From Antitrichia curtipendula (taxonomy: Eukaryota; Streptophyta; Bryopsida; Hypnales; Leucodontaceae): a stretch of 64,000 nt of DNA. The position numbers and the translations under genes are program-made. Of the stretch, positions 1 through 64,000 are shown piece after piece. The first letter of the stretch is position 1; each line of letters opens with the position of its first letter. The notes beneath the pieces were generated by a model. The model was given only the letters and a program-made list of their open reading frames with translations, ran no database searches and was not told the origin of the DNA. Where the stretch lies: the NCBI GenBank assembly GCA_951230915.1, contig OX579637.1, positions 18,848,001 to 18,912,000 on the forward strand, in the 5' to 3' direction.

Positions 1-1520
1 TTTTTTTTTGTTTTCTTACATGAACGCAGCAGAAATGACAGTTTTCAGTGGCTTCTGGCCAGAAAATGGTCTTGAGACTTCAGGGGTTAAGATGATTCAA
101 AGCCAAAAAATATATTCAAGCAAGGTATAAAAAAAAATTGCTTACTTTACTTCAAATGTAAATATCTTACAAAGAGCATGGTAAAACATTTTTCAATTTC
201 TTCTACATATTTATATACTAGTCTAGTAAAAGATCCTACGATATGATTACTTAGATATGCCGTAAAAAAAATTAAAGTTGTCAACACCTTCGCCACCTTG
301 CAATAGATGTGGTGGTTTTGAGTGGTCTTTTTGAAAATAAGGCCTTCAAATTTGAGCAGTTAATTTACATTTTCTAGCAGTTCTAAGTTATAAGGTTTGA
401 ATCCAAATAATAAAGTACTGAATTTAGAGTAGCGTGTAGGAAAATAAAATTAATTTGTGCAGTTTTTTTTTTATGCTCAGAATTATTTTGTAAGTTGAAG
501 TCCATACGAGCTTGAAATTTCTTTTAATACTTATATTAGCAAGATAGAATTAAAACTCACTAATTCCTAAGGTAGCAAGCAAAAAAATGATTGTCCAAAA
601 ACCAAGATCCTCCATATTTTTCACATCATTTAATATCAAAATAGAATTAATCAAAACTTTTCATGTAGCAAAGAATATAATGTATGAGAAAATCTATTTG
701 AAACAAGAAGGAAAATTTAGGTCAATATCTATTAGTCTCATTTGTTTTTAACTTCTTTGGCATAAGTCTTACTTCTTTAGGACTTATTCAAATTAAAAAA
801 ATTTATTCCTAAGAAAATGATATGTCCAGATATTCTTCAAAAAAGTTCCAAGATATATTTACAAGATTGAAAGCACATGTATTTGGAGTTTTGCACAGAA
901 TTCTTTTTATCCATCAAGAGACTAACGTTCTTTTATGGATTATCATTCTTTATTTTTTAATTTGGAAATTTTCAAATAAAGTAAAAGACAAGTTAGAGAA
1001 ATTCATAAGCTTTTCCTTCCTTCTAGGTCCGCAAAATAAAACTCTTTATTTTAACTTTCATCGGTGTCATTTGGAATTCCGCAATTCAAATTTTCTTTAA
1101 TCCGTACCAAGCTATCAATGTAAACAATCTAAAAGAAATAATTAATTTTTTTTGGTAATTTTTATATTTGCTCTCCAATTTCACAACAAATCCTTGAAAA
1201 TCTGCTCTAACGTCTGCAATATTTTTGGAGACATGAAACAAACTTTCACAGCTACATTATGGGGGGTGCCATCATTTCTATAATATTCATGCCAAAATTT
1301 CAAATTATTGTATCAATGTAGCATGAAAGAATTATCAGATAGACCAAACTAAACTCCATAGTCCTTCAAGGATTACAATTCATATCTATAAAAGTTATCT
1401 TCATTTTGTTATCAAAATTCTTTTTTAACACAAACATTATAACTCAAGTTTCATAGATCCTTTGAAATTTAGAGCTCTACACTTCTAATAAAATGTCTTC
1501 ACCCCCATATGGGGCAACAT
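1..1520. other. AT-rich flank without a supported gene
   Basis: No convincing gene was found. A short plus-strand ORF at 822-1100 has AT-driven composition and no recognisable motif. The block at about 140-265 resembles one at about 3728-3850 in the same orientation, with shared words such as CAAATATCTT, TTTCTTCTACA and ATATGCC. These may be the remnants of a dispersed repeat on either side of pseudogene A. Confidence 0.5.
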
Positions 1521-1525
1521 GCCAA

Positions 1526-2608
1526 TTAAGAAGTTTCATGCTGCCTGAAATAAAAATCGCGATGTTTTTTCAAATCCTTCAAGTACTTGTCGTTTTCTTC
1601 GATGCTTTTTGTTACTCCCTCCAACTGCTTCTTCAAATCATCGGTACGTTTGTACGACAACGGACCCACTTGTACTGAGAGTTCATTCTCATTTAATTGA
1701 CGGAGTTCGTTCATCTTCTCACGCAAAATAGATCTTACACTTGGCACCTTGACACTCAACAACTCCATCTTGTCTTCCGAATCGCTTCCATCAACTCTAC
1801 GGTTCCGCTCTAGAACAACATGCTCCACTTCCATAGGCCCTGCATCTTCCATGCCTTGCACATCAATGTGGGATATTGTGATGGGCTCGTCAACCTTCAT
1901 TTTTCCCTTCCTATCCATTTCCAAGCCCAAAGCCTTGTTCATGACTTCCATGAGAAGGTCGTCATTGTCACTGTAGAAAGAATATCCATCGTATTCATGG
2001 ATGTGTTTATCTGAGCTAGAAGTCGCCAACCACACTTCATTTTCATCATAAATGAAAAACTTCCCAGGCTTTGCCAATGTCACTGATTCCTTCACATCCG
2101 GCGCTACATCTGCCCAAGGAATACTTGATTCTCCTGGATGAACCCCGAGCGGAATCTCCTTAATGCTTGACCAATCCACCTCCTTCCTCAATACAACTTC
2201 AGCATATACCATTCTTGCAAGAAAGAAAGAAAAATTGTCGTTTCGATATGTTTGTAGGCCTTTATAGAGTTCCTTCCACACCTCGCAGCATCTTTCCTGG
2301 AAGGCTTTGTTCTTGCAATATGCAAGATTTACCTTGTTCGACTTCACGTGGAATTTGTGACGATACAATGGAAATAACTTGTTGATGTGGCACTAGTCCA
2401 CATATTTCTGAACCATTTTATAAGTCCAAGGGACGGGTTCATCTCTCCAACCTTTGAAAGCCTTAATCTTCGGATGGATCAAGATGGCCTTTTGCTTCTT
2501 GTGGACTTTTCCTTTCTTTTTTCAATCCTTGCCTCGAAGCACCTTGGACTCTTTCCCAGCTTTTGATCTCGGTACAGTAGGCGGTGAAGGTTGGGCCTTC
2601 TCTTCCAT
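1526..2608 (-). pseudogene. Gene A: unidentified gene, paralogue of gene B, with two in-frame stops
   Basis: I do not recognise the family. From an ATG at 2606-2608 one frame of 361 codons runs without indels to the stop at 1526. It is broken by TGA at 2522-2524 and TAG at 2393-2395. The first ~70 residues are basic (Lys/Arg rich). A conserved block then contains CHINKLFPL, YRHK and MVYAEVVL...VDW. The middle is acidic and the last ~80 residues form a heptad-like Leu/Lys/Glu coiled coil. Gene B (5758-7267) aligns through the same block (CHIDKLFPL, RHK, MVYAELVL...VDW), and B has TGG (Trp) where A has the TAG. The promoter lies just upstream at 2769-2885. Transposon origin is inferred from the shared promoter array and the decay, not shown. 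Confidence 0.6.
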
Positions 2609-2768
2609 CGCAATACACAGGAATATTCCTTCCCCTGATGCTAAAATGATCAAAATACGCCCTTTAAAACTCCAACCCCTAGCTCACGAGCAAGCACTCA
2701 GCCACTTCAAGGTGGATGAGAGACAGTGCGCAAAGCCAAGAGTAGAGAATGCGGGTGATAGGCAACCT

Positions 2769-2776
2769 CTTATATA
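2769..2776 (-). promoter_or_regulatory. TATA box of gene A
   Basis: On the minus strand the sequence reads GGGTATATAAGAGG, about 160 bp upstream of the gene A start codon. A CGCACTGTCTCTCATCC stretch follows and is nearly matched downstream of the equivalent GGGTACATAAGAGG box of gene B. Conservation of both blocks between paralogues supports a real core promoter. Confidence 0.6.
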
Positions 2777-2784
2777 CCCGATGG

Positions 2785-2885
2785 CACCTTGGGGCGCGTA
2801 CGAAGGGCGACTGCGGGTCCAAAGGCAGGGGAGGGGCGACTGCGAGTACCAGGAGACCGCAGCTCTAGGGCAACCGTAGTGGCCC
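2785..2885 (-). repeat. GC-rich CGCAGTCGCCC promoter array (gene A)
   Basis: Read on the coding strand there are at least three degenerate copies of a CCCGCRGTCGCCC-type unit (GCTGCGGTCTCC, TCGCAGTCGCCCC, CCCGCAGTCGCCC), then GTACGCGCCCC next to the TATA box. The same unit, in the same orientation relative to transcription, precedes gene B and the hAT gene. Confidence 0.6.
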
Positions 2886-5380
2886 CTTGTTTAACCTTAA
2901 AGTCTCAAGAATTTTTTTCCATCAAAAATGGCTCAAAACTGCCATTTCTATTGCATTCACTTAAGGAAGTAGGAAAAATATACCTATTTAGAATCCAAAC
3001 ATAGGATCTTCTACTACACTTACTTCACATCATGCGGTAAAAATTTTGTGATTTTTGACCTTATGGATTGAAGGTTATTAGCATTCAAGGTCAAAGAAAA
3101 AGTTTTTTTCAAGAAAATGCTTTGATTGCCTGGAAAAAAAAAGAAGCTCCAGAACTTTCACATCACTAATCCAAATGGAATGAATCAAAGATTCCCATTT
3201 AGACAAAAATATAATGTATAAGAAAAAAAAAATGATTTCAACTTTATGTAGATTTTTGTGGGCTACTCGATCTTGCCCAATTTGAGGTTATTATAGCATA
3301 ACTTTTGCTCCCTGGCACCGATTGAAGTAAAAATTATATTTCCATAAAGCTAATAAGTTATTCTATCTTATGAGACAGTTTCAAAAAGTTTTACCAAAAA
3401 TTGAGCTCATAGAAGCTTCCCCAAACTTTCAAGAGTCCCCCAAGGGGACTTTTGAAACTTTAGGGTCATAGAGTAAAGTCCGATTATTTATAAAAGACAT
3501 TACGAGAAGGCATCTTTTGGATAAAAATCTTTTGAGCCTCAAATTCAGTTTCAATTTCCTAAACTCTATGGCACAATAGTTTGGAAGCAAACGTGGCCAA
3601 GTACATCTGAGCCAACAATTCTATGAAGTTTGAACACCAAAATCCAAATTCAAGATTCAATATATGGAAGTAACGGAACGGGGTGGTCTGCATTCAAACA
3701 AATCTAGTTGATGAAGATTCCCAAACAATTGATTTCTTCACTTCAAATTCAAATATCTTCCAATTTACGTAGTAAAGGATTTTGAAATTTCTTCTACACA
3801 TTATTATACAAGTCTACTACAACATTCTACAGCCAAATATGCCAAACCAAACAATTCCTAAAGTTTACAATTCATGGCTAAAGAAATGGCATTCTTCATG
3901 CTTCTTGAGGAAAAAATGGCCTTTGATCCTCCAGGATTAAATTCAAATCTCATGGACTTACATAAAATTGTATCAAAAAATATTGTTGTTGCAATATTTT
4001 AATTTGATATCATACATATGTACGGAACATGCATACGCACATCTTCCATGTTAAAAAATGACTCCCTTCAGTAATAATTATATGACGTATAAAGTGTGCA
4101 ATATGAGGTTCCATATGACTATATTTTGTAAAATCCATATCTCTATGTTGGTTAACTAGATTTTGCCAACATAAATCCATAATTGTATTGTCTTGATGAA
4201 ATCTATAAAATTATTTACCTTATGAGGGCCAAGTATAACAATCTAATCATGATAAAGAAATACCTATTTTACAAACTTTGACATTGCCCCTACCCCCCCA
4301 ATATAGAAATCTTTGCAAGAAGAATTGTAAAACTTTCCAAGAAGTAGTCATTGAGAGGAAGATATAAATCAAATGATTCCTACATATGTCCACAACCACA
4401 TTAAAAAATTTCAACAACAATAGGTAAATGTAAAGAAGTTCTCTCCCTACTCGAGGTCGCCCCACACCCGAGGCCGTCCTAGACCTGAGTTCTCCAATGC
4501 CCCCCCCCCCCCCTTTAAGCAGGAAGAGAGGGTTTATCCCCACTCATGATCACCCAAGACCCAAAGTCTCTAGCATTCCTCCCTTTCGGCAGAAAGAGAA
4601 AGTCTCTCCACCTCTCCCCACCTAAAGGCGCCCAAAGATGAAATCAAAATACAATAATCCAATTGTAAAATAGTTGTAACAGCAGAATTAAATCCTTTGA
4701 AAAGTCGATTTGTTGAAATTGCATTCCGAAATGATAGCATGAATTCCTAAAGGACAATTGTCCATTGAACATCCAATTGAAAGGCCTAAGACATGTACAA
4801 GTGAATAGCGCAGTAATACAATGTCAATAGTGAATTATAATTTGGTGCAATGTAAAAGGTGTTCCCAAATCCTAAACCCTAAATCCTAAACCCTAATATC
4901 AAGTTTATTAATTTTGTATGCCATGCCTAGAGTTATGTAATCCCACTTCTTCTGCTTCTTTATGAAGAAGTCACCTAAATATATAGAAGTGACATCTATG
5001 TTTTATTTTTCATTGTGAATTTTTTTCAATTCAACGGCCTTTCCCCTTATATGTAATTTTGAATAAAATGAAGTAAATGGTACATGACTAAAATGAATGG
5101 TGGAGGATAAAGTAATAAAATGAAAAATGGAATCACTAAACCTCCACCCACTAGACCCCACATGGCCTATCTTCCAAATTTTGGTGAAGAAAAAGCTTAA
5201 AAGTCTTGTAAAACCTTACTAAATTCTTACTTGTGGTAGTTGACATGTTTTTTTCAAAATTCATTTCAAAGTGTACCATGAGCATCCAAAATCAGATTTA
5301 GAAAGTGAATGATTTTGATCTCTCTACCCTTGTCCTCGTGCCTTGGATTCTTTGAATTTCAAACTTGAGTTTCCCTCCTT
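2886..5380. other. Intergenic region between genes A and B
   Basis: AT-rich with no supported gene. It holds a remnant of the GC-rich unit at about 4444-4485 (CGAGGTCGCCCC, CCGAGGCCGTCC), a run of 14 C at about 4500-4513, and a short interstitial telomere-like stretch at about 4872-4897 (CCTAAACCCTAAATCCTAAA). The block at 3728-3850 resembles the one at 140-265. Confidence 0.5.
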
Positions 5381-5389
5381 CCTAGACCC

Positions 5390-5576
5390 AAGGTCGCCCC
5401 ACCCGCGATCGCCCCTGCCTCGGATTCCGGGAATTTGAATCTTCAATTTCTCCCTCTCTCCTGGATCCGCGGTTGCCCCTAGCCACAGTCGCCCAGTTGG
5501 AGGCTGCAGCCGCGGTCGCCCTGATCTATACGCGCCCCAATCCGTACGTGCCCTGGGGCGACTTTGGGTACATAAG
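5390..5576 (+). promoter_or_regulatory. GC-rich promoter array and TATA-like box of gene B
   Basis: Several degenerate units (AAGGTCGCCCC, CGCGATCGCCCC, CGCGGTTGCCCC, CACAGTCGCCC, CCGCGGTCGCCC) are followed by TACGCGCCCC and a TATA-like TACATAAG at 5569-5576. Downstream, CGCACTGTCTTTCATCC matches the leader of gene A. The GC content stands out sharply from the AT-rich surroundings. Confidence 0.6.
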
Positions 5577-5757
5577 AGGTCGCCCCCTCCTATTCTCGTT
5601 ACTTTTTTTCAGCGCTGCGCACTGTCTTTCATCCGTCTCAGAGCGGCTGAATGCGTGCTCGTGTTCTGGGATTTTGGGGCTTGTATCCATGCTACCAAAT
5701 TTGCGTCACCGAACTATCCTTTTTTTGGTGGAGTTCCCAAGGTTGAAATCATCTACG

Positions 5758-7267
5758 ATGGACGTTAACACGAAAAAAATTAAGAAGAAAAGAGATAGCC
5801 AACATAGAAACCGTCGCATCCTTCTAAATCTAGGGGCTGTGGCATTTCAAGGTTGGGATTGAATTACAGGAGATTGGATGATGGTGATTTGCAAGAAGTT
5901 TGTGGGCTGGTGCCATATTGACAAGCTATTCCCTCTTCATCGGCACAAGTTGCATCTAAAGATGAATGCTGCAAATCTACATTACTGCAAGGATGGCGCA
6001 TTTGTGCAACGCTGTATCGAAGTGCATCAACATTTGTACAATACACGAATAGTGGTCAAGAGCGAGGTTCCGTTGTTCATTTGCCAAATGGTGTATGCAG
6101 AGCTAGTCTTGGCGCAAACGGTAGATTGGACCACCGTCAAGGCATCAAGCTTATCACCATTCCAAGAGCCAAAGACATTCCGAGGGCGGGTCCCTCCGCT
6201 AATCCGTGGGACGGGCTAGGAAAGAAGAAGTTGATCCAAACAGGGGGGGCGGATGAAAAATACGTGTGGTCAACTCACTCGAGTTCAACTAGCAAAGAAA
6301 GCTCGGATGAAGAACTTACCCCATAGATGCAATGGAAATAATCCCATTGGATGTTACCCCACTTCAGGTTCATCATCCTGAAAGCAATGAAGTATTGCAA
6401 CACGTGTTCGCATGCATCCAAATAGAAGCACTTGATAGACTGGATGGAAAGATCAAAACAGAGGAGGAGGTGGTGCCGCCTTTGTTGGCATTGCCTTGGA
6501 TGGAAGAAGTACCGGCAATGGAAGAACACGTTGAAGGTTTGTATCGTTGAGATACCACTGAAGCCACAAAACAGTTTTACAAAGAGAAACTTCATCAGCT
6601 TCTTCAAGATTTGGCAAGGACAGAGCAAGCATGTCAGAATTACAAAAAAAAGACTGTGGAAACTTTTGATGGTAAATATGTGTCCATCCTCCAAGCAAAA
6701 ATTGAAAGTGGGCAAATCCGTTTGGACGTGCAAGCTAGAGAGATAGCAGACCTGGAGGCATTTTATCGGGAATTTTCCGGTGGTCCAGACGGAAGGCCTA
6801 GCGCTGGCGACAGTGAGGAAGCCAAAGCTTGGCTTGCCAAAATTATAGGAGATTGCAAGATGGAAGAAGATTGGTACATCAATGCAAAGAGAGAGGTGGA
6901 AGAAGGACGGTCAAGGATAATTCACCTGACCAAAATCGGGGATCAGGCCCCTCTTGATCGTGTCTTCAAATTTGATGCCCAACATGTACATAAGCTATAT
7001 GGGACACCGCAAGCGGAAGTATCCGACTTGAAGAAGAAGTTAGCTACTTGTCTCTCATTGAAAGAGAATTTGCAACGAAGCATGCGTCAGCTGAACCAAC
7101 ACATTGCTTTATCTAAATTGTGGAGAAAAGCATGGAGGCAAGGTTACTTTAAGACCTTCGGGCAACGTAACATTGCATATCTGAAGAGGGTGGAGAACGA
7201 GGTGATGGTTGAGCTGGAATCTGAGAAAAAGAAAAGAGATGAAAAGGGCAAGAAAGATATTGCATGA
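5758..7267 (+). pseudogene. Gene B: unidentified gene, paralogue of gene A, frameshifted
   Basis: It starts at ATG 5758 with a Lys/Arg-rich N-terminus. TGA at 5860-5862 interrupts the frame, which continues through the block shared with gene A (CHIDKLFPL, RHK, MVYAELVL, VDW). The frame changes at about 6170-6215 and again at about 6320, and a further TGA lies at 6548-6550. The C-terminal part (about 6551-7267) is open and rich in Lys, Glu and Leu, consistent with a long coiled coil. It is longer than the equivalent end of gene A. No catalytic motif is visible. Transcription is divergent from gene A, with matching promoter elements. Function unknown; a transposon-associated ORF is my inference. 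Confidence 0.55.
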
Positions 7268-8337
7268 TTTTGATTAGTTGCAATTGTTGTAGGACTATAT
7301 GCTTTTGTAAACATGTATATATACCAGCGGATTATGTATTTGATATTCAGGATTTAAAGCAAATTTTTCCATTTCTTTGTCCATGTCAAATCTTGATTTT
7401 CTATTGTTGAAGGCTCTTGGATATAAGGCTCTAGGAAATAGGGCTCTCGTACATTAGAGGTTGGAGAAAAATCACATCAGAAGTTAAATTACAAAATTTG
7501 TGGACTACAATTTTATTACACATAAATTGATTGTAGCTCAATATATTATGCCATTTAAAACCGACCATCTTTGAAGAGGTCACTTCTTCAAATAGAACAC
7601 GGAAAAAAAAATTAGAAGATATCAAATTGGTTTAAAATTTGAACATGGTTATGATCAAACATTGTAATCTTCCAACTCATAAGTGATGCTGTTATGTTTT
7701 GTTTTGCCGTTACACGTGGAGCATGTGTCTTTTTTTTTAGAATTTGAAATTACTATGCATTTTTTTGGAAATAATGAAGAAATTCCATATCTCATACAGA
7801 ATATACTCAAAATATCTTACATTTTCACCATAGAATTATATTATGATTAATAACATCATTATGTACACCGAAGTTGGCATGCCATGCTAAAATCAGAGAC
7901 ATAACAAACCATACTTATAGGCCCAAAGTTCATATTGCTATAAAATAGTGAAAATTAGCATTTTTTCAAGTATTCCAATTGGAATAGAAAATGTATCTAA
8001 TAAGCGTATCAAGCATTAGGTAGATTCAAGATCAAGAAATGCCATTTGAAGTCATGAAATTCACAGCAGTAAAAAACTACAAGAAATGCCCAAAATTCAC
8101 TTTAAGGGTGATTTGTGGATTAAGCATCTTCTTCCATAGAAAGGTCAATAGCACCATAATGTAGTAAGTTGCAATACTATTTACCACAAATATACTAAAG
8201 TGGCCTCCAAAAAAATGAATTAGATCAATGAATTTCCATCCTACATATATAGGTGGAGTCATCCAGTGGACACCTAACATCCACAAACGACTCTAGAAAG
8301 AAAAAATAAATTTGCACACATGCTTACCTATGGACCA
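7268..8337. other. AT-rich gap between gene B and the hAT element
   Basis: I see no gene, tandem repeat or clear inverted repeat here. Short ORFs on the minus strand (for example around 7431-7625 and 8077-8286) have AT-driven composition and no motif. Confidence 0.5.
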
Positions 8338-8507
8338 TGGTCGCATTCTACTGGAGCCGCGGTCGCCCCACAAAAGGACGTGCAATCACCTAGCGGGCAC
8401 CCGAAGTCGCCCTTCATGGGACCCGCGGTCGTCCTATTGGACCCGCGATTGCCCCCTCAGCCTGTACCCGAGGTCGCCCTCACTTACAACCCCTCTTGGA
8501 CTATAAA
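8338..8507 (+). promoter_or_regulatory. GC-rich array and TATA box upstream of the hAT gene
   Basis: Units CCGCGGTCGCCCC, CCGAAGTCGCCC, CCCGCGGTCGTCC, CCCGCGATTGCCCC and CCCGAGGTCGCCC are followed by TATAAA at 8502-8507 and then CTGCCTCTCATC. The layout matches the promoters of genes A and B. In hAT transposons such as Ac, short subterminal repeats bind the transposase, so this array could be a binding-site cluster as well as a promoter. Confidence 0.6.
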
Positions 8508-8735
8508 GCCTGAAGGGCAGCAACTGCCTCTCATCTTGCTCCGGTGATAAAATTCTTGTCTTTATTCCTCTAAAGAGGCTTCCTGCGGACGTTTTGGTTC
8601 TTTGGAAGGCAACAACCTAGCTTTGAGAGGTTCATAGGACCACTCTTGGCGGGTGGCTTTGTCATTACTTCTTTTAATTGATCCGGTTTTTGCGATAAAG
8701 TAATTTTTTTGTGCGACCCATTGTGGATTTGCAAG

Positions 8736-10716
8736 ATGGCTAGCCAAGGTGGTGGAAGGACAATGCCTGCTAACGATACACGTAGGGCCACAAAAGAGTG
8801 GGACCCTTGGCTCATAACATGCATTGAAGGTGATGCCTCCTTGTATCTGAAAAAATGCAGATTTTGTGGGTGGAGCACAGTATTTGTATGGAAGAGGGCA
8901 TTGACTCACTTTGGATTTGGCGCCATGCGCAGACAAGATCTCTATCAACGTATCCCTACAAACGTATTGGAAAAATTTAGAAATTGTATGGGGGTTGTTC
9001 CAAAATTCATGAGGTACGGAGAAATGTACCATGTGCCGATTGCACTCAATGCAGATGATGGTGTTGTTGTGCCCCTTGTTGAGCCTGAAGTAGAGGTGGA
9101 TTTTGAAGGGTCCGGGACCCTAGTCGTACGAATGAAGCATTGACTTCTAATCCAGATTCAGTAGATTCTAATCTAGCAATAGTGGAGAAAAGGAGGAATG
9201 TGCCTTCTATTTCCCGTCAAAGAAGTATAAATGAAGCATTACAATTGGCCCTCAAACAGAAGTTAGATAAGATGTGGGCTTCCTTCTTCTATGAAGCCGA
9301 CATAGCATTTAACGTCGTGCAACATCTTGCATTTATAAACGCAGTGAGGGAAACCGCTATAGCTGGATTTGTGTATCAACCGCCATCATACAATGCAGTG
9401 CGCACAAAAATGATAGATATGAAAAAGGCAGCTGTAAAGAATATAGTCTCTGAGCGGACGAGGAACTCTATTGACCAGTATGGAGCGACTATTTGTTTAG
9501 ATGGATGGTCTGATACCAACACTCGTCCTTTGTTGAATATGATGCTCGTATGTCCTGCTAGGGATGTCTTTTTGGGCTCGGTGGATAGCACAGGGGTGGG
9601 GAAAGACATTGCCTACACCACGGATATTATGGCACAATACATAGACCAGGTTGGACCAACAAACATTGTTCAACTGTGTATGGACAATGCCGCTGTAATG
9701 ACAGGGGCCATGACAAGGTTGCAAGAAATGTACCCTCACATGTATAAACAAGGGTGTACAGCACACATTTTGGACTTACTTTTGGAAGACTGGGGAAAGG
9801 AAAAGAAGGTGACTGAATTGGTGGAGGACTGTAGGAAAATTTGCACGTTCATCAAAAAATATCAGCTCACTTTGGCTCTGTTTTGGAAATATTCACCAAA
9901 CAAGGTGTTGAGACTCCCTGCCTTAACGTGGTTTGCTTGCAACTTCCTCATGGTAGATCGTCTCATGGATTGCAAGCAAGCATTGCACAACGTGATTTTG
10001 GATGAGACGTATGCGCCTTTTGAGATGAGTTTGTTTCAGCGGAAGAACGGATACGTAGTTCAAGGACGAGCCGTGCGTGCAAGGAAAATATTCTTTCAAA
10101 AGCGTTCTGGGTGAAATGTGAGAATTTTTTGCACATGGTACAACCTGTACTCCTTGCTCTTTGAGTGTTTGATGGGAAGATCTTGGCAATGCCCAAAGCT
10201 TTGATGGTGATGCAGAGCTTGAAAGAGCACATGTACTCGTTGAAAAATGAGCCTTTTTTTCTAGACCCCGTGATTGCAGACAAGTACAAGAAGCAGTTTG
10301 ATGCTTGTTGGAAATTGATGCTCATAGATTTGCACTATGCATGTGCACTATTGAACCCATATTTGCTTGATATAGCAACCATTCAAAACAATGGCAAAGC
10401 CAAATCTGCCTTGAATTGAGTCATACGAAAACTCAGCGAGCCATTGGAAGTGTCACCTGTGGACGCATTGAGTGAGCTTGTGGAACTCAAAGAAAAGACA
10501 GGCCCATTTGACCCTTTGATGGATGCTTTTGATATCACTCAAGGTACACTACTGCCCCATCAGTGGTGGAACTATGTAGGTGGCAATGCTCTCCCAAAAT
10601 TTGCAAAGAGAATTCTATCTTTGACATATGCCGCATTTAACTATATTTGGACTTTGGGAAGAATTCTGGACTGTTTTGGAAAATCACTCCAGCTAATTAC
10701 TACCTATATTAGGTGA
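8736..10716 (+). pseudogene. hAT-superfamily transposase (DUF659 type), decayed
   Basis: The N-terminus has a BED-like zinc-finger pattern (CRFC followed by a spaced ALTHF). A DUF659/hAT core follows with CLDGWSDTNTRP, CMDNAAVM and GCTAHILDLLLEDW; the Asp in the first two are the likely catalytic acids. The C-terminal hAT dimerisation region begins with HQWWNYVGGNALPKFAKRIL but degenerates before the usual RNWS-type segment. The frame changes at about 9115-9140 and again near 10070-10115, and TGA codons lie at 10162-10164 and 10417-10419, so it is non-functional. ATG 8736 is the first Met of the zinc-finger frame. The 32.9-34.2 kb fragment appears to be the missing C-terminal part of a related element. 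Confidence 0.8.
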
Positions 10717-11029
10717 AGTCAGAGCCTTGTGCCAGCGACAATACAAAGGAAAACATTTCATAATTGGGCAATGAAACATGTAGACAATGGTTATTTGCAT
10801 ATAGTTAGCAAAATTATCTAGAACTATTGTGATGTTTGTACACGAGGTCCTCAATTTGGTGTAAGCAATGAGAATTTACATTCTTCCATCTCCACGTGAT
10901 TGGCTAAGTCCTCCACATTCATCATGAAACGGAGGAATTCCAACACTCGAGTTGGGGATTGGAGATTTAGAGATCATCTCATGATTGTCAACCCATAGCA
11001 TTAGTAATTGACATTTCTAACTTAGAATT

Positions 11030-11420
11030 TGAGAATTGGACGTCTGGAGACGTTCTCAAGTCCTCCCCTCTACATTACACATTCATTTGACAACTCCAAC
11101 ACTAAGTTTGGGAACGGGAATTGGACATCTGGAGACGTTCTGATGTCCTCCCCTCTACATTACATTTTCATTTGACAATTCTAACACTAAACTTGAGAAT
11201 GGGAATTGGACGTCTGGAGACGTTCTGATGTCCTCCCCTCTACATTACATATTCATTTGACAATTCTGACACTGAACTTGGGAATGGGAATTGGACGTCT
11301 GGAGACGTTCTGATGTCCTCCCCTCTACATTACATTTTCATTTGACAATTCTAACACTGAACTTGGGAACGGAAATTGGACGTCTAGAGACATTCTGATG
11401 TTCTCCCTTCACCATCACAC
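11030..11420. repeat. 85-bp tandem repeat, about five copies
   Basis: Copies begin near 11032, 11117, 11202, 11287 and 11371, spaced 85, 85, 85 and 84 bp. Each carries the near-palindrome ACGTCTGGAGACGT, then GTCCTCCCCTCTACATTACA and CATTTGACAA. The array lies 0.3 kb downstream of the hAT coding remnant, where subterminal repeats would be expected, but ownership is not proven. Confidence 0.85.
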
Positions 11421-11602
11421 AGTGATAGTTGTATAATAAAGAAAGGTAGTGGAACCACCATTTTTTTTATTTAGATGTATGAAAGAATAGGAACTGAATA
11501 CAAATAAAGCATTGTTTGCAATTCTGAAGGTAGTCTATTTCAAATCTGCTGGTTGGGTGTCCCTAATATGTACAACTGGGGGTATTATAGAAACCTTCTG
11601 GG

Positions 11603-11990
11603 TTAGGGGATCCACATCAGAGAATAAAAGGGTGCAATTTCTAAGCAAGTTGCGCCATGCCATTTACTAAAGAGATATGAGAAGAGGTCGCCTCTATTGG
11701 GGTACTTGTCTGAACTGCTTGGTAAGTCACAACCTTTAATAAGAAATAACATCGCAATAAAATTCCTTGGAAGTATCCGTGGAAGGAGCTCCTCGAATTT
11801 AGAAGTGGTCATGTTCGACCAGATACCAACGGAAGTCTTCGACACCATAAAACCAACTAAATCCTGGAAGGCCTCAATCTATTTGTTTTGTTGAATTTCC
11901 ACGACAGCAGCCTCAGTGCACAAAACACCTGTCAATACCAGGATCACCACTCTCTGCAAAGAACCACGTGACAACACATGGTCAATTGTG
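11603..11990 (-). pseudogene. FCP1/HAD-like domain fragment
   Basis: The minus strand reads VILVLTGVLC, then an in-frame stop, then VGIWSNMTTSKFEELLPRIL and LFSYLFSKW. This resembles the FCP1-type order of a DLxGLL motif, an IWSSM motif and a downstream SKW. The nucleophile Asp of the first motif reads Val here. It is more diverged than the FCP1-like exon at 12518-13317 on the same strand, and may be a decayed duplicate of it or a downstream exon. I matched the motifs by eye only. Confidence 0.4.
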
Positions 11991-12517
11991 AACGGACGAC
12001 CAATATTCAACAGGAGTGCTCCTGGTGTAGATTACCAAATACCATTGATTAGAGGGTCCATTACAGAGCATAAAATTCACACATTCAATGTTCACCAAAG
12101 AGAGCACATTACCAGTACATTTTCCTTATTGTCCTAACCCAAATTCTGACGATAGTGTGCAATGTTGTTAAAATTTCTAACAAAATCTGTAATTTGAAAT
12201 ACTACATGTTGACATTCATCATTGCTCTTGTCTAATATTCCAAATTCCACCCATGTAATTAAGGAACTTGCGTTTAAACTGCCAATTAAATTTTAAAAAT
12301 GACACAAATACAACATTATCGCCGTCATCCTAATATATAAAGTAGTTGTAAGGTAGTTTTTAAAAAAGACATTTACAACAGTTATAGATTGATACAAAAT
12401 GTCAGAGAGTCTGCACCTAGTCCTATCTACAACAATACTGTGTCCAAGGGTTAAGAAAATCCTGAAAAGAGATCATCTAGAGCGTCCCAGATGAACGCAG
12501 CCTAACATTCCATAGTC
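11991..12517. other. Gap downstream of gene C
   Basis: No gene supported. The sequence AACAGGAGTGCTCCTGG near 12010 is a short inverted repeat similar in plan to the CTGGA-N4-TCCAG motif family seen elsewhere in the window. Confidence 0.4.
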
Positions 12518-13317
12518 TTAATACTTTACACCCTTCAGAACCTGGAACCCTACACTACCCACTGGATCCACCGGCAGTTGGCACCCGGAAAGTGGGTTGG
12601 CTTTGACATAAACCTGCACAGCTTCGTTGCACTTTAAAAGACCTTCAAGCCAAGGCTTCAAAGTTCGTGGCAAGAAGTTATCGCCTAATTCACCAAACCA
12701 GGTCGCTAGGTGAACAGCATTGTCAACATGGTTCAATAAGTTCTTAATCGGGCTGTCGTCAACCAAACGGACATTCTCTACAGACTGAACATCGCCCATC
12801 TCAACCAGGGTTGACAAATCCTTCAAAAATACTGGTTTATTTGGGTTCGCTGGGTCTTGGTATGAAGACAGAGTGCACGAAGCCTGCAAAAGATATGTGC
12901 ATTGTGTAGGGCCAAAAGCGGTAGCCGACACTAGTAGAAAATCTGAAATTTCTGTTGTTTTGGTCGCGTTGATGATCAACATTTTTCTGCTGATTTTTGT
13001 GAAAATCAGCAGAAAATTGTTGATCATCAACGCGACCAAAACAACAGAAATTTCAGATTTTCTACTAGTGCGACAGCATCTTCGCTAGCAGTTTGCACAT
13101 GTTCTTATCTTGCATACTGCTCCAAAATATTATTTGTACCCTACGGAAGAGCCTGTCAAGGAAGTTCTTGAGACCAGGTCTCCGAGTTAAGCCAGATTTG
13201 TTATCCTTATAAGTACAATGAATAAGAAGTCCGTTCAAGTCCAGAACCACGACGTATTGCCTTATAGATACCTTACTCGATACAGTCTTCTTTGTCAATG
13301 AATCCGAAACAAGATCT
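12518..13317 (-). pseudogene. Gene C last exon: FCP1/HAD-like (pseudo)phosphatase domain, split by a MITE
   Basis: After a CAG acceptor at 13318-13320 the exon encodes YVVVLDLNGLLIHC, RPGLKNFLDRLF, IIFWSSM and, beyond the MITE, VRLVDDSPIKNLLNHVDNAV. This is the order of FCP1/SCP-type HAD phosphatase motifs. The canonical DxDxT is DLNGL here: the second Asp and the Thr are missing, so catalysis is doubtful. Plant FCP1-domain proteins with DLNGLL are known to me. A 143-bp CACTA MITE with a CGA duplication sits between MLS and ATAFG. Without insert and duplication the flanks are in frame, so the MITE itself breaks this exon. It ends with TAA. The preceding exon's donor at 13419-13420 gives matching phase. 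Confidence 0.65.
12929..13071. mobile_element. CACTA-type foldback MITE, very young, inside an exon
   Basis: The 143-bp element has inverted arms of about 69 bp that differ at about one position. It begins CACTAGTAGAAAATCTGAAA and ends with the reverse complement. A 3-bp duplication CGA lies at 12926-12928 and 13072-13074. CACTA ends with a 3-bp duplication are diagnostic of the CACTA (En/Spm) superfamily. The near-identity of the arms argues for recent insertion. Confidence 0.9.
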
Positions 13318-13420
13318 GAAGACAACAAACAAAGGAACCAGTTACAGGCAGGATACAACCGTTACAAACAATGAAAGTCCCAGTAGAAAATAAACTAGTC
13401 GAAGAGGTCACGAGAAGCAC

Positions 13421-13748
13421 CTTTCGGGACACCCAAATGAGAATCCTTCTCCACCTCCATCACGCTAGCCTCCTTCTCCTTCTCCAACTTACTAGTCTCC
13501 TTCTCGACCTCCATCACGCTAGCCTCCTTCTCCACCTCCACCACGCCTACTCCACCAGCCTCGTCTTTCCCAGGATTACATTCCACCATCACATCATCCT
13601 TCTTCTCTAACTCGTCACCCCGAATCCCCTCCTCTACCTCAACGCCAGTCACCTTGTCACCCGCAACCTTCTGTTTGATGATCACGTCGGGGGTCACAAC
13701 ATTCAACACTCCTACGAAAGAGTCATGTACCACAGCAATGGGAACATC
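13421..13748 (-). pseudogene. Gene C exon 5: acidic repeat linker
   Basis: The exon starts after a CAG acceptor (13749-13751) and ends at a GGTGC donor, giving a phase-1 junction to the FCP1-like exon. It encodes VPIAVVHDSFVGVLNVVTPD, then a highly acidic Glu/Lys/Val linker with a repeated ASVMEVEKE unit. The nucleotide sequence shows matching tandem repeats around 13440-13550. No enzymatic motif is present; it is likely a flexible spacer. The gene D exon at 35.7 kb has a similar acidic composition and position. Confidence 0.5.
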
Positions 13749-13907
13749 CTGGGAAACAAGGAAGAACACACAAACACGCATCCCTGAGTAAAATGAATCA
13801 AAATGGAACTTATTCATCACCTGATACTATAAATGCAGTCAAAGCTGTCCAGTTTATTCAAACAATGAAAAGGATACAGAGTTGTAATGCTATCCCCTAG
13901 ATCTAAC

Positions 13908-14489
13908 CTTCTCTGCGACATTTTCATCGTTATGACGGCGCAAGTTGGGACTCAATGGGCTCAAGTCTTCTAGTGTGTCTTCCCGAATAGGTCCAGACAT
14001 CTCCGGAGCACCGATTTCAGTTGGGTCCATCTGGACTGTTCCAGATGAACTAGGCGCAGCTCCATCCTTCCTCGCTCCAGCAACATGGCCCTCCAGTCCA
14101 TCAGACTCAACAACAGTAGAACCCAGAGTGTGAGCACCCTGACCAGTACTTGGGAAAGATAGTAATGCGGATGCAGCATCCCTTTCCTTTTGAACAACCT
14201 CAGCTGCGGCATCCATTGAATCACAAACATCCGGATTCCCTGGGGACGCATTACTCCCCTCTCCTCGTCTCTCCGACTCTATAAATTGTGCATTCAGGTT
14301 CTGCTTTGGTTGACCCGCCTTCTTACGATTTAAAACTGGTAGGGTATCTTCCACCAACTCCGAAAGTTTCCTCTTCTTCTACTTGCTTGTTTCCTCTGTC
14401 GTGACTGCGGAAAGTGGATTTTCCGCAGTTTTCTTTGCGGATGGGTCCTTCAACTTCTTAGGTGGCAATGATGGTGGAGGAGAGGACAC
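13908..14489 (-). pseudogene. Gene C exon 4: low-complexity linker
   Basis: This 582-bp exon lies between a CAG acceptor and a GTTAG donor, both phase 0. It encodes a Pro/Ser/Lys-rich then Ser/Gly/Glu-rich linker with a basic KKRKLSEL stretch that could act as a nuclear localisation signal. TAG at 14379-14381 interrupts it. No domain recognised. Confidence 0.5.
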
Positions 14490-14588
14490 CTGCAATAACA
14501 ATGTCTAGAATATGAGACTAGGTCCACAAACCCTCTCCAAACGAACAACTGGAGCAATCCAGATGCATGAAGTTTATGCAACACTCAC

Positions 14589-14813
14589 CTCGGGTGACTT
14601 GCGCTTTGGAGGCTCATCATCGCTCTTTTCAGAGTATTGTTTGCCGGTGTTCTCTGGATTTTCTGTGTCACTGTCTGAGAGTTCCTCAACATCGGGCGGT
14701 TCTTCTTGCGAGACGTTGACTGCAAATTGCTCTTGCATTTGTCTGGCAGTAATTATCCCAGCTTTCTCCGCCTCCGCAGAGTTAAATACTTCCAAAACCT
14801 TCACCCTTCCCCA
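14589..14813 (-). pseudogene. Gene C exon 3: end of methyltransferase-like fold and acidic tail
   Basis: This 225-bp phase-0 exon runs from a CAG acceptor to a GTGAGT donor. It begins WGRVKVLEVFNSAEAE, which continues the motif-I-like sequence from exon 2: glycine-rich loop, helix, then GR and a hydrophobic strand ending in Glu, as in SAM-dependent DNA methyltransferases. The rest is acidic (VEELSDSDTENPENTG). It has no stop codon of its own. Confidence 0.55.
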
Positions 14814-14925
14814 CTGGTACAATACAACGATCGCCAGTTAATTCACAAGATCACTAGGAATACAAGATGACTAAGACTACAACATATAACAACAATAACA
14901 ACCAGTTTCCATCGTTTGGTCTTAC

Positions 14926-16275
14926 CATTCCCAGGTGAGTGATCTCTGGTCCCCCGTTCACGTTAACAAGCACCATGTCATCTCGTATTAACCCTCCGAA
15001 TAATACAAGTGCGGAATTTGCACTCAGATAGGGCACACCACGACGCCTCCATGAATTGTTTACGTCAGCCGGGATTGCCTCCAAATTGTATACAGAACTG
15101 TATACTTGTTGAGAGGGGAAGTAGTAGTTGAAGCGGCTCTGCACGCTTTCCGTTTCATTGTATCCAAAGCAAAAAATTACGGACACCACAAATTCGCTTC
15201 CAGTGGCAGTTTCTGGAAAGCCGTGATCGCGTCCAGCAATGTAGTGAATCACGTGCCAGTCCCAAATTTTGTGCGCGATCTCCAACTTCCGTTTGTACAA
15301 GTGAGCCACTACTTCATGGAATCCTTGAGCATCCGTCATGAGAATCGCTGGTGACCGAATGGAGGTGCCATTCTTCTCCACGCTTTCCAGAGCATCAAAA
15401 ACACGTCGCAGATTCTGGTCTTCCAAAAACTTTGCCCGCGGTCCCGTAGCCGTGGCTTCAAACAAATACCAGATGTACAAGTGCCTCATCCCTTCGCCAC
15501 GCCATGCTACAACGTCCTGTTGCATTAGAATGCTGCTGATGTTCTACATATTATCGTCCATGATTTTTGATAGGTACTTCTCTGCAAATCCTTTCTCCAT
15601 TGCCTCTGCCACTGCGACTTGGGCTTTCGCCGTGATGAATGCATCCCACATGTCGTGTACAAATTTGGGACAATCCACGGGGTCGGACGTCTTGTTTAAG
15701 CCCTTCAACCGACCTTCAAGCCAATTCTTCCCTGCGTCCATTGCCATGGCTCTGTCCATCCAAAGCTGTAATTCGGGACGTCCAAACTTCATCTCAGTAG
15801 CAAATTCCTCGAACTCCGAATCGGGGTATGGAACGTATTCCGGCTTCTTGCTTGGAAGATGGTACTGCCGGTAATGAAGCATCATCTCATTCTTCATGGC
15901 TCGGATGTATCGTTCTCTAGCTCCAGCTTCCGGTAGGGTCTCCAGTGTCGGGCCTCCGCCTTTTCGCTTGGCCTTTGAGCTTTTCACAGTTATCTCCTTA
16001 TTCTGCACCCGATCCGCAAGGAAGTTGATATCCTCCACCCGCAACCCGTATAGAGTCTTAAAATCAAATAGAGTCAGGCGCTTCCGCAATCCCTTCGCTG
16101 GATCCGGTAGTTTGTCCTCATTGCCCGGAAGAATGTATTGCACATACTCCCTCTCAATCCTTACCCACTTCTCTACGTCAGCGTCATCCTCCAGAAACAA
16201 CAATGGGATTTTCGTTTCACTTGTGTCGGTCCCTTTGACGGAGGTGAAAATAGTTGAGATCAGTGGAACGAACTC
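14926..16275 (-). pseudogene. Gene C exon 2: DNA-methyltransferase-like region
   Basis: A 1350-bp exon (450 codons) with a CAG acceptor and a GTAAGA donor, both phase 0, which supports the model. TAG at 15544-15546 interrupts it. The final part reads LFGGLIRDDMVLVNVNGGPE, then ITHLGM joined to WGRVKVLEVF in exon 3. This resembles motifs X and I of N4C/N6A DNA methyltransferases (GDxVLDxxxGxGxTxxAA...GRxxxxxE). No DPPY/NPPY catalytic motif was found, so activity is unlikely. The 58.9-63.2 kb gene has the same ParB-then-methyltransferase order with a better motif I, which strengthens this assignment. Confidence 0.55.
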
Positions 16276-16587
16276 CTGAATGCATAATGATACAGAATTA
16301 GTTTTACATCTATGTTATTTGTCGACATTAGAAAAAATCAAAACAAGCAGCTGGAGTGAACCAGATGACCTATTTGAGAACTATAATCCCGAAGACTATA
16401 ATACCACGAGCAGAAGCAATGGACACCATCTGGATCACTCCAGGTGAAAGCAACAATGGATTGACATTTGAAACCATCACGGACTCACAGATTCGACCTT
16501 CAGAAGTGATTTAGATGGGTGTAATGTGATGTCCATTTCTAACAATATTTTATGAAAGAAAAAAAATATAGAAAAGAAAAAACGTAC

Positions 16588-17887
16588 ATTATACGCAGGA
16601 GTGTGTGGTCGGCCGCCATACGCTGGTTGTGGACTTCCCATCTCCCTCCATTTGATTCTCGCGGTAAGTAGCTGCGTGAGAAATGATTGCTCCTTCTGTT
16701 CACCAGCGACGTTCTAGTTTAGAGCTCGAGAGAGGTGCATCACGTCCGAGAATTTGCTTCGCGGCGCAAAGATTGGGATGATTTTAAAGCAAGAGGCTTC
16801 ATGAACATCCAATTCGGGAATTTCTCCGTTTTCGACAAGTTTCTTGTAGGCCTCCACTGTGTGTTGTCCCCCAATAATAAAGTAGTGGGTTTGTCTTGTG
16901 ATGGATTCCAGCTTTGGACAGGTATCAAAATACGTCGCCCTCCCTTCTGCGCCGTATGGACCGATTTTTATAGGAAGCACTGTAATGACTCTCCAGTCAG
17001 CGTTAAAGTCAGTTTCTAGGCGTGCTCTGTTCATCATACCAGGTAATCGGGTATCCTCAATGCCTCGATACACTAGCCTTCCTTTTGGGGCCCTGTGAAG
17101 ATAGTCGAAGTGCACCCGCAGGACGTCACCATCGGCGTCGACAAAGGGTTGTTTCTTCCATTTGTACATGCAGTCGAAGTGAGCTTTGTACAATGCCTTC
17201 ATCACTTTCAACTGCTTGGAGTCGAGCTTCTTTATCTCAGCCTCCTTCATTGCAACGCAAGCGGAAATGGTCAGCTTACTGGCAGCATCTTCTGCAGCCG
17301 TCTTGTCTCCTGGTGCTCCGGTCAGGGACCTCCGTTTCTTCCCCTTTTTCTTTGGCGACGGTGTTGCAGCTGCGACTGGTACTATTGCCTGGGATGCCTT
17401 GCTTCGGCTGCTGTCTTGGCGAGCCTCCTCAATTAGGCTCCAAGTAACTTGCATTTCCTTCGGCGTCCACTTCGGGATGCCACCTTTGGGATCCAGTAAC
17501 GATTGTTCCACCAGTGATTCGCAGTGACTCAACTCCATCGAGCTGTAATCGAGGATGAGGCCGTAGATTCTTGTACTATCCGATCTGGGCATTTTCTCCT
17601 CAATGACTAGGAGCGCAGTGTCGTTGTCAAGACCCTGCATTTCTAAAATGTCAAGGCCGACGTCGCGGTGCACTTTCATACCACTCATAAGTTTTGGGAC
17701 AATTCGCACGCGTTCATCTTCATCCTTCTTCCACTGGATCCCCCATTCACTGACTTTGCTTAAGCAGCGATAGACCACCGTTGGATGCAATTTCCCACTG
17801 TAATGAAATTGATGAACCCATCCGTCACAAAAGGGTCTGAGCTTAATTGGGCACGCGTCCTCAGGTCCATCCTGAAGAAACTCATCA
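16588..17887 (-). pseudogene. Gene C exon 1: ParB-like N-terminal domain
   Basis: The exon runs from a CAG acceptor (17888-17890) to a GTACGT donor. At least one upstream exon must exist because the junction is phase 2. It encodes a long N-terminal region, a KKKGKKRRS basic stretch, and a ParB/sulfiredoxin-fold-like segment: WRVITVLPIKIGPYG, then YFIIGGQHTVEAYKKL, then a region ending LSRALN. The GGQHxxEA motif corresponds to the DGxHRxxA signature of ParB N-terminal domains, which bind nucleotide and DNA. TAG at 16714-16716 interrupts the frame, which otherwise continues to the donor. Confidence 0.6.
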
Positions 17888-17949
17888 CTGCATTCAACCA
17901 AGAGCTAGTTAGATGTGAAGGTGACCATCGACTACACCTAGCCTCTTCA

Positions 17950-18840
17950 TTGAGCTGGAGCACACCAGATGACTGACTGCGAGCATGCATTGTGCATCAC
18001 TAACCAATCACTACTTCCAATCGCCTGAGAATTCTACGACTAGGTTATGAACCACTCCACCTACGGTGACCTATTTCTACATCTGGAACACTCCAGATGA
18101 CTGATCGTTGGGCAGTGCTTAATGCATTTGAGATCTAACGTTATTCCTAGTTGTCCATGAAATGTGCACCCCAGCCTGCAATGCTGCATAAGTTCACGGG
18201 AAACTCACTGAGACTCTCATCTGGATCTGTCCAGATGAAACAAGATTTTGAATCATCTGGATCACTCCTGATGACTAATTGAGACCGTATATGAGGCCTC
18301 ATGTCTGCGCGATAATCGTATCCAACCAATAAGCTTGCATCTAACCTTGTTATTTTAGGAGCGTTAATACGGAACTTGCTCACTGCTTTCAGATTCTCAA
18401 ACTCTTATCTGGATCACTCCAGCTGAGGTATTTTATTCAATTATCTGGAGCACTCCGGATGACTCATTGTGCCCATGCTTGAAGGTGGAACTCGCTCAGT
18501 GCTTTCAAATTATGTGACTCATCTGGATCACTCCAGATAACATATTATCTTCAATAATCTGGAGCACTCCAGATGACTCATTGTTTCCAGACGTGATGGT
18601 GGAACTCGCTCAGTGCTTTCAAATTTACTGACTTTCATCTGGATCACTCCAGATAGGATATTCTCTTCAAATATCTGGAGCAGTCCAGATGACTCAGTGA
18701 TTCCAGGCTTTGAGGTGGAACTCTCTCAATGCTTTCAAATTAACTGACTCTCATCTGGATCATTCCAGATGTGATAACATCTTGATTTATCTGGAGCACT
18801 CCAGATGTCTCATTGTGAACATGCTTGAAGCATGAAGATT
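17950..18840. repeat. Array of palindromic ATCTGGA-N4-TCCAGAT motifs
   Basis: At least twelve copies of CATCTGGATCACTCCAGAT or ATCTGGAGCACTCCAGATG lie here. From about 18366 to 18830 they form a higher-order repeat of roughly 115 bp, about four copies. Each has GGTGGAACTCGCTCAGTGCT between a TCAC-spaced and a GCAC-spaced palindrome. The array lies directly 5' of gene C. Related motifs occur in gene C introns (near 14545, 16351, 16430) and around the 28-32 kb gene. Confidence 0.85.
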
Positions 18841-19800
18841 CCGTTATATTCCTATCTATCAAATTACTTAGCCTCCGACCTTCTACTTTTATGTGGCCTT
18901 TTGCGGATCCTGCCTGCTGCTCGATATTTCAGACGATCCTATGGATCACTTTGTATGAGATTATTGTAGAAATCTAACTACAGAACTGTATCTGGAAGCT
19001 TCGAGGTTCGCGGTCATAGGACAAGTTTTGGGGGTAATAGGGTTAACTTCCACGGTAGTAGGGTTTAGGGTGGAATTGCTTACGGATTATCCCACACTGG
19101 TGTTGTTTCCTTGCCTCGCCGTGTTCCCATGATCTTTCTTACTGACTTCGAATACCTGTATACAACCAGCAGTGTATAATTTAATATACAATGACCACAT
19201 TGTATTCGAAGGATGTCTCGTTTTTTCCTGAATGTGCATACTGTTTCAAATTAAGCATTGACAAAACCCAAAGCGTTGACAAATTAAAATAATACAAATT
19301 CAAACATTGTTTGCATGCGATGGCAAACAGACATTGCAGCGAAGTAAATTGATTTTCAAACAATGACTATCTAACTATCTAACTACAAGACACCTCTTGG
19401 AATTCTCCACATGCGTGAACTACAACTTTTGCATACATAACCCCGCAACCCTAAACTTCAAACAAATGAACACATGATTGAACTAAAACTTACAACAAAT
19501 TAATGAACTAAAACTGTAATCAAGTTTACAGACTTCAAACACGGCCTACTATTCTCAATCATGATCCTTTCAAATGGTGATGCATTTGGAAGAAAGAGTC
19601 AACTGAAGGCAACTGAAGCTGCAATATTATTATTTGGAAAAACAAACAACCATGATTGAATCAAGAGGAACCTAAACCTCCATTACACAAGGAGACCTGT
19701 ACTACCTGTACTACCAAACTAGTTCACTGTCTTCCATGTGGCATCTTCGGCGCTAACAGAGCTGCCGCACCCTCAGTCAGAGCCAAGCAAGCCAAGTTGA
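18841..19800. other. Gap with telomere-like words, no gene
   Basis: No supported gene. Around 19028-19075 there are GGGGTAATAGGGTTAAC and AGTAGGGTTTAGGGTGG, telobox-like words that also occur in plant promoters. No other structure is obvious. Confidence 0.4.
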
Positions 19801-19802
19801 AT

Positions 19803-19915
19803 GTGCAAGAGGAAACACACCGTAAATCTAAGAGGAAACACACCGTAAATCTAAGAGGAAACACAACGGAAATCTAAGAGGAAACACAACGGAAATTCAA
19901 GAGGAAACACACCGT
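19803..19915. repeat. 23-bp tandem repeat, five copies
   Basis: The unit AAGAGGAAACACACCGTAAA plus TCT is repeated with small changes (ACCGTAAAT, ACGGAAAT). It adjoins a GC-richer segment at about 19940-20470, where open frames exist on both strands but no motif decides between them. Confidence 0.85.
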
Positions 19916-19939
19916 CCAGGAAAATAGACTGAACTTCAC

Positions 19940-20470
19940 CCTCTCTAGATTTTCTCACTAGCTCTCACACACTGGAACTTACCACAAAAATGTGGTGAAC
20001 ACGGCAGCCGCACTTGCTTCGCGGCGCAAATCGGTGTCCCAACGTTCGTGGCGGTGGACTTCAGTCGCTGCTCCGACTGCTTCAGCGTTGGTGGCAAGTC
20101 GATGTCCGGGACGTTGGTGGTGACTAGTAAGAGCTGCTCCTGCTGCAAATCGGCGTACTCCTCCTGACCGCGCAATGTAGTCGGTTTTGATCACGGACTC
20201 ACAAGCTCGTAGAAGCAGAGAGGTAGACGGAAGAGGAGGGAGGACATACGGTACCAGCGCGCAGCGGAAGAAGACGAAGGACCTACAGCGGAAGAGTACG
20301 GCGGAAGAGCACAGTGCAAGAGGAGGGCGGAGAGACAACAACAAAAATCACGACGGGAGCTCGACGCGGAGAGACAGTGCACATCGAGTAGTCACCACGC
20401 ACAATGGGAGCTTGCGGAGAGAGAGTGCACATCGGGAGAGGGAGCCGCCATTAGGAGGGAGACAGGTTGA
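19940..20470. other. GC-richer segment of unknown nature
   Basis: The composition is clearly different from the AT-rich DNA downstream. Overlapping ORFs on both strands are Arg/Ser rich, as expected from purine-rich low-complexity DNA. I cannot assign a gene; a transposon leader or promoter is possible. Confidence 0.3.
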
Positions 20471-20532
20471 ATAGGAGGTGATGCTCAAGGCTCCCACATG
20501 ATGGCGCCGTCCCTGCCATGATTACAAATGAA

Positions 20533-20607
20533 TGAACTTCATTCATTTCGTTAGTGGGAGACTTGGGGGGGTTATCGAGAAGTCAAATGAATGAAGTTCA
20601 TTCATTT
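20533..20607. repeat. Twin near-palindromes AAATGAATGAASTTCATTCATTT
   Basis: Two 23-bp near-palindromes, one with C and one with G at the centre, lie about 50 bp apart. They are therefore also inverted copies of each other and could pair in several ways. Function unknown. Confidence 0.7.
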
Positions 20608-22304
20608 GATTATTATGGGTTTAGGATATGAGCTCCAATTTTTTGTCGTCCAACCCAAATCATTCCATTCCATCTATATTTTTTTGATTGACTATGTGTC
20701 AATAGAACTAGTTTGTTTTTGTGGGTTTTTTTAAACACATGGACAATCTCCATTGAGAAGGGAAAAAGTACAGTAGAACTAGATTTTATTTCCACACTAG
20801 GGCCGTAAAATTCATATTGCATTTTTTTTTTATTACTTAGCTAATAGAACTGGTTTATTATTTCTATACTTATGAGGGCCCTAATTTTTGGAGTTGGATG
20901 TGAATCAATAAGATAGATTTATTATTTCCACTAAATTTTTATTATTAGTGTATAAAGATTATTAGTGTATAAAGATAGATTTATTAGTGTATAAAGATAG
21001 ATTTATTATTTCTAAAATTCACACTAAATTTTTTTTGTCATCCAATACACCTCATTGGAATTCATATTATGATTGCTTATTTAAATATTCTTGTAGAATT
21101 TTATTAATTTAATATTCTTGTAAAATTAACGTTCAAGTCTATTTAAGATTTAATTCTTTATATACTAAGAGTTCATAATATTAAGGTACAAACTTTGATT
21201 GATTATATTGTAGAAAGTATAATGTAATAAAGTTTTTTAATACATCATTGTTTGCAATAAAAAAACATTATATGCATTGGTTTAAATAAATGATTATTTA
21301 AATTAATCAAAGAAACCATTTCAATTCAAACTTTAACATTTCCTAAAAAAATGTGAGACCCAATCTGAACTTCTTAGTCATTCAAAGGTTAAAGTTTTAT
21401 ACAATCATATTGCCAAGTACTTGCTTAATATTAGTTATTAATAGATTATTATGAAATTCACTATTTATGGGCCATATACCAACGTAATAATTTTTGCAAA
21501 GTTGATATGAAATTTATTATTTTAATTTAAATCAAATCTCCATGATTAACAATCAAGTATTGAATGTCTGCGTGTTTTACATTAAAGCCATTGATGCATT
21601 ATTTTGAAATAATGATTGAGTATTGTAATCATAATTCTATATTCAATCATGTCAATATTCAAAAGTAATATCAAAATTATTATTTATGAATGTCTACACT
21701 ATAAACCCAACGAAAAAAATATTTTGGGGTATGATGAATACCTCCACAGGGCACTAGTTACATTATTTAGTCATAATTGAATGAACAAATTGTTCACAAA
21801 TCCATTTTTTTATTCCCAGAAAGGGCCTGCCCAGGACATTCCCTTAAACTGGAAGTTGTAATAAAATATCAAAAGAAGCATATTAGCATAGGAAATTGGA
21901 TAGGCCATTCAACACAAGAAATATATACAAGCTTATAGTTATTTCCAGATAATTTTTTTTTGATGCTTGCTCTAAAATAAGCCCTCCAAGTATATGGAGA
22001 TGCTTTGGAAGTCATCTTTCTCACAATGCACATATCACATATTTGGGAAGCGTGCACAAATTCCTAGACAAAAAAGGATGGAAATGAAAATAAAAAAATA
22101 AGTTATGGTGCTTGCTCTAATTTATATCCTCCAAGTATGTGGGGATGCTTAAGAAGTCATCCTTCTCAAAAATGCACATACCATACACTTAGGGGGCATG
22201 CATAAATTCCTAAAAAAAGTTAGTGTAAACAAAATAATAAAGAGATCTAAAGATGTATGTAAATATAAAATGAAAGTATATATTTTTATTTTTATTTTTT
22301 TATT

Positions 22305-22336
<32 letters not shown>

Positions 22337-25050
22337 TTTTATAAATTTTAATTTTTTTGTTTTTGTTTTAATTTTTTTTTTTTGTGTGTGTAATGTGTAC
22401 AAAGTAAATGATGAATATTTTATTTTGAATCCCTTTATTATTTTTGGATGTAGGGCCTAAAAGTAATTCAAAAATCCTATTTTGAGCAAGTACTCGGTTT
22501 TAATATTGTATATGTGTTTTCTAAAAATAGAAGTGTAGAAAATTAAAAATTCTGATCTTTTAGGATTATAAGAAACATAGTGAGAATTTTGAAAATTAGG
22601 TTTAGAAAGTTTTAAAAATTTTGATTTTTTTTTTAAAATTGGCTCGGATCTTATATATGGCATGTACATGATTCATGTGAGAGTTTGGAAGTAGTATATT
22701 TTGGAAGCAGTCTTAATTATAACAAATTTAGTGAAATTTGACAATCTAGATGGTCAGTGAAAGCTAGAACTCTAATGTAAAAGGTTTGTTTTACTCTTGA
22801 AAAGTGAAAAAGGTCTATTGTGAGTGAATCCTTTCACTTTTCAAAGAAGTGAAAGACCTCTAATCATGTAAATTAAAGGTATATTTTACATTTCAAAAAA
22901 ATAAATGAATTCTAATGTAAAAGATTGCTGTCACTTTTAGATATAAGTGTTTAAATAGAGTAGCAAAAGCCATATGAAATATTATTTGCATTCACCACAT
23001 TGGATGTATTTACAATTATTATTTGTTAATAAATTTGAAGTATTTGAATTATCTCTATAAAACTATAGAATATATACAATCATGAGGGGAATTCAAAGAG
23101 AGGGAAAGGTAATATGACCATGATAAACAAAGCTCATGCAAAAGCACGGTACAACAAATCTTTGAAGAAGACGTTTGAAAAAATAGGTCCACATGAAGAT
23201 AATGAATGTGTTATAATTTCACGAACTCACAGTTTAGAAGATATTGCTTCAGATGGAATGGTGATGGATGAGATTCCTTGTGATTATCTAATGCTACACA
23301 AAAATAAAGTAGCCATCTAAGATAAGAACACAAAAGACATAGTGCTAGTGATTTCATTCACAAAATTTGAAGACATCAAATTTAACTTTTGAAGATTATT
23401 AATTATGAAGACTTTGAAAACTTGACAACATCTCCAATAAAATTGAGGAAGGGAGGCTTAGGGTACATAAGAAAACCCTAGGACCAAGTGAATGAAAAAA
23501 TGTTTGCATTACGGTGGAGAGGTGGCATAAATAGAGGATACACCATGGGTCACTATGTCATGGGAGTATTAAAAACTCTAAAACCGCTATAGATGAACGG
23601 GAAGAAGACCAAGTGGAGTTGGTGAAACGGATTGCAGAGTTTTAATATGAATGAAGGACTGGTTTATGAAACTAAGACCATGCATATACAAGAAAACTAT
23701 AGATGAGGGATTACAAACTAGCATTCGATTACAGGGCAAAACAGAGTTTATGAATCTTCAAGAACGCTCTGTAGGATTCACAAGTTCTCTCATTCATACA
23801 ATGTTTGAGTCAATGATTTCTACAATACCATCTATTGGGATCAAAACCACAGTTCTGATGTGTTTGGGATTTGGGCACCTACAATAGAACAAAATGGGAG
23901 ATTAGCACAAATAAGTGATGATTGGATTTTATTGTAATGGGGGGCATTTTGTTCTTCTGCATTACAAAATTTGTGTCAACTTTGGACGTGTGATGGCATT
24001 GTTAAAATAATTTGGCACGGGAAAATTGACTTCCACGGCACTTCACAATCAAGAATGGTAGATGGATTTATCCATTTTGGTACATCTGCCCGGATACCAA
24101 TTTTTGGGAAGATAGAGTTCAAAGTTTGATAAAACAGCACGGTGCTGAAAAAGATGTGAATATAGTTAGTACGGAACAAAAAGAAACTGTTGAGTACAGA
24201 TAAACATAAACTATATGATAATATTAGATAAAGAAGTACAAGTTTCTAATGAAATAATTTAGGAATTTACCAACTTTGAAAATATTATAGGGTACCAATT
24301 TCTTATCCAATGGTTTTTGTTTCCATTGTGTAAACTTTCCTAATTTGAAGGGTAATTTATTTCTTTAGCTTCTCAACAAGCTAGTATTTTTAGTTTCTAT
24401 GTTGGATATTTATTATTTTCCATCTCCCCTTATTTCCATCTTATCCCATTTTATATTCCATGCCCCACATTATTTATATTTTTTATAACTCTATTTTAGT
24501 TTGTGTGGTAAAATGTTAGATCAATCAAATACACACTACTTATTAATAGACTTGTTTAGAATTCCTATGTCTTCAAGGAATGTCTATAATATTTTGAAAA
24601 TAACAATCATGAATTGTGGAAGATTTTGTTCACTTGAATTATTTATTTACCTTTGTAGTTATTATGTATTTGTTTGATTCATGTGTGATGAGAATGGATT
24701 GGGACGCTTAGTTTGTGTTTATGAAAAAGTTTAACTTCATGTGGTAGGGATGATGGCAAGCTTGCAGTACATTGAAGTTGCCCATCTCCTCTCCAATCAT
24801 TCTATTCAAGTTGAATGATGTATTTTTTTGTTTTTTTGTTTTTGGTACGGTGAGATCTGGAGGACTACGCATCCCCCGGTTGCGTGCTTGGTACCATTGG
24901 AAAGCCCTCAGCGAGAAGGGGTGCATGGGCTTTGTTTCATGGCGTTCGGACCTATGGTGGAACAGTTGTGCATTTTTTAGTTATTTTTGGTTTAAAAAAA
25001 TTAAATAATTACTTTTACTTACAATTTGCCTGTGGTAACGGTACATGGCA
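20608..25050. other. Long AT-rich region with simple and duplicated repeats
   Basis: No gene supported. It contains short tandem copies of ATTAGTGTATAAAGAT (20941-21010); a direct duplication of about 115 bp spaced 146 bp apart (21961-22074 and 22107-22220, both with TGCTTGCTCTAA and CTCCAAGTAT); a TA microsatellite (about 22311-22336); and small inverted repeats around 22790-22860 (GAAAAGTGAAA and its complement). Fragmentary open frames at 23114-24180 look like decayed coding sequence but match nothing I recognise. Confidence 0.5.
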
Positions 25051-25054
25051 CACT

Positions 25055-25273
25055 ACACTAATGATGGTATTTAGTGTTACCTACACTAATTGATGTAAAT
25101 ATGCTACAACGTTTCACTCTGGAGGAATATTTTTACCAACTATGTTTACAGAGATCCTCATTTTTAATGAATATTGATATTGTTCTCATGGGTAAAAATA
25201 CCCATCAAGAGTAAAAAACTATATCTTTTTTATTCAAATTAGTGTAGGTAACACTAAATACCATCTTTAGTGT
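25055..25273. mobile_element. Foldback MITE, about 220 bp
   Basis: Terminal inverted repeats of about 38 bp: TACACTAATGATGGTATTTA and onward at the left are matched at the right by the reverse complement of GGTAACACTAAATACCATCT and TTAGTGTA, with about one mismatch. The target duplication is unclear. A partly similar left flank (ACGGxxCATGGxCACACTA) recurs near 26755-26775. Confidence 0.65.
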
Positions 25274-27900
25274 AATCCAGTTGAAGCTAAGCTTGGTTCC
25301 CAATGCACTAAGTTCTTCCTCACTGAAAGTTCCCAATGATTATAACATACCGGGAGCATAATGGGAACATATCGGGAACACTTCTAACCCTTTTTTCATG
25401 TCATGCCCAAAACCATATTCCACTCTTTCTTCACATAGTGCTTCTAAATTTCATAGGAACTAGATTCTTTATTATTTTTCAATTATTTTTTTCATTGTGA
25501 AGACATACTTTGAATCCATTGTTTGGATTTTTGAATTTCAAAATAATGTGGTGAAATTATTTCTCAAGAAGTCTTGTGAGCCATTGTAAAGTTTTGGACA
25601 TTGTTGCATAATTGCAACATTTTTTTGAATGTGATCCATGTTTTATTTTTTCTTGAAATTTTTTTGGAGACATTCCTAACATAATTTACAATTTGAGATT
25701 TAAAAAATTTCAGCACCGTAGTACAAAATTTACAACAATCAATGGTCAAAGGCAGGACGGTGAAGCTTTTGGCACAGTGAGAAACAAAGGGGGTTCAACT
25801 CAAATACTCATACCTTTCAAACCATATGGTCAAATGTTTACTTATGAAATTTTTACCAGTTGTTCTTCTTCAAGTATAGTACAGAATCCAACGGTTATAC
25901 TAGGAAAAAAATTTTGTTGAAATTTTCTATAAATGCAGCAGTAGTGGCAGTTTTGAGTGGATTTTCACAAAAAATCCGCTTGGTCCTTTAGGGGTTAAAA
26001 TTGCTGTTTGACTGCATCCACATGGTCATAGTTAATTTATATAAATTAAAATTAAAAGACAATTAGTAGAATTCACAGTCTAAGATTCTAAAGTAAGATT
26101 TTTTCTGAACATTCAGTTGTAAAAACTGGGAGGGTTTCATTCCACCTAAACCGCTTGGGTTTAGGGTTTTTGTGTCACGATGTGGGTTTATTAGGAAAAA
26201 GCATCTATTATGAAGTAACTAAAGAAGTCGTGTACCTTCATAAAGTAATCGCGGATGGAATTAAAATTCCCAATGTCAGTGGACCGGTTCTCCAACCTAG
26301 CTAGAGTTTATGTGAGTGCATCAAAATTCAAAGTCTTCTCATATTCTGTCAGACACGTGTCATTCAGAAAATCCAAATACTTAACATGCGCAGAGTATCT
26401 TACCTACACAGTGTATGAAATATTATTCTCTCCCCAGTTTCTTGCCATTTGAACAGAATAGTATATCAGAACTTACATTATACCATTTGCAACGTTGTGA
26501 AGGTTCCTAAAAATTCTGGCTGACATAGGAGACTGAAGTCAACCCACCTTCATACTTGCCAATACTCATACCTTGTCAGACCCTTTCATTATATTTGATC
26601 CAAAACTTAACGTAGCTAGCTTTATTGAGTTTGTTGAAACAAACGGAACATTATCATTCTATTAACGGAAAAATATGAAAGTTATTGAATTTCGAAGTTT
26701 CTGTATCAATAAAAAATTTAGGAAATTAATTTTACTTCTTTTTGGCTATGACAACGGCACATGGGCACACTAGTTTCTTCTATATTAGGAGGAAGTCCGT
26801 GTTACCTTCTATTTCCTAAATTGAAGTAGTAGTTGTTTTTTTTTGTTTTTTTTTTGTTTTTTGTTTTGTTTTTTTTGTTTTTTTGTTTTTGTTTTTGTTT
26901 TTTTTCTAACAAATGAAAATTGAAGTAGTTTTGAGGATGTGGCATAAATTTGCTGTGAAAGTCTCAACATAGCACTTGCACGGGGAAAATTCTATGATTA
27001 CTGTTTGTATTGTGTATGAAATACTCCATAGTTATGTAACGAACTTTTAATGCTCATGAAGCTACAAATTGAAGATTTCGATTCTGATGAAATAGGATTC
27101 CACTGCACCATCAAGGGAGTGGAATAAGGAATTTAGGAAGTCATATTTTGAAACCACGAGCCACACTAATGCGGCATCGACTGCTGAATAATGCCTTTAC
27201 TAGCTGACAATCTTCCGTTAGTCAAAGTGTAGAAAGAAGATCCGCCGCCAAGGTATCCCGTGCACAATTCTGGCGGGATTTCAAATTATTCAAAAAAATT
27301 CCCCTTCGCCGCGGAGGCCAACTCTCTCATGGTCAGTCATTCTCTTTCTTTTTTGAATTCCACTGAATCCTCCTCCGCATCTCTAATCTCCAAGTTCTGG
27401 CGATTTGATGTAAGGAAACGACATATTGCTGTGCTGAGGGTGTTCGTGCAGAGGACTTCACTGACGACGGCGCTTTGTGCAGAAGGTGAGAGATCATCAC
27501 TTCATTATACGAAAGTTTTCAAGTTCTAGTGCGTCAATTTAGATTTAAATGATTGACCCCGACAGAATGCTCCACTATTGCGTTCAATATGATCAGTTGC
27601 GCTCACACTTTGAGACCATTGTAGTGAAAATGATTCATTTAGTCGGACCGAAGAGGGGAGCAGAGAGAGGATGCCAAAAATGATAGCATTAAGTAGAAAA
27701 GGATGTTTACAACAATCTCGGTCTGCTTCAAGGTATGTGCTAGTCTACGGAAGCCACACGTGCATACAGAATACATGTACACATGTATTTCTGTACCAGT
27801 ATGTACATACATGAACGATACGAGTATGTATATTTCATTCTAGGTGTATTGAAGTACAGAACGTAGCAGTTTCAAGAGGAGTTGGTAAAAAGTCTAGTCA
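25274..27900. other. Gap with low-complexity T/G tract, no supported gene
   Basis: Mostly AT-rich. A T-rich tract with interspersed G lies at about 26831-26905. Around 27240-27490 the DNA is GC-richer, with a short plus-strand ORF and a GGCGGGA word resembling an E2F site, possibly an old promoter and first exon. I cannot assign a product. Confidence 0.4.
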
Positions 27901-28078
27901 GTCATTGTAATAAATCATCATCTAGATTGATCCAGATGAAATGGAGGACCTGGGCAGATGTCCACCTTTGTATTAACCTAAACCCATGAAGAAGGAGATC
28001 ATTTTTGGATAAATTGTCGACTTCATGAGTACGCCTACTTGGTACTGTTCGATAACTGATTAACGGCGGTTCACTTTA

Positions 28079-28290
28079 TCTGGATCACTCCAGTTGTTGA
28101 ATTCTATCTGGATCACTCCGGTTGTTGAATGCTGTCTGGATCACTCCAGTTGCTGAATTCTATCTGGATCACTCCAGTTGTTGAATGCTGTCTGGATCAC
28201 TCCTATTGTTGAATTCTATCTGGATCACTCCAGTTGTTGAATGCTATCTGGATCACTCATGTTGATGAATTCTTTCTGGATCACATCAAC
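28079..28290. repeat. 28-bp tandem repeat (56-bp dimer) of CTGGATCACTCCAGTTGTTG
   Basis: About eight 28-bp units alternate between endings GAATTCTAT and GAATGCTGT, giving a 56-bp higher-order repeat. The core CTGGATCACTCCAG is the same palindromic motif as at 17.95-18.84 kb. Additional single copies lie at about 27922, 28395 and 28425. The array lies about 0.4 kb 5' of the transposase-like gene. Confidence 0.9.
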
Positions 28291-28663
28291 TGCTTGGGCA
28301 TGGTTGATACTAGTCATTGAATCTCTGTACTCTGCAATCTAGGTAGAGATGTGACTATTTCACATCTCTAGTGATCGAGATGAGGCTGGTTTAGCTGGAG
28401 TGATCCAGATACGGCTTCCTATCTGGAGTGCTCTAGATGTAGAATAGCTAGGGGTTCTATTTTAGGTTGCATATCTAAGTTGATCATGGTATGTAGCTTT
28501 CTGTGTCTTTCTGACCCCGTAAATAAGGGATTTCAAAATTTCATATGTCATATACTACCATTGAGTGCTTATCCCTCTGAATATTTCTCATAGTTCTATT
28601 TGCTTCCTTGATTCTCAGGCCTCTTTTACGTTCGAATGTATCCTTGACTCCTTGACCAATTGT

Positions 28664-31600
28664 ATGGAAGTGAAAATGAATTTCATCGGTGAGAGCAACG
28701 ATGTACTTCGGTGTACAATTGGGTTTTCCACGGACGAAGGCTCGGAAGAGTCGACAGGTCGGGGTCGGCCATTTATCGACGGTGATGATGTTATGCTTCT
28801 TGTTGCTAGATTCGGTGAAGTTGGACGAGGATTGGTTGTGGATGCTAGTCCACAGGGCCAGTGGCTTGGGGTGGATATTCCTTTGGAGCGAGGTGTTTTG
28901 ATTTTGGTTCGGCCACACTCCTTACTCCGTGGAGTGGAGTTGATGCCTTTGACACCGATTCAAAGGGGGCTTACATCGATGTCGGACGCTATGAACCGGA
29001 CAGTGTTGTGGAGAACAGAAGAGGTTCAAAGAGCACCTCCACATCCGCCCATGGATTCTTCTTTATATGTTCCACAAGATGACTGGGTGGGTCTCGAGGT
29101 TCATCTTCAAAACTCCGAGGGCATTGTTGAGGCGGTGGGGCGAATAATTTGCTGGAATCCAGACGACCATTTTCAGGATGGAGTACTTGGTGTAGGGAAT
29201 TTGGGTGTTACTGTGTTGGATGTTTTTTTAGGAAACACGGAAGCTATAATGACTCATGCCCGGTGGCCATTATCAGCCTGTTGGTTTCCTTGTGGCCGAT
29301 CTTTGAAGGAGACAGCTGACTATTTTGCTTCTATTCCCGTTGCTGAAGACCACTTAGCTTATCTTGGTGGAAGAGAGAAAGTGCCTTACCGATTCATAAA
29401 CCGGAAGCCTAGTGTTTGTATAAAGGATTCGTCGGCCGTTCGTAAGACTAGGGACTCTGAAATTCGGAAGGTTACTGCCTCCCCATGCTGCAGCAGGCAG
29501 TGCTGCCAGTTCTTTCCACAAAAGCAGACATTGATTGTGAGGCAGAGGTTCTATTTGAAGTCTTTTGAGGATCGTCGCAAATATGGGATTGCTGCCAGCG
29601 GCCAAATTCATAATTTTGAAGGAGATAGGAACCGGAAAGTAATCAGTCTTGAAGGTGCAGAAATATGCCTTACGGCTTGGTACCAAATTCACGGAATTTC
29701 GAAGTCCACATACCATGGTTATATGTTAATGTATAAAGACGGCGTTGTTTCGGGAATTCACGGAAACAAAGGGGTCAAGAGGCCTAGGATTGGAACCGTT
29801 CAAGTCACTGGTACTATGAAAGCAATCATCGATGAGAACGCCGACCAAATGCCCCACCAGATGCGCGGTATTGGACATGGGAGAATGGACACTCTCAAAT
29901 TTTTGCCTGCAGGAAATAACTGGAAACGTGTTCGTGTTGAAGCCAACGAGGTACTCTCTCCTATCTTGTTTAGAACTCAGCTGGAGCCCTCCAGTTGATA
30001 CATTCTTTGCTTCTATGTTTTACTTCAAATCTTGTTTCCTGGCTTCTTCAATTTTGTTTTGTATGATCTTCTGCCTTTGTTGTAGCTTATGTATTTTATT
30101 GTTGGCTTTGCTGCCTTTGTAGTTAAATGCTGACTACGGGCTTCCACTTGTGAGCCAGTCTACAATCAGTAGAATCAAGAAGGAGCATTTCAACAATGTT
30201 TCTATAAAGCCCGTTGGAAGCTCTTTTGCGAAGTGTAGTTTATGCGACCAGTTGCAACAGTTTCTTTTGAAGTCCCCCAAAGGAAGTCCTGAGTTCGTGG
30301 AGTTCTCGAAGCAACGGATTGAACATCTCAATCACCAAGCCTCTTGTTGACGCCTATACGCTTCATGGCGGGAGGAGTCCAAAAGGAATCCGCAGAACAT
30401 TTTATGTGTAATTCATGATAAGATGGATACCTCAAAGACAGCTTTACCACGGATGCGCGTGACAACCAAGGCCACTCAAGGTTTGGGGCAGATATCGATG
30501 AGCGTAACAGGTATAGTAGCTCATGGTCACGGTGATGGTGCGTATGCGCACTATGCACCATCGTGTTGGCCGGGTGACTCAAACTTCACAATTTCGTCAT
30601 TGGCTAGATTGTTTCGTCGCTTGGAGGGTCCTCTAATTCGAGAGACAGGTGACTTATTTCCGTACCCGCCAGCAAACCCTATGTTTGAAGCACTACTTAG
30701 AGGAAAATCACGTTGTATGGATTGTTTGACCTTAGTGGAACCATCATCTCGGCGTGGACCCTCCCATCTTCCTGAAAAGTTGTATCTTCAGCTCGACAAC
30801 TCGGCAAAGGATAACAAGAACCAGTACCTCATGGCATTCTTGTCCTTGTTGACTGCGCGTGGAGTCTTCAAGGAAATTCAAGTTGGTTTTCGTACTTGTC
30901 GGATATACACATGAAGACATTGATGCTTATTTCAGCCATCTCTCTAAGGCCTTGAAGACCAAGAATACTTCTGTCGTTGCTGACTTGATGAAGGCCTTCA
31001 TGCAGTCGCAGGAGCTAGCATTCATGCCTGAGTTCATTCAAGAAGTGGCTGATTTCAAGTCGTTTATAAAGGGATACCAAAGTAGTGGGACTACTAGATT
31101 AATTGGATTGAGGGAGATGCATCTTTTTAAGTTCTATGTGGATAATGATGGGGCCCCTGTCATGAAGTACAAGAAGTCAGCAGTTGATTCACAATGGTTA
31201 CCATCTGATAAACCTTCTCAACGCCTCTGGAAGAAAGATTCACATGGTCAGCCGAAGCTCCCTCTAGGCTGTCCAAAGCCTGTTCCATTCAAGCCCATGT
31301 GGGGGAGCGAAGTTCCCAAAGACACGGGAAATCGAAAGAAGGCTATTGAGATGGCCAGGAAAGCTACTCTTAACAAGGGTTTTATGATGGTAGGATTAGA
31401 AAAATACATTCAGTACTGGAAAAACGGGATGTCTAAATGTGAGGGGTTTGCAACTGCCTTTGGTCCGTATGTGGAATATTGGAATAGTATATTGCGAGAG
31501 CTGAAAGAACCACTGATTGACTGCCCTTTAGAGTTGGTTGAAGGCTTTTGGCCACAACACGATTGGAGGGTGACACGCGATGAAAATCCTCGCCGAACTT

Positions 31601-32058
31601 TCATGGTCAATCCTGTGGATGTTGTTCCTGAGGAAGAAGATCCGGAACCGTACTGCGGCCCCACCAATGAAGCTCCACGAGAAAGCTTCAATCCTTGGCT
31701 TGACATACGTCCAGGTTCTTGGGTGCTTTTGAGACCTGAAGACCCGGTTGTGTGTGCTGTTTGACAAGGAAGAGCATTGTCCACTGTATGTAGACTGGAA
31801 GGAGATCCGAATTACGGGAAGTTCTTGCTTCAGTATTGGCGGCCGGATAACTCCGAAAGTACCTTGGAATTACGGTACCGCAATTGCTGGTATGGTAAAT
31901 GGGTTGTTGAGAATAGTTCTCCTACTTGGTTGGATGCAACTTGCGTAGTGTATTCGAATTGGTCCAAGATTGTAGATCCTAAATCATGGATGATTCCTAG
32001 GAAAAGTAGGAAGGCTGCCTTAGTGAATTTGAATAGGGCTAATCAGGTGGATCCTTAA
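28664..32058 (+). pseudogene. DDE-transposase-like gene (DUF7869-type), two exons, degenerate
   Basis: Exon 1 runs to 29950, a phase-0 intron spans 29951-30122 (GT-AG), and exon 2 starts ELNADYG. Exon 1 contains a Cys cluster (SPCCSRQCCQFF) and WYQIHGISKSTYHGYM, then NADQMPHQMRGIGHGRMDTL. Exon 2 has HDKMD, QLDNSAKDNKNQYLMAFL and GYTHEDID, spaced like the acidic residues of an RNase-H-fold transposase. I recall this pattern from transposon-encoded DUF7869-type proteins. Lesions are TGA at 30348-30350, a one-base frameshift near 30885, and TGA at 31762-31764. ATG 28664 is the first Met before a clear globular region; a CAG at about 28616-28618 could instead be an acceptor. The intron carries CTGGAGCCCTCCAG. 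Confidence 0.65.
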
Positions 32059-32460
32059 CTCCGTCTGATTTTGGTTTACGAAGTTTGTCTGGAGCCCTCT
32101 AGCTGCATTCTTGTTCTTTGTAGTCTTCCAAATTCATCTGGATGTCCCCAGATGCATTCACCGTCTTCACAAGCAAGGACAAGTGAGGTTTTTAGTGTAC
32201 ATTGTATTTATTTCATTAGTTTGAGAAAATGTAAACTTTTATCGATTGATTATCAAGGCTTTGTTGGATGGTGGAGCCTTGACTCCGTTAAATTTTTTGT
32301 TTATAAAGTTTGTCTGGAGCCCTCTAGCTGCATTCTTCTTGTTTGTACTTTGGCAACTTCAACTGGATGTCTCTAGATGCATTCACCCTCTTTGCATGCA
32401 AGGAGAAGCGAGGTTTTCAGTGTACATTGTTTCAATAATTCATTAAAATGTGAAAAATAA
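32059..32460. repeat. Two direct repeats of about 215 bp downstream of the transposase-like gene
   Basis: Copies at about 32059-32235 and 32273-32450 share AAGTTTGTCTGGAGCCCTCT, AGCTGCATTCTT, AGATGCATTCACC and TTCAGTGTACATTG. Each contains two diverged CTGGA...TAG/CAG motifs. The repeat follows the stop codon directly and may be subterminal or 3' UTR sequence. Confidence 0.75.
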
Positions 32461-32875
32461 TTTAAAGTTCTATCAATTGATTGGGCTCCGGTGGATGATG
32501 TTTAAATGAGACATTTCTAATGATGAAGGCTATTGTGCAATTATTCATGAAGTCTGTGCTTCGAAGGGAGCTAGATTGTCTTCTAGTGCGCGTCATCTGG
32601 AATCCTCTTGGATGTATAGTGATCCCGAACTAGTATAATTATTTATGGATGCACAGTATGTAGTGTTTCAAACGCCATAGCACTTGGTTTGTGGAAATCT
32701 CCAGATACATAGGAAATGGGAGGGCTCCAGATGCACAAAGAAACAGCTGGGGATTTTCAGCATTTTTTTATTTCTGGACTACTCCAAAGTCCAAATATAG
32801 TTAAATGTGGCATACATGCTCAGCATCTTCATATGAAAGGAATTGGATTATGTATTTGTTTGTACACAGTAAAGT
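32461..32875. other. Gap with diverged palindromic motifs
   Basis: No gene. It holds scattered CATCTGGAATCCTCTTGGATG and GGGCTCCAGATGCAC words related to the palindromic motif family. Confidence 0.4.
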
Positions 32876-32879
32876 GTGA

Positions 32880-34198
32880 AATTGCCTAGCCACATCCAAG
32901 GCGGAGGCATTGGTGTATATTTACGCTAACAACAAGCTCAACATGAGAAACATGGATACAATCCTGCCCTTTTCTACGATAAGTATCTAATAGATGGAGA
33001 TATTGAAGAAAAAAACGAGGAGGCATTGTCTTTAGGAGACGAAGATGACGTGGTTTCTAGAGCTGCTTAGGCTGCCGATAATCGTATGGAGGAACAAGAG
33101 CGCTTGCACGAAAATCCTTGGATTGGAATGATGCCTGCTCATGTTGACCTCCCTCCTAGACGACGTTATGGCCACACTTTTACAAATGGCAATGATGAAA
33201 ACAATTTTGGTGAAGAGGAGCCCCTATGTACACCAGAACGGAATCGCGTCTTTGCATGGGATGAAGCTCCAACCGCATATTCACCGCTACCGAGGAAAAA
33301 AACTTTTGATGACAACAACAAAGGCGTACAAAATCCAATGCTTGCACCAGAAGAGCCTACAGGATCTCCGGTACTAGCTCATCCGTCTTCAAGCATGCCA
33401 ATGAATCTCCGGAGCTCTACACGAGTTATTGTGGAAAGTGAAAGAGAAGAAGAGCCATCACACATTGATGAGGTTGTACGTGAGGGGTGCCCATTTCCTG
33501 TAGCAGTGAATGCGTGTACCACCTGAATAATAGAAACGGTGGAGTACAATTTAGATGTGCCTCTACAAGCTATTTTGAATTTGAATCGTCATGTGTCCTT
33601 AAATCAAGGAGCAAGTCAGAGTGTGGCTACGGTCACAACGTCTACTCTAACCTATCTGCCAAGGCTGTCGGTGCATCGAGGTCCACCACAAACCATTGAT
33701 GAGGAAGTCCATGCTTCAGCTCCGCAACCCACTCAACCTTCATCAACGTTAGGCCCAGGGGCATCATCATTGGGCACTCGTAGACACAACAATGGAGGAA
33801 AGAAGCGTATAAGGAGGGTTCACGAGGTGGTCCATAGAAATCCTAAACGTCAAAACTAGGTTGTCCAACGGTTTAGCATGGGGGCGGAATGTTCCAATCA
33901 AAATGTCGGTCAATCAAGTGGAGGAGGGCAACACCGTGCACCCAACACTAATGGAACCACAGATGTATTGAGGCACATGAAACGACTGGTGCAAACAGAG
34001 GGCGTTGCCGGTGTAGATACTGAAGCGCAGAATCTGAATTCAGAGGTAGAACAAGAGGTACGAAATGTACTAGTGCCAAGAGAAGAAGACGAGAACAAGA
34101 GCTCAACCGTCAACAAGAATAGGGACAAGTCACATGAAGATACAGACCCCAACATTGATGAAGTGTCGAACGATGATGACTTTGACCCTAGTGAATAG
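32880..34198 (+). pseudogene. hAT transposase C-terminal fragment
   Basis: It begins with NCLATSKAEALVYIYANNKL, which matches the hAT C-terminal pattern (KRNRLxxxKAExLVYIYxNxxL). The frame then shifts, and a long acidic Pro/Ser/Glu-rich tail runs to 34198 in one frame. The tail is interrupted by TAG 33068-33070, TGA 33524-33526 and TAG 33857-33859. It contains YDKYLIDGDIEEKNEE, WIGMMP and a basic GGKKRIRRVHEVVHRNPKRQ. The N-terminal and catalytic parts are absent. The hAT gene at 8.7-10.7 kb lacks exactly this end, but I cannot show the two belong to one family. Confidence 0.55.
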
Positions 34199-34680
34199 AT
34201 GTGGAGATAGTATAGTACTATCGTCAGGATTCAACATACATTTTTTGTAGCGAAAATTTGTAGCTGAAGTTTACAATAGATTAATAGTTTATGTGTGACT
34301 TTTTTGTACATCCTCATACTAAAGTATGTGAGGCTGAGAAACATATAGGAAGGTTTGAATTTTTTTGGAGTGTGTAGACTTTCACAAGCATTGGAATGGT
34401 GACCATAACAAAGTAGTAGGAAATGCAATGCAAATACAACTTCATTTGTATTCCCTGGACCTGACCCATATATATATGAGTTATTAATATAATTATAATA
34501 ATTATTGTAGACTCGTATTGGATTTTGTACATTCATTCAAATGAGAGGAATTGAATTCTACATTTTCTGAGGTATATTATTCAAAATTGCAAGTTATGTA
34601 AGCTGTTATGAATAAGCGGCCAATGTAAAGCTTCTTAAGCATTACATTGTTAAAAGATCTTAATAGATGTTATATTCAAT
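34199..34680. other. AT-rich gap
   Basis: No gene supported. Open frames on the minus strand are AT-driven and without motifs. Confidence 0.4.
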
Positions 34681-34935
34681 TACAGCAGAGGCCACCAGTG
34701 GTCGCCCTTAGACCTGCGGTCGCCGCCTGAATCCTCCACCCGCAGTCGCCCACACACTGGATACCCGCAGTCGCCCCTTCAATCTCCCACTCGCAGTCGC
34801 CCAGTAACTCTGGACCCGCGGTTGCCCATGCAGACCCGTAGTGCTCCACTTCCTGAAGCTGCAGTCGCCTTGATGTTTGGACCTGCGGTCGCCCTTCCCC
34901 GACCCGCACGCGCCCGAACCCGCAGTCACCCAAGC
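34681..34935 (+). repeat. GC-rich CCCGCAGTCGCCC array upstream of gene D
   Basis: About ten degenerate units (CTGCGGTCGCC, CCCGCAGTCGCCC, CTCGCAGTCGCCC, CCCGCGGTTGCCC, CTGCAGTCGCC, CCCGCAGTCACCC). This is the longest copy of the array found before genes A, B and the hAT gene, in the same orientation relative to the downstream coding sequence. No clear TATA box follows. Confidence 0.75.
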
Positions 34936-35154
34936 TGCCGTGGTTTTGTCTTTCCACGTCACTGCGGACAGTCAGACACGTAGGACAAATCCATTTACCA
35001 TGGGATAAAAAAATTCAAAACCCTAAATTTTTTTGCGACGCATTTGTTGCCCATACATGACACTTGTCCTATAACACACGACGCGACACGTCTAGTACGT
35101 CACCAAAACTCGGAAACCCGTCCGATAAGACAACCCTGTCCGCAACTGATGATT

Positions 35155-37960
35155 GCAAATCAAGTGCAGGGGTCGACGGATAGTGCAAGACAACTGTAGA
35201 CAGGGTCTGTCCACCTCACCGGAGGTCCGTCTGCGTCCGGGAACTTGCTGGTGCAAGCCTCCCCCTGCTCGGCTCCAAATCAAGTGGAGCCTGCGGAAGA
35301 TGCAACAAGGACAGTTGCGAGGAGTCAGGTCGAGGAAGTTCCCGCGCCAGTGGTTCCTCCGCAACAAGTCGTACCGGACGTCGGATCCACACCGGAGGTT
35401 GTCGCCCAGCATCCGACTAAGGAAGCTGCCGCAGACGCTGTAGTGGCCGAGCAGTCACAGGGTCCTGTGACTGATGATCCTCCAGGTTGTTCCTTGTGAC
35501 TCTTTGAGCTTGAGTTTTAACTTGATTCGAGTTGAAACTCATCAAATGTTTTGGTGCACTTTAGGTAGGATGTAGTGGTAGAGTAACTCACTTCTCCCAG
35601 TACACTGTGCGTAATGTAAATGTTTTTATCTCTCAATGAGATAGTGTAATATGATTTTGTTCTTACATTTCATTGTCTGCTATGATTCTTTGCAATCGCA
35701 AGCTTGTTGTCTTTGGAAATTATGGGATCCCTTGTTGTATGCGATGCCGAAATTCTTGCTTTGGAGACAACTCCTGATTGTATTGTTTCTGGGACTGCTC
35801 CGCATGATCAGGTGGTGGAGACATGTCCGTCGTGTCTTGTGGAAAAAAAGGTCCAAGAAGATGGCAGAGACGTGGAGGTCGAGGAAGACGTTCCCGAAGA
35901 CCCTCTTCTGATGCCGGTGGTTTCTCCATCGATTAATTCGATGGATACAATAGTTTCAACACCGGTTTCACTACACAACAATGCAATATGTTCTTAGTGT
36001 TCTATGTGTACTTGTTACTTTTCCTTCATGGATGTAAGTTGAACGTCATGGAGACATGGCTATAATACTATAGTATTCGTCCAAAGTGCATCTGTTTAAT
36101 CGGCACTTTGTCTCTATTCCACATAGGCAGGGTGAGAAAACCGTTGCTCTAGGTAATGCAGAAGACCGGAGTCTTCCCCCATTCAAATCCAGATTGACAG
36201 AAAAGTGGCTCAATGTCGTCCTGGATTTGAATGTTCTACTGGTCTTGTGTGATGATTTAAGGTATTACATGGTTAAAAGGAGATTTTGCTCTCCCGGTGA
36301 GGTAGTTTGTGATCTAGACGACATCATGGATATTAATAGGGTCACTTTTCGGCCACACGTAAGGAGGTTTCTGAGAAAATTATCCTCCATTGCAAACGTA
36401 GTAGTGTGGAGCTCCATGAACAGAAGCTATGCCCAACATATTTGCAATTTCATCTTTAGTGGCTTGCAGCCGCCGTTGCAAGTTCTCGACCGAGAACAAT
36501 GCAGCGTAATAATATGGAAATGGAGATACGGAAAGCTACTGAACTACAGGTTGAGGGGCTCGAACAAGGACCTACAGATCAAGCCTCTGGAAAAATTGTA
36601 CAAGTTAAAGGGGTCCATTTTCACGGAGGACAACACAATTATAGTAGACGACACGCCGGAAAAACACTTCATGAACAACACCACAAATGTCGTGCTCTTA
36701 GATCCGTGGTTGCCTGAAGGAATTGGGTCGAGAGATGAAATCCTTATAAATGAACTTCTGCCCTAGATTTAGAGAGTGCACACGGAGAGGCCTTGGGGGT
36801 TTCACTGTTTTTGTAGGGACGATTCTATAGGGGGCGTCCACCTCCTACATGAACTTGACCAATCCAAGTACAAAATGCTTTGTGCGGCTCTTGAAGCCTC
36901 AAATAGACTTCTTGATGAGTGGAAAGAGAATAATGATGAGCATGACGTCCCTCCCCCAATGTCAAACATGCCGCGCCGCAAGGAGCTTAAGCTATCAGAC
37001 ATCTTGTTTGTGCTTAAACCAACTCCGCGCTAGAGCAGGCCGTAGGTACCGTAGGGTTTTGGCTTCCGTGGAGTTGTAGTGTACGTAATTTTGTGGAAGT
37101 TATAGTGCGACTATTCATTAGTAAAAGTACAAAATTATTTTACAATGCAGGCCTCTGTTTTGTGTCCGAGATTTATGTGTTGTGGTGGCATCCAAAGAAC
37201 ATTGTGAAGACAAAAAGTGTGTGGCCTTTGTTGATTTACTTGTTGACTATAGGCAGCTTGCCATATCGCAAAGGGGGGTTCGGCATATCATGTATTCAGC
37301 GGCCACGGCGCAATCAACGATGGATTTCTCTGTAATGGATGTAGATGATGGTGTTGTCGATAGTCCTCCCAATGGAGGAAAACATCCTGTACTGGCGCAC
37401 TCTCCATCTCCTCTCAAGTCTCATTCGCAGTCGATGTCCCCACGAGATCGCTTTGGAATGAATCACAAACTGCAGAGAAATCTTTACGTTGATGAAATGG
37501 GTGTGGTGGCCCTTGTGGAGGTGTGTTAACAATCTGTGTCTTTACACTCTTTTCTGTTTCTAAGTGATGCTTTGTAGGCGGGTTAGATTGTAAGTCTTTC
37601 TTACAAATTCTATATTTGCAAGTGGATGACATAGTGCCTATGTCTATTGCCATCGTCGACAAGACTTTCAAGGATGTCGAGCCTACAAGTCACGGAGATC
37701 AACCAACTCCATCAACGGGCTTGCCTCATCCTCGACTTAAACGGTCTTCATTGAATCTTGCCAAACGGCAATGCAAAACACATGATGGATTGCCTCCTCT
37801 TCATTGTGGCCGTCATCCATGGGATGCTTGGGAGCAGAGGTCCTTGAAGAAACAAAGGCGGGAAACTGTGCACCAGAGATCTGTTAGTAGTAGCGGATAT
37901 AGTCAAGGGCCAGAGTTATTGAAGGCAATGGAGATGTTGAAGAGTAGGTCGCACTTGTAG
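35155..37960 (+). pseudogene. Gene D: FCP1/HAD-like (pseudo)phosphatase gene with acidic linkers
   Basis: A multi-exon gene, probably truncated at its N-terminus. A Pro/Gln/Val-rich exon (about 35155-35485) has TAG at 35197-35199. An acidic exon (about 35703-35990) follows. The FCP1-like exon opens after a TAG acceptor at 36127 and encodes WLNVVLDLNVLLVLCDD, VRRFLRKL, NVVVWSSM and TIIVDDTPEKHF, then continues through TAG 36764-36766 and 36770-36772 to about 37033. Further exons lie at about 37182-37524 and 37620-37960 (Ser/Lys-rich end). The catalytic DxDxT reads DLNVL, the same loss as in gene C. The linker-then-FCP1 order also matches gene C, so the two appear paralogous. No ParB or methyltransferase part was found here. 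Confidence 0.6.
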
Positions 37961-40900
37961 TACATAGCTTGAAGACCATCACCAAAAACTTATTTTCCCA
38001 TAAGTACATTGGTGTAAAATTTTGGTGAATCATTCAACTATTGATGAATGATTTCAAATTTTGGATTCTAGGTTCTTTGCTATTTTTAGAAAAGAAGCAA
38101 AATTATATTGTTAATAGCGCTACGGACTCATAGATTGTTCCAAAATTTATTAACCAAGTGTTATATCTTCCTTAGTTGTGGTGGACCAGTAATTGGAAGC
38201 TTGGGATGAGTAGACAATGCTTCTACAAACATGCATTTTGCAATGTAAATAACCTTTATATAAAAATTTGATGAATTTTTTTCATTAACTATATTGTATG
38301 TTTCATTTAGTGCATGGTATTTCATAATTCTTCATTTTCAAATCTATTGTAGGTGTCATTTCACTACTTTGTACAGGATTGCAAACAAGAATTTCTTCTT
38401 CTTTTAACACTTATGTATGTTTTGAGATTGACATGTCACTATACACAAGCTCCCATTACATTGGAAAACTCTCAAAATGATGAATATGATGTTTATTGTA
38501 GAAAGTAGAGGACCCTTGCTATTGTTTGTTATTTTGTAATAGCTTTGTCTTTTTCAAACAACTTGCTTCAGAAACATTGTCATTGTGGACAAAGGCCTTT
38601 GGTGCGAAGGAAGGCAAGGCTATTGGTAACTTTAGTTTTATCCAATGCCGATGTGGAGGTACAAGTTGCAGTTGTCAATAGTTGTAATCGACTTAGTTGT
38701 AAATGATTATGAATGGCCTTGGAAGTCTATATACAAATCAAGGTATGTACGACTCGATGTTGTTGAATAACATGGTAACAATCTAGAGATGTCAAAGCAC
38801 TGGCAGAAGGCTGTGCTTGAGAAGAACTAGAGTGCTTATATCATTTACTGCTCAAAACGTTAAAACTCAGTAGTCAATGTGAGGCATATCAATGATACCT
38901 TGTATTCTTGGGTACTTGTTTTTAATTTCAAGTCAACTAATGTGTGCCTCATATTCAAATGCCTCATATTCAAATGCTTATTATTTAGATGTTTATTATT
39001 TAGAAAAAAAACAATTTTTTACTGAACAAACTACTTGCAAGTGGTTTCTTTGAGCATTTCTTAATCACTACTACTTACAGTGTAGAATATGTAGAAAGTA
39101 TAATAGAAAAGGACTGAGAAGGGTTAGTACGGAAATGACTAGCTATATTCAAGTCACACGTTAGTTTGTAACTGAAGTACTCTTACATTTGATTTTAAAG
39201 GGGGCGGTATAGTTGCTAATATGAAACCTTATCAATGTAGAGTTAATATACGATTCATAGATGGTAGTCAAATGGAGTGCATTGCAGCATTTATGGAAAA
39301 AAAATGATAAACTTGTACATCATATTCAAGGGATAAATGAAAAGTTAGAACGCAGTCAATCTATTGTTCTCAACTGAAAGAAGACAATGAAACACCACCA
39401 ATCTTGTCAATGTCATAGAATAGAAAGTGACATGTTGTTGCAGAGGTGGAGCTTTAGAACCATAATTTTGAGACATACCTATATTCTTCAAGTATGAGTG
39501 CCTCCTAGGTATTGTCTGTTGAAGTGTTCCGTGATCTGCTTCATTTCTAAAATGAGCGGCAAACTATTGCTGTTCAGTGGACTTGGCTTTTGTATGCACT
39601 AGAAACTTGTGTTTTATGCTGTGGACTCTACTATTAACATTATAATTTCATCATGAAGATTTGAATTGATGTTTAATATTAGCATCCGAAAGAGGATTTG
39701 CGTCGGGTGCTCAAAGGTTATGCTCCGTTCATTGTGGGCCAATTGTGGACTTGTGGTTTTTTATTTACGGTGCTTTAAGTTTATGGAACAAGCTCATTGC
39801 ATTCAGAGGTGTAGTGATATTGTCCATTGCTGGGAATGCGTGATCGCACGTCAATGCTATCATATTTTTCCTTGAATATAACTTGGGACTCCTTCTCAGT
39901 ATGGGCATTCTTATTCTACTACCGAATTGTTGAGTACAAAATCCTTAGCAGCAAAATTCTATTTATTAATTATCGTCATTAGCATACAAACATCAAAATG
40001 AATTGAGTCAAGGACAGCTGTGATCCTGTATTAAGTTTGTTTTGTTTTTCTTGAACCGTTAAGCTTCCATTGTTTCATACGTAATAATTTTTTTTCCTAT
40101 CTACAGGATATATCAGTTGGGGTGGCCATTAGTTTTTCGGCATAGTCAAAGTAAGTTGAGGCAGAACTTGTGGCCTTGGGAAGTTTGTTGGAGGTGACCA
40201 TCCTTTTAATTAGAGGTTTTGTGGTGGTTACTACACCTAGATAATTTGATAATAATGTGAGCATGGTTCCTAGTAACGTTTGGTCTTATTGTAACGGACA
40301 CCGTTGTGGGCTTATAAGCACAGTTGGTCAACCTCTCCTAATGTCGAAGAAGTCCAGAGGTCAATAGGCAGTTGGTTTCCGTTGTCTGCAAGGTCATAGT
40401 GTATGACTACTCTTTGTTTGGAGTCCGTTGTCTACCCAAGTTAGTACAGGAAGTTCAATTCATTGGAATGAATATTATGAAGTAGCTATAACTGGAATTA
40501 GAGAAGGCAGAAGAAGTTTTGGTTCCGATTTATTACAATAGGCGGCAGATGAAGATGTACGTGTTTTGTGCACAGTGACATTGGCATTTGAAGTTAAGAA
40601 AGCGTAGTTCAAGTCGCAGCAGTTGAATTTTGAGAAGGAATTGATTAGTAATTGAGGTTTGCCTTCACTCTCCGCTTGCAAGTTTTGCCAGTTGTATTAG
40701 AGCAAATTTGTTATTTACCTTGAAAAATTCATCGTAACTGTGCACAAGGTGCAATGTACTATATTAAATGTTAATTGTAGAAGTTGTTGCTATGTATTTA
40801 TTGTCTTGTATTTTGTATTTTCTTACTTTATAGGGCATTACGGGGATATGAAAATACATGTTTGGGCTGCTGGATATCTAGATGACGAAGGCAGTGACGG

Positions 40901-43800
40901 TTCATTTTATTTCAAATACAAATTGTTCACGTGGGTTTACTTTTTTTCAATATGATGTGTTATGCATAAGGTTCATGTGGCCTTGGGGCAACTGATGTGA
41001 GTGGACGTGGTATTATGAGATACAGAACTACTACATGCTTTAGGAATGATTGTTATGTGGAGCGCCACATGTTGTACAATTTTTATATGGTAAGCACAGT
41101 TTTATAATTTTTTTTTTGCCCACAGTGCTCATTTCTAGAAATGTGTTGCAGGACGATGAACGACTACAACTGAATGTTAACAAGTTTTGCTTAGCTTTAA
41201 TTACAATAAAGAAATTAAAGTGATGAAAAGAGTGCATGCACATGAAATTAGTTTTGCAGCATTAGAATTAGCAATTCATGACAAGAGAGGATTTGAATTT
41301 GTGATATTGAATACCTGAACGGGTATAGAACAAATCAATATTGGAAAAAATTACGATGTGCTTTTAGTAGATTGAAATTTAGGATTCCTGTTTTATTTTT
41401 ATTCATTGGAATGCTGATGGCAATGTTGTATGCCGTTTAGGACAGTACAGTAACTTGAGAAGGTGGACAATGACGTGCAAAGCGTCATCGGAGCTGTCTG
41501 TGGTAGATGTCTGACAGCAACATGTAGTGGCAAATGGATTTTGGTTGTGGAAGTGATTGTTTTTTGGTTTGGCTCTCGTTGTTCATTTTGTTCCAGAAAA
41601 CTATATATAAACTCTGGCAAATTGGTCACAAACTTTTGAATTAGTCCTTATTTGAAAATGAACTGGCCATGAAATGGTTGAAGCACCTTGGCCAAGAAAT
41701 GTGCATGATATTTGAAATGTACATTATGATTCCTTCTACTGTGCATGTAATTGTATATTTGAGGCAGAACAAAGACAATTCTGATTTTTTGTTAATGTTT
41801 GTTTGAAAGAGACCACAAAGGATATTAACGGCATTTTGCATCAGCTTCGGTCATCAAAAAAATTTTAAACCAGAATGTTTCATTTCCATTGAATTTTTTT
41901 GGAAAGCCATTTGTTGAATTTGGGTTGGTTAAGTATGTTGTGAGAATTGGGTATGACGAAGTAGGAGGTTATTGTACAATGGACGGAATGATTCATACAT
42001 GGAAACAGAGCTTGCAGTAGGTGGTTTGCGAATTTCATTTGCAAACCACATTAACCTAATTTAAAGTTACTTTACAAATGTTTGATTAGTTATCTGCAAA
42101 AGCTTTGTCGTTGAGAGGTCTGAAACATTGAGGTAGGTTGATAACAACATGCAGCATCAGGACGTGGTCTATTGTAATTGGAGATCTATTGAATTTCGTG
42201 AGCTTGCTGGGAATATTTAACAACAATGCAGAAAGACGTGCGTGGGAAGAAATCTTTTAGTGTCATCAAATGAAGTCGTCATGTATTTTATGAAACGTAG
42301 TGGATGATGTATTACTACAAGCTCAGTGAGCGAATGCTTCTTTGGATATTGACTCTAGTTGAACACATTGTGAATATAGTTTGGCAAAGCCTTTATCACT
42401 ATATAAAGGTCGTTTCAATTTTATTAAATGTGAGTTGGGAAATTTGAAAACTATAAAAGATGCTGGAGCAAAATTCAGAATATTGTATGTTCCATCTGAA
42501 GGCATGTCAAGAGGAGCAAGTGCACAATTTTTACAGAGAAGTGTGGTGTGTATGAATGAAAGAGAATTGGAGGTTGAATAGTTTTCTAAGAAGATCTGGT
42601 TTTTAGAGCTGTGAACATTCATTTTGAATTGTTTTCAGGAGTCGCAAGCATTGTGTAGCAAGCGGTGGACAAAATGTTGTCAAAGAATGCTACCATGCTA
42701 TGTCAAGTTGAAGTAGTGACTTCGGTTTTGTAATGCTGCCATTTGTAGATTTTTACTGGAGTGTGAACCAAGTAGAAGTCTTTTGTCTGTGATGCAAGTA
42801 ACGGAGAGAGGAGGACGTCTGACCTCAAGTGATGTCCCAGAAGCACTGCGACAGTAGTGTTTTTACATGCTTCTTCAACGCCGAATGTTGCATCGGTCGA
42901 CAAGGTAAGTGTACACATGGTCCTTTTCTTTTTTTCTTTAAACTAAGTAATGCAGTCATTGGTTTCCTGTTGGTTGCTAGCTAGTAAGCAAAAATGAAGA
43001 AGTTGCACAGTACCAAAACGAAGACTGGAAAGGTGATTCTATTATGCAGTATGTTTGCGTTACGAAATTCCTATTAAACAGAAACAAAGGAGCCAAACGA
43101 GGGCAAAAAAATGTATAAGAAGACATTGCAAAAAAAAGTTGCATGCGTAAAACATGAAGGTACCACTCCCATTGGTTTGCAATGACAATTAACTGTGGAT
43201 GTACAAAAGAATACACAATAAACATGCATGTGTGAAGACTCAGCATCACGTAAATGCCAAAGCATCCAAACTGAGAACTTGAAGATGTTTTGCTAGAAAA
43301 TAAGGCATGCATCATTAGGTCACAGTGCTACTTGTCATTACTGTAGCCGACAATAAAAATGGCTACCGTAATGATGATGAGTTTCTGAGGTCCATGACTA
43401 TTTCTATAGTATAATGTCCGGATTTGAGCAATATGTGTATCTAAGTTTCCGAGAGAATTTTAGTTTTGGGAAACTGAGGACGTAGAACTTCCTTGCATGC
43501 AGAAGAAAGGACCAAAGTTGGCATGAACTGAAGCGTTTGTTAGTCGAGGACGACGGCTAAGATAAACCGGCGGGTTCTTCCCCTTAGTGGTGCATTTTTC
43601 TTCCGTAGTCTCCAGGCAGTTTTGATTGTTGTTTCCAGCGATAGTTGATACACATAAGCAGGAGTTGTCCAGCAATTCGAACTTGACGTAGTCTCCTTCT
43701 TGAATGCCATAGGAGCATGCGAATTACTTCCATCCATTGCTAAAAGAAACGTGTGCGTATGTTCTCATCAAGTACACATTAACGTGCACTGGCCACCAAG
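37961..43800. other. Gene-poor region, G-rich plus strand (part 1)
   Basis: No gene supported. Hand counts show strong strand asymmetry: in 40141-40200 there are about 20 G and 8 C on the plus strand. A small hairpin lies near 42018-42048 (GTGGTTTGC...GCAAACCAC). A minus-strand open stretch at about 43490-43720 (GDYVKFELLDNSCLCVS) may be a decayed exon. Confidence 0.45.
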
Positions 43801-43803
43801 GTT

Positions 43804-44090
43804 CGCATCACAAAGTTTACAACCTATGATTTGTCAACAGATATCGTGTGGTTACTGTTGTTTCATGGGTTTGTTTGTTAATTTAATAGTTATCGCATTG
43901 TTACAATGCTTTACTACACAATTTACTGCATCATTACGATGCATCATTAGTCGCAATTAATGATGCAGTAAATTGTGCAGTAATGCATCATAACGATGCG
44001 ATAACTATTAAATTAACATACAAACCCATGAAACAATAGTAACCACACGATAACTATTGACAAATCATAGGTTGTAAACTTTGTGATGCG
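43804..44090. mobile_element. Foldback element, 287 bp, with GTT duplication
   Basis: Nearly the whole element is an imperfect inverted repeat. The left end CGCATCACAAAGTTTACAAC is exactly matched by the right end reverse-complemented, and arms of about 130 bp continue with few mismatches. GTT flanks both ends (43801-43803, 44091-44093), suggesting a 3-bp target duplication. The ends are not CACTA; the superfamily is undetermined. Confidence 0.85.
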
Positions 44091-47000
44091 GTTAGCCCGT
44101 ATCCTAAGAAGATGTTGGACTTACATTTGTTGCCATGTACTTGGACAAAGCTTGTAGGGATAGTCTGCAAAAAAGAAAAGAAAAACGGTGAGTGCAAGCC
44201 ACTAAATGTAATGAAGGACAGGAATTTCTCGAGGAGCATGCTGAGGGAGGGTCGAAAAACGTACCAAGGCCTTGTAGGAGGACTTCTTCATGATGATCTT
44301 GAAGAACATCTCTACAACGCTGCTATCCATGTTGATCAACGCTATGAATTCAAGAGGGTAGAATGGAAACGTGAGCGGCACACGAGAAAGTTGAACAATC
44401 ATGGCAGGAGTTAGTCCAAAAGAATTGTCGTAGTAGGATGGTGTGATGCACATTTGTCTCTGTTTAAAGAAGAACGTAATTGAAGGGTAATAAAAGCTGT
44501 TGTGAAGAGGAGATTTGCTTTGATACTTGATATCTCTGCAATCATGGGACTGAAGTTCAGCTAATAGCAAATCTGTGCAAATCTGACACGGCGGAGTTTC
44601 TTTTGAAGGCGCCAGTTGGGGAGGTGACCGCATATCTTTACAAATCCTGATGTTCCATCAGGATGTGACTGAAAGACGTTCAAGTAGCTAAACTTGTGGA
44701 AGGCCTATGAATGCACAATTTCTTGTGAGAATTTTCCACTAATGGAACTGGAATGAAGAAACAAGTTTGGCTACAAGTAAAGGCTTCTTTGAACGACAGT
44801 CTTAGATTACATTTGGCAAGTTGTATGTGTGGCAACGCGAGTTTCTCATCAGATTGTTGGGGTGGTTGGTAAACAAGCTAAATGAAACCCAATTAGTGTT
44901 ACAGTAATTGAAGAGCGGAAGAAAATAATATAGTTTTTGTACTGCCTTAAAGAAACAATGTAGACATATATGTCTTCCAATTTTAAAGCGTATGTTGCAC
45001 TGTCCATTGTACATTAATCACAAAAGGGAAGTACTGGGGATTCAATTGTATATTGCAATAATGAATTTAGAAAAAGCAGATTTCATCGATTTGTCTCATG
45101 TCATTTAGACAGGCCTAGTGGCCACAAGTAGTACTGGTAATTTGGAAGGAAGAGTAAAAACAGTAGAAGTGACTAGAACGTCGGATAGCATTGGGAAAAA
45201 TTTGAAATGAGTGGTAATAATTAGAAAGATCCATATTTATTTTAAGGCGGTTGTTGAAATAAAACATTTAGTAAGAAAATAATGTGATTGAGTACATATT
45301 GTAATCAGGATGTACTCTTGTTTTTAATCAAAGGGGTGAGCTATTGTCTAGTGTTGGTACATTTGATTGCATGGTAGCTGTCTGTAAATCACTGATAATG
45401 TGTAATGAAAGATACCCAATACTAAGTCACTTATGTAATGGAGGGTGGAACATGAGGTTTCACCTTAATCCATCTAAATGAAAATGTAATATATAATGTC
45501 ATTAGTGAAATAGGAGAAGAAATTTTTTTTTCTGACAATGGACTTTTATTTACAAAAACCAATCATTTCTATGAAACACAATGCGTTATTCTTATAGGCG
45601 GACCTCATTTTTATAGATGTATTTGTGGCTATCAAATTTTCTTTAAGACAACTATGTTTGTAATCTTCAATTGTGTTGATTGTTTTTTGCATTTTTAGGA
45701 GTTCAAAATCAACCGAGGTTGGCGACATAATTGTCCTACAGAAAAATATAACAAAAGTCTTAGAAATTAGCAATTGTTTGTGAGTTATTTGAGTTTAACA
45801 AAGGAATTTTTTTTCCAGTCAGTAATTGAGAGGCTGATGGGTTGATTGATAAGCCTTCGTAATTTAAGCAAGGGCAGTGGGAATGTGAGAAGGTGATTTG
45901 GCAGTCATAATTCAAACAACATAGTGAAGTGCCACTGAGATTGCATTTGTGATGTTCATGAAGGCTGTGGTAGATAGGATATAGGTTGGTGAAAACAAGA
46001 GTAGAATTTTAACCGTGACAATTTTATGCAGCATCAAGCCAATTGGAAGATTGAAGAAGAAGAAGTTATCAAGGCAAGTAGGTGTTTGTTTTAACAGTAG
46101 GTAAGCATATTCAAAGAATCCAGTAGTAAGCTTGGGCATGATCTTCGGAAGGAATGTGATGAGAAGTGCAGTGAGTGGAAAACAATTTCTCATTACAGTT
46201 GATTCAAATATTTTTGGTCTGTAGTTCCGGTGTCTAAATTTGGACAAAAGATTTGAGAACGAAAAATTGAAGGCAGAAGGTATGGAGTCATGTACGGTGG
46301 ACTATTGGGGGAAAAATATATCGTGCTAAAAAGTACGAAAGGGAAGGAGTTTGTTTTTGTCACTGGAGACCTGGAAACTAGTTACTTTATTTTAGAGAGT
46401 TGCATAGTAGTTGTGCAGAGACAACAAGTTAAATTTGCTTCAATGTAGTGTAGTTTTTGAATTGTCATGTGCTTCACATTTTTTTTCCCAAATAGAGAGA
46501 AAATGACTTGGATTTATTTAATGCACTGCAGTGGAGAAGGGGAATTAGACGTTGTCACCATTACACAAAAGAAGAACATGTCTGTATTTAACTACTTTCA
46601 AATGGAGTTTTTTTTTTCATGATGTCATTATTTGGGTGAAGTAATGATTAAATTTTTGTTGTTCAATTCATTATAATAGAAATGTTATCATTTGTTTTGA
46701 GATAGTTAGATCTAATTTGGTGGGCTCAATGTAACACGATTGAAAGTAGCACAGGTAGGTACATGATGGCATTTGTAAAGGTTAACTTTGTTTTCTTGGG
46801 AGTTAGCACGTGAAATGAAGTACAAAGGTGACCAAAGGTTTTTTGTTTACACCAGATGATCTTACAAAATTCATCTGTGTAGGTTGAACATATGTAATAT
46901 GTGTAGCATGTCTATATAAAATTTGTTTTGATACAGCGACTCACAAAACAAAAGTATACAATTAATGTGTGATTTATAATTATGGGCAGTCTTGTCAGAG

Positions 47001-48060
47001 TGTTTTATTTCATTTAAGATGAAGTGGCGACTGAATAGACAACAAAGACGGGACGGCCAAAGCGATATTGATTTCAATAATTGACACTGAAGTTGTAGAT
47101 GAAGAGAAGATCTTAGAATGCTGTACATGAAACCAAAATTAAGAAACTGGAATTGAAGGAGCGGTAGTGGTGTGGGTACGTAACACTGTCGAATGTTGTG
47201 GTTTTTTGAGTTTGCTAAAAGTCGAAGCTCTGTTGGAGTATGCAGACACTGATCATGTGAGCGGAGTTGCCGCAACTTCAATTTGGGGGAGTTGAAGTAG
47301 TTTTCTTTGTTGTCAACACTAAACAGGAGACATCTAAGATACAACAGGTCCGTCTTCATTAACAAATTTGCACGGAGGGTATTTGCAGTGTAGCAAACCG
47401 TGCGGAAGAGTGGCGGACTTGGATTAGAATTGTAAACATTTTGATTGGTATTGTTCTCCGTTTACTGACTAGTGCTTGATCACAGGTAGAAGTCCGTGTC
47501 CTAGCCCATGAAGGATGTAGAAATCGTCTTGAAAATGAGAAGTCACAAATGCTTCAAAATTGGTCCGGTTTGCAATGCTTTGCTTTATTTTACTGAAGTG
47601 GAGTGCATGCTGGTACTTTTTGCAGAGAAAGTGCTTGATCATTTGGCAATGGATGGACAGGGAACCTTTGTCGTCATTAGATAGTACTTCTTTTTACCTT
47701 TTTTTTTGAATGTAGTACTTTTGTTTTTCCTTTGAACGGCAGAATAGGCACTGTGAGTAATCTTAGGAAACTGACAATCTCAAGTGACAGCCTGTTGAAA
47801 GTTTAGTATAGAACGTTTTAGAAATTCATTTATGCTTGATTACCATCAGAGAGTACAAATTCACAGTTCTTCAATTGACGTATGCTCCTTAAATTTAGAA
47901 GCTCAAATGCAGTAGATAGTCATTTTTTTAATTAGATATAATTCTTAGCAAGACGGCCGCAATGGCAATTGGCGATGGATAGTGCTGCTAGGTAATGAAA
48001 TGAATTTTTTTAAATTAATGTTGTTGTTCATGTAATGTTGGAACTGATTTGAAACTGCAG
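44091..48060. other. Gene-poor region, G-rich plus strand (part 2)
   Basis: No gene supported. A 100-residue plus-strand ORF at 44112-44414 has ordinary composition but no motif. G exceeds C on the plus strand (about 20 G versus 5 C in 45841-45900). Leu-rich minus-strand ORFs (for example 46871-47365) are expected by-products of that skew. Confidence 0.4.
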
Positions 48061-48079
48061 AGACTTTGTTAACAAAGAA

Positions 48080-48316
48080 ATGGAGCGAGAAGGTAGCGTT
48101 GTAGACTCGTCGGACACAATGGTGATTCCAGCAGAAAATGGCGATTGGTCGGATTTAGAGACCATGAGCCCTGTGGAAAGCAATGGCAGAGGGAGTAATT
48201 CGGAGCATCTTCTTTTAGAGGAAGCTTACGAACTTCTCCTGGTCAAATTGGTAGAGGAGGATGACATCAATGACGATGCCATGTACGAACCCTTGCCACA
48301 GAGGAGCACATCTTGA
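48080..48316 (+). CDS. Small acidic ORF, possible last exon
   Basis: A 78-residue frame from ATG 48080 to TGA, with acidic composition (WSDLETMSPVES, LVEEDDINDDAMYEPL). Just upstream, an AG-GTAATG donor at about 47992 and an AACTGCAG acceptor ending at about 48060 could bound a 70-bp intron, so it may be a terminal exon. No domain recognised. Confidence 0.3.
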   Translation: MEREGSVVDSSDTMVIPAENGDWSDLETMSPVESNGRGSNSEHLLLEEAYELLLVKLVEEDDINDDAMYEPLPQRSTS

Positions 48317-48787
48317 AATGATAATTTGGAAAATAGTGATTAGTAGTTTGGCAGAGGGTAAAGATTTTTGGCGGAAATGGAGCAATTTTTGCTTATTATA
48401 GGTGTGTTACAAGTGCTAATTAGGGAAATTTCTAAAAGAAACTAAGAGCAGAACATAATTGCTTGCAATTTGATCACAGGTAGAGTTGAGCATGAGTGCT
48501 ACCATTGTGATTATAGGTGGAGCCGAAGTTGTGTGGGGAGGAGTTGTAATGGGTAGGAGCGACTGTAACGTGGGATCTATTATGAACGTGATAGTATTCA
48601 GTGTGTGAATTAAATGACCAAAAAGGAAATTAGTGATAATCTCTTGTGAAAACTGCAAACACTATGTATCTTTTTAATGAGATGACGAGGGTTTTCCCAA
48701 AATTTTGAAAATTAGTGTGGAAAAAACCGCCTTGTGAATGTTGTAACTTCTGCTTTCATGGATCACTGAGCAACCCACATGGAACCA

Positions 48788-49212
48788 ATTGAAAAGAAAT
48801 TGCCCAAATCAACAACAAAGTTCACACTCTCGTGTTCATAATCAACAATCTAGTGCAAAAGAGTTAGTAGTTTCAATTTAAAATTGAATTGCTCAATGTT
48901 CCAAAATCTTTAGTAGAAATGCAGGAATTTTGACAGAATTCTGTTGATTTGGACGTGTTAATCCGGTCACTGTTTTGTTGATTTCAATAGAAATCTGTTA
49001 ATTGTAACAAATTTCTGTTGAAATCAACAAAACTGTGACCGGATCAACACGTCCAAATCAACAGAATTCTATCAAAATTCCTACGTTTTCTACTAGTGAA
49101 TCAACAATTTAGTGTCCGAAAATACCAAGATTAATACATCCACTTAAACAGAAAAAATCAACAGTTTTGTGTTCAAGTTTTGTTGGTTTGGGCACTATTT
49201 TTTCTGGTAGTG
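48788..49212. mobile_element. Outer CACTA-type MITE, interrupted by another MITE
   Basis: The right end, reverse-complemented, reads CACTACCAGAAAAAATAGTG followed by CCCAAACCAACAAAAC. The left side near 48790-48840 contains the diverged counterpart GAAAAGAAATTGCCCAAATC. The exact left boundary and duplication are uncertain. A second MITE lies inside it at 48908-49098. Confidence 0.55.
48908..49098. mobile_element. Inner CACTA-type MITE with AAT duplication
   Basis: Long inverted arms share GAATTTTGAYAGAATTCTG and TTGATTTGGACGTGTT. The right end is an exact CACTAGTAGAAAA and the left end is a mutated CTTTAGTAGAAAT. AAT flanks both ends (48905-48907, 49099-49101). The internal words TCTGTTG, TTTGG and GTTGAT resemble the MITE at 12929-13071, suggesting one family. 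Confidence 0.8.
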
Positions 49213-50431
49213 GATTACAATAGAGGCAGCAAGTTGTTCCATCTTTGACAAAAGGTGGCACGTCTAAAGCTCCACACCTGTGGCAAACAGCCTAGACTAT
49301 CTCTTGTACCACAATACTTGTGTCTTGTAGTCTCATATTGGAACTCCAAAGCTGGTTCTGCACTCTAATCTATGTTGCTATTGATTCCAAACAAACTATC
49401 ATGGAACAATTTGGTAATCAGAGGCCAAGATATCAAGCCAAAATAATATCCATCTTTGTCCCCAAATTTTGCAAATACCTTCTGTACTTCATTTTGCATT
49501 TGCTTTTATTCATTCTTGGCAAAAATTCAAACCAATTTCATATTGCTAGAGAGGCTTTTTATGTTGTTCATCTCCGCAATCAATCAAGATACTTCTACTT
49601 TAGACTCCATGAAGCGGAAATGCAAGTCATTATAGTCACTAATGGCGACAGATAATTTGGTCACTACAACTACCAGATTTTGTACCTCTAACTCTACTCG
49701 CTCTGCTTGTGCTTGCATAGCAATGAACAAAGGGAAGATTTCCTTCATCTTGTGTAGAAGATGCAAGAACAATTGCAATAGGTAGTTAGGCCTTCAATAT
49801 TCTAATCTTGTTCTTTGGAGCCTTTGCCTTCTTTTTCTTGAACCAGAGCTTTTTAGCATGTTGTTCAGTGACTTTGGCCAATTGCTCTTTGTGAACCACC
49901 ATACTGGTTCACATTTTATAAAATAGCAAATATAAACAATGTTCGTGAATTTACAAGTCCGGAAGTGTTAGTACTCCGGATTAAATCATAACTACAAATT
50001 AGGGAGATTTTTGTTAGATAGTGATAGAAGCTTTAGGAGTTTAGGGTGCAAATCTTGAAAATGCAATTAGGAGAAAAAAAAGGGAAAATTCTAAGAAAAA
50101 ATAGGGATTTAACTAAAATGATTCTAAGCAAGAATTGATAAGTAATCAAATTAGGCAACCAGAAAAATATTTGGGAAAAGGAAAACAAAATCCTACAAAT
50201 GAAAAATGATATTAAAGAGACCAAAAAGAAGTATCAAGTATAAAAAATATAAAAATGAAAACCAAAAAAAAAAAAATATAAAAATATAAACATATAAAAA
50301 ATAAAAATAAAATAAAAATACTGCAAGTAGGAAATGAAGCTAAAAGTAAAATAAAAAATAAATAAATAAATATGAAAAAATAAAAAACAAGTTAGTAAAC
50401 TTAAAACTATTATTATTAAATTATTAGAATA
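49213..50431. other. Gap upstream of the MULE
   Basis: No supported gene. The stretch 50210-50420 is A-rich low complexity with ATAAAAATA-type words. Confidence 0.4.
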
Positions 50432-50512
50432 GTGATGGGACGGATGTGGCTAGTACGTGAGCCTGGAGCGGGGAGCAGAGAAAAAGAGAGCGGGGAGCAG
50501 GGATTGTCGTAA
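50432..50512. repeat. Left terminal repeat and target duplication of the MULE
   Basis: GTGATGGGAC (50432-50441) is followed by GGATGTGGCTAGTACGTGAG and two GAGCGGGGAGCAG blocks separated by a purine stretch, ending CAGGGATT near 50504. Confidence 0.75.
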
Positions 50513-51453
50513 AAAATCCAAAAATAAATAATTTTAATCCAAAATAGAATTTTTTCGTGATTTAAATTTTCAAAAATCTAAATTTAGAAAAATTGGGACC
50601 TATAACCGTGGGTTCAGAAGAGCCTACTACCATCAAAAATTGAAGAAAGTACGTGTGAGAAAGAGGGAGAACTAAAAATTAAGTTGGGAAATGAGACAAT
50701 GCAAGGAACAAAAAGAAAGACAGAGAATTTGAAAACTATGGAAAAAAAAATGGAAAAAACAAGAAGCTGAAGAAGAGGAGGAACAAAGAGCGAGAGGGAG
50801 AGGAGGTGTCAGAGAGAGGGAGAATTTAAACCAATAAAAAGGGCAAGGGAGAAGAAGAGTGAGAGTGAGGGAAAAAAAAATATGGAAGATGAGAGAAGGA
50901 GAGGAAGAGTTTGAGAGACGGAGAGCTCAAGGAAGAGAGGGAGAAGTTGAGGGAGAAAGACGGAGAATATAAAAACCCAATGAGTAAATAAAAGTGGATG
51001 AAAAAGAGGGCTAGAAGCAATATAGATTAAAAAGAGTTATAGATTCAAATGTGCTTTAGATGGACTTTAGCATCTCAGAAGCAACTTTTGAGAAAGTTTA
51101 CACGTATCAAATTCCTAGGGCCATGTTCAGTCCTGCCCAAACATGCATAATTCAAAGTAGGCAACTTACATAATATTTTTGAACTTGAGCCTGGAGCTCA
51201 CCTGCATTTAATGTATTATGACAATAAGTATTTGAATAGCTAGAAATGTTCCAAAATTTGAATGGGTCCATCTAAATGGGCAATAAAGAGTGGAGCACAG
51301 GAGTGGGATATGCATACCATAATTCCTAATCATAGTTAGATTTAGTTACCAACATTTTTCATAGAACAATCAAATAGGGTTTAGGCATGATTTCCAAAAG
51401 CTAGTAGTGGCCCTTTTAGTCTCACTACCATTTTTGAATGAATTCCATAAGGA

Positions 51454-54400
51454 TTACATTTGGTGAGTTTCTGGAATGCGATAAGCTAGGATACCGCTTT
51501 CTAGAATCTGCTTCACTTCATTGAAGCTAAAAGATGGTGCATGAATGAAAGCATCTCTCTCGGACTTTAGGCTACCTATAACAGTAAAAATAAAATAAAG
51601 ATGCTTGCAACTTGCCCACCTCCCATGTCTGCCCAAACACTTTATTGCCATATCTTTGAAGTTCAGACAAGAGCATTCAGGGAAAGTGCCAATGGTGATC
51701 AAGTACTGTTGAACTTTCGGTGGAGCTCCAAAATCAAGGGTGATAATACACCCATATCCTGGATGAGGAATCATCGTCACCTTATGTATCTGACCCTTCA
51801 AGGTGAGAACGGACGCACAGTTGTTGGCCTGCTGAATGTTGGGAGCATTGTTGTTCCTGCAGATGGACTTACCTGATCTGGTCTTAGGACAGTCATCTGC
51901 ATTAGCTGGAGTGGAAAATGAAGCGAGGCTAAAGGGAAGCTCTTCCGTCCCGAAGAGTCTCCTTGGAGAAATGACTGCGCGCTGTGGTAATTGGAAGCCA
52001 ACACTCTCTAAATCAAGGATTTCCTTCTTGGAAAGGTTGGTCCCAATCTTCACTGGCCATATACTTGGGATGTCTGGTCTTGATTGTACCCACTTTCGCT
52101 TTGTACCTTTGACACAGCGTTTGACGTCATCGTTGCAGAAGAAGAACTCCATTGTCTCTGGCCTCTTCTTGTGAGCGTTTTGCATGACGCCAGTGTATAT
52201 GGGGGCTGCAGTGGATTTGTTGCACTAAACAATTTTGGCCTTGCACTTCTTCTTGGTGATAGCTTGCTGGGCGAAGCAAGCCTTTGCTGAGGTCTTGGGC
52301 AGCCTTGCAATGTGCCACTCCGTCTTCTTACAAGCAGTTTCATATACAACAGTCACATGACTAGTTCTCCCTACGTCGGTCGTCATGTCTTGGTTGTTGA
52401 GTGCTTTGTCATCTTGCAGCTTGGGAGAGAGTTCTTCCATTATATTGGGAAGACTGCAGCTCGCATGGTTAGCTCGGCTTGACCTGGTTGCAATTCGTGG
52501 ACGAGAGAAGTTTACCTTATCCGGTTGGTGTGACTCGCCTTCAAAATCGAGAGGAACATCGGCTTTTTGCTTTTGGAAGCCAAAGACCTCCTCGCCAGCC
52601 AAATGAGGGTTACGAATGCAGAAGAACTCTGCTCCTGGCAGTTTGGCCATAGCAACGTTTAGCACCTTGGGGTCCCTAGTTCGTTCAGCTGTGCGTTGGG
52701 CAGCGCGAAGCTGCAATTCTTCTTTCCCAGGACCAGTGCCAGCAAGGTCGCCCTTTAGGTATTGGTAATATCGGACAACCTGCATGAGTGCCCGGATGAA
52801 ATCATCGACAGTAGCAGTATACAAATCAGTTCCTCGGTTGCCAGACTGCTGATTCCATTTGTGGTGCATTGACTCGGCGAGATTACAAGAGGGCATCTCA
52901 GCAAGCTCCAATTCGGTGAGATCCTGCCATGACGAAGACACAGACAAAAATCAATGGGAGAAATTAGGAATCAGAATGCCCCAAAGAGAAGCCAGTGTCA
53001 TATGCAAAGTGACAAACAATAGCAAACTTACCAACTACATGAATCCACCCCATTGGCGATAGCGGAAGTGCCAAAATGCCAACCAGAGCTCCAGACGGCT
53101 CAATCCCTCATCGGATGTGGCCCCCAAGGAGAACCACCATGCACGAATGGCAAGATATAGAGTTTCGGATTCTGAAGCTGAAGCTGCATTTTTGTACTGC
53201 CTACAGAGCTGACGGTGTTGGTGTTGGAGGTCGGCACGGATATCGGCCTTCGTATGCTTTTCAAGGGATTGGGCCCAATGGAAGAGGCACGTCCTCTCTT
53301 GGTCCTTCATGGGAATCGTGGCATCACCACTACCGTAAATCACCCTAACCGCATTCCAGTTTGCTTGCGCGCTGTCCGCCATGAAGCCCTTGAACTTCGG
53401 TGATGGAACACCGTGCTTTGCCATGACAGCATTTATGTTCTTCCAAAGTACCATCTGAGCAATAGCATCCTCTGACTGCATATCACAGACCGCAATGGTC
53501 ATGACTCGACAATAAGCGGAGTCATACACATGGCAAGCCATGGTGGTCCAATGCTTGACTCTTTTGACGTGATCAAACATAATCCACAATTTCTCCAGAT
53601 CTCCTCCAGGCTGCATTCATTTGACCAAGTGAACCCCAGATCCGGGCCTTGCCTCGGACATCTTGAAAACATATACCTTGTCTGAGTCGGAGCCTTGTCC
53701 GGGAAACTTGTTCTCCTACACGTAGGCCCAATGGCTACAGCCTCTGAGTGTGGCAATGCCGTCCATGACTCCAAATCTTTGAATGTACCTAAACGTAGTG
53801 ACGTCGTTCTTGATGCTTGGAGAGCTCATGTACTTGCACTTCTCAAGAACAGGGACTAACTCCTCCAGATCGAATTTTTGAACTTTCGCCCCTTCTGGAT
53901 TAATGAGTAACACACCAACGAGCTCCTTACTAGCCTCCATGACAATTGCAGAGTTAGTGGCCTTGGGAGTCATCTCGACCTGCTCCGGAATGAGTTGGCG
54001 CGTTTTCTCCTTAATCTCTTGGTCTTCACCCACCTTTACAGGATGGTCATGAACTCCCAGATGCAGGCAAGCACAAGTCATGTTAACATCTCCATAGACA
54101 TAATAGACTCTAGCAGCACAAGTTGCAATACAGGTCGGTGAAACTTTACAGATTTTGCAGACAAGTGTCGACCCAGCAGGTGTGGATTGGCCAGCCAGAA
54201 TCGTCTTCACAGTGAATCCATCCCATTCCCTCTCATTGACCTCGGAGGTGCGATGAATGCGGGTAGTATATTCACACCTTTGATTGTCACAACGGAGGTG
54301 GCCAATGCACGTAGAAGTGCAAAATGTCAAGCTGAAATTACTTTTAATATTTGAAGTAACTATTTTGGTCCAAGCATGACCAACATGACGCTTGTCCATT

Positions 54401-55140
54401 CCATGCATCATATGGAATGGACCCGTCTTTAGTACTGGTGGTAATTCGAAAAGGACATCTCCACTAAATGTAAGAGGGAGAAACTTGACCCTCTGGATGC
54501 GAAGAGTGTCAAAATCAAGTGTTTTGAAGACATTCCTAACTCCTTTAATAGCCCGAATTCTCTTCAAGGAATCAACAACACTAAGGCACTCCTGAGTAAA
54601 GACGAGGGGTGAGGGATGACTCAACGGAGAAGGAGACTTCAAACATAACTCATGAAAAGTGCTATTGACCAATGGAGAAGGCACGGGAAGTGGTACTATT
54701 GGAGAGTTCCCGTCTGAATCTTCACTGAGAATTGTGATGAACCCATCAGCATGTTCCAACTTCACCCGTGTGACCGGGATGACCTGAACGGTGCTCGTGG
54801 ACAACGGGTGGGGTGTGACAAACTTCGTGGATGCTTCATTGATTGACTGACTCACGCCGTATACTCGATATCTTCCAGCATTGAGCAACCATTTCTTGGT
54901 GGCTCCGTCACAAACTGGAGACTGGACAATAATGTGAACCAGATCTCCAAATTGTGCATCATAGACCTCTTCATCAATGAACATGATTTCCTCACTCATC
55001 TGGAACCTGAGACTCAACCTCAATGAGGTGACATGAGCTACTCCGTCATTGCCTAACAAAAAAGATACTGGAACCCTTTCACTACTAGAATAGATAACAG
55101 CCAACCTAAGATTAGGGTCACAAGTAAAATGAGCAGCCAT
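51454..55140 (-). pseudogene. MULE-type transposase with zinc-binding and SWIM motifs
   Basis: The likely start is Met at 55140 (MAAHFTCDPNLRL), although the frame is open further upstream. A Cys/His-rich module (CTSTCIGHLRCDNQRCEYTT, then HLGVHDHP) resembles WRKY/GCM1-type zinc fingers. A MULE-like catalytic region follows with MTIAVCDMQSED, GFMADSAQANWNAVR and DQERTCLFHWAQSLEKH (Asp, then the typical C-x2-H). An intron spans 53031-52924 (GTAAGT, CAG). The C-terminal SWIM pattern is CSCLNFKD...GRWASCKHLYFIF. Premature stops are TAG 53716-53718, TGA 53617-53619, TAG 53035-53037 and TAG 52225-52227, with no frameshift seen. It lies inside the inverted ends of the 13.3-kb element and is the likely source of mobility. 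Confidence 0.7.
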
Positions 55141-55299
55141 GGTGAAACGAATGATTGAGAATGTGAAGAGTTCTATGAGCATTTCCATGAAACAACAAAA
55201 ACCATGCAACGGCCTAACGTATGGGTCTGTGAACCTGTCACACTTTTCAAAAGAATGACGTTTATAACTGCAAATTAGAGCAGGAATCGCCAAAATGAG

Positions 55300-57140
55300 G
55301 TTGTGTCAGACAGAAAGCTGAGTTTGGTAACACACAACTAATGGAGAGATATTTAAGAATAAAGGTTCATTATGTTCACTACACGTTGGACTTGATAGAT
55401 GTGAGTAGTATCTCTATACAGGAATTCATAAATGAGGGAAGTACCTATACCAAAGGGGTAGCCCGCTTAGCATTTTAAATATTGGGAAATATTATTTCTA
55501 GATCAATGTTGCCCTTGAAATTCACATTTTCGTAGAAGTATATATGATTAATGATTTAATCATTAGGAATAGGACTAATACGATAACTTCTTCTATTAAA
55601 AGACTTCAAAGGACTATATCACACTTAATATATTTTAGATTATAGTGCCGAAGTGTATTATGATTTGCATTGTAATTAATGCCCAAGAAGATCAATAATA
55701 ACATTAGATAAAGATCTGATAATCTTCTATTTTAATTAGTAGAAGTGGGTTTATTTGTACTTAGGTGAAGCACATACTTGCTGTTCTAAAAAAGAATAAA
55801 GTGTAGGTTTAACGAAACTACAAAGCACCTAAAGCATTCAGGGATTATTGCCAATATTCTGTCCATGGCTGCGGGAGTTAAATTATTCTGTCAGTACTGT
55901 ATCAAAAGAATTAATGCCATAATCATCATCAATAAATTATCTGACATTTTTGGCGCAGCTGTCACGCTAGTAATCAATATATGATGGGCCTCTTAGGGCA
56001 CATTCTCATAATAGTTGAGGCTAGGAGTTTACATTTTTCTAGGGCAAATGAATGAGTTAGATGAGTCTCTTGTGTCCAATGAGACCAGGAAGAGGAGGAG
56101 ACGGTCAAAGTTTAGATATTCTAGCAGGAAAGTTTTGCAGCAATCAAGAGTGAAGAGGGAGTCATCTAAATTTGTAGAAAATCACTTGGAGTTGGTTACA
56201 AAGGTATTATCATTTCAATGTGAGATTGGTGACACTGACCATCATGACGTTGCACTAGGATCAAGCCTTCAACGATGCCTTTATAGTATTGAGGAACATG
56301 ATGGTAACGGAGTGATGCAGAGATGTGGAAATATTATTTCTTTTGAGGGATGCAATCTAAAGGCTAGTAGCGTATCATTCTTGATGAATTGTAAACCGTA
56401 AGGGGATTGAGAAGTTGGCTTACTATGAACAGAGGTTAGGGTCAACATCTTTCATGTAAATGTCACCACTGAATTGTCTATGAACTGATCCTAAAGTACC
56501 TCATGAATCAATTCTACAAACTTGATTTTCTCCTTGTTCATATTAGTTCTTGAGAGCGTCCATGTAATATTCATCATGAATTCATCAGATTAAGCCTGGA
56601 TTTAAGGGTTTACTCTCCATGATGTTTTCCGAAGCATGTGTGTGGCAGATCCATAGATGAATTCCATCTCGCACTTAGAGGTCTTCACTGGGTGTTTTGA
56701 TATAGTATATACTAGGTTGCAGCCTTATAATGTTCCGGTAGTCCTCACTGAGTTACGAGGTACGATTCAATGAGCTTTCCCCGAGGAGCGACTAAAGAGA
56801 GTTCAGTGACGATAAGCATTTGTCTACAACTTAGAGGACTGGAAACCCTAATACAAAAATGGATGTCTACACAGAGTAAAGGAATAGCAACCACCATAAA
56901 CAAAATATAACAAATCCATGGCCCTAATTAGTATCTTTACGTAATTAACTGCACGAGTTATTGAAAATTACGCAGTTAGTGTCACCTGATTAGAATGGAC
57001 GTGGTCAAACTAAAGAATGGGAATGCGCGAGTTCCTTAGCATTCAGATGATCATTGATTTTTTCCTTATATCTTCTAGCCTGTGAGTGACCCTTTTCCTC
57101 CTAACATCCAACCTATGAGAGATTCCTTGTCTTTTATTCT
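55300..57140. other. Central region of the MULE
   Basis: Between the two divergent genes. A plus-strand ORF at 56015-56401 has a basic start (RKRRRRSKFRYSSRK) but no domain I recognise. Nothing else is supported. Promoters for both genes must lie within about 55.2-58.8 kb. Confidence 0.4.
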
Positions 57141-57144
57141 CTAG

Positions 57145-57548
57145 CCCGTGGGTGCGTGCTTTGAGACTTCCTGGATTTTAGATTGTGCGGGAGAGAGCGG
57201 GAGCGGCCAACTGAACCGTGTTTCGGAGAGAGGAAGAATCTCGCCGAGTCCGGGAGCGAGCGAGAGTGGCCGACTATTGCGAATCGCAGAGGTGTCCGAC
57301 ATTTCTCTCAGTGCGGGTGGGAGCGCGAGCGACCAAGAAAATCTTGTCCCGGAGGCAGGAAAGAAACCGACGAGGGCAGGAGGGAGCGAGAGCGGTCAAC
57401 AAAATCTTGCTCTTGAGGCACCGAAAACATTCACGAGGGCGGGAGCGAGCACGAGCGGCCGACGGAATCATATCAACAAAAAGGTAAAGAAACATAGAAC
57501 TCACCTACAGAGTAAGTCAGGTTATGATCTTCGCAGGCTGTTTCTCGA
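57145..57548 (+). CDS. Possible exon encoding a 21-residue repeat
   Basis: A stretch between a TTATTCTCTAG acceptor and a GA-GTAAGA donor. It is open in one frame with about five copies of a 63-bp tandem repeat (centred near 57195, 57252, 57315, 57378, 57440) encoding AGGSxSGQQNLxxEAxKxxTR-like units. It could be a 5' exon of the ParB/methyltransferase-like gene downstream or part of an independent gene. GC content is higher than its surroundings. Other frames are also open because of the repeat, so coding status is uncertain. Confidence 0.4.
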
Positions 57549-58870
57549 GTAAGACGGGAACCCCACAGACGTTCTTGTTGTCATTAGGGTGAGCCTCTCC
57601 TCACGTCCTGGTGGCGCTAGGACTTAGCCTCGGCCACGAGGTCTAGTGTCACACGCCCGTGGTCATTTGCTGAGGCAAAGCTTTTCGAGCTGTCCTCTTT
57701 CTCGGTAGTTTGAATCTCTAGCATTGTGCACTGGTTTTTGGTAGTTTCCTTGACCTTTAGAAGACAAGAACGGTAGAACGGCGGGCCTGTCTTCATAACT
57801 GTGAGCACGATCTTGGGCCGGCAGCCACAAAAAATTGATCGGCTTAAGGGCGAGTTGTCGAGGTATTTATGCATTTTGAGTGAGTTGATTTGGTAAGTAC
57901 GGTTTGCGTCTCACTAGTGCTTTGTGCATGCTCAATTTGTAAAGCTTCTGAGCTTTTTCTTGAATCCAGTGACTGCAAGCAGGTGGTGTCGGCGCCGAGG
58001 GGTCCTCGAGATCCCCCCTGGACGTCAGTTGATGCATTCACAGCCTTATCAGTTTGGCAGTCTCGATCCGTAAGACCGTGCTGTTGATGACGTCCGCCTG
58101 TCACTCTGGAGTAGCCTCGCCGCCGAGGAACCACCACAAGATTTGTGGGATGCCATGTGCGCCAGCAGCTTAGACATCTAGTTTATTTCTTTAACGGCAT
58201 GAGCTCGTGATCGGTTTGTACGTACTTCTTCGTTAGCCACGGTCTGCCCTCGTGAGCTTAATTCTTGCAACTGCTGTCCTCCGGAGATCTGACCAGGGCA
58301 GCCTCTGCACCGAGGTGTCCCAGAGAATCTGCAAGGACGTTGTGCCTAGCTACCCCGTAGAATGAAGATCATGTACTGTCTATTGTAGGGTCTTGTATGT
58401 TCCCTTGTCAGGGAAGAGGTCAGATAGTATTTGGTGTATATAGAAATTCTCCTTAAGCTCGATATCGTCCCTTAGAGTACGCACTGAATTCAATCTCAGT
58501 GTTCATTTTGGGGACGGAAACTCAGAGACTGGATTTCCAGCTCTTCATCATGCACAGCCTTCATGAATATGCAATCTCAGCGGTGACAAATCTGCATCAT
58601 AGCTAAATCTCAGTGGTGATAGATCTCAGCTGTGGTAAACCAATCTCTAACTATTCATCATGAACAGCCTATTGATTTCATATTTGTGGACTTTTCATTG
58701 TACAAATGCATGATATTCTTTATTATTTAAATGGCTGTTGCTCGAGTTCGCTTTCTCAATGTGCGTACATATTTTCGTGAATCTAGGAATGTAAATTTGC
58801 GATGAAAGCTGTATGGTCCTTATATTCTAGCTGCAAGTTAATGATAATCTAATTACTTGGATTTGTCGGG
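57549..58870. other. Gap before the ParB/methyltransferase-like gene
   Basis: Two overlapping minus-strand ORFs at about 57617-57874 and 57844-58137 are open but carry no motif; I cannot support them as genes. Around 58540-58670 there are scattered repeats of ATCTCAGYGGTGA and TCATCATGMACAGCC. Confidence 0.35.
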
Positions 58871-58876
58871 CAAATT

Positions 58877-61800
58877 ATGGCTCAAGTAGGGGACTCTCCG
58901 CTACATTCCAAGCCTTGTGGGGAGGGAACCTCCGAGCCACGAATGGCCATCGATATCAGTGAGGATGAGGCAGAGGATGCTCTACTCAAGCTCAATGAAG
59001 ACGAGTTGCGTAACCAACAGAAGTCAAACAACATCCATTGCATTGAAGCAATGAGGCTATCGCCCAAGGAGGCCTCGAGGTTTGAGATACCGCTATGTTG
59101 GATGGTGTACATGCCATTAGTCCGCCCAACTCTTGCCCATGACATCAAGATGTTGGAGGCCGAGTTTACCCATGGATATAGGCCGGGAGCATCCGTGTTC
59201 TATGTATCCACAACCAACGAGAACGGGGAGGAGAGGCTTGTGACGGATGTGGACACTAGTAGTTGGGGACCTCAGTGGACCTCAGTTAACGATGAATTCG
59301 AGGCCAAATTGTCCCTAGATCCTCACCTCATGTTTTTATGTAGTCGTATGTTCTTCATTTGTGATGGAAACCATCGTTTCAAGGGATGGACAAGATACAT
59401 TGACCGGCTTCATAGGAATGAACGGGATTGGCATTATTCCGTGGACAGCATTTGCCTCGACACCAAGGGCAAGGTGGCCCTTCTAGTGAACGCCATGCAC
59501 GACATCAATAAGTAAGATTTCTCACTACATTTTTTTGGATTTTCTATTTTTTTCTACAAGTACTTGTTTCTTGTTGTCATTTTGCATCTTCAGGTCTAAT
59601 GAGCACTCCCATGTGAAGACGAGCATGGTGCACACACTATACCGTGTGAAGTTTGTTGGGTGCATGCCACTCGACAACCTCAAGTCTTGACTCACTGAGG
59701 AGGAATACAGGAGGTGTGTAAACAGCCCCCACATCGAGAAGATATGGTATCGTCTGACAACCGATGTCTTTGTTGCACTCCTCTTCAGGGTAATAATCCT
59801 ACTGACTCATTGTGTTAGTTAAATTTCTACATTTCATACCATTTCATAAACATCCATGCTAATGCTAGTTACTCATTTTCAATTGCAGCAAGAGATTGGA
59901 GAGGCCTCTGATGATGCGGCAAGAAGGTATTATGATGAGACACCTATGGAGGTCAAGACTGACGTTGGCGTTACTGCGGCCATGAGGGCTGCAGCAAGAA
60001 TCAAGCATCAATCGTTCAAGGGTCAGTTCTTCAAGTATCTTTCGATTGCCAACCCAAAGTTCGGTGACAAGTTCCTTGAAGAGGTTCGTTTTTCTCTTTA
60101 GACTCCTCCGCGGGACCTTCTTGTTATTTGATATTAATGTATTAACATCCCTTGTACTTGTTGCAGATCATGAAGCACTGGAGCAATAATGAAAAGCCAA
60201 AGATGACTCTAGAGAAGCTTCAGCTCATTGCAACGGCTTGTGCAGGTCCGGAGTTCAAAGTTCGGTGGCTTCAAAATTGGAATTCAAGCATCCACTCCCG
60301 TGAGGCAGTCCACTTTCTTCCTAAGGGATTCACTGAGAAGGACTTCGAAGGTTGGCTAAACAAGGCCTCATTTTGGGCAGGGGTGAGTAATGGAGATCCA
60401 TAGTAATCACATAGTTGAATTCATTATCAACTGTGATATTTATTGACTCTATAAAGTTTGTGTTAGTGTTTGTTGTACTCTTCGTTTACTTCATTTCATA
60501 TTTATACATGGCAGTGATGAAGCTGACATTAATCACCTAAACCCTGGCCATTGAGCTTTTCAACGTGTTTCATTTTTCTTATATCCTACAGCTTGAGGAC
60601 GGTGCTGTTGATCTGTTCTCGAAGAGCGTCAAGGACGACGGCTTGGCGATAAACATGAATGTCGCTCAAAAGCCAAGGTCCATCTCTTAATACATCCAGG
60701 CTTGGCATAATCAAATATGGGAGCATGGATTCGTTGGCTTCTTCAGGGGCAAGGAGTCCTATACGAAGACGAAGGCATTCGTAAACCAGAAGCAAACAAA
60801 CCTTGCTGTGAAGCGAGCCGTGTATAGGTATAATCTGAGTTCATAATTGGTTTATTATTTTTTTGTTTCATTGATATTGATGATTGTTACATAACTCTTT
60901 TTTTTCTTTGTCTTCCTTCATCTAGTACTTCAAGAGGGAGCTCCTCCCACTTGGTGCCATTGAAGAGCCCCACCTTCCGCAATACTTGACCGATTGGACA
61001 GACAAGAACTCCATTCTTTGCATGTACAATGCTTGGCATGCTCGCTTTTGGTCCATTGCGCATCTCAGGGCATGTTGCTGGTACATTGAATGCGGGAGGT
61101 CCTTCTGCCCAGTTGAAGAAGAGGACGCGAAGAAGGCTTCTGATGAAGCTAATAATGTTGCTCCCAACCAAGGTGATGTGTAAGAGGATGAGGTGCAAGA
61201 GGTGGACATCTCTATGCTACCCGAGAAGGAGAGGAACAAGATTCTCAACCAGAGGACCAGGGACGCAGAGAAGGCCAAAGCTAAGGCTGATAGGGAGGCC
61301 CAAAAGGTCAAGGACAAGGCAGAAAGGGATGCACAACGGAATGCAGAAAGGGATGCCAAGAGAGTTGGGCGATCAAGGAAGTCAAAGGCAGGTGATGCTT
61401 CTATTCTAGCGCTTGTGTTCCCAAAGGCTTCCACTAGGTCCATGTCACAGAATCCTCGCAAGCGGGATTCTTCCTTTGTCGAGCTCTCAGCTTCAAGATT
61501 GCAGCAGTGTACATCACCTGCCTTCCAGGATTGCTCGGGGGGGACTTTGCATTTGGATGAGCGTTTCCTCTCATCATCTCTAGATGCTGTTGCATCTTAT
61601 TATGAGCAGCACAATGCCTTTCCAAAAGAATGGATGGATTTGCAAGCCTTTTTTGAGAAGGTATTCCCCATCTCTTATTTTTTGTTGCTTTATGACGTCA
61701 TTGTGGTAGTATTGAAGTGAGTGTCATTCTAAATTTTTTTTGTCATGTGCAGCACAAATCTGACAAAGCCCGAGCCTTGAGAGGTGTTCAAGCCATTGTC

Positions 61801-63179
61801 GGCCTTCTCGATCTCATGGTGGTGGACATTCCTGAAGGTCTTCCGGTTCCAGCGGTGACCTCTCCTGGCTCATCCATTCCGGAATGGAACAAGCTTCCAG
61901 ATCGATTTGTGGAGACAGTTTTCGAGAGTGCCTGTGAACTGGTTCACGACAACAGGGTGCTCCTATTGTTTCATCCAGATCATCTTCAGATCAGGGCTGA
62001 TATTCGAGGCTGCCTAAGGCCTTACCACTTCTCACTCTTCAAGGAATTCATGGGAGTTAATCGCTTACCTCTGACTAGTGCCAGGAACGCTCCAATGACT
62101 GTGAGTCAATCATGTATGTCCAATTCACTCTTGTCATTAGGACTTGCTTCACTGACCTCTCTTTTACTAATTTCATTTGTTGTTTCATTTGTTTGTAGAC
62201 TTTGAGATTCTGCATTCAACTTTTTGTGAGGAGCTTCCCCGGGGTACCAGCCTCCACCTTCTCCATTACGCCTGTGCCAGAGCTCGATTCTATCGGTATC
62301 AACGTCACTGCTGATGATGTTCTCTTCAACTTGGTGACAAAGGACACACAGCTGATGAGAGGCACTACTCTTTGGAGAGGAGGTAGGGAGAAGGATCCTA
62401 TACTTCTCCAAACGCTGATTGAGTCTACCACGCAGTTTGGTGACATAGTGCTTGATTGCACTGCGTCCACTGGTAAGGGCTTCCTACTGAATCTCTTTAT
62501 AAAGGTGTTATGATTTCTTGTTCATTTACATTTCCTTACTTATTCTTGGATTCAATACAGGAGCTTCTGTCCACGCTTGTCGAAAGGCTGGTCGGCATTT
62601 TGTGGTCATGGAGGTGGATCAGCTGATCTTCAAGGAAATTCTGGAGCCCCTCATCGTGGTCTCTGTCCCTGAGGTCTCTAAGAAGCAACGTCTTGATGCT
62701 GGAGAGGCCTCTGTGGTCTTAGTGGATGAAGAGATTGCGGAGTCGACCATTGTTCCACGCCATAGATTCTGTAAGTAAGTTTTTATCATACTTTGAATAT
62801 GGAGCTTTAAGTAAGTTTGTATTGCTATGAATTTATTTTCACTCTTTCCTATACTAATCCCTTCATTGACTTATTGTATAATCAGCTCGAGCTTGAGGAG
62901 TCCAACTCCTACTTTCGCCTTGCAATCAAGATTGCTTCATAGCCCTGAAAAGTCATTTTCCCTACCTGTCTATGCTGATGCAATGGCACGTGCTTCTCTA
63001 GAAAGTGGACCCACTTTTGCACCTCAACCTAGACTTGGAGTAGATCGCAGGGTCCTAAAGTATCTTGACATAGATGTTGCTGTTGATACTTCGTTTCCAT
63101 CAGATTGTTCAGATTCAGAATCTAGTTGTAGATCTGGTGATATCTATGGAGACTGTAGTGGTGATAGTATATCTTCTTA
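58877..63179 (+). pseudogene. ParB-like / DNA-methyltransferase-like gene, about ten exons
   Basis: Exons: 58877-59511, 59594-59789, 59889-60083, 60167-60382, 60592-about 60820, 60926-61660, 61753-62100, 62199-62472, 62561-62770, and a final one from 62886. All introns have GT-AG ends with compatible phases. Exon 1 encodes a ParB/sulfiredoxin-fold-like domain: FTHGYRPGASVFYV, then MFFICDGNHRFKGWTRYI, matching the ParB DGxHR signature. Exon 6 is a long Lys/Arg/Glu helix. Exons 8-9 give TLWRGGREKDPILLQTLIES, GDIVLDCTASTG and RKAGRHFVVMEVD, matching motifs X and I of N4C/N6A (DAM-type) DNA methyltransferases. No DPPY motif was found. Stops are TGA 59688-59690, TAA 60688-60690 and TAA 61181-61183; the last exon is frame-ambiguous. 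It is the second gene of the MULE. Confidence 0.6.
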
Positions 63180-63675
63180 GACTTTTTGCAGTTCCACTGC
63201 CTGTGGGATTTCTACCTTTTGTATTTCCATTTATGTTTTGCAGTGAGACTAAAAGGGCCACTGCCTTTGATTTCTATGGTCTTGTCTTTGCTACGTAGAC
63301 TACACATTTTCTTGACTGCAATTCTTCTGCTACATTTATTTGTTTCGTACCGCATTACCCTAAACCATTGCGTAGGCAGAACTTGTGGAATAGCATGTCA
63401 TTTCTTATATTACTAAGTAGTGTTGCTGGCATAAATTTATCCTTTTCTTATCGCAGTTTATGTGGACCTCCTCTACAGAACTTGGTATTTTCTTCCGCTT
63501 TCGTGTTCTAGATCGTCATTCCTCATCCACGGTTGTAGGTTCACTTTCCTACTACTCCCCTTCAGACCCTATTTTCATTATCACAGTAATAGATGCTACT
63601 TCCAATATTTTGAAGAAGTGCATACATTTATTACCCACGGTAATAGGTCTGCCTCTTTAGGTTTGTCAAAATTTC
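63180..63675. other. 3' flank of the ParB/methyltransferase-like gene
   Basis: No gene. Open frames here are short and T-rich. The words TAGATCGTCATTC and ATTATCACAGTAATAGATGC stand out little. The right terminal repeat of the MULE follows. Confidence 0.35.
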
Positions 63676-63692
63676 AAAACAACTAAAAGATG

Positions 63693-63752
63693 AAATCCCT
63701 GCTCCCCGCTCTCCGCTCCCCGCTCACGTACTAGCTTTTCCCGTGATGGGAC
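63693..63752. repeat. Right terminal repeat and target duplication of the MULE
   Basis: AATCCCTGCTCCCCGCTCT and GCTCACGTACTAGC are the reverse complement of the left end. GTGATGGGAC at 63743-63752 repeats 50432-50441 exactly. Confidence 0.75.
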
Positions 63753-64000
63753 CACCAAAGTAGGATAAAAACAGTAAAATTGGAGAAAAAACAATAATTT
63801 AGAGGGATTTGCACTAAATTAGCACAATTTACGCCAAATTAGTGTGGTTTTTCCTAATTTGGCGCATTTTACATTGAATTTATGTTTTCACAATAAAGTA
63901 GTGATGGATGAATAAAATTAGAAAATAGAATCCATTAGGAGGTGGAAGAATAGCAAAATTAGGGTTTCAAGCACTCTCTCTCTCTCTCTTCTTTTGAAAG
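63753..64000. other. AT-rich end of the window
   Basis: No gene. It contains repeated TTAGCACAATTTACG / AATTAGTGTGG / AATTTGGCGCATTTTAC words and a CT dinucleotide run at about 63974-63989. Confidence 0.4.

What the first reader, a model, noticed from the sequence alone, without database searches (positions are those of the whole stretch)
50432..63752. A 13.3-kb Mutator-like element that appears to carry a ParB/DNA-methyltransferase-like gene as its second gene
Seen: inverted ends sharing GCTAGTACGTGAGC and AGAGCGGGGAGCAGGGATT, an identical 10-bp flanking direct repeat, a MULE-like transposase (C-x2-H and SWIM motifs) on one arm and a ParB plus methyltransferase-like gene on the other, divergently transcribed. 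Known: MULEs make 9-11 bp duplications, and MuDR carries a second non-transposase gene. Inferred: the ParB/methylase protein is an accessory, perhaps acting on element ends or their methylation. I do not recall a described plant MULE with this cargo.
Basis: partly seen in the sequence, partly recalled or inferred. Interest (0 to 1): 0.92.

Follow-up and report, generated by a model that had tools for sequence, protein, structure and literature searches.

The report
Two-gene jumping element with methyltransferase-like partner
This is a broken copy of a large plant (probably moss) DNA transposon family that carries its own transposase and, facing the other way, a second gene for a ParB-like plus DNA-methyltransferase-like protein that selection has kept, a pairing so far reported, in the papers I could search, for transposons of algae.

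Summary
The window holds a 13,301-bp Mutator-like element (50442-63742) with a 10-bp target duplication. Its genome has 21 pairs of the same ends 12.4-17.6 kb apart: 18 have exact duplications, 3 near-matches, and all 21 enclose both a transposase and the ParB-type exon (eleven read whole, ten by exon hits). The genes read outward from the centre. Five of five distant relatives tested (ParB exon 45-54% identical) keep a head-to-head transposase. Both genes are under purifying selection (median dN/dS 0.27 transposase, 0.15 partner), so the partner is not idle cargo. The window copy is dead: four and three in-frame stops.

A ParB/MTase gene opposite a transposase is already in print for an Ectocarpus Sola element, with mention of green and red algae. 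My searches found none for MULEs or land plants.

New details: the MTase catalytic tetrapeptide is consistently non-canonical; the ParB call rests on a DGNHR box that no profile or fold confirmed; a 21-nt motif lies 27 and 61 nt after the two stops and occurs 182 times exactly in the genome (control 0), but is absent from some subfamilies. Function (self-marking or anti-silencing) is inferred.

The parts
50432..50441 (.). left copy of 10-bp target site duplication GTGATGGGAC
50442..50506 (+). left terminal inverted repeat (GGATGTG-GCTAGTACGTGAGC... with GGGGAGC-type repeats)
51406..51426 (-). 21-nt motif (AGTGAGACTAAAAGGGCCACT on the minus strand), 27 nt after the transposase stop
51454..52923 (-). 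transposase exon 2 (catalytic E region, SWIM-like CxC...CxH by eye); one in-frame stop
53032..55140 (-). transposase exon 1 (C/H cluster, DD of RNase-H-like core, C-x2-H); three in-frame stops, no frameshift
56048..56227 (+). conserved basic coding segment (TRKRRRRSKFRYSSRKVL...), perhaps first exon of the ParB/MTase gene or a small third gene
   Evidence: dN/dS 0.30 in this frame vs 1.76 and 1.06 in the other two; weak matches in distant subfamilies
58877..59511 (+). ParB/MTase-like gene, exon with DGNHR box
59594..61660 (+). middle exons (59594-59789, 59889-60083, 60167-60382, 60592-about 60826, 60926-61660); three in-frame stops and one doubtful exon junction
61753..63180 (+). MTase-like exons (61753-62100 with the DIPE motif; 62199-62472 and 62561-about 62774, which meet in the DCTASTG motif; 62886-63180 to the stop)
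   Evidence: last donor site inferred from frame
63242..63262 (+). 21-nt motif AGTGAGACTAAAAGGGCCACT, 61 nt after the ParB/MTase stop
63690..63742 (-). right terminal inverted repeat (GGGAAAA-GCTAGTACGTGAGC...)
63743..63752 (.). right copy of the 10-bp target site duplication

Best explanation
It is a decayed copy of a two-gene Mutator-like DNA transposon in a plant genome (probably a moss). Shown: ends, 9-11-bp duplications, a transposase and a ParB-type exon inside all 21 end pairs, head-to-head orientation wherever both were placed, purifying selection on both genes. Inferred: the transposase cuts and pastes; the second protein uses its ParB-like and MTase-like domains to bind element DNA and mark, protect or de-silence it, with altered or absent methyl-transfer chemistry. 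The 21-nt motif after both stops most likely co-regulates the two transcripts.
For: Ends and duplications. Both genes in 21 of 21 end pairs: 18 by coordinates of genome hits, two more by local tblastn, one more by a fetched stretch. Of 45 close ParB hits, 37 have a close transposase hit within 40 kb, 37 of 37 divergent. Distant subfamilies: 5 of 5 loci fetched upstream of ParB hits hold a divergent transposase, degraded in one; 3 of 3 further pairs seen by coordinates are divergent. MTase exons follow in 4 of 4 distant loci fetched downstream. dN/dS over 55 pairs of 11 copies: transposase 0.27, ParB/MTase 0.147. Transposase model: the four best Foldseek matches are ISCth4. MTase: PF01555 E 4.9e-7, above cut-off, in the Ceratodon homologue. 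Precedent for the accessory type.
Against: No Pfam match for the transposase reading; the ISCth4 matches have E 2.6e-3 to 1.3e-2, TM 0.14-0.16 by query, on a model of pLDDT 66.6. ParB fold not confirmed: model pLDDT 52.5, no Foldseek match with E <= 0.001, Pfam only weak DUF1015 in 12 of 53, best E 0.019. MTase tetrapeptide D-x-[PSNL]-[EDFK] instead of canonical [DNS]PP[YFW] (canonical form recalled). The lower dN/dS of the second gene comes from higher dS (0.315 vs 0.180); dN is equal (0.046 vs 0.047), and pairs are not independent. 8 of 45 close ParB hits had no listed transposase within 40 kb: three of the eight do hold one on a closer look, five were not checked. 2 of 39 close transposase hits had no ParB within 40 kb. 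No expression, binding or methylation data.
Confidence: 0.8

Rival explanations
1. The second gene is captured host cargo without a role for the element (Pack-MULE-like).
For: MULEs often capture host genes (PMC6446971 passages); the window copy is broken.
Against: Transposase and ParB exon together in 21 of 21 end pairs and 5 of 5 distant loci; dN/dS 0.147.
Confidence: 0.04
2. Two independent mobile elements sit side by side or nested; the ends belong to only one.
For: The window and the family centre are TE-rich and vary in length.
Against: Both genes within the same ends in 21 of 21 pairs; both genes carry the same 21-nt 3' motif in 11 copies.
Confidence: 0.02
3. The second protein is an active self-methylating enzyme (N6A or N4C) that marks the element's own DNA, as proposed for the Ectocarpus protein.
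For: PF01555 match of the Ceratodon homologue over profile positions 2-217 of 221; published proposal for the algal type.
Against: The tetrapeptide lacks the first proline in 6 of 6 lineages read (window type, L031-L034, Ceratodon) and the aromatic residue in 5 of 6 (Ceratodon keeps F); the SAM motif reads DxxA[SA]TG in the five lineages where I saw it.
Confidence: 0.25
4. The second protein is a non-catalytic DNA-binding or anti-silencing factor (VANC- or mudrB-like role) built from a degenerate MTase.
For: Conserved but non-canonical catalytic motifs with purifying selection; basic KRRRRS segment upstream.
Against: No binding or demethylation data; PF01555 match retained in Ceratodon, whose DTPF is closer to canonical.
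Confidence: 0.4

Closest known systems
Sola1-1_Ec32 of Ectocarpus (PMC12477816, passages read), with green and red algal transposons cited there
   Same: A protein of about 1,100 aa with ParB-like and N4C/N6A MTase domains, encoded opposite to the transposase of a large DNA transposon
   Different: Transposase superfamily is Sola1, not Mutator; brown alga; the proteins could not be compared here
MuDR / Mutator-like elements (mudrA + mudrB)
   Same: DDE transposase with C-x2-H and SWIM-like motifs, 9-11-bp duplications, second gene
   Different: Here the genes read outward from the centre (MuDR's converge; recalled); second protein of other domain content (recalled)
VANDAL / Hiun MULEs with the VANC anti-silencing protein
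   Same: MULE with an accessory gene that may act on the element's epigenetic state (passage of PMC6446971; listing and abstract starts of PMC10398659 and PMC5735166)
   Different: VANC is not a ParB/MTase protein (recalled)
IS256-family ISCth4 transposase (6xgx, 6xg8, 6xgw; family name recalled)
   Same: Best structural matches of the transposase exon-1 model
   Different: Bacterial insertion sequence without this partner (recalled)
Bacterial ParB-methylase fusions (e.g. Bce_0392, PMC5512222 passage)
   Same: ParB domain fused to an adenine methylase
   Different: No prokaryotic or phage relative of the ParB exon found
KDZ fungal transposons with TET/JBP genes (recalled)
   Same: DNA-base-modifying enzyme associated with a DNA transposon
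   Different: Different transposase and enzyme families

Membership tests
Mutator-like elements (MULE) | 8-11-bp target site duplications | tested here: met
   18 of 21 exact, 3 near
Mutator-like elements (MULE) | terminal inverted repeats | tested here: met
   short (about 60 bp) and GC-rich
Mutator-like elements (MULE) | DDE transposase related to Mutator transposases by sequence profile | tested here: inconclusive
   no Pfam match for the window reading; PF00872 Transposase_mut at E 0.18 (below cut-off) in 1 of 4 relatives scanned; HMMER filters drop most weak matches
Mutator-like elements (MULE) | RNase-H-like fold nearest to Mutator/IS256 transposases | tested here: inconclusive
   ISCth4 ranks 1-4, E 2.6e-3 to 1.3e-2, low TM, model pLDDT 66.6, exon 1 only: supportive, not decisive
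Mutator-like elements (MULE) | C-x2-H motif and zinc finger such as SWIM | tested here: met
   read from sequence; C618/H621 invariant in 28 rows; SWIM by eye only
N6/N4 DNA methyltransferase (PF01555) | profile match above gathering score | tested here: met
   Ceratodon homologue P0001 30.4 vs 26.7 bits; the window's own reading 23.8, below cut-off, 48 residues
N6/N4 DNA methyltransferase (PF01555) | catalytic [DNS]PP[YFW] (recalled) | tested here: not met
   DIPE in 7, DINE, DILE, DIPK in 1 each of the 10 copies that have the exon; DCPE, DLSE, DIPE, DVPD in L031-L034; DTPF in P0001
ParB/sulfiredoxin domain | profile or fold match | tested here: inconclusive
   DGNHR box conserved; weak DUF1015 in 12 of 53, one PHROG ParB hit E 0.49; fold model poor
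ParB/MTase transposon accessory proteins (Ectocarpus type) | ParB-like plus MTase in one protein, opposite strand to transposase, inside a DNA transposon | tested here: inconclusive
   MTase-like domain and position met; ParB not proven; the algal protein could not be compared

The most novel reading that the evidence does not exclude
A long-lived MULE lineage in a moss has made a bacterial-type ParB/MTase protein an obligatory partner, with the methyltransferase turned into a non-methylating (or newly specific) reader of element DNA, and a 21-nt structured motif at the 3' ends of both genes as its recognition or co-regulation site: a transposon-borne partition- or anti-silencing-like system.
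Probability: 0.2. Interest if true: 0.85.

Novelty: new variant of a known kind. Interest (0 to 1): 0.62.

Why it matters
It extends the ParB/MTase accessory type from algal transposons of another superfamily to a Mutator-like lineage of what is probably a land plant, with evidence from many copies of one genome that the partner is kept by selection. Those copies are natural material on which self-marking, anti-silencing and the role of a 21-nt motif shared by both genes can be tested directly.

Tried and rejected
Rejected: captured cargo and nested-elements readings. A first frame choice for transposase exon 2 was wrong (24-31 false stops); one search replaces it. In one search the exon-9 query lay in a wrong frame (5-7 stops in every copy), so its stop counts are meaningless. 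A 60-row alignment of exon fragments misaligned and was not used. AF2 of the ParB exon was poor and its fold search uninformative. Viral contigs: three protein queries and one 21-mer scan without a confirmed hit. Bacterial/archaeal genomes: no confirmed ParB-exon relative among 61 pattern matches. Phages: weak MTase matches for P0001 in 2 records, none for the ParB exon at E <= 1. Rfam: one match below its gathering score (29.2 vs 38 bits, E 0.013). The 21-nt motif resembles, in antisense, the histone 3' stem-loop by memory; Rfam did not support it. Counting the motif with mismatches did not complete. Literature searches that gave no MULE or land-plant case: (open-licence PMC papers only); Iyer 2011 and Petroll 2025 are not held.
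Full report
What is there. The element spans 50442-63742 (13,301 bp) between copies of GTGATGGGAC. The left end reads GGATGTG-GCTAGTACGTGAGC, the right end GGGAAAA-GCTAGTACGTGAGC, each followed by GGGGAGC-type repeats. The transposase lies on the minus strand in two exons (55140-53032 and 52923-51454) with four in-frame stops and an unbroken frame otherwise. The second gene lies on the plus strand, in about ten exons from 58877 to 63180, with three in-frame stops and a doubtful exon-5/6 junction. So the window copy is dead. Of the 11 copies examined, ten have in-frame stops in both genes and the eleventh (C4b) has none but has indels against the window copy in both; whether fully intact copies exist was not shown.

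The source. The window lies in a 400,189,583-base assembly of 303 contigs, unnamed. The only full-length relative found for the second protein is from the moss Ceratodon purpureus, so a moss is likely; this is inference.

Other copies. The end core occurs 42 + 40 times, control 2 + 1. Pairing forward with reverse ends by eye gave 21 pairs, 12.4-17.6 kb apart; the other 40 exact ends were not examined, and some could pair over longer distances. Ten pairs were fetched whole; with the window these are the 11 copies. For the other ten pairs only the ends were fetched. Exact 9-11-bp duplications: 18 of 21; near-matches 3 of 21 (9/10, 9/10, 8/10); the duplicated sequences differ from one another. 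Transposase and ParB exon lie inside 21 of 21 pairs: 18 by coordinates of genome hits, two by local tblastn, one by a further stretch. In the ten pairs not fetched whole the later accessory exons were not tested. Of the 11 whole copies, 10 keep all accessory exons queried and one (C4d) lacks exons 6-8.

Wider family. A ParB-exon query gave 150 scored hits of 1,257 candidates; one transposase query 62 of 1,806 and another 56 of 1,845, so counts are lower bounds. For the tallies I used 90 of the 150 ParB hits and 147. Among 45 close ParB hits, 37 have a close transposase within 40 kb, all divergent, 32 of them within 5.1 kb; of the eight without one, three were found to have it on a closer look and five were not checked. 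Two of 39 close transposase hits had no ParB within 40 kb. For distant subfamilies I fetched upstream DNA of five loci (ParB exon 45-54% identical to the window's): all five hold a divergent transposase, degraded in one. Downstream DNA was fetched for four loci, and all four have the MTase exons. By coordinates alone three of 102 distant ParB hits had a listed distant transposase within 15 kb, all divergent; the low number is what capped lists would give, but it does not by itself show that the rest are paired. In public proteins 539 ParB-exon relatives pass E 0.001 (best 120 listed) and 28 transposase relatives, covering exon 1. One ParB relative (P0096) and one transposase relative (P0003) sit on contigs of the same length, 583,271 bases, which suggests but does not prove linkage in another assembly.

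Selection. Over 55 pairs of 11 copies the median dN/dS is 0.27 for the transposase (0.18-0.54) and 0.147 for the ParB/MTase gene (0.10-0.34); by part 0.119 (exons 1-2), 0.100 (3-5), 0.180 (exon 6, 45 pairs, up to 0.84) and 0.245 (exons 7-9). The two genes have equal dN (0.047, 0.046); the partner's lower ratio comes from its higher dS (0.315 vs 0.180). Codons with stops or gaps were skipped, exon 10 was not included, and pairs are not independent. Pairwise coding divergence runs from 3.6% to 8.8%. Along the element the median divergence per 500 bp is 0.05-0.11 in the outer parts and up to 0.32 between the genes, where many copies do not align at all. A segment at 56048-56227 coding for a basic KRRRRS stretch has dN/dS 0.30 in its frame against 1.76 and 1.06 in the others, and weak matches to it occur between the genes, on the same strand, in the five distant loci (E 0.001 to 8.6 with the window-type query).

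The proteins. The transposase reading has no Pfam match. The exon-1 model (pLDDT 66.6) shows a beta-beta-beta-alpha-beta-alpha stretch at residues 518-602 and its four best PDB matches are ISCth4, E 2.6e-3 to 1.3e-2 with low TM-scores. The second protein's C-terminus is an N6/N4 MTase by PF01555 in the Ceratodon homologue (4.9e-7, above cut-off); the window reading scores 23.8, under the cut-off of 26.7. The tetrapeptide at motif IV reads DIPE in seven and DINE, DILE and DIPK in one each of the ten copies that have the exon; DCPE, DLSE, DIPE and DVPD in four distant loci; DTPF in Ceratodon. Motif I reads DCTASTG in the window and DxxA[SA]TG in the three distant loci where it was printed and in Ceratodon. 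The N-terminal exon keeps a DGNHR box, the basis of the ParB name, but neither Pfam, PHROGs, PDB sequences nor a fold model confirmed it.

The 21-nt motif. AGTGAGACTAAAAGGGCCACT lies 27 nt after the transposase stop and 61 nt after the second gene's stop, in sense orientation in both. In 11 copies 20 of 22 sites are exact and two have one mismatch. The genome has 182 exact sites, reversed control 0. Of the 100 sites listed there, 35 have a listed gene hit ending within 8 kb upstream, 35 of 35 in sense, five of them from distant subfamilies; a count in the other direction gave 16, but it is confounded because the partner gene of the same element falls there. Twenty further sites were fetched; at least four of these (L056, L072, L073, L074) have a distant gene hit upstream, L060 ends a transposase-like frame, and the rest I did not assign firmly. 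The motif is not universal: of four distant accessory-gene 3' regions one is exact, one has one mismatch and two lack it; the three distant transposase-side regions searched lack it. Its outer flanks tend to stay complementary: first outer pair T-A in 17 and C-G in 5 of 22 distinct sequences, third outer pair 14 of 22 paired against 9.2 in shuffles; but the fourth shows nothing, partners slid by two columns also pair in 22 and 16 of 22 at two positions, and related rows are not independent. RNA folding is at best modestly better than shuffles (z -2.57, -0.71, -1.59). I read it as a hairpin-like RNA or palindromic DNA site under strong constraint; its role is open.

What is known. [quoted passage not shown] PMC6446971 (passages and part of Table 1) lists MULE groups with second genes; it has no occurrence of methyltransferase, moss, Bryophyta, Physcomitrella or Selaginella. 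PMC5512222 (passages) notes a ParB domain fused to an adenine methylase with nicking activity in Bacillus cereus. PMC10398659 and PMC5735166 (search listing and abstract starts) concern VANC anti-silencing. So the accessory type is known; its Mutator-like version, probably in a land plant, and the selection evidence are what this adds.

Verdict. Confirmed observation, Mutator-like element, real partner gene, unproven function: a new variant of a known kind.

Noticed in passing
window 8682-10111 (+): hAT-like transposase fragment (DUF659, E 2.5e-33) with a BED-like zinc finger (latter by eye).
   Followed up: partly
window 30351-31761 (+): DUF7869 protein (E 4.5e-17 in 30853-31761), a domain seen in TE-related plant proteins (recalled).
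   Followed up: no
window 36074-36763 (+): NLI-interacting-factor-like phosphatase frame (PF03031, E 3.5e-16).
   Followed up: no
window 14857-17904 (-): Three long adjoining frames without Pfam match, perhaps an unknown multi-exon or TE gene.
   Followed up: no
window 43804-44090, 48917-49088, 12929-13070: Near-perfect foldback palindromes (133, 84 and 69-nt arms, 92-99%).
   Followed up: no
window 18371-18816 and 28077-28284: 116-bp and 28-bp tandem arrays that both contain a CTGGATCACTCCAG-like palindromic unit.
   Followed up: no
window 50442-63742 and ten copies: Copies are most alike in the outer parts and least alike in the centre between the genes, as if the centre were exchanged between subfamilies or the ends homogenised.
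   Followed up: partly
L069: A GCTAGTATGTGAGC sequence, close to the end core, lies just downstream of a 21-nt motif: possible nested or related end.
   Followed up: no
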